From Saccoglossus kowalevskii (Eukaryota; Hemichordata; Enteropneusta; Harrimaniidae), in contig NW_003157233.1 of NCBI RefSeq assembly GCF_000003605.2, forward strand, positions 143,766 through 179,895: 36,130 bases of DNA, in the 5' to 3' direction. This document shows, in pieces, positions 1-36,130 of the stretch. Positions within the stretch are counted from its first letter, which is position 1, and every line of letters starts with the position of its first letter. The notes beneath the pieces are model-generated. The model saw only the letters and a list, made by a program, of their open reading frames with translations. It had not been told where the DNA came from and did no database searches. Made by a program: the position numbers and the translations under genes.

Positions 1-458
1 CAAAAATTAATATTTACAGTTCAGTTGCCATGACAACATTTTATACTATCATTACATTTACATTATCACTATGCTACCATGTTCTAAAGCAAGCCTTCTA
101 GAAATGACAGATGATATCATTTACTCAATTTTTAACTAGTGTCTGTCACTCTTTACCCATAATCCTTCGCCAGAGAATCAAGATGGTTGATTACATATCC
201 TGATGAAAAAGTTAAATATCTAGAAATTAAAAAATAAGTATTTTTTTTGAAGCTTTTTCATCTGGCAACATTATGTTTGTTAGCTTATCCTTGCTCTTAA
301 TTATTAAGATACAAGATAATGTATTTGCTTTACGAGTAATGATTGCGTTTCTATAAATGACATTGGGTGTATGCAATAAATGAATTTTGTTTGCTTATGT
401 GTGCTTATTGGAGATGTTATCTTTATTTTACATGTTGAATTTATTTTCCTCACAATAG
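1..458 (+). other. Partial beta-spectrin intron
   Basis: Ends at the acceptor of exon 1. I see no exon here: the preceding family text (the rest of CH2) is not found in any frame. Confidence 0.8.
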
Positions 459-759
459 ATGTCAATGTTGACCATCCCGATGAGAAGTCCATCATAACCT
501 ATGTGGTCACTTACTACCACTTCTTCTCCAAGATGAAGGCTGAGACTGTATCTGGTCGTCGTATTGGTAAAGTTGTCATTGGTGCACAAGAGAATGAAAA
601 ACTGACTGACGAATATGATAAGATTGCCTCCAACTTGCTACAATGGATTGAGCAGACTGTGACAATCCTGAATGACAGGACCTTTGCAAACGCACTCACT
701 GGAGTTCAGCAACAACTATATGCATTCAACACATATAGAACTGTAGAGAAACCACCAAA
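459..759 (+). CDS. SPTBN1: Beta-spectrin exon 1 of window: end of CH2 domain
   Basis: Starts after the acceptor ..cacaatag at 458 and finishes a split Asp codon, so an upstream exon ending in phase 1 lies off the window. It encodes the last helix of CH2 ([17 protein letters not shown]) and the start of the region leading into repeat 1, ending TVEKPPK. An ATG at 380 opens the same frame but is intronic; no start codon belongs here. Donor GTAAGT at 760. Confidence 0.95.
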
Positions 760-3700
760 GTAAGTCTGTAACCTTCCCTCCCTCTCTCTCTAATGCAATG
801 TTCCTACATCTATAACATCACAGATGGTCTGATTATAATTTCTTTCATTGCTTAATTTCTGAACTTTGTTTATTCATTACTCCATGTGTGCTATCTAAAT
901 CTGTGCTATTGTTAGTGTCACTGGCAACCATCTTGGATTTTACAATGCTTTCTCAGGGTTACTTGCGTTCCATTCTATTGGAAATTTAAACACACAATCA
1001 AATAGGAATCTAAAACTATCATCAGCATTTGTAAGCACTGAAAAGCATTCATAACATTTACCACAGAGTGCTCAAATTCAGACCATCAAAATTCCAAAAA
1101 AAAAACTTTGTAAATTTGTTTGTATCTGTCAAAGTCAAATGTTTGTCTATTAGGTGGGAGAGATTTGGTCTTTAATAATGCTTTTTTTCCATTTTAGGTT
1201 TACAGAGAAAGGTAATCTGGAGGTGCTGCTGTTCACAGTGCAAAGCAAGATGAGAGCAAATAATCAGAAACCATACTTACCAAAAGAAGGAAGACTAATC
1301 TCTGATATCAACAAGGTAAATTCTATTTTTTTGTCAATGTTAGTTTTCTTGCTAAAGGTTAGATTTAGAACTGTTGAGAATAAAGATTTATGATTTGAAT
1401 TTATCTTTGTTGCGTCACAGGCCTGGGAAAGACTGGAAAAGGCAGAACATGAACGAGAGTTAGCCCTCCGTGAAGAGCTTATCCGCCAAGAAAAACTAGA
1501 ACAGTTAGCTGCTCGATTTGACCGTAAAGCTGCCATGCGTGAAACCTGGTTGAGTGAAAACCAAAGGCTGGTCTCACAGGATAACTTTGGTTATGATCTT
1601 GCTGCTGTGGAAGCCGCTGCTAAGAAACATGAAGCTATAGAAACTGATATTAATGCTTATGAAGAAAGAGTTATGGCTGTAGTTGCTGTGGCCCAAGAAC
1701 TAGGAAGCTGAGAAATACCACGATACTGATAGAATTAATGCCAGGTAAAAGTTACATTAGTTGACCCTTGAACCATAAATTAACATTCGATGTAAACTAA
1801 TTGTATCCTACAACTGAACACTTATTATTGCTTTTTACAGAAAGGACAATGTTCTTCGCTTGTGGGAGTACTTGCTTGAATTGTTGCATTCCCGTCGTAT
1901 ACGTCTAGACTTGTCAGTTGAGTTACAGAGAGTCTTCCAAGAAATGTTGCTTATATTAGACTGGATGGATGAAACTAAGGTAAGACTTGCAACCTTGAGT
2001 TAGTTCTATTTAGGAACTCGCATTAAACACTTGACTGACAGATTTAAGGTGTTTCTCAGTGTCAGCTGATTAAAGTAATTGTGGTATTAAATCTAAAATT
2101 AACAATATAGCATGCATGCGTTATATTGAAAATTGTCAAAATTTTTTTAAAATGTATAAAATCTTGCGTAAAAAAATGTTGGTGGGGGAAGTGAGAACAA
2201 TCAAGGTGTAAAGTATTATTGACATCACCACCTGTATCCTATCTAGATGCGCCTCCTCTCTGAAGACTATGGCAAGCATTTGATGGGAGTGGAAGATTTA
2301 TTACAGAAACACGCTTTATTGGAAGCAGATATTGCTGTACAAGGAGAACGTGTAAAATCAACAAATAAACAAGCTAGTAAATTCCTTGGACCACCATCCG
2401 ATGAAGCTGCAGGTTTGTTATTCTTGCCCAGCATTTAAATATGCCAGATAGTGATCAAATGCTTTTTATGTCTCATCAAATAGTTTACTCGTTTCACCGC
2501 ATCTTGGGTGTATCAGGATTGGTGACAATATCTGAAGTGTGTGATTTTGTTTACTTCTGCAGGCTATAGACCAGTTGACCCTCAAATCGTCAAAGATCGC
2601 ATGGAACATCTTGAAGCCAGCTATGCAGAATTATTACAACAAGGATCTGATCGACGCAACCGTCTTGAAGAGTCGCGTAAACTGTGGCAGTTCTTCTGGG
2701 ATCTGGCCGACGAAGAGGGCTGGATCAAAGAGAAGGCTACCCTCATGACAACTTCAGATATTGGGCGTGATCTTACCAGTGTTAATATTCTACTCAATAA
2801 GCACAAGGTATGAATGCAAAGTTGCTTACCTTTACTGGGAAAATAAATTTGGGTAAAAATAGGGTATGTGGGAGGTAACAACCTGATCTGAACTTAGTTT
2901 TTGTAAACTAATATATAAATGCTTTGTTTCAGGCTATGGAGGAGGATATAGCAGGTCATCATGCACAACTTTTGTCTGTGAATCAAGTTGGCGAAGACCT
3001 GATAGAACAGCAACACTTTGGTTCTGGTAAGATTCGTGTCCGCATCCAAGAGATCATATCTATGTGGGAGAATTTAGACCACCTGACACGTGCTAGAAGG
3101 AGGAGACTGCAAGAAGCACTCAATATGTACCAGGTATTATTATGAACAGTAATATTAATAAACTTTCAAAACTAGTTAAACCATTAGGTTTAGGCCATGC
3201 ATTGTCAAATTGTCTAGTTTGTGTTTGATCTTTGTGAGGTAGATAATCACACTTCGATGGCATCCTGGATGGTGCTTGTGTTGTATTACCAAAATTAATT
3301 TAAAACTGATTCGATATACCCTGTGGTTTGATTGTAGTTCTTTGCTGATGCGGATGATGTTGATACATGGATGTTGGACACATTGCGTCTTGTTTCCAGT
3401 GAAGACTGCGGAAGAGATGAAGCTAGTGTGCAATCACTTCTCAAAAAACACAAGGTAAGAAAAGAGACCTCTCACAATTATATTGATTATAACCCCTGGT
3501 CTGAATTTATCAATATTAACAATACAAGAATAATGTCCCACCATATTATCACTTATTATCTGAGAAACAATGCTCCTATTTTGAAATGCATGTCAGACAT
3601 CATTGTTTAAATTGTTTTGATAATCCATCATCTTTGCACTGTAATTTTTTATGACAATCGTTTTAAGTGAGAGGGCATTTTTGTTCACGTAAACCCCTTT

Positions 3701-6700
3701 TAATAAAGCAAATTGTGGAAACAGTTGTCTGTGTAGGAAGGGAAAGAGGGGGTTTGTTGAATGATTAAATATTTTAGATTCTATATCTTGTGCACGTTGA
3801 TGTGTACATGATTCTTATGGATGTCAAAAGTTGTATGTAGCAGAGTGATATTTTAACTAATTGCAAATTGAAATGCTTTTAGATTTTAACAAATAGCCAA
3901 CATGAGTAACGTCCATCATTGTACATGCTAATTGTTATAACTGCTTTACGTAAGCATCACATATGCCTGCCTTATATAAAATATCATAACATAATTACAT
4001 ATGCTTGCTATCTACCATGCTTTCTGCTTTCTAGGTGTTAATAGGCGTACGTCAACTAGCCCGTAGTGTGAGTGGCTTTCACCTGCATGATGTGTGTGTG
4101 TTGTCATCTTGCTTTATAATGCTAAAATTTCATATCATGCATGTAGTTATTTTACATCATTTATGGAAAACTTAATTTCTGAATTCTAGTTAATGATTTG
4201 GTTTAATTCATTTTGCTCTACTGCATTGTTGTTGCCTAAGACTAGTATCTTTAATGGGTGATGATCATCATGATGCACTGTCTTCCATATGTGCTCAATG
4301 CAATGTTTATAACTTGTGTGCAATATTTAGTTTATGCAAAATTTTGACTGGTGACCATCACCCTTTAAATATTGTTGTTCACAGAACACGTAAATCTTAT
4401 AGAAACAATTTCAGTTGCTTAAAGACCTGAAGAATACAAATTTTACATGTTTGCTGTGCATATAGTAACGTATGCTTTTGCCTGTAATACTGAACTTTAT
4501 ACGACTTGGTGTGTGTTAAAATGATTTGGTGACTAATGACACTTGATAACTAAAACACATTTCACTTTCATTTCATTTATTATCAGTTCAATCGTTAGTT
4601 TTGTGTGTTAATTATTTTGTTTTTCTTTACTTTGAAAAAGTTAGATAAACATTTCTAAACACAGGAATATTCATTTCACTGAGAACAAATAAATTCTATA
4701 ATGTTAAAGATGCGAGGATAAAGTAACCTTAAATTGGATTGTGGGAAATCTCATTTGGAGAAATATTATTGTATGTTTTCTAGATCCATATGCTAATTAT
4801 ATGTAAATGACTTTCCATAAGGAATGTCAGAGTACTTCCTAGACAAGTTTTAAAAAACACAAGAGCCATGCCAAGCATTTATTCCTGTTTTTAGAAATGA
4901 TTCATATCACAATACTTTCTGTTTATTTTATAATTATTGACTATCATTCATAATTTATATCATTCAGGATGTTGCAGATGAGCTTGGAAATTATTCTGCA
5001 GTTATTGATACTCTGCATGAACAAGCTAGCCATCTTGGAGATCAAGTAAGTGTTTTATGTCATTAGTATGTTATTTACTTGTTTCCTGTGTCGACAAACT
5101 TTCTTGTAGTATAATGGTATCATATGCATATTTAGCATGTGTTAATCGCTGTATCACATTGTTTTACAGGATAGACAGTCGGCAGAAGTACAATCTCGTC
5201 TGGGATCTATTGACCGTCGCTACAAAGAACTTGTTGAACTGGCTCGTCTACGTAAACAAAGGTTATTGGATGCCCTGGCATTATATAAACTATACAATGA
5301 AGCCGATAGTGTGGAATCCTGGATTGATGAAAGAGTAAGTTGATCATCTTTCTTGAGGCTACTATACATGCTTCTCAGTTTGCAATATTTCTTATTCATT
5401 GTTCATTTGCTTTCTTTTATGACAGGAACAAACTCTGTACACTATGGTGCCCGGTGAAGACCTGGAATCTACTGAGGTGGTGCAACACAGATTTGAACGA
5501 TTCGAAAAAGAAATGGAAAGTAATGCTTCAAGAGTGGCGGTTGTCAATCAACTGGCCGGACAACTGTTGCATATTGAACATCCTAACTCTGCTGAAATTA
5601 TGGCAAAACAGAACCATCTCAACCAACGGTAAGTATGACATTTGTCATGTAACTACATTGCTGTAGTTATCATCCAAATTGTCATACATATATCCACATA
5701 CCCTAAGTGTGACATTATGGGTCTCAGATCGGTAAAAGATCAAAATTTATGTTTTTTCTTCAATTGTTGCTTCAGATGGAATGCTCTTCAAATGCACGTG
5801 AATGAAAAGAGAGAAGCCCTCAATGGTGCACTGGGTATCCAGACGTACCATATTGAGTGCAGTGAGACAGTCACATGGATCAGAGATAAGACAAGACTCC
5901 TACAGTCAACTGAAGAGTTGGGAAGTGATCTTGCTGGTGTGATGGCTCTACAGAGAAAACTACGTGGTATGGAGACTGACTTGGCCGCCATTCAAGCTAA
6001 ACTGGACTCTCTGCAGAAAGAAGCAGATACTCTTGCTGAAGAGCATCCAGAGGAAGCTGATGCCATCCGCCAACGATTTGCTCAGATCACTGAGTGTTGG
6101 CAAGAACTTAGAATTATTGTAAGTGGTCATTATGTATGTGTGTTACATTGATTCTAGTAATTGATTCATTAACCTATTCACCACCAGTTCCCTCTTTTCA
6201 TCACAAATTCACAAAATAATCCTGTTTATAGTCTGTACTTTCCTTCAGAAGATTGGGACAAAAATAGGCAATAGCCAACAGTGATTCAATTTTTTTCTGT
6301 TAGCTCCAAAATTAGGGTTAATTTCAGAAACATTGAAGAATATAGGAAAAAGAAAAATTTGGATGAGTGGTGGTAAAAAGGTTAACATGATTTTGTTGTA
6401 AAATCGCTGGTCATTATGGTCTAGCAAAATAATTGAATTTCAAGAATAAGGAGATTGTAATCGAATCTGATACTTGTGGGGGGAGGATTGTGTATATCAA
6501 TTAACAAAGTTAGAGCTGCGACTCAAACTGAACCCATCACTACTAGTATATTGGGTTTATATCCCCCACCTATGCAAGATTACTAAATATATTTGTTTCT
6601 GATGCAGTTGCAAGAACGTGATGCAGCTATGGCTGAAGCCAAGGAGTTGCAGCAGTTCTTGCGCGATTTGGACGACTTCCAATCTTGGTTGTCAAGGACG

Positions 6701-9700
6701 CAAACAGCTATTGCATCCGAAGATATTCCTGAGAGTCTTGCTGAAGCAGAAAAATTACTGAACCAACATGCCGCTATCAAGGAAGAGATTGATGGCTATG
6801 ATGCAGACTATGCTAGAATGAGAGACATGGGACAGAAGGTGACAGAAGGACAAACTGATTCACAGTACATGTTCTTGAGACAGGTATGTTTTGATGCTCC
6901 CAGTATAGTGTTAAGATGGAATTTATTTTCGCTTTAAACTACAAATCAGTGTAGCCACATGTTTATTTTTCATACATCACATGCTTAACCCCCCGCCATA
7001 TAAAGATTTTTTATTTCCATTGAATTTGCCTACATGTTCTGAATTCAAGCCATGCTTTGTGAAGTAAATAAAGCTTCTCTCTCGTGTTGCATTTAAATAT
7101 AAATTTTGCTTTTCCCAGCGTTTACAAGCATTGGACGATGGATGGGAAGAATTACATAAGATGTGGGAGAATCGTCAACACTTATTGTCACAGTCTCTTA
7201 ACTACCAGATGTTTAACCGTGATGCTAGACAAGCTGATATGCTGCTCAATAAACAAGATAACTTCTTGACCAAATATGAGGCACCGGTATGTTGTGTGCT
7301 ATTATTTGAAGTTTATCAACATGGACAATTCAATCCATGTCAAATTAATTATTCAGTACTCAAATTTAACTTGCGTAATGCCTGATTGTAAAAAGAAGGA
7401 AAAATAGAATTGTAGTGACTGACAAATTATTTCTTCAACCAATTGATGTTATTTCACTGGTGTAAAAAAATTGCATTATAAAACCTAAAATCTAGAGTCG
7501 ATGTCACATAATTGCCATCAAGTCAAATAAACAACCTGTTCTTTTATCTCTCCACTATCAGACCAATCTTGAAGCAGCAGAAGAAGCCATCAAGAAACAA
7601 GAAAACTTCCTACAAACTATGGATGCCAATGATGACAAGATTAACAGTGTTATTGCCTTTGGTAACCGTCTTTGTGATGATAGTCATTATGCATCTGACA
7701 AAATATACAAAAAATGCGAGAACCTCGATGAAAGGTAAGATAATAATAAAACCATTTTCAAGCTGCTGCTCTTCAAATGTTAGAAGGAAGGATAACAGAT
7801 TATGTTAAAATAATCAAACATGTTCAAATCTGATTTGGCAATGAGAAATGTTAGTCTTGTACACTTGTTTAATTACTTGTTAATGTTTGCAGGAGAAAGA
7901 ACAACCGTGTAGTTGCTGACAATCAACTCAGCCAACTGCGAGATAATCTGCTACTGCAGAGCTTTGTACAGGAATCTGACGAGATTGGTCTCTGGATAAA
8001 CGAAAAGATGCTGATAGCTCAGGATGAAACATATGACGAAGCTAGAAGTATACACAGTAAATGGCAGAAACATCAAGCATTTGAAGCAGAATTAGGTGCC
8101 AATAAAGAAAGACTAGATAAACTTAATGAGGTTGGTCTAGTAATATCTATTTTTATATTGCAGGGAAAATAATATAGTGGCTATATTGTCTGGTTCAGAG
8201 ATATGTAGTGACTATTCCACTCTCTACATTGATTACATGTTCATTTTAAACAGTGATAATGTCTAAAATTTATTTATATGTAAAAAAATATAAATGTTAA
8301 TGCTGATATATATTTATTACCAGATTTTCTTGCATTGGATTCACTCATCTTTAATCTGTTTCTGCTCTTCCATAGCATGGTCACGAGTTGATTCTTGAGA
8401 AACCAGAGTACGCTGAACAAGTGGAGGGACGTTTAAGTGATTTAACCGCCCAGTGGGATGAACTAGACAATACTACTCAATCTAAGGCTAAGAAATTATT
8501 CGAAGCCAATAGAGCAGCCCTGTTCAGTGCTGGTTGTGATGATCTAGATACTTGGATCAGTGATTTGGAGACGTCTCTACAACATGAGGCTACCGGCAAA
8601 GATCTGACCAGTGTCAATTTACTGCTGAAAAAACAACAGGTGAGTTCATATTCAACTTATTTCATTATTGAATGATGAATGCCCCAGTTATTACCAAAAC
8701 AAAAAAAATCATGAAAACTGCTTCTGATGAAAGGAAATTAGACGTTGGCAAATGGCATTCCTTGTATCATAACTTATTGTCTTAACATTGCCATGTTCTA
8801 AAACTGTTGATTCTTGCTCATTTATGTAGATGTTAGAAAGCCAAGTTTTGGTGAAGAAAGAACAAGTCAATGAATTAGAAAGTCAAGTATGTACTTTACA
8901 AGATGAGGGTGATCTGGATAAAGTCCGGACTAAAAAATACACCATTGAAGAGAGATTCACAAAGATGTCAGAGCCATTGGCACAGAGGAGAGCTCTCTTG
9001 GAAGCTAACAAGAAAACTCATCAATTCAATAGAGATATTGAAGATGAGAAGGTGAGTTAGGAAAACAAGGATATAACGAACACCATTAGTAGCAGTGTTG
9101 ATATTTTTCCAGAAAATTCCATCGATGACTGTATTGATAGTTCAGGGATCAAGAAATTGACATACACTCGTATTAGCCAAACAAATTCATTCAGTGATTT
9201 ACAAATTTTGTGAGAAATTTCTGTTTCAATATTCAATCTCACCAAATGCTACAAGTGGTTATTCTTGCTGTTAAAGGGATAGTGTTGGCAGAATTTTGTT
9301 TAAAGCCTTTGACATGTCAGAATTTTTTGACTATTTTACCATTGGGAATGTCAAACTTCATACACTTGCGAGGTTAGTTATGTTTAAGGTATTCCAAATC
9401 CAACTGCAAACAGCATGATGAGTTTTATTATAATAACTTGGTCAATAAACAGTGCAATGTGCCAAGTTTTGATCAGTGTAACTAGAGAATGTTGTAACTT
9501 TCAGATATGGTTTTCGGTGAGGTTACTTTCAACTGATTTTTCCGACAATATATCTTCAACGTTTATTAACACATAAATAGAAGTTAACAACTAATCTTAT
9601 CTATTTCTAGATGTGGATTCTAGAAAAAATGCCACTGGCAACTTCACTGGACCACGGCAATAGCCTGCTAGCTGTACAGATGCTTATAAAGAAATGCAAC

Positions 9701-12700
9701 TCCCTTAAAGCCGAAACTGATGGACATGAACCTCGCATTGATGAAGTCTGTTCTCGAGGAAAGAGTATGATTGATGAGGGACATCCTAATTCAGAAGATA
9801 TTGAACGACAAATTGATGAATTACAAGATCTATGGCAAAAGTTACTTCAAGCCATTGATGCCAGAAAGATCAGACTAGAAGACTCAATTAAGGCACAGAA
9901 GGTATAGTTGAAGGGAGAGGGAGTAGAAATGAAGTATATGCTGGTTTTAGTTTACTTATAGTGTAATCTCTTGTGTGGCGTTAAAGGTTAGTGTTTTAGG
10001 CTAGCATCAAGGAGATGGCGAGTTTGACTCTTATGGGTTAGCTACCCATTCAGCAGCGAAAATTCAAGTACATTCTGTCTCTTTGACAGTCGTAGTGTGT
10101 TTTGATTTGGGATATCCAGTCAACTCTGTTTCTCATTGCTCATAAAAAAAAAAACTTCATGAAAGTATTCGATTGGAATTTAGTTATTTGAAGCTTTCTC
10201 TCCCAAAAAATAGACTTTATGATAGAACAGCAATAACATGCTGAATAAGATGTACAATACTGATGATGTTGAAATGCGAGATTTACCAGTGTACATTCTG
10301 TGCTTAAATCACTAATCATATATGTGGTATTAACAATTTATTGTACGTGTTCTTTAGTACTACTTTGATGCTAATGAAGCAGAGGCTTGGATGAGTGAAC
10401 AAGAGCTGTACATGATGGGTGATGACAGGGGACGTGATGAACCAAGTGCACAGACGATGCTGAAAAAACATGAAATTTTGGAAAATGCTGTAGAAGATTA
10501 TGCAGATACTATCAATGAACTCTCACAAGAAGCAAAGAAACTAATGGATGAAGACCATCCACAAAGGTCAGTACAACAAAAGAATCTGGTCTGTTTATGT
10601 TTATCCGTTATTATTGAACACTGTTAGTAGTACAATCTGTCACCCACACTCAATTGTTGTATCTTAACAGTGAACAAATTGCTGTACGCCAGTCTCAGAT
10701 TGATAAGTTATATGCTGGTCTCAAGGATTTGTCAGAAGAACGAAGATCTCGTCTGGATGAAACATTGAAATTGTACCAATTGAATCGCGAAGTGGATGAT
10801 CTAGAACAGTGGATTGCAGAGCGTGAGGTGGTGGCTGGCTCTCATGAACTTGGGCAAGATTATGAGCATGTGACAGTATGTATTTGTTTGATTTACATGG
10901 TTCTCGCCAATCTGTTCTTTCTCACCCATATATTTTTCTGTACTTTTCATGATAATGTTCCTAAAATTGTCCACCAACTCTTTGTAGATGTTACAAGACC
11001 GTTTCCGTGAATTTGCCCGTGACACTCATCATATTGGCCAAGAGCGTGTTGCCAACGTAAATGACATTGCCGATGCATTGATTGAAGCTGGACACACCGA
11101 TGCGGCTATCATTGCTGAATGGAAAGATGGTCTCAATGAGGCCTGGGCCGATCTGCTTGAATTAATTGATACCAGGACGCAGATGTTGGCAGCCTCGTAC
11201 GAACTACATAAGTTCTATTATGATGCAAGAGAAATCCTTAGTAGGATAGTGGTAAGTTGGTTTAGACCTCTTTGTAACTCATTCTTCTTGTCTTCACTGA
11301 TTGGGGTTTCTATTTGTTTATTTGTGGTTTTGTAATACAATATTTACACCAGTATTCTGAATGTGAAAAACAACTGCTGGGTGATTATACACTTTGCAGT
11401 CGTAATATAATATAAAAATGATAAGTGCCCAAACCGATAAAAATTCTTGTTACTCGCAGTGCACACATCTTATACTGAGATTTCATAAAATCTGAATCAC
11501 CAGTATAAACATTTGTACAGCTAACTGAACAGAATTGTGTAACGTTTATCCTATCTTGCAGGAAAAACAACAATCCATGTCCGAAGAACTCGGCAAAGAC
11601 GGCAACACTGTATTGAACTTACAGCGAAAGCATTCTGGATTTGAACACGATATCGTTGCCCTCGGCAGTCAGGTACAACAACTACAAGAAGATGCTTTGA
11701 GGTTGAGAGAAGCGTATGCTGGTGAGAAAGCAAGAGACATACACGCTAAAGAGGCAGAAGTTGTCAACGCTTGGAGGAGCCTGCAAGCCACTGTTGAGGG
11801 ACGTAAAATCAAACTGGCTGATACCTCGGATTATTTCCGCTTCTTGAACATGGTGCGAGATCTAATGCTTTGGATGGACGATGTGACAATTCAGATTAAT
11901 ACACAAGAGCAGGCCAGGTAAATTAAAATGAGACATCTTAAAATTCATTGTACCCAAGTATGACCACTCTCTCATTTCTATTGAGTATCTCACAATATCA
12001 TTTCTGGTCATTTCAGGGATGTATCTGGTGTAGAGTTACTAATGAACCAGCATCAGAACATCAAAGCCGAAGTTGATGCCCGTGATAATAGTTTTACTGA
12101 ATGCTTTACGCTGGGTAAAGAAATGTTGGGTAGAAGCCATTACGCCTCCAAAGAGGTAAGTCTGATACTATATTGTGAATAAACATGAGAAAATATGCTG
12201 ATTGTTGCATGTAAAACTTCATGACATCTATTAAAACACTGTTCATTACAGGTTTTAGCATCAGCCACAAAAATGAATTGTTTCATTCATTCATTCATTC
12301 ATTTCAGATTCGTGAGAAGTTGGTAAGTCTTGGCAATCGTCGTGGTTCTATGATCGGCGACTGGGAACATAGATGGGAATTCCTGCAGCTCATCTTGGAA
12401 GTATACCAATTTGCTCGAGATGCTCATGTAGCCGAGGCATGGCTTATCAGTCAAGAACCACACTTGAGGAGTGAAGAGTATGGAGTAAGTGTATTATTGT
12501 GCAAACTCATTTTGTTAAAATGATGTATATAAATATTATTCTTATATATTTCGCAACTGACTTATTTTCCTTAATAGAATTTCTTACATTTTAAATGTCA
12601 ACATTATGTGAAGTAATTGAGTTTCTTCTTTTACAGATGACCTTGGATGAAGTGGAGCTTTTGATCAAGAAACATGAAGCCTTTGAAAAATCTTTCCACG

Positions 12701-15700
12701 CTCAAGAAGAAAGGTTTTCGGCATTGGAACGACTTACAACAGTAAGTACTATCAGAGACATTACTGGTACTCATAAGTCCTGTTTCCAGATATTCATCCC
12801 TATTTTAAATGACTTGTGTATGCAATGTACACAAAATTAACTAGCATGTCATGAAACACGAAGTATCGTTAATTTAACTGATGGGAAAAAAAAATAGGTT
12901 GATAATTTACCCCAGTCAGATTGATGTGAATTTCAAAAAGACAAGAGGAAATGTTTTCAACAACAAAAAAAAGAAAATAATAACTTGTCTTGTTTTGCAG
13001 TTTGAATTGAAAGAACTACGCAAGAGACAAGAAGAAGAATATCGTATGATGCATCCAGATGCTGATATCCCACCTCGTAAAGAATCGCCATCAATGAAAC
13101 ATAAAGTTATAGAAGACTTCTTAAGAGAAGATAAAGAAATGGAAGAAATGGATAAGTATGTGTTTTTTCTTTTCTGAATCTGAAGATGAACTACAGTTTT
13201 AGTCAAAGTATGGATATTTCCTCACAAAATGGGTATTATTTCAAAATAATATCTGAATGATAGTGTAATAATTGAGTTCAATCTTTAGATTCATGTCTTA
13301 TCATTTCTCCATAAGATTGAGGAGACGACAAATTGAAATTGATGAAGCACGTCGTCATGAGATGCAAGTAGAAAAACTTCAATATGAAAAAACACCTGAA
13401 CATGTTGTTGAAGAGCATAAAGAAAGTGCTGGGGAGCCGCACGTCAATGGTGAAGAAGAGAAACCAGAAACGGCCCCAGCTGTAAGTAGGCGTGGTGTTG
13501 GTGAGGGCGAAGCTGGAATGGGTGAAGATGTGGAAGCAGAAGGCCAGTTGGCTAGAAAACATGAATGGGAAGCACATGCCAAGAAAGCGTCCAACAGGTA
13601 AGGAAACTGTTAAATTTGTGAAATGATAATAACATTTCTTTTGTACTTGGAAGAAACACTCAATCATGTGCATGGACAGAAAATTGTGCTCTAAAAAATG
13701 CCAGTCATAGCAGTGTTTTGATTTCATGTTCATGAGACACCAATACAAGATTATCTGTGTAATCTGTGTGTAGTAAGCCCTCTTAAATCCTTGATAATAA
13801 ATCTGTCTGATTCCAGGTTTTTGACCTCACATACAAACACTTGTTTACATTGATCACAAAAGCATTTTATAACATGTGGAAATAGAATCATGTCACTGAA
13901 CCCAAATGTTTACACAGAACAACATCTCTTCCTGGCATATTGGTTTTCTCTCTTCATATTATTACTACCGGTACAACCTGAAAACAAAATGTGCAATATT
14001 AAGGTTATCATGAGAATATTGCAAATTCTGCACTCGGGCAGTACACATGTCAACCCATACAATCACTGGTACTGCCTTTGTGCATACTTTGTTTGTAGTA
14101 CTTTCTTGCTATAATCTCATAGCTTCCATGTGTAACAGTGTTGATTTGTTTTCATCAGATCTTGGCATCATGTATATGTGGTACAACAAGGCCCTATGCT
14201 ATCGTTTTACAAAGACAAGAAGCACAAGTTACAAGAAATTACTTTCCACGGTGAAGAACCAGTGAGTGTCCTCAATGCAAAGGTGAACATTGCTGGTGAT
14301 TACACAAAGAAGAAGCATGTTTTCCGACTCAAGTAAGTCATGTCNNNNNNNNNNNNNNNNNNNNNNNNNNNNNNNNNNNNNNNNNNNNNNNNNNNNNNNN
14401 NNNNNNNNNNNNNNNNNNNNNNNNNNNNNNNNNNNNNNNNNNNNNNNNNNNNNNNNNNNNNNNNNNNNNNNNNNNNNNNNNNNNNNNNNNNNNNNNNNNN
14501 NNNNNNNNNNNNNNNNNNNNNNNNNNNNNNNNNNNNNNNNNNNNNNNNNNNNNNNNNNNNNNNNNNNNNNNNNNNNNNNNNNNNNNNNNNNNNNNNNNNN
14601 NNNNNNNNNNNNNNNNNNNNNNNNNNNNNNNNNNNNNNNNNNNNNNNNNNNNNNNNNNNNNNNNNNNNNNNNNNNNNNNNNNNNNNNNNNNNNNNNNNNN
14701 NNNNNNNNNNNNNNNNNNNNNNNNNNNNNNNNNNNNNNNNNNNNNNNNNNNNNNNNNNNNNNNNNNNNNNATGCTCTCTACAATGTCAACTCATGAAACT
14801 ATTATTGAACAATCCATATTTTATTAGTCCCCGTTCGGACGAAGTCAAAAAACGGGGACTTATAATTCGGTCTCCGTCCCTGCGTTCGTCCGGAGTCATA
14901 TCTCAGAATCCCTTGGACCGATTCCGTTCTTTCTTTGCATGTGCCTCATACTTTATCTGGGACATATGCACATGCAGTGGTTTAGCGATTTGATTCAAAA
15001 TGGCCGACTGGCAGCCATCTTGTTTTTTGAAAATGTTGTATTTTGGACATGCTCTGTCAGTTTTCATTCAAATTTGGTACATAGATTATACACGTTAGAA
15101 TACATGTCCATGATGATATATTTCACAATTGGATCAAAGATGGCCGACTGGCAGCCATCTTTTTTTTTTTTTTTATGCGGTATCTTGTAAGTGCTCTGTC
15201 AGTTTTCATTCAAATTTGGCACATACTTTATACATGTTAGGATGCATGTCCATGACAATTTGTTTAAAAATCTGGTCAAGGATGGCCGATTGACAGCCAT
15301 CTGACTTTTTGGCCTTACTGCTATATTTCCACAATTTATGTACCATTTTCATTTGTATTTGGCACATACATCATACATATCAGTTTGTTTCATAATTAGA
15401 TCAAAGATGGCCAAGTAACGGCTGTTTTTATTTTTAGCCATATTTACTACTACACGGAACACGTGTTTTGATGTAAATAAACAATCTGTTGTATACGCCA
15501 CTTGGAACTCAAGTTTCAAGGACACGCTCGCGACAACCCCTCCCCCCTCGCTTTAATATGACAAGCACAAAGAGAACTTTCAAAAATTTAACGGGGACTG
15601 TGTCATTTTCAATGACTTGTATTAAGAAGTATTTGCTGTACAATGTATTGATTTTTAGGCATTTTTTTTTTAAGGTGTTATTTTAATCTTTTTTGATACC

Positions 15701-16803
15701 TAGAAGTGTCCCCGTAGTCATTGACGTCTATTCAAGAGTATTGATGATGTATGGTTAGCTTCGTTTCGACAATAAGCTGTAAACAATGTTAAATTATTCT
15801 TCAAATTCTCAGTTTATCTTTTGAAAACGACTGATTTTTTTTTTATTTAAAAACAAATCATGCTGCTTTCCCATCAAAATCCAAGCCAAAAGATCATACA
15901 ACATCGGCAAATCTCTTCCGTCAGGCTGCGTTCAATAACATTAACATATTTTAAATGAGCTATGGTAATTTGAACATGTTAGCATCATCTATCGATTTGA
16001 CCTGTCAGGTCAAGGAACACCGTCTCAGGTCAAAACATGGCGGTTATTCATTTCTACAGCATAGTGTTGAAAATGCGATTGGAATCATTCGCTTACGATG
16101 ACCAGATTACGCTACCTTGATCATTTGCTACTAAGTAATGCAGTTGTGTTCGTTGTTATTTGAAACTTCTTTTAGAATATACTTTCGTAACTAATAAAAT
16201 GAAACAAAATAATTGTATTTGGTGCACAAGGTTAGTTAATGTGATTTTTTGGAGAAAGATGCGCGGTCTACTTTTCAATCCAGCTAGAAAAAATGTATAC
16301 AATTTTAGATTATCTTCTGCAATAGTTTCTTTCGTTTTAGGGGGTTCAACTGCCTGTGTTGAAAATCGGCGTAGGAGGATTTTTCAATAAAAATATAAGC
16401 CCCCTAAAAATATTTGATAATTTTTTGAAAATTTGAACCCCAAATAAGGGCACACCAGCCGTGAAATCGCCCAAGGCAATTTTTCGGATTGGCGAATTTA
16501 CAGCAGAATCTGGTAGTATTGACAGCTGTCTTTCTTGCCACTTTGTTAAATAGTTTTATTAACATTCTGTGATAAATTGCTGTTTCATTTCTCAGACTTG
16601 AAAATGGTGCAGAGTTTCTATTCCAAGCCAAAGATGATGAGGAAATGAACCACTGGGTAGATAGTTTAAAGAATGTGGCTGAAGGAGCTCCTGAAGGTGC
16701 GTCTGCTGCAGCAAGGGCTGCTACCTTCCCAACAGAGAGTGTCACATCACCGGGAAAGAAAGATAAAAAGAAGGGTGGATTTTTCACTCTGAAAAAGAAG
16801 TAG
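459..16803 (+). CDS. SPTBN1: Beta-spectrin, 30 exons, 5' end outside window
   Basis: Conventional beta-spectrin. Family role: pairs antiparallel with alpha-spectrin into tetramers that crosslink actin under the plasma membrane and bind ankyrin. Joining exons at GT-AG sites in phase gives about 2,100 residues: end of CH2 ([16 protein letters not shown]), 17 spectrin repeats with their conserved Trp residues, a charged linker, a PH domain and a tail ending [11 protein letters not shown]1 and most of CH2 (about 264 residues) must lie left of the window. The ankyrin-binding region (repeats 14-15, exons 21-23) is strongly conserved, for example [20 protein letters not shown] and [20 protein letters not shown]-like text. 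Length and PH domain exclude beta-heavy (beta-V) spectrin. The gene is the single-copy invertebrate counterpart of SPTB, SPTBN1, SPTBN2 and SPTBN4, so the symbol is a family label. One frame break in exon 3 is the only damage; everything else is intact, so I do not read it as a pseudogene. Confidence 0.96.
1198..1315 (+). CDS. SPTBN1: Beta-spectrin exon 2: repeat 1, first part
   Basis: Encodes [20 protein letters not shown] through LISDINK, an almost invariant stretch of beta-spectrins at the beginning of repeat 1, which contributes to the alpha-spectrin nucleation site. Acceptor ccattttag, donor GTAAAT; phases join exons 1 and 3. Confidence 0.95.
1421..1744 (+). CDS. SPTBN1: Beta-spectrin exon 3: repeats 1-2, with a 1-base frame break
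   Basis: Encodes [20 protein letters not shown] onward, closing repeat 1 and opening repeat 2 ([20 protein letters not shown]). At 1701-1711 the text reads CTAGGAAGCTGAG and runs into TGA at 1709. Dropping one G of the pair 1703/1704 restores the family sequence [16 protein letters not shown] up to the donor at 1745. The break is most simply a base-calling or assembly error. Confidence 0.92.
1841..1979 (+). CDS. SPTBN1: Beta-spectrin exon 4: end of repeat 2
   Basis: Encodes [19 protein letters not shown] to LDWMDETK, the last helix of repeat 2 and first turn of repeat 3. Acceptor ctttttacag, donor GTAAGA. Confidence 0.95.
2247..2412 (+). CDS. SPTBN1: Beta-spectrin exon 5: repeat 3
   Basis: Encodes [20 protein letters not shown], the hallmark second helix of repeat 3. 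Acceptor atctag at 2246; ends in phase 1 (GCA G) and joins exon 6 to make ..[12 protein letters not shown]. Confidence 0.95.
2563..2807 (+). CDS. SPTBN1: Beta-spectrin exon 6: repeats 3-4
   Basis: Encodes [20 protein letters not shown] and the start of repeat 4 ([18 protein letters not shown]). Acceptor cttctgcag, donor GTATGA after LLNKHK. Confidence 0.95.
2933..3133 (+). CDS. SPTBN1: Beta-spectrin exon 7: repeat 4
   Basis: Encodes [17 protein letters not shown] through [13 protein letters not shown], the second and third helices of repeat 4. Acceptor tttgtttcag, donor GTATTA, phase 0 at both ends. Confidence 0.95.
3338..3454 (+). CDS. SPTBN1: Beta-spectrin exon 8: start of repeat 5
   Basis: Encodes [20 protein letters not shown] to LLKKHK. 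Acceptor gattgtag, donor GTAAGA, phase 0. The next certain exon is 1.5 kb away, the longest gap-free intron of the gene; that intron holds a candidate microexon at 4035-4067. Confidence 0.95.
3455..4967 (+). other. Beta-spectrin intron 8 (1.5 kb)
   Basis: AT-rich. No long open frame. Contains the candidate 33-base exon at 4035-4067, described separately, and a short TG run near 4092. Confidence 0.85.
4035..4067 (+). CDS. SPTBN1: Candidate 33-base in-frame cassette microexon of beta-spectrin
   Basis: A pyrimidine-rich stretch (tgctttctgctttctag) ends at 4034 and a GTGAGT donor begins at 4068. The 33 bases between read [11 protein letters not shown] without a stop in phase 0, the phase of both neighbouring exons, so inclusion would insert 11 residues in repeat 5 between LLKKHK and DVADEL. 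This text is not in beta-spectrins I know. Splice signals are good, function and use are inferred. Confidence 0.35.
4968..5045 (+). CDS. SPTBN1: Beta-spectrin exon 9: repeat 5, 78 bases
   Basis: Encodes [20 protein letters not shown] then SHLGDQ, matching the beta-spectrin repeat 5 text around DTLHEQA. Too short to stand out as an open frame; found by continuity. Acceptor cattcag, donor GTAAGT, phase 0. Confidence 0.93.
5170..5334 (+). CDS. SPTBN1: Beta-spectrin exon 10: repeats 5-6
   Basis: Encodes [20 protein letters not shown] and [13 protein letters not shown], the end of repeat 5 and the first Trp of repeat 6. Acceptor gttttacag, donor GTAAGT. Confidence 0.95.
5426..5628 (+). CDS. SPTBN1: Beta-spectrin exon 11: repeat 6
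   Basis: Encodes [20 protein letters not shown] and [16 protein letters not shown]. Ends with a split Arg codon (CG) completed by exon 12. Donor GTAAGT. Confidence 0.95.
5776..6118 (+). CDS. SPTBN1: Beta-spectrin exon 12: repeats 6-7
   Basis: Encodes the conserved repeat 7 text [20 protein letters not shown] and [17 protein letters not shown]. Acceptor ttgcttcag, donor GTAAGT after ELRII. Confidence 0.95.
6608..6883 (+). CDS. SPTBN1: Beta-spectrin exon 13: repeat 8
   Basis: Encodes [26 protein letters not shown] and [20 protein letters not shown], among the most conserved text of repeat 8. Acceptor tgatgcag, donor GTATGT. Confidence 0.95.
7119..7286 (+). CDS. SPTBN1: Beta-spectrin exon 14: repeats 8-9
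   Basis: Encodes [20 protein letters not shown] and the start of repeat 9 ([18 protein letters not shown]). Acceptor tttcccag, donor GTATGT. Confidence 0.95.
7562..7734 (+). CDS. SPTBN1: Beta-spectrin exon 15: repeat 9
   Basis: Encodes [20 protein letters not shown], the GA-EAAIKKQE-type helix of repeat 9. Ends in phase 2 (AG) and joins exon 16 as DERRKNNR. Confidence 0.95.
7893..8130 (+). CDS. SPTBN1: Beta-spectrin exon 16: repeats 9-10
   Basis: Encodes [19 protein letters not shown] and SYDEAR-type text [20 protein letters not shown] of repeat 10. The donor GTTGGT at 8131 is weaker than its neighbours but is the one that keeps phase and family text. Confidence 0.92.
8376..8639 (+). CDS. 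SPTBN1: Beta-spectrin exon 17: repeats 10-11
   Basis: Encodes [17 protein letters not shown], the end of repeat 10, and [11 protein letters not shown] plus [14 protein letters not shown] of repeat 11. Acceptor cttccatag, donor GTGAGT. Confidence 0.95.
8830..9051 (+). CDS. SPTBN1: Beta-spectrin exon 18: repeat 11 and start of 12
   Basis: Encodes [20 protein letters not shown] to [11 protein letters not shown]. The ATG at the exon edge is an internal Met, not a start. Donor GTGAGT. Confidence 0.94.
9052..9610 (+). other. Beta-spectrin intron 18
   Basis: 559 bases, AT-rich, no conserved coding text or repeat that I recognise. Other introns above 300 bases with nothing notable are 760-1197, 6119-6607 and 11252-11561. 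Confidence 0.8.
9611..9901 (+). CDS. SPTBN1: Beta-spectrin exon 19: repeat 12
   Basis: Encodes [19 protein letters not shown] and [16 protein letters not shown], matching [11 protein letters not shown] of repeat 12. Acceptor ctatttctag, donor GTATAG. Confidence 0.94.
9973..10060 (+). mobile_element. Possible tRNA-derived SINE head in spectrin intron 19
   Basis: TGGCGTTAAAGG at 9976 resembles the RNA polymerase III A box (TGGCNNAGTGG). GAGTTTGACTC at 10020 resembles the B box (GGTTCGANTCC) and sits 44 bases downstream, within the range of tRNA-like promoters. Text between (GGTTAGTGTTTTAGGCTAGC) looks like a decayed tRNA. No clear tail or target duplication; an A run at 10143-10154 could be its remnant 3' end. 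Confidence 0.4.
10358..10566 (+). CDS. SPTBN1: Beta-spectrin exon 20: repeat 13
   Basis: Encodes [20 protein letters not shown] and the [17 protein letters not shown] helix of repeat 13. Ends AG (phase 2) with donor GTCAGT. Confidence 0.95.
10671..10875 (+). CDS. SPTBN1: Beta-spectrin exon 21: repeats 13-14, ankyrin-binding region
   Basis: Encodes [20 protein letters not shown] and [20 protein letters not shown], near-identical in text to the vertebrate proteins as I recall them. Acceptor cttaacag, donor GTATGT. Confidence 0.96.
10988..11251 (+). CDS. SPTBN1: Beta-spectrin exon 22: repeats 14-15, ankyrin-binding region
   Basis: Encodes [20 protein letters not shown] and [20 protein letters not shown], then the start of repeat 15 ([15 protein letters not shown]). 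This is the core of the known ankyrin-binding site, so high conservation is expected. Donor GTAAGT. Confidence 0.96.
11562..11917 (+). CDS. SPTBN1: Beta-spectrin exon 23: repeats 15-16
   Basis: Encodes [37 protein letters not shown] and [18 protein letters not shown]. The largest internal exon. Ends AG, donor GTAAAT. Confidence 0.95.
12017..12155 (+). CDS. SPTBN1: Beta-spectrin exon 24: repeat 16
   Basis: Encodes [20 protein letters not shown] and GRSHYASKE. Joined to exon 23 through a split Arg (AG|G). Donor GTAAGT. Confidence 0.95.
12282..12306 (+). repeat. TTCA tetranucleotide microsatellite at a 3' splice site
   Basis: About five to six TTCA units that run straight into the TTTCAG acceptor of spectrin exon 25. 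Confidence 0.85.
12308..12484 (+). CDS. SPTBN1: Beta-spectrin exon 25: repeats 16-17
   Basis: Encodes [20 protein letters not shown] and [17 protein letters not shown], the partial repeat 17 that pairs with alpha-spectrin at the tetramerisation site. Its acceptor directly follows a TTCA microsatellite. Confidence 0.95.
12637..12741 (+). CDS. SPTBN1: Beta-spectrin exon 26: end of repeat 17
   Basis: Encodes [18 protein letters not shown] and [11 protein letters not shown], a conserved end to the repeat region. Acceptor cttttacag, donor GTAAGT. Confidence 0.95.
13001..13155 (+). CDS. SPTBN1: Beta-spectrin exon 27: charged linker
   Basis: Encodes [19 protein letters not shown] followed by a highly charged stretch ([17 protein letters not shown]). 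This linker between repeats and PH domain varies greatly among family members. Ends GAT AA in phase 2; donor GTATGT. Confidence 0.9.
13316..13597 (+). CDS. SPTBN1: Beta-spectrin exon 28: linker and start of PH domain
   Basis: Encodes [20 protein letters not shown], a Glu-rich low-complexity stretch, and the start of the PH domain ([15 protein letters not shown]). The left edge is uncertain: acceptors at 13315 (ccataag) and 13288 (atctttag) both preserve frame and differ by 27 bases. The 13288 site has the better YAG consensus but would add [10 protein letters not shown] strong GTAAGT at 13482 lies inside the exon. Confidence 0.88.
13598..14158 (+). other. Beta-spectrin intron 28
   Basis: 561 bases between the first two PH exons. 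It contains a good-looking acceptor, ctgattccag, at 13816 followed by an open stretch with stop at 13883; see findings. Otherwise unremarkable. Confidence 0.8.
14159..14332 (+). CDS. SPTBN1: Beta-spectrin exon 29: PH domain core
   Basis: Encodes [20 protein letters not shown] and [11 protein letters not shown], the central strands of the PH domain, which binds phosphoinositides in this family. Acceptor tttcatcag, ends AA in phase 2, donor GTAAGT just before the assembly gap. Confidence 0.94.
14345..14770. other. Assembly gap (426 N)
   Basis: Run of unknown bases within the last spectrin intron. Exons 29 and 30 join in phase across it (AA|A CTT) with no PH residues missing, so no known coding sequence is lost. 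Real length may differ from the number of N. Confidence 0.99.
14826..15599. mobile_element. Non-autonomous inverted-repeat element in last spectrin intron
   Basis: Starts with AGTCCCCGTT (14826-14835) and ends with its exact reverse complement AACGGGGACT (15590-15599). A further AACGGGGACT at 14851-14860 makes a 10-bp-stem hairpin at the left end. The interior holds four diverged ~140-bp tandem units. No coding capacity and no convincing target-site duplication are seen, so the boundaries are provisional. A TCCCCGTA near 15708 may mark a second end. Confidence 0.5.
14980..15430. repeat. Four-copy ~140-bp tandem repeat with GATGGCC hairpins
   Basis: The core AAGATGGCCGACTGGCAGCC and variants begin at about 15000, 15140, 15282 and 15406 (spacing 140, 142, 124). 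Each is preceded by text like TTTTCATTCAAATTTGG and a CATGTCCATGA. The core is a hairpin, AAGATGGC/GCCATCTT, clear in copy 2 and decaying toward copy 4. Confidence 0.8.
15700..16595 (+). other. Right part of beta-spectrin intron 29
   Basis: No gene or recognised repeat. Ends at the acceptor of the final exon. Confidence 0.75.
16596..16803 (+). CDS. SPTBN1: Beta-spectrin exon 30: end of PH domain, tail, stop
   Basis: Encodes [20 protein letters not shown], the C-terminal PH helix with its conserved Trp, then an Ala/Ser/Thr stretch and a Lys-rich tail [15 protein letters not shown] with TAG at 16801-16803. The tail matches the basic KKRFSLFGKKK-type end of vertebrate beta-spectrins in character. 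Acceptor tttctcag at 16595. Confidence 0.96.
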
Positions 16804-16823
16804 ACAAACACCTGCATTTCATA

Positions 16824-16844
16824 AATAAATAATGTATGAATAAA
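16824..16844 (+). terminator. Proximal poly(A) signals of beta-spectrin
   Basis: AATAAA at 16824-16829 and again at 16839-16844, 21 and 36 bases after the stop. A transcript ended here would have a very short 3'UTR; later AATAAA hexamers occur at 18091-18096 and around 18652, so a longer 3'UTR is equally possible. Confidence 0.5.
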
Positions 16845-19800
16845 TTTTGACAGTAGTTTTTTGGTAGTCATCCATATACATCCATGTTGTCAGTATAGTG
16901 TAAACTACCAGTAATTTTCTGCATTGCCATTTTAACACAATTCTTAGCCTGTTTTTAAAGATTTTTTCGAGTACAAAGTGTTAGTACTCTTTATGTAAAC
17001 ATTTCTCTGTCTTGTTGTTTGTAGCCTGTAATTGGACTGTGTGTTATAAAAATTTAAAAAAAACTGAAAATGGCAAGATTTTTTCATGTGATAAAGCTGT
17101 GCGTGTCTTGCTGATAGCACAATACAAGGATGTTTTCAATGTTCTATGTGGACTTCAAAGTTGTGTATAGTAGCATTAACATTATATATATATAGAAGTA
17201 TTTGTAGAATTTCTCCCTGTCATATTCATTTTCCTACAATCATTGTTTTTAAATCTGCAAGGAATCAAGATTTAGCATGTTAGGCTTTTAAGCATTATTA
17301 TGTGGGCACGTGGGAGTTTTAAAAATTCATCAAGCTCTTAGTTGATGCATTTTTTTTTCACCAAACCCTAGTTCATAGTTAAATTGATTTAGGTTAACAG
17401 ACGGGGTTTTATTAATTAAATCTATAGAACAAAAAAAAAGAAAAACGCATGTGACTGAAGTTACGAAACTTGTTTTTGTACTTCTGAAGATGTAACTGGT
17501 TGAAACTGCTTGCAAAGTTTTTTTTAGTATAAAGAGTTGAATGAAATTGATAGACAAATTATGGGTTGTGCACCATTTTGTTGCCAGATGTAACTACTAG
17601 TATACAATTGCCCGTAAGCACCCTGTAGATATTTCCGTTTAGAGTCCACATACCCAATGCTTTCATTTTTGACAAATTTGTTATTCAGATCTGTGTATGC
17701 CTTGCCAAATATTAAATGTTAAACTGTGGCACCCCCACCCATAGACATGTATATGGTCAACCCTTAAAGCTAGATGTCCATTTGTTTTTGCAGTTTTTAT
17801 ATTTTTTTGAAAACTACCTTTACCCTGTATTCCATTTTCTTTTGAGATTGTAATATTGCTGCCACACTTTTACACTGATCAAAACTAGAAAGGTGCTTGC
17901 AAGAGACATTGTGTGCCTGCAAAACCTGTTGTTTTTTATTTGCTTGAATTTCCTCAAAAGGTTACCACCAACCTTCCTTCTGAAATAGCTGCACACAGTG
18001 TTTTATGCTCGCCTGTTCTACTTGTACATTTTGCAATAACATTTAATACTATGAATGTTACCAACTAGCTTTGTGAAGACCATTCTCATCAATAAATTTT
18101 GGTCGTACACTGCGAGGGCTTGACCAAATATACTTGTTGATTTTGTTCAATATTGTGATGGATGTTAACCAGTAATAAAAATATTGGGTGATATATACGT
18201 GAACTAATATTTATTTCCTGGTTGATAGATGATTGCTGGCATATTGTCATGTGGCTGATGGTCAATATATTGTATCCATGTTTAAGTATCTGTAAGGGCA
18301 TTTATTGAAGTTGTGGTATGACCGTATAATACTACTCATTGTCATGTATTTTGATAACTATTTCATTAGCATTTGTCAAAGATTTTTAGGCTTCGATTAA
18401 TCTGATATTTGGTGGGTGAAAAATTAAAAATAAATAATGATGCGATTTTAGTCATCTATTGTTTTCTTCCTAAGTTTTAATGAAGTTGCTAATTAAATTG
18501 GTCATATTCTCAATGGATAAAATATTTGGTGTTTTTAACTTGGTGTTCACACTCGCCTTTGTTGGGTAAATTCATACACGTCTGGAGTTGGAAAACCCCT
18601 TTTGATTTTTTTTGTAATGTGCTTTATTGCAAACACAAGCTTCTAAGGGATTAATAAATCTCGAGAAAAAACGTCTTGCTGTTATGTGTTCTTTCTGAAT
18701 GTAGATGGCAAGTGTCTATAATGGCTAACTTTTGAAAAACTGGAGTAAACTGTAGTGTGTATTCTATGAGTACCTTATCTAACACAGAATTTGCAAGTAT
18801 ATTAAATTTCCTTGGCCGTTTCCCCCTCAGAAAATACTTGGAAAGTACACATGGATACCTACGGTAGATGTCATATTAGATTTTGTCCATTGGTATTCAT
18901 TGGTACAAAATGAGTTTCTTGTATTTGAGTAACATTTTGTGAATTTTAAAGGCACGTTATAGGCCATATTAACAAATCTACATGTGGTAAACTGTTTTTG
19001 ATGACCAGAATCCTAGCTACCACCTGTCCTCACTTTATAAAATTAATTTCTACTGTATGTGTGGTTGAGAGCAACACAAAACTAGGAATGTTTACTTGCA
19101 GGATCAACCTGTTATTTGATTCCAAAATTAAGGATGCTTCTGTTACTCTCCTGTTATTTAAGGTTTCTTGTGAAAGTGATCAATTCAAAGTTGCCATGCT
19201 AACATATGTAAAGTTAGCTTGAGCTTTCAGACCAGGAAATAAACCATCAGGGATGCTCTTTATATTTGTCCTTGTTCAAGCAAGATCTGAAATGTGACCT
19301 AACATTTTACAGTATACGTTTGTCCGACATGCATCGATCAGATTCACAATGCCATAAGTCGTCAATGACAAGTTCCAATCCAGTTTGCAGTGACTGTCAT
19401 TAGTGCCAAATGATTTAACACACTAGTGACAGACATAATACAAAATGAAGCAATTCCTTCATTTATTCTGCCAATCACACACAATTTAGAGCTTGTGCTA
19501 CTAGATTGTTTGCAATAGATTTCTGCCCAGAAAAACATGTTTGCAAGCTCAAACTCCTACAAAATGGATGTAAATGCAGATTTGTCAGGCTTTCTACCTT
19601 CAAAGTTCTCAAAAAAGCAGGTAATCGGGTCTCCCAGATTCACAGATAGTTGTCATTAAGCACAACTTTACACATGAATTTAAAACTGCCATAATTTGGA
19701 GTTTGCCCTCACACAACACATTGGCTAATAACCACGGTTTGAGGCCTACAAATGCTAATTGGTGACACAAGACCTTGATCCATTTCTAGCCAAACAATTA

Positions 19801-20898
19801 TGATCAGCCAACTTGAATCATACATAAGCACATTCAGTTCAAGATGACCAAATGGCATCACTTAGTGTTAAATATTCATCAAAGAGCATTTCTGCCATTC
19901 TAGAACCAGCTCTCAGGAATGCATGAACATTTCATTCACTTTTGCAATTAGACTTGCATACAGTCAAGTTTTGGCGTTTTTTTTCAATTAAATAAAATAC
20001 GAGTGAGTATAAATGGCAACAAATGTCTTGTTTCGCTGTCTGCCAGGATTTTTGCCATTTGTTTTTAACAATGCTGTTCCAGGGCCATACGACTTGACCT
20101 TCAGATATCACAAGCACATCCATTGATCCTGCACATTATCCTCCTTAGATTGTATGTGTCCTTTTGATATGCATCTCTTAGTATAGAACAATGGGCACAT
20201 GACCTGTGGATATCGCACCTTATAAATGTATTTATCAGTGAACTACATGATTAAGGTTAATCACCATTACAGGATAAGAGGACATAAACAACACACAATT
20301 TCTTTTAAATAACTTTAATTTGTTTCTGTAATTATTACACAATTCAAACTGAAAACTAAAAACTATGAAATGTTACAAATAAATAGAAAACGTGCTGACG
20401 TTGATATGTCCCACTACTGAAAAGAAAGTTTTGCTGTAACTTACACAACAATGACCGACTTCCAAACTAATGGTAGGGCTGCTCACCATTGGGGTTTTAA
20501 ATGAAGAGTACATTATTGGGAAACATACTAAATAAGATAACATGATTAAATGACTGCCATGGTAACTGTCCAAGCAAAATTGTAATTGAACAACTATTTG
20601 TCATTTTGTATAAGCAATCTCACTGAAATGTAAAGATTGAATGTAACTATACACCCACCCCCACCAACTTGCAATTATTTAAAATATTTTTAAAAAAATG
20701 TTTCAGTCAAACGTACAACTAATTTAAAATGTTAACTGACATGATATTAAATTCCCAATAATGTATCCTTGCTATTAAAGTAATACCACTGAAAATTATT
20801 TAGCAAGTATGAGGTAGAAATATTGAGTCGCCTTTACTGTTTACCTAACCAAAAACATTGGAAAAAGCACAGTAGGGAAGAAAAAACAAAAATGATCA
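16845..20898. other. Spectrin 3'UTR / intergenic region between convergent genes
   Basis: About 4 kb between the two gene ends. AT-rich, only short chance open frames, no known domain text. AATAAA at 18091 and about 18652 could end a long spectrin 3'UTR. I cannot fix the transcript boundary from sequence. Confidence 0.75.
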
Positions 20899-20904
20899 TT
20901 TATT
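20899..20904 (-). terminator. Candidate RCOR poly(A) signal
   Basis: TTTATT on the + strand, i.e. AATAAA on the - strand, about 105 bases after the RCOR stop codon. Consistent with a short 3'UTR; further TTTATT occur downstream. Confidence 0.45.
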
Positions 20905-21009
20905 TAATTATTCATTCTTACAAACAAAATTACAAATAACCCCCTGCTAACAATTTTTGATTGCAATACAAGCTTTGCTCAAAATAAAATCAATAAATAA
21001 GTGTTTTGA

Positions 21010-21211
21010 CTAATATGTAATTTCACTTTTGATTTGTTGAGTACTGTGTGGAGGTGTATCTCGCTGACTACCAACGAGCTGAGGTGGTGTACCTAAGGGT
21101 CCCATGATATGTGGGCGACCACGCGTCATTCCTGCCATCATCGATGGTGCGGTTGATGGACGTATTAAAGGAGGTGGTTGGATGGGCACAGAACGTGGAG
21201 GCTGCAAAAAT
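21010..21211 (-). CDS. RCOR1: RCOR exon 12: Pro-rich C-terminus and stop
   Basis: Encodes [20 protein letters not shown], Met-rich [14 protein letters not shown] and the end [11 protein letters not shown] at 21012-21010. IKSE fits the SUMO-attachment consensus (hydrophobic-K-x-E) six residues from the end. Acceptor actttccag. Confidence 0.9.
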
Positions 21212-24200
21212 CTGGAAAGTAAAAAGCAAATATTATATAATCGCAAAGTCTCCTTGTATATTAACCTAAATTGTGCATAGAAGCTACTTAATATGCAAAC
21301 TTGTATGTTACAATTTTTTTTTTAATTATATCAATTAGATGCTAAAGCATTCCATACCTAACTAGAATATGTAAATGAACTACTTAATATGAAAATGCTT
21401 TCATGTTACAACTTGTATGAGCATTACCTGCTTGGTTGTTGTAATGGTGGTGGTGGTCTGTGTACAACTTGGGGCTGAGTTGGAGGTGCAGTAGCTGGAG
21501 CTGATGGAGAAGAAGTAGATGGTCCCCTCAAGAGAGGAGGTGGAGGAGCATTCGTAGAGTTCCCACTTGTCGGTGGTACTTGAGTGACAACTGGTGTCGC
21601 CGAATGGGCCACATTCTGACCATTTATACGCTACAATTGAATAAAAATTCACGTTAGATTCATGCATTAAACAGTGACAAAACATTGTTGGATCAGCATA
21701 ATCTTGGATGGCATTTTGACAATCTGTTGTTGAGATTGTGAATGAGTAAAAAGAGTTTAAACGGTCTCTTAAGTTAAGAAAAGCAATAGGTGGTTTTATC
21801 AGTAACATCTTAGGTATGCTCGTCTAAGGGACCCTCCAGTTCTCTCAAAATGAAATGAGTAAAGTCAGGGTATCTAATTTGTAATATATACTTTTTTTTT
21901 TTTATAGCTAAAACAGTATCATTTCAAGGAATTTAATGTTTATAGCTTGTTCTAGTAGTGATGCTTTACATATTTACAAAGCGAAATGCAATTTATTAAG
22001 TGACAATAATGTTACCTCTTCATCAAAAATTTTGTAATCCTGTTTAGTATGACCATATTCAGCTTCATACTCTTCCAAGACTTGATCCAGGTTAAAACGA
22101 CGTCGGTAGTTGACAAAGAAACTTCGAACTTGCGAGGTGTTCTTGTTTCCCACAACATCGGCAATAGCTTGAGAATCTCTTCCATATTTTCGAACAGCTG
22201 TAATTAACAAGACATAAAACCAAGCACATTAAACAACTCTAATCAACAGGTTACCTCAAACTGACCAATGCTCAAAAAATGGATGAAAGGTAGCCATTAT
22301 GTACAGATTAGCAAAAATTGGAAGTAAGGAAAACATTGATCAAAGCTTCATACATTACTTATATTACATAGGCAGTGACCAGAACATGCAACACTTCCAA
22401 GGACCTACCTTCTGTTTGATGTGAAAGTGATAAATCTAATTTGTTAATCCAGATACATGAATAGAAGCCATTCTCCACATTACCTTGCACTGCAATAAGC
22501 AGTTCATCATTTGTCCATCGTGCATTGATTCTTTGACCGTTGTCCAATATCTTATACTCTTCCAAGTTGAATTCACACTTGTCTTTTTGCTTGCTCAAAA
22601 TTTGTTTATTTAATTGCATCTGGTAAAAAAAAAATTAATTTTAATTATATGACCTGGCATTTGCACACACATCCAATTGACAAATAACAAGCCATCGAGA
22701 ATGTCACAGTCCCTCTGTTTTTTTTTTAAGATTTTTAATATACGACAAGTGAAAAGTCAGCGTTTATATTGCTGTATTGTGTATGTTCCAGCTTCATGCT
22801 AAATATCTGACTGCAAGACAACATGTCTCTGTTGGCAAAATGTAAAAAAAAGGATTGCCCATCTGCCATCTTGGAATCGATCAATATACTGATCAACTTT
22901 CATTAGCTAACAGACGGACTGCATTAAAGAGAAAAAAATAATGACAAACCTGCTTTTTAAGCGAAATAAGCTCTGTGTCCAACTGTTTAAGAAATGAATC
23001 TCCCTGAGGTGAATTTAATGCCAATAAATCATCTTTATCTAAGTACATTCCTCTTGGTGGTTTGCGTCTACTTTTCAATGGATTATGTCTATCTGGTCTT
23101 GGAGTTTCATTCTTTATTGGCCCTATGTTGGTCCGCATCACCCCAGTTCTCCTAATTAGAGTAGAGATAAAGGCAATATATTCAAGATTTATCAATATGA
23201 ATAATATTCAACATTGAGTACAAATTAATAAATCAAGATACTATATTACAAGTACCGTAATGATTATAACCATGAATCGTTTCTTGAAAATCTGATTTTG
23301 GTAGCACATTAAATAAAGCCAGTTGAAATACAAGCATGCTAACCCTTGCAAAGAATGGTTTTTAAAATGTAGAGAAATGCATTTGTGACCCCACCTTGAT
23401 ACAAATTCTAGTTGTGTGAAACCTTTAGGGAGTATATCAGTCCTTCATTCCTACATTACAAACTAGTAGGCATAATAGATGGACAATCATTTAGACCGTG
23501 TGTAATTGATGCAAATACACACCAAGGGATTTGGGCTATTGTAAGTTCAACCTAGACACACACAAAAACAGCACAATGTATGTGTTTTTTAAATACATCA
23601 GAAAAATTGACACCAGATTTATGAGGTCTCACTTGTGTTATTAATTCCTTTCACTTGTATGCCTATTCATTTCATGCTTGGAATTAGTGTGTTAAATGGA
23701 ATTATGGTTTTATAACTTTCACTGTGCACTCATTAAATATATACAAGAATAGGATTATTATTCAAATTTACATGTCTCTTCTTACATAAAATAGCATCTT
23801 ATTACATATACTAATTATTCAGAGAATTGAAAACCATGAATTATGTATATAATTAGAAGCTACCTGCTTGTGTATAAAACTGTAGTCATTAATTTTTTGA
23901 AGAGAAGAGAGTCAACAGATAGCAAATTCTCACATTTTGAACTGAACAAATTGTAGGGAAATGCTACATACAAAGGTATGCATTGTTTTCAAATGAAAAC
24001 TCCATGCTGATCAGATACATACCACTGCAAGAAAATTTGTCACAAACAAAGCTGTTACACGACAATGGCAATTTCCCAAATGCATAGTCAAAAAATACGA
24101 TAAACAATATTGGCATGAAATATCGGAGAAGAAATAACATCCCATCTGATCAGCAATGTGTAATGTTGGGCACTTGGTTACATATAGGACAAACACAAAA

Positions 24201-27200
24201 CAATAACATCACAAACAAGAGAGAAATAAACAGAGCAATGGTCAATCATAAAATTTAATTTCAAACCACTGATGGTCCATAATTTACATAAAATATACAA
24301 ATTCATGCCATGTGTACAAAAAAAAAATCACTCAAATATAGACTCAAAAAGAAATTACAGTGTCCGATAAAAATTGATAATGTGACCGATAGGTAATAAA
24401 AATAAAAGTCCTGAACGGACTGGCTGGACTTGTATATGACAATTGAATAAAAGATATGAAGTTACAGAGACCAAGTTTTATACATCTATTTTCTTTTTTT
24501 TTTGTAAAATATTTACTCTTGGTTTTACAATCTAAACCACCTTTAAATTACAGTTAGTCTGAAGAGCAGATATTGCAACTTTGAGCACCACTTACATTGT
24601 GGATATAAAACTCTAATTTCCAAGCAAATGTATTTTGCCAAGACCATGATTATTATCGCTAAGTAGAAGTGTAACAAGTCTAGAAATTAGGGAAATTTAC
24701 TGATTGCAGGTAGAGATAATAACTGTACAATTTAAAGTATGGTCACAATGGACAATAAGATTTTCAAAGTTTGCATTACTACAAGGTTCTACATATCTGA
24801 TAGTATTATATACATCTGTCAGAGTACGCATCTCAAAGATGGTGGCAGTGTTTCAAAACAAAGTGCACGCCAAAAAAAATTATGCTAGTTTTCACAAACT
24901 TTAACAGTCCTTGACTTTATGCACCATTTCGTTGACTCAAGAATGTGTATAAGTGAAGTTAATATGAAGATATTGCAAAATATGCACTCAAGATGGTACA
25001 ACAGTCGCATCAGTTGTTACTTTCACCGTACTTTGCAGTATCATCATGATATCCTTCAGTGTACAGAGCAGCGACTTAAAAATTCTATGCCATAAGAATT
25101 TAGTACTTTCATTGATGGGCGTCAGGAATTCTGTTTGAATTGCACTAAAATTTGGACAAGTTTAGTCAGACCCCAGGTGTCAAACTATTGCAGGTAAGAA
25201 ATTTACCAGTAATTCAACACAGTATTAGATGAAGAACAGGTATCACGATATCGTCTGGATTGGTTTCATCATGTTGCTGTCATTCGAATCCGAGGGGATG
25301 TCTCCGGGGCATGTCTGAAGTCATGGAAGAGAAATCAACGAATTTAGTTGTAACTAATGGATGGGCGACCAATTAAAAATTTCAAACCCATGAAGCCTCT
25401 AATGCTAACTGTTTAAATAATTAACATCTCAATTTCAATTCAGGATTCCTATACTGATAAAATGACTGTTAATTTAGTGAGTAGCTGGATTCCTCTCAGG
25501 ACATATGATGAACAAACAGCATGCAAACAAAGACAAATTATGAATTAACATAAAGAGAAAAGAGAATGAGTACAAATATGAAGACAAAAAAATGCTGACA
25601 AATTACGTCAATTGATTCATGTCATGTAATGTACAAGTTATGTTTTGTATGCATTTCAGGATATAGTATTACATCAACACAAAGTCATAAAGGTGACTAT
25701 AGATGTAACTCATCAGTGTTAGTGTAGCAATTTATGTCATTGTATCTATCACAGATGGTACCCCAAGGTAGCAGTCCCAAGATAAGCCATTCGGTGAGGT
25801 TGGTTAGGGAAGCAGACACACTTAGGCGTTAAGTTACAGGCATGAAACCATAATGTACCTCAAATGCACTGATTTGCTGGCTAACTCTGACACAAGAGCT
25901 AGCCATGAATGTACATTGATCCAGTAATTACAATAACTTTCTACATCACAATTCAAGTGCCATATGAATTTGTTTGAAATACAAAAAAGCTAACCAAATA
26001 AATTCACATCCAAAGTGACCCCCGCCAACACTTCAAATAGAACTTTTTGCTACATTACGTTAGATATCAGTTTCTTCCCCCAAGAGACTTTTTATGTTCA
26101 TGGTCAAGGTCAAATACTACCGTCACAAAATACATCCATCATTACAGAGTTCAAAACAAAGACAACCGCTTATTGCATTTCAACTTATGACTTTGCAGAT
26201 TATAGTGCTCAATAATCTTGTTAAATTCACTAAGGTGGCTTTCATGTGCTTACAATCATATAAAGGCATAGCATATGAGGTAAAAATGACCCAGCCATCA
26301 TCGTAAATACATCCATGGGTAGACCAAAACTGGTATGTTTAAGGGGAAAACCTTTGAACTCACCTCCAATAACTATAACAAGCATTGCACAATGATCCTT
26401 TAGGAGTTGAATGAACCTGACTTGAAGATGTCTGACAATTGGAACATGTATGTTTATCACGACCATCTCCCTGTAAAACAAGAACAGATATATATTATTT
26501 CACAATTTTTTCCCCATTTCAAATGATGAAATTGTGAATATTTCCAGCAGTACGAAGCATTATGTTACTCAGATAATGGCACAAATAATAATAAAAGCCA
26601 ACCTACCCTGTGTCCTTCTGGATCGAAGTCACTGTCCACAACATTTTCTTCATCTGACGGCGGCTCCTCACTATTATTAAAGACGACAAGAATTAATTAC
26701 AATTACATTTGACAGGTTGCATGTGGCCTAATAAGATAATTATCTTGTCAAATCATTCAACATAATATTTAAATCGATTCTTTTAATAAATCAAAGTACA
26801 CATACACACCTCCCGCTGTTCTCCTTTTGTCCGACAGTTAGTTTCTTCGCTTGCCTATCCATCAAGCTGGTCCTTGTACGAGTTTTTTTCCATGAATAAT
26901 AGTATCGTACCAGACAGCTGATAGATTTGTCTGGTAGCTGTAACAGAAACAAGGAAAACATGTTGAAAGATTGTGTTTACTCCAAACACCACTTCATCCA
27001 AATATTAGAGGGACACCCATATGCAATACAGGTACACAAAGTAGGTTTTCAGTTGCTCTGCATTGAAAACTCACTACAAGAGAAAGCTAATACAACACCT
27101 AAATCATGATGCTTACCATCTGTCGAATACGATGAAAACTTTTGCCATGAAAACTGAAAGCCTGTTCGAAGAGAACTTTGTCTTCAACGGTCCACTCATC

Positions 27201-30200
27201 AGGGAATGGGGTGAAATTAGGTAAATCAGCTAGGGATTTATCAACGTCATGCCGGTGCCAGAAAAGCATTCCTAGTGCTTGCTCAGTGTTGTATCCATAT
27301 TTTTCCTTGGCTACCTTGATGTACTCATCCACTGTTGAAGTAATAACAGAAACAAGACTGTTAATCCTAGTGATTCTGTAGATTGTAAGTAACTGATTCA
27401 TTTCAAAGAGTATTATTTAGAAACAACATAAGATTTATAGTTTTGAAGTACAATAATTAAACAAAATTCCAACATGCATTCACATCACTAGGCAATCATC
27501 CACAAGTGGTAATAAAAATCAAATCAAAGTCAGCTTTGTTACCAAACCAAGACAAAATAGTTCAACAAGGAGGAGAAACATAACAGTCAAATCTACTCTA
27601 TTCATATTCAAATTGATGTATAATTCATTACTTATTCAATTTCATAAATAGTGGATCACTTACATTTTTCATCACCAATGTCAGTTGTTGGAGCCCAAAC
27701 AAGAAGAGCTTCTGGTCTGCCGTCACCTCGTTGACCCGGAGGGATATCACCTGCTTAAAAGGTTAAACAGAAATGCAAAATAAATATCAAGTACTGTAAA
27801 ATGTGTATTAGAAGCTGCGGCTTCTATTAAAATGGTACAATTTAACAGAGGGGTAGGACTTCTATTAGAGCATCTACATACGTATGAGAAATGGTGAATT
27901 TTTGGTTCTCAATTGTTCAAAAGGAATGGGTGTGACTTATATTAGAGATTTAGAAAATTTGTTACATTATATTTACATTAACAATGGTCTGTTAATTAAA
28001 TTAACACAAGAGAAAAACTAGATAGTTTTAGGTTATAGAATCTAATTGAGATTAACTGCAGTTACCTAAAATAGAATCAGACATGTAACTTGATAACTAC
28101 ATACAAGTTTCTGTCTACTTTGAGAAATAATCAAATAATCAGTAGTGATGTCATGTGCATAGATTTGATCACACTCAATGTTGAATAATACTGTGAATAA
28201 ATCAATTATTTGCTTAGATAATCAGTAAAACTCACTAAATATAAAAACAATGTGAAAATGTAACATACATATTGTAAATCAGTGATTTACTATCACAATT
28301 TTAAAAGCTAATGAATAAGCCTGAAAGGTTAATTAAAAGAAAAGCTCTAAAAATCAATATAATAAGCATTGCCTTTTGAAAATGGCCTGGAAACTAAAAA
28401 TGGATCTCCTGAACACAGTTACACGCAGGTGATTAGGTAAGCTAAGCTATTAAAATCTCTTAGGAGGAATTATAATTAGCTTTGCTGGGTCTTGATCCTA
28501 GCAAGTGATAGAGGCGTTATCACTTCCTTTAGAAAGTAAGATAAGGTATGATCCTTACAATGGCATGATGAGAGCAGTAGGAGATGAGCAGGTGAAGCTT
28601 AGGCATTTACACAATAGAACAGTTTATGATGGTTTCAAATACGACACGCAATACATGCACAAAGAACACATGTAGTTTGAATCTTGGGATAGGTATGCAT
28701 CGCATTTGTTGAAGCAAAATTTATTAAAATTAATTTTTAAATCTCTGTAGTTTAAATTTATTAGTAAAGATCTGTATACTTTTTTTATATTCTAAAATAT
28801 TTGTCAGGAATTGAAATAGAATTTTTTCCCTGCATGCACAGTGTGCATGTTGAATTTGAAATTTACCTGCACTAACTTGTTGTGAAATGCACCATTTTTA
28901 AAGTTTAAATAAAATTTACGGTTTATCGATTGATGATTGATTTTTTAGTTGTCTTACAATGTTGGTTGAACTTAATTTAGGCTTAGTGAATATAATGAAA
29001 AAATGTTGTGTTAATTTCCACATGCACAGCGTGCACATTGTATTTTGAGTTTACTTGCACTAGCTAATAATCTATGTGCATAGTGCAGTGTGCACCAGAG
29101 TATTTCGACCCCTGTTTGTTAATCAAGGATGTACATTCTTAGATGGTTTGATCAAATAGGCATTGAAAAAATAATTACAAACTTTTTAGTCATTGTTTCC
29201 AAAAAAATCTGTTATTACATCATTATCACCTGCACAATGTCAGAATCTTCAGAAAAAAAACAAGTAGTTATCAGATGGCTTAAACGATAAATTTGTGAAT
29301 AGAATGAGAGACAGCAAATGATTGCTGCATTTATTTCTTAATTTATGTTGTTACAGTTGCAGTTTTTTTCAGTTTTTTATGGCACTGAAGGCAATCATGT
29401 TCCTGGGCATTGTTATTACAGTCCCATGTCAATCATTAAATTTATTTCCATGTGAAAAAAATGTACTAATTTGAAACATCACTAAATATTTACTTAAATA
29501 TTTTTTTTCAAATATAAATCAGTTAATGTGTAAAATTAAACAATCTCTTGAACAAAACTAAAGCCTGAAAAAAAAAATTAAAAATGCATTAGTTCTGAAA
29601 CAGGAAACTTTTTAAGACTTGTCTGGTATAAGATTGTAGTTATCGATAAGCAAATGTTACATTTAAACAACAGAAGCTTGATAGCCATCACACCACCAAG
29701 ATCCACTTAAATTTAGGCCAAGATTCATACAACAAAACACTACCTCCAACTAACAGACCTGTGCTTTGAAAATTATTAAAAATTAGAAATTCTATTATTT
29801 TGAATCAATAAAAAATATCTTATCATAAATTATAATAATATATCACTATGAAGCAACAATAACAGAACTGAACAAGACTGAGTCATTTGACCTTGACAAT
29901 TTTTCAAGATGAAATAGTGTTCTGATTGAATGCATGTACTCGACCAGTTTATAGTCTCGGCTAAAACAGGCAAAAATATCAAGCTCATTAAAAATACAGC
30001 ATTGGCCATTTAAAACAAATAAAGCAAATAAAGTCTTCAATCAATTCAAAAAGGCAAAAACAATAATTAACATGTGTTTATTCTATGTATAAATGTATTA
30101 AGCATTTTAATTATTCCCATTTTGTCATCTGAGACAGTCATCAGCAGCCTATCAAATAATTATTGTGAATCTATCTAATTAAATATTCAGAACACGTACA

Positions 30201-30913
30201 TAGGAATATTTTTCCCAACAAGGGAAAACAAATCTGAAAATTATTCAGAAAGAACTGCACATTTTTTTCAGGATATCTTACTACCTTAAAATCTTGATAA
30301 TATATGTGCGAAGTAGCGTTTAAGAGCACAAAGTCTAAAACAGCACATATGCAAATTATTATGCAAATGTTGGAAAATGCCATGAATTTTTTTTAGGTGC
30401 ATTTGCCTACCTATTTTTCCATGAAAATCCAGCCTGGGGATTTTTATTAGAGTTATGAGGGTCAATGTTATACTCGATAAACTGAAAAATGTGGAAAATG
30501 AGACGTTCAGAAATGGTTCTTTGTTCCTGAAAAATTATGCGTAGCTTCGCATTTTTGGAGGTCACTGTTAAATAAAGGCAACCGTAGGTGGACACACAAA
30601 GAAAACAATTTGTAGTACCGTTCGCCATCTCCGGAATCGGGGCTTGATAATCTTCGCCAACTCGCATTCCCGGCTCTGCAAGTAAAGAAAATGTCATAAT
30701 TAGACTTGTACATTCGGTACTTTGAATCAAAATTACTTTTTCTCCGAATAGCAAAGTATCATTCGTTCAATGCAGGATCTGAATACCGTGTTCATCATCC
30801 GAGCTGCTGCTGGCGCTGTCGTCCGACATGTGTCCGTTGGAGGCTCCAGCGACGTGAGAACCATTATTACGAGTGCTCATCTCCGAATCGCCGTTTCTGT
30901 CGGCCATAACCAT
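21010..30913 (-). CDS. RCOR1: CoREST / REST corepressor with GATA-like zinc finger, 12 exons
   Basis: Nuclear scaffold of the LSD1-CoREST-HDAC repressor complex: in the family ELM2-SANT1 recruits and activates HDAC1/2, and the inter-SANT linker plus SANT2 bind LSD1 and nucleosomal DNA. Twelve exons join in phase to 569 residues. Order: Ser/Asp-rich N-terminus (1-45), ELM2 (about 46-127, [13 protein letters not shown]..., [20 protein letters not shown]), SANT1 (about 136-183), Cys4 zinc finger (Cys 235, 238, 254, 257), linker with [11 protein letters not shown] (about 288-298) and a heptad-like segment, SANT2 (about 361-420, [15 protein letters not shown]), then a Pro-rich tail (436-569) ending QIKSEITY. 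Human RCOR1 is 485 residues with no such finger and a different tail. Start at the first ATG, 30913; ATG 30907 (GTTATGG) has the better context. Invertebrates have one RCOR gene, so the symbol means family. Confidence 0.95.
21428..21630 (-). CDS. RCOR1: RCOR exon 11: Pro/Ser/Thr-rich tail
   Basis: Low-complexity text with polyproline runs ([22 protein letters not shown]). No counterpart in the short vertebrate RCOR tails. Assigned because phases, GT-AG sites and the open frame continue from exon 10. Confidence 0.88.
22016..22197 (-). CDS. RCOR1: RCOR exon 10: SANT2
   Basis: Encodes [40 protein letters not shown] and the EYEAE end; YGRD-QAI-DV-GNK and [10 protein letters not shown] are diagnostic for CoREST SANT2. 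Acceptor taattacag, donor GTAACA. Confidence 0.97.
22484..22619 (-). CDS. RCOR1: RCOR exon 9: linker helix and start of SANT2
   Basis: Encodes [30 protein letters not shown] and [14 protein letters not shown], the first SANT2 helix. Phase 0 in, phase 1 out; donor GTAATG. Confidence 0.94.
22950..23151 (-). CDS. RCOR1: RCOR exon 8: zinc-finger tail and LSD1-binding linker
   Basis: Encodes [11 protein letters not shown], then [19 protein letters not shown], equivalent to KRKPPKGMFLSQEDV of RCOR1, and [15 protein letters not shown], the start of the long linker helix that packs on the LSD1 tower. Donor GTTTGT, phase 0. Confidence 0.94.
23152..26363 (-). other. RCOR intron 7 (3.2 kb)
   Basis: Separates the zinc-finger core exon from its basic tail. 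AT-rich, chance open frames only, no gene recognised on either strand. RCOR introns of 330-390 bases with nothing notable are 21631-22015, 22620-22949 and 27332-27663. Confidence 0.8.
26364..26470 (-). CDS. RCOR1: RCOR exon 7: Cys4 GATA-like zinc finger
   Basis: 107 bases encoding [16 protein letters not shown] then [14 protein letters not shown]. Spacing C-x2-C-x15-C-x2-C with LCNAC before a basic RRTG tail, resembling GATA-type fingers (usually C-x2-C-x17/18-C-x2-C, LCNAC-x2-Y). Enters phase 0, leaves phase 2 (AG). Acceptor gttttacag, donor GTGAGT, both strong. DNA binding is not shown; related fingers in MTA and RERE proteins serve chromatin complexes. Confidence 0.9.
26607..26670 (-). CDS. 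RCOR1: RCOR exon 6: acidic linker
   Basis: 64 bases encoding [20 protein letters not shown] then HR; comparable to the acidic ESEDELEE stretch after SANT1 in RCOR1. Enters in phase 2 and leaves in phase 0. Acceptor taataatag is poor in pyrimidines. Donor GTAGGT. Confidence 0.9.
26810..26937 (-). CDS. RCOR1: RCOR exon 5: end of SANT1
   Basis: Encodes [20 protein letters not shown] and [11 protein letters not shown], the third SANT helix and following basic region. Ends in phase 2 (AG) with donor GTGTGT. Confidence 0.95.
27117..27331 (-). CDS. RCOR1: RCOR exon 4: end of ELM2 and start of SANT1
   Basis: Encodes [40 protein letters not shown] and [20 protein letters not shown], nearly invariant in CoREST proteins; SANT1 begins at DEWT. 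Acceptor acttcaacag, donor GTAAGC. Confidence 0.97.
27664..27750 (-). CDS. RCOR1: RCOR exon 3: ELM2 middle
   Basis: Encodes [20 protein letters not shown] and TTDIGDEK, corresponding to the LVW-P motif of ELM2. Acceptor is AAGCAG, a possible NAGNAG tandem acceptor. Donor GTAAGT, phase 1. Confidence 0.92.
27791..27950. repeat. Decayed interspersed repeat, CTTCTATTAGAG family
   Basis: GGCTTCTATTA (27819), GACTTCTATTAGAG (27857) and GACTTATATTAGAG (27934) recur within 130 bases. The left end has an AGAAGC/GCTTCT hairpin (27810-27825). Looks like a remnant of a short non-autonomous element. Confidence 0.4.
28831..29100. repeat. Diverged direct repeats with palindromic CATGCACA core
   Basis: CATGCACAGTGTGCATG (28833-28849, perfect 8-bp arms) and CATGCACAGCGTGCACA (29021-29037) are each followed by similar text ending TTTAC-TGCACTA. 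A third related GTGCATAGTGCAGTGTGCAC lies near 29079. Confidence 0.65.
30349..30368. promoter_or_regulatory. Pair of octamer (POU) motifs
   Basis: ATGCAAAT at 30349-30356 and 30361-30368, same orientation, 12 bases apart, 251 bases inside RCOR intron 2. Exact matches to the POU-factor octamer; function is inferred. Confidence 0.3.
30619..30675 (-). CDS. RCOR1: RCOR exon 2: start of ELM2
   Basis: 57 bases encoding [18 protein letters not shown], the N-terminal ELM2 signature (MRVG-x-YQA-x-P). Acceptor tacttgcag; phase 1 on both sides. The donor GTACTA is weak but is the one that keeps phase. Confidence 0.92.
30787..30913 (-). CDS. RCOR1: RCOR exon 1: start codon and acidic/Ser N-terminus
   Basis: Reads [20 protein letters not shown] and [15 protein letters not shown]. 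The Ser-run followed by DDEH matches the SSSDEEH/SSDDEHD element just before MRVG in vertebrate RCOR1-3. The frame stays open upstream but without another ATG in the stretch I checked (to about 30988). Donor GTATTC, phase 1. Confidence 0.85.
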
Positions 30914-33900
30914 TTGTGCGACAACTGTCGGCCCTTGGGCACAAAACTGGTGCCAAAATTTACAAAAAGTGCACAATACAGTGCGCAAAGTTGGGACTAT
31001 CGCGAGTCACCGTAGTTCACGAAACCCAGCTATACGTTGCAATTACTCTGTACGTCATTGTATCCATCCGCCTTATCGCACAATCGTGCACGCTAAGCAA
31101 GTCACAATTCACGTACGTAGACATTATACAATTCGAAGATGCACTAAAAATTCAGTTAAGCCAAATGTTGACGTAAGAACGAGTTTTAATGTTAGCGGTA
31201 ATTAGTTACTATCGGACTATTTTTTGCCCATGGAGACAGCATTAAAATATTGTGTGCTCTGGCAAATGATCTTTTTTCCACCGATTGCCCGAAAATTTTA
31301 GTTTAAGTAGGAAATTATATTAAATGAATCTTTGGCGACTTCGACGGGGATTCCTTCAGAATATTCCGTTGCCCGCAAACTTCATGAATGGCACAGCATC
31401 GCAAATAAGGTTGAATTTGAATAAAACACACCCATACAATTCTGACCGTTTTGCGGTACTTCTGGGCTACCGTAGAAAGACGAAAGGACACTAGAGCTTT
31501 TTCAGGTAGAATAAATGTAGTTTTATACGTGTCATACATGTAAAAGTCAACGCACTGGTTAATTATAGCCATATATTGAAAACAAAACGTTCCCACACCA
31601 CTGGCAATAATTTAGAACACTAAAAACTGAATACCCAGTTTCTTCACAGAACAAAAGATATTTTTTAAAGTTGAAAACTGTAGCTTGACACTTTGCAGTC
31701 TGGGGTCATTCACAATGGCAACAGCATCACCAAGTTATGAGAGAGAATATAGTGCTATTTAGCGTTTCTCATTTGACCTATGTACCTCGGTAACACAATT
31801 CAGCCTCCTGTTTGGTTTTCAATGATATACAATGACGTGTACAATGAACTTGGGCCTAATTTGCATATTTACATTGGCACGTATTCGTAAGAAGGTATAC
31901 ATGAGCAACATTTTCCGCGATACCAGTTTATTGGGCGGCAGTGGGCAGTTTCAAAAACCGAAATATCAATAACAAGTTCATACAAATAAGGTTATTTATG
32001 CATGATTAATCGGTATGGTTTCATCATGTCGTCATTGAGACGTTTCTGCGCATGCCTAAACAGCTGAAAAATGCTCGTGTACACTGTGCGCGACGTGACA
32101 GACGTACGTAAACTACAAGTAACTGGGTGTTTACATTGTCTAAATTCTCTTTTTTGATCGCACGTCCCACTAACGTTGACGGTTATATTGGTCACGTATC
32201 AAGTGTATGAGCAACACCACGGCTACTAACAGAGTTTAGTAACCATGACTACACTAAAAGCATTGGGTAATGGTTATAATACCAATCGTGTACGATTCTG
32301 TTTTACTTCGCTTTCAAGAGAGTGGTGATTTATTTTGTGGAAATAGACATGGATGTTCCTGTACTGATACTTAAAAAAAAACCTATTTACTATGTGCTAG
32401 TGATATGTCCCACCATTGAGGCATTTTTTTTTTTTTACCTCCATGGTTCCACGAACTATAGTTCCATGGTTCCACCAAATTCGAAAACAAAGGGTTCCAG
32501 ACGAAAGGTGTCTGAAATCAACACAAGTGTCAATCACGATCACGTGACGATTCCTTGAATACAACAAAGGAAGAGTCCTTTTTGTGGCTTCCCGCGTATC
32601 GATTGTGCGCTTGCTGAAAACATTGAAGACGACGGTTGTAAAAATTTTGTGTCAGTAACAATTTCAAACCATTGTGGAAACGTGGTGGTTTGAGAAAACT
32701 GAAAATTAAAAAAAAAACTCCCGGAAATATGTACAGAAAATGGTATCCAGATTCAATGTAAACACAGACGTGTGCAATACAAATATGCGACAGACGTCGT
32801 CTGATAGAACCGCAGTATACCAATATCACTGATAAAACGACATGCGCTTTGCTTGTATACTGCATAAGTACGCCATTCTCGCCCGGCATTCTCGGCACGT
32901 CAATGAAACAGTACTAATATATATATTCTGAGCCCTGTTGAGCACGTATGCAAAGAGACAGCATGTGGAAAATAATTTATGAAAGCTTGGTGACTATATT
33001 TTGGTCATGATCTCCACAGTCGGGTCATAGGTTATGAATATGAAATGTGCACAATTATAATATTGTACTTCTCGGCGCAAGTCGGTATTTCAGTTCTAAC
33101 CTGTGACGTCACAGCAGGAGCGTCAATGCAATTTGCATATTAAAAAAAATATGACAAAAGACAATAAGGCTACAGCTTGTGTTATCGTTACGTAACCGGT
33201 GAAACGAGTAGTTTCAAAGATTTTTCTCTCGAGTAATTAGAATGATTGACACTATAAAAAGAAGATAAAATGGGAAGCAGTTTCCATCGCAAAGTTAAAT
33301 TTACAAATTACAATTTTCAGTAACAGCACTTGTAACCTATGTAATAATGTATATGTTGTAATGTAAAAATACAGTCTTTTTTGAACTACACATAACAACT
33401 ACGTACAAAGAAACCATGAAAGAACACTTGCACGGCAATTGGGAACACAATGCCAGAGTCTACTTCCGCTGAATGCATTGCCATATAATTTTTAAAAATG
33501 TATGTTTTTTCCGTGTCAAACTCGATCACAGTCAAAGTCCACTGTTATCAAACGATTCCCGTTATCCAGTTATGTTCGCTAGTGTATTTTATTTGATGAA
33601 ATATAATGAACACCGGACAATGTTATTTATTTATTTAAATCTTGATCGGTACGGTGTCCTTCTGGTGGCTACAGGTCACTTTCGAGGTTGGTGTGGCGTT
33701 TTGCCCGGCGTTAGTCTTCATATAAATATTCAAGGCGAACACAAGATTCAGATACTTAAGAACAGGGTTATTACTTCGTTTTTTTCAACTTCGACGTCTT
33801 TGAGAAACTAGGAAGTCACTCGTGATTCATTTAAAACATCATTAACTAACAAGTCCGACCGCTGTCTTGCGTCTATCTATGTTAAAACCCGAGCGAGCGC

Positions 33901-33948
33901 ACATTTCCTTGAAGCGGTTCAACACTATATATTATTTTATCGTCTTAC
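30914..33948. other. Region upstream of RCOR exon 1
   Basis: Likely contains the 5'UTR and promoter of RCOR (transcribed leftward) but no TATA box is convincing. CpG dinucleotides seem more frequent from about 30640 to 31200 than elsewhere. Open frames here do not look like proteins. Confidence 0.6.
33101..33138. promoter_or_regulatory. CRE palindrome next to an octamer motif
   Basis: CTGTGACGTCACAG (33101-33114) is a perfect 14-bp palindrome around the CREB/ATF site TGACGTCA. ATTTGCAT, an inverted octamer, follows at 33131-33138. Confidence 0.35.
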
Positions 33949-33985
33949 CTTCTTCTTCCCCGTTCACACCGTTTACATCAGGCAT
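33949..33985 (-). CDS. Candidate alternative first coding exon of RCOR
   Basis: On the - strand an ATG at 33985 opens MPDVNGVNGEEE and meets GAAG|GTAAGA, a strong donor, at 33948. It ends in phase 1 with G, exactly what RCOR exon 2 needs; splicing would give ..[17 protein letters not shown], an acidic run before ELM2 as in RCOR paralogues. The ATG is the first after an in-frame stop near 34061. It could instead be the first exon of another leftward gene. Confidence 0.4.
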
Positions 33986-34033
33986 CGTGTCTTGTGGGCT
34001 CGCCAAGTTTTTGATTAAAACCTCGGTTATCGT

Positions 34034-34039
34034 CACGTG
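34034..34039. promoter_or_regulatory. E-box upstream of candidate exon
   Basis: CACGTG about 50 bases upstream of the ATG at 33985. Full-consensus E-box; use as a promoter element is inferred. Confidence 0.25.
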
Positions 34040-34539
34040 TGCGTGGAACAGACACGAAGGTCATTCACAACTACCGGTATGTGGTTTGCTGTTTAACCAC
34101 GCTGACAAAGAGCGCCACCAACAAGCTCCTCGGCCTTGCACAATGATCGCAAAGTGAATCACCTATGTAGGATGAATCAACAATTGCACTGACTCACTGC
34201 ACTGCTGTTTGTTTTTATTGACGTAGATGTGCGTCCAAATTTTCGATTCTAAACGTAGATAATTTTTGTACAACTGCAATTAATTATAATTTTTTTTTAA
34301 TTATAAAAAATATAATCATTCAATTGTTAGAGGGCCACTCCGAACACATCATATATCACTATGGCAACTAAGTAGGAAACAATATTTTGGTTTACGTGTG
34401 TGAACTCATGGCGGGAAATAGTGAGGCGAAAACTAAAATGACTAAATATTCTAAGTCCAGTGTGTTTTGTCGAAATCCAGTTTACATTGCCTCGAAAGCG
34501 GTTGTGTCGTTTATCGGAGAACAGGATGTGCCTTTACTG

Positions 34540-34547
34540 TGACGTCA
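34540..34547. promoter_or_regulatory. CREB/ATF site
   Basis: Exact TGACGTCA about 555 bases upstream of the candidate - strand exon at 33985. Overlaps the stop codon of a small + strand open frame. Confidence 0.3.
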
Positions 34548-34962
34548 GCTCATAAATACTCTATGATTACCATATACAAAAATTAACCCCCCACAACTTA
34601 AGTTCACAACATCTTGATCGCATTCAATCAGATATTTGTTTGTAATATTTATTCACCCAACTGAATTGCTGCTAGATGACTGAGAAATTGTATCCTTTTG
34701 AATTTGAACGATTCAGTGATTGGGTGAATATTACCACATGACAGCGGCTTCCTTCAACCTGGCTTTGAGACCTGCTGCCTTAGTCCTAATCTGACATGTA
34801 GGTGTAAGTAGCGCCTTCGCTGAACGGCATAAGACCTCACTGATTTTGATTTAGGTTTGAAGCACCGCGGAGGGCTCGACTCGTGTGACCTTGTCAGGCT
34901 ACCTGAGTCCGAGTGCAACACAAATATTATTCTCTAGGGTCAATGACTGCGCTAAAACAAAC

Positions 34963-34982
34963 CATGGAACTATAGTTCCATG
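34963..34982. repeat. 20-bp perfect palindrome, shared with 32453-32468
   Basis: CATGGAACTATAGTTCCATG is its own reverse complement. Sixteen bases of it, GAACTATAGTTCCATG, recur at 32453-32468, where the CCATGGTTCC motif is also duplicated (32441 and 32464). Confidence 0.8.
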
Positions 34983-35047
34983 AACAAACCAATGCCTAGC
35001 ATTACAATACTGTGAATAAACAAACAAGTCATTCAGAAGGCCCTTAG

Positions 35048-35095
35048 TTTTTTTTTTTTTTGGGGGGGGGGGGTCGTGGGGTTCAGTCGAACCCC
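35048..35095. repeat. T/G homopolymer tract with adjoining hairpin
   Basis: A run of 14 T (35048-35061) followed by about 12 G (35062-35073), then a GGGGTTC/GAACCCC hairpin with 4-base loop (35078-35095). Likely part of an interspersed repeat end. Confidence 0.6.
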
Positions 35096-36130
35096 CTACA
35101 TAATAAAACAAACAGTATTAATTAAAATAATTATCATTGTTTAAATCACTTGACTCCGTGAGGTAACTATCAGAGTAATGTAATGAGTAATGCATAGTAA
35201 TGAGCATTTATGTGGCAACGAGCTTTAAATGTCAATCGTGCCAGTGTTATGCCGTCTCAGCTCAACAGCAGCCAACCAAAACAAGTTGTTTTTATTCGGT
35301 TTTTCCGCGATGGCGTAATGAAGATCGCGTTCAAGCACCTGATGTTAAATATTAAAACAACATTGAAACAATAATGTAATGGTAGCCACTCTCTGAATGA
35401 TGTAGTGGTCCTGAATAGGACAGTTTGTCTCGTGCTAATGTTCGCTCAGTTAGTAAAGTGTAGGGATCGAACGGGATTGACACTACAACACCACACTGTA
35501 CTTTTCTAGTTTGGTTCATTAGTTTTGTATTCTTCAAGTTAATGATGGCATATCTACTGTTTTGTTTCAAGTGTATCAGCCAAATTTAGTTAACTTATTG
35601 TATTAGTACGTGTAGCCTCTGTTATTGGACAATAGTGTACAGCTACGGGTTGATCATATCATTAAAAAAATGCCGAAGATTTATCATCACGAGTTGTATA
35701 GGTCGAAGAGCTTCTTGAAGCCAACAATTTACCCCACAGTGTTGCTTCAGCACTGAAACTATGCGTTGAATCATAAATTGCAAACATATTTTTTTACACG
35801 TTTTTTTTGATGTCTCAGAAAATTTACTATATTTTTAGTGGGTTCATAAAAGGAGTTGTTTTGTAAACTACAAGTGTACATTATTAGGTAAAATAAAATA
35901 TTTGGTTGATTGATTGATTGAGTTGTAGTCATTGAAGTCTATTGAGACCGCTGCTAAACTGCCACTGTATGCATATTATTTTACCGCCCTCTAAAAACAG
36001 ATTTACAGTGAACCAAAAATTCTACTAAGAAACTGGTAGTATGCCATTGGTTAGTGCATTTAATTTGTTTGATGCAATTTGTGCCAACTATTTCTTATGG
36101 TTATATGGGGGTACGTAAATTCGGAAATCG
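35096..36130. other. Right end of window, no gene seen
   Basis: AT-rich intergenic sequence. Contains a TTGA/TGAT microsatellite at about 35905-35921 and a small GTCCT/AGGAC hairpin at 35408-35421. No open frame resembles a protein. Confidence 0.7.

Follow-up and report, generated by a model that had tools for sequence, protein, structure and literature searches.

The CoREST (RCOR) proteins are defined by the presence of an ELM2 domain and two SANT domains (PMC9400249), and those of jawed vertebrates are described as the products of three RCOR loci, with an intrinsically disordered pre-linker (PMC10721905). In the human CoREST complex, the HDAC1 and LSD1 lobes are reported to be joined by a tower/linker bridge and by a thinner SANT1-linker connection (PMC7043024). 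For the zinc finger of MTA1, another ELM2-SANT protein, DNA binding that is probably non-specific has been proposed, and pull-down experiments placed the finger region among three regions that bind RBBP4/7 (PMC4244562); a position from which the same finger could reach nucleosomal DNA has also been proposed, with no density assigned to the finger itself (PMC7736783).

The window analysed herein, the whole stretch of 36,130 nucleotides from the hemichordate Saccoglossus kowalevskii, carries on its minus strand (30907..21010) a complete CoREST/RCOR gene of 12 exons, which encodes 567 amino acids in a single open frame and in which all 11 introns follow the GT-AG rule (11/11). The exons are listed below, with the basis of each assignment in brackets.

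30787..30907, minus strand: CoREST exon 1, proposed start codon (spliced gene model)
30619..30675, minus strand: CoREST exon 2, start of ELM2 (gene model, Pfam)
27664..27750, minus strand: CoREST exon 3, ELM2 (gene model, Pfam)
27117..27331, minus strand: CoREST exon 4, remainder of ELM2 and beginning of SANT1 (gene model, PDB match, Pfam)
26810..26937, minus strand: CoREST exon 5, rest of SANT1 (gene model, PDB match)
26607..26670, minus strand: CoREST exon 6, acidic stretch ahead of the finger (gene model, charge count)
26364..26470, minus strand: CoREST exon 7, whole GATA-type finger, residues 224-258, with Cys 233/236/252/255 (gene model, Pfam)
22950..23151, minus strand: CoREST exon 8, basic tail after the finger and beginning of the LSD1-binding REST helical region (gene model, PDB match, Pfam, charge count)
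22484..22619, minus strand: CoREST exon 9, remaining helical region and start of SANT2 (gene model, PDB match, Pfam)
22016..22197, minus strand: CoREST exon 10, SANT2 (gene model, PDB match, Pfam)
21428..21630, minus strand: CoREST exon 11, Pro-rich C-terminal region (gene model)
21010..21211, minus strand: CoREST exon 12, C-terminal end with the stop codon (gene model)

After Pfam scanning of the whole protein, ELM2, two Myb/SANT stretches and the REST helical region were all identified, the last of these (PF20878, LSD1-binding) lying between the SANT domains and scoring 76.8 bits against a cut-off of 27. The closest relatives of the protein core among solved structures were human RCOR3 (E 3.8e-111) and RCOR1 (E 3.5e-105). 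Both the PDB relatives and the complete set of domains agree with the identification of this protein as CoREST in a preceding sequence-only reading of the window. A spectrin gene, which we take to be of the beta type, occupies about 380..13600 of the plus strand, tail to tail with CoREST, and the Pfam Spectrin domain was detected in 2 of the 10 ORFs that were scanned. The window also includes an assembly gap (a run of N) at 14345..14770.

The same reading had proposed a Cys4 GATA-like finger at 26364..26470, and this interval turned out to be exactly exon 7 of the spliced model. Cys 233, 236, 252 and 255 form the motif C-x2-C-x15-C-x2-C (residues 233-255), and Pfam places the finger between SANT1 and the REST helical region, as had been claimed together with the basic RRTG tail, which is present in the spliced product and extends into exon 8. 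The stretch ahead of the finger is acidic (net -8 over 22 residues), and that behind it is basic (net +8 over 34 residues). The GATA family model PF00320 matched the whole CoREST protein with 27.0 bits (E 3.5e-6), narrowly above the gathering cut-off of 26.8, and a 73-residue finger fragment with 31.3 bits (E 1.5e-7), while a human MTA1 segment scored 39.7 bits in the same scan. The best solved relatives of the finger fragment were GATA-1 (E 0.0033) and AreA (E 0.0056), and all 13 PDB matches listed up to E 10 were GATA-type proteins, MTA1 being absent among these 13 matches of the fragment alone. The score above the cut-off and the nearest PDB relatives thus uphold the earlier assignment to the GATA-like fingers.

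The motif C-x2-C-x14-21-C-x2-C occurs four times in the six-frame translation of the window, so that the cysteines by themselves are a weak indicator. A chance occurrence at exon 7 was rejected because this motif, the one of the four scanned by itself, matches PF00320. We also shuffled the finger residues with the cysteines kept fixed, 2000 times for each comparison. The observed score was reached by none of the 2000 shuffles for GATA-1, AreA and the MTA of the same genome, by 1 to 4 for human MTA1, by 2 to 19 for five GATA-factor fingers of the same genome, by 34 for RERE, and by 33 and 57 for two other fingers of this genome. Since shuffles with fixed cysteines rarely match the observed scores, the similarity to GATA fingers exceeds the cysteines. 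The loop of 15 residues does not fit the C-x2-C-x17-C-x2-C of typical GATA factors (17 in those compared here, 18 in RERE and 20 in MTA), but loop length is no bar to membership in PF00320, because the family includes MTA1 with 20. We are almost certain that the exon 7 domain is a GATA-type finger and, judging from its sequence, it would fold around one zinc like the other members of this group.

Exon 7 (107 nt) is bordered by the acceptor gttcttgttttacag and the donor gtgagttc, and its phases, 0 at the start and 2 at the end, fit those of exons 6 and 8; the good splice sites and phase noted beforehand are therefore confirmed as consensus sites with phases matching the neighbours. According to the gene model, skipping of exon 7 alone, or of exon 6 alone, leads to an early stop, and a transcript that includes exon 6 thus requires exon 7. 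That exon 7 is a mis-annotated or decayed exon, either unused or encoding a finger that does not fold, is very improbable. By codon usage, exon 7 did not stand out from intron windows free of stops, of which 16 of 106 scored as high, the loop is two residues shorter than that of GATA factors, a conserved Trp is missing, and the Pfam score of the whole protein is barely over the cut-off; against this, the four cysteines are intact, the frame is open, the splice sites are of consensus type with fitting phase, omission of the exon breaks the frame, and the resemblance to GATA fingers is not confined to the cysteines. The coding frame of exon 7 was surpassed in codon-usage score by another of its frames, and a single-sequence AlphaFold2 model of exon 7 alone was poor (mean pLDDT 56.6).

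Exons 6 and 7 together comprise 171 nt within 26364..26670, and their joint skipping keeps the frame with a product of 510 residues; because the two exons are jointly frame-neutral, a CoREST isoform devoid of the finger is possible. In its stronger form, this idea holds that exons 6 and 7 are a regulated cassette, included in only some transcripts, so that the finger would act as a switch for some function. A precedent is found in the fly, where a CoREST splice form whose linker carries a large insertion is described to have lost Lsd1 binding (PMC9400249), indicating that insertions into the linker can alter the complex. The strong consensus splice sites speak against such regulation, as does the known variant of NvCoREST in the same report, which affects SANT2 and not the position of the finger (PMC9400249), and we consider a cassette rather improbable.

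Relatives were searched for in the S. kowalevskii genome itself (a 572-Mb assembly of 4830 contigs), where only the best candidates were scored and the counts are lower bounds. All seven listed CoREST matches and both listed matches of the finger peptide (2/2) fell within the gene of the window, CoREST being found at one locus among the matches listed. Both listed MTA1 matches (2/2) were at one locus, and RERE gave at least one match. Confusion of CoREST with MTA or RERE was ruled out, both lying on other contigs. Collections of genome contigs, viral contigs, plasmids and phages, all of prokaryotic or viral DNA, yielded no orthologue, an absence that carries no weight for an animal gene. GATA-type fingers were seen in MTA and in RERE within this same genome, as stated for these proteins in the sequence-only reading. 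PF00320 gave at least nine matches at E <= 0.001, of which five correspond to the fingers of two GATA-factor loci, and exon 7 was not among the nine matches listed at this threshold. One GATA-factor locus, L023 (G000:C2346:510500-515500), carries three fingers, one of the N type and two in tandem exons of the C type. Another GATA-type finger was found at L006 (G000:C770, near 91052-91135), together with a second Cys-rich stretch at the same locus.

With respect to the origin of the CoREST finger, the position, the flanking residues and the tree point in one direction and the intron structure in another. The MTA1 match to CoREST covers the stretch from SANT up to and including the finger (query 54-206, chain 285-448, E 1.2e-11), and the distance from the SANT YYY-W motif to the first Cys is 61 residues in CoREST and 67 in MTA1, the only protein compared in this respect. 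By eye, the YSYWRRTG that follows the fourth Cys of CoREST is closer to WIYWKKYG of MTA and RIFFKKYG of RERE than to GLYYKLHG of GATA factors. Among the nine fingers of the same genome, MTA gave the highest score to the CoREST finger (56, z 5.0), followed by 53 (z 3.9), the scores of the GATA C-fingers being lowered because their sequences were cut at exon ends. In a finger tree built on some fifty gapped columns, too few to decide the origin, CoREST, MTA and RERE were split from the rest (SH-aLRT 93.1, UFBoot 79); the long branches of these divergent fingers may pull them together in the tree.

The fingers of the MTA (L020) and RERE (L021) of this genome are each split by a phase-1 intron after the first Cys pair, the two introns being six bases apart by alignment with the RERE donor read by eye. 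This intron is not present in CoREST, where the finger is uninterrupted in exon 7, as are the GATA-factor fingers of the same genome. An independent gain, by which a finger exon like that of GATA factors entered CoREST in this lineage or in a larger invertebrate group, would account for the single exon, in contrast to the split fingers of MTA and RERE, and for the top raw scores, which are 70 to GATA-1 and AreA versus 56-57 to MTA. It agrees less well with the MTA/RERE-like residues after the fourth Cys, with the MTA1 finger being at the same place behind SANT, and with the cost of 7.4 log units for placing CoREST among the GATA C-fingers (AU p 0.058, not rejected), and we regard it as fairly unlikely. 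The position behind SANT and, short of significance, the tree lean towards an old ELM2-SANT-finger layout and the intron structure leans against it. The most likely origin, to which we give about an even chance, is an ELM2-SANT-finger layout common to MTA, RERE and CoREST, the finger having then disappeared in the lineage of the vertebrate RCORs.

The earlier claim that vertebrate RCORs lack cysteine pairs in this region holds for the two human paralogues examined, RCOR1 and RCOR3, whose linker sequences were confirmed in PDB entries: the four-Cys finger is absent from both, RCOR3 having one Cys in the linker and RCOR1 none, and the RCOR3 linker gave no GATA match in the Pfam scan. The terms GATA and zinc finger do not occur in the main text of a Nematostella CoREST paper surveying 54 animal species (PMC9400249), and neither GATA nor zinc occurs in the main text of a paper on RCOR evolution (PMC10721905). 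A description of the CoREST finger was not found among the papers listed in full-text searches; automatic domain labels in protein databases may already show it. The CoREST with a finger is a real, well-placed variant of CoREST.

As to function, the CoREST finger was compared with GATA-1, to which 16 of 36 aligned positions are identical. The base-contacting residues of GATA-1, which we take to be T16, L17, R19, N29, L33 and L37, are poorly retained in CoREST, one of the six being identical and one conservatively changed. Since most of these positions are changed, the CoREST finger is unlikely, as far as its sequence tells, to read GATA sites. By analogy with the proposals for MTA1, the finger and its basic tail would contact nucleosomal or linker DNA without sequence preference, or would dock a partner, and the finger would sit on the thin SANT1-linker connection joining the HDAC and LSD1 lobes. 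A point against a role in chromatin contact is the report of Song et al., in which the human CoREST complex touches the nucleosome via LSD1 and not via RCOR1 (PMC7043024). We hold such an MTA1-like contact between the two lobes to be about evenly balanced between right and wrong. As a tentative alternative, rated somewhat below this, the finger would be a protein-docking module that touches no DNA, in line with the changes at most of the base-contact positions and with the pull-down of RBBP4/7 by the MTA1 finger region (PMC4244562); the basic tail behind the finger and the DNA binding proposed for MTA1 (PMC4244562, PMC7736783) argue against docking alone. Our best explanation as a whole, combining a GATA-type finger, non-specific contact with DNA or a partner, descent shared with MTA and RERE and loss in vertebrates, has in our estimation an equal chance of standing or falling.

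The finger may add a contact of the CoREST complex with chromatin or a partner protein. Under the ancestral reading, which we find evenly poised, CoREST would have begun as an ELM2-SANT-GATA-finger protein, the original LSD1-HDAC complex would have possessed a third chromatin contact, a zinc finger, at its hinge, and human CoREST would be a reduced form, in which the vertebrate RCORs retain only the disordered pre-linker in place of the finger. Should the finger prove ancient and common among animals, the structural models of LSD1-CoREST-HDAC considered here, which are built on human proteins, would miss a chromatin- or partner-binding module of many animals, the pre-linker of vertebrate RCORs would acquire an evolutionary past, and MTA, RERE and CoREST could be seen as three lines of descent from a single ELM2-SANT-finger scaffold.

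In comparison with known systems, the S. kowalevskii CoREST shares ELM2, SANT1, the LSD1-binding helices and SANT2 with vertebrate RCOR1 and RCOR3, and the similarity is high to either side of the finger, but it is set apart from them by the four-Cys finger that follows SANT1 and precedes the helical region. One RCOR locus was found in its genome among the matches listed, versus three in jawed vertebrates, as would be expected of an animal that is not a jawed vertebrate. It resembles MTA1 of NuRD in having a GATA-type finger behind ELM2 and SANT, at a comparable distance, and differs in the loop (15 versus 20 residues) and in the intron within the finger of the MTA of this genome; to our knowledge, MTA1 has neither an LSD1-binding region nor a SANT2. 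RERE is likewise an ELM2-SANT protein with a GATA-type finger and similar residues after the fourth Cys, but its loop is 18 residues long, its finger in the same genome includes an intron, and the similarity is lower. With GATA-1 and AreA the CoREST finger shares the Pfam family, while it departs from the GATA factors in its loop of 15 instead of 17 residues, in the absence of Trp18, and in the replacement of G32-L33 by Y-S and of L37 by R.
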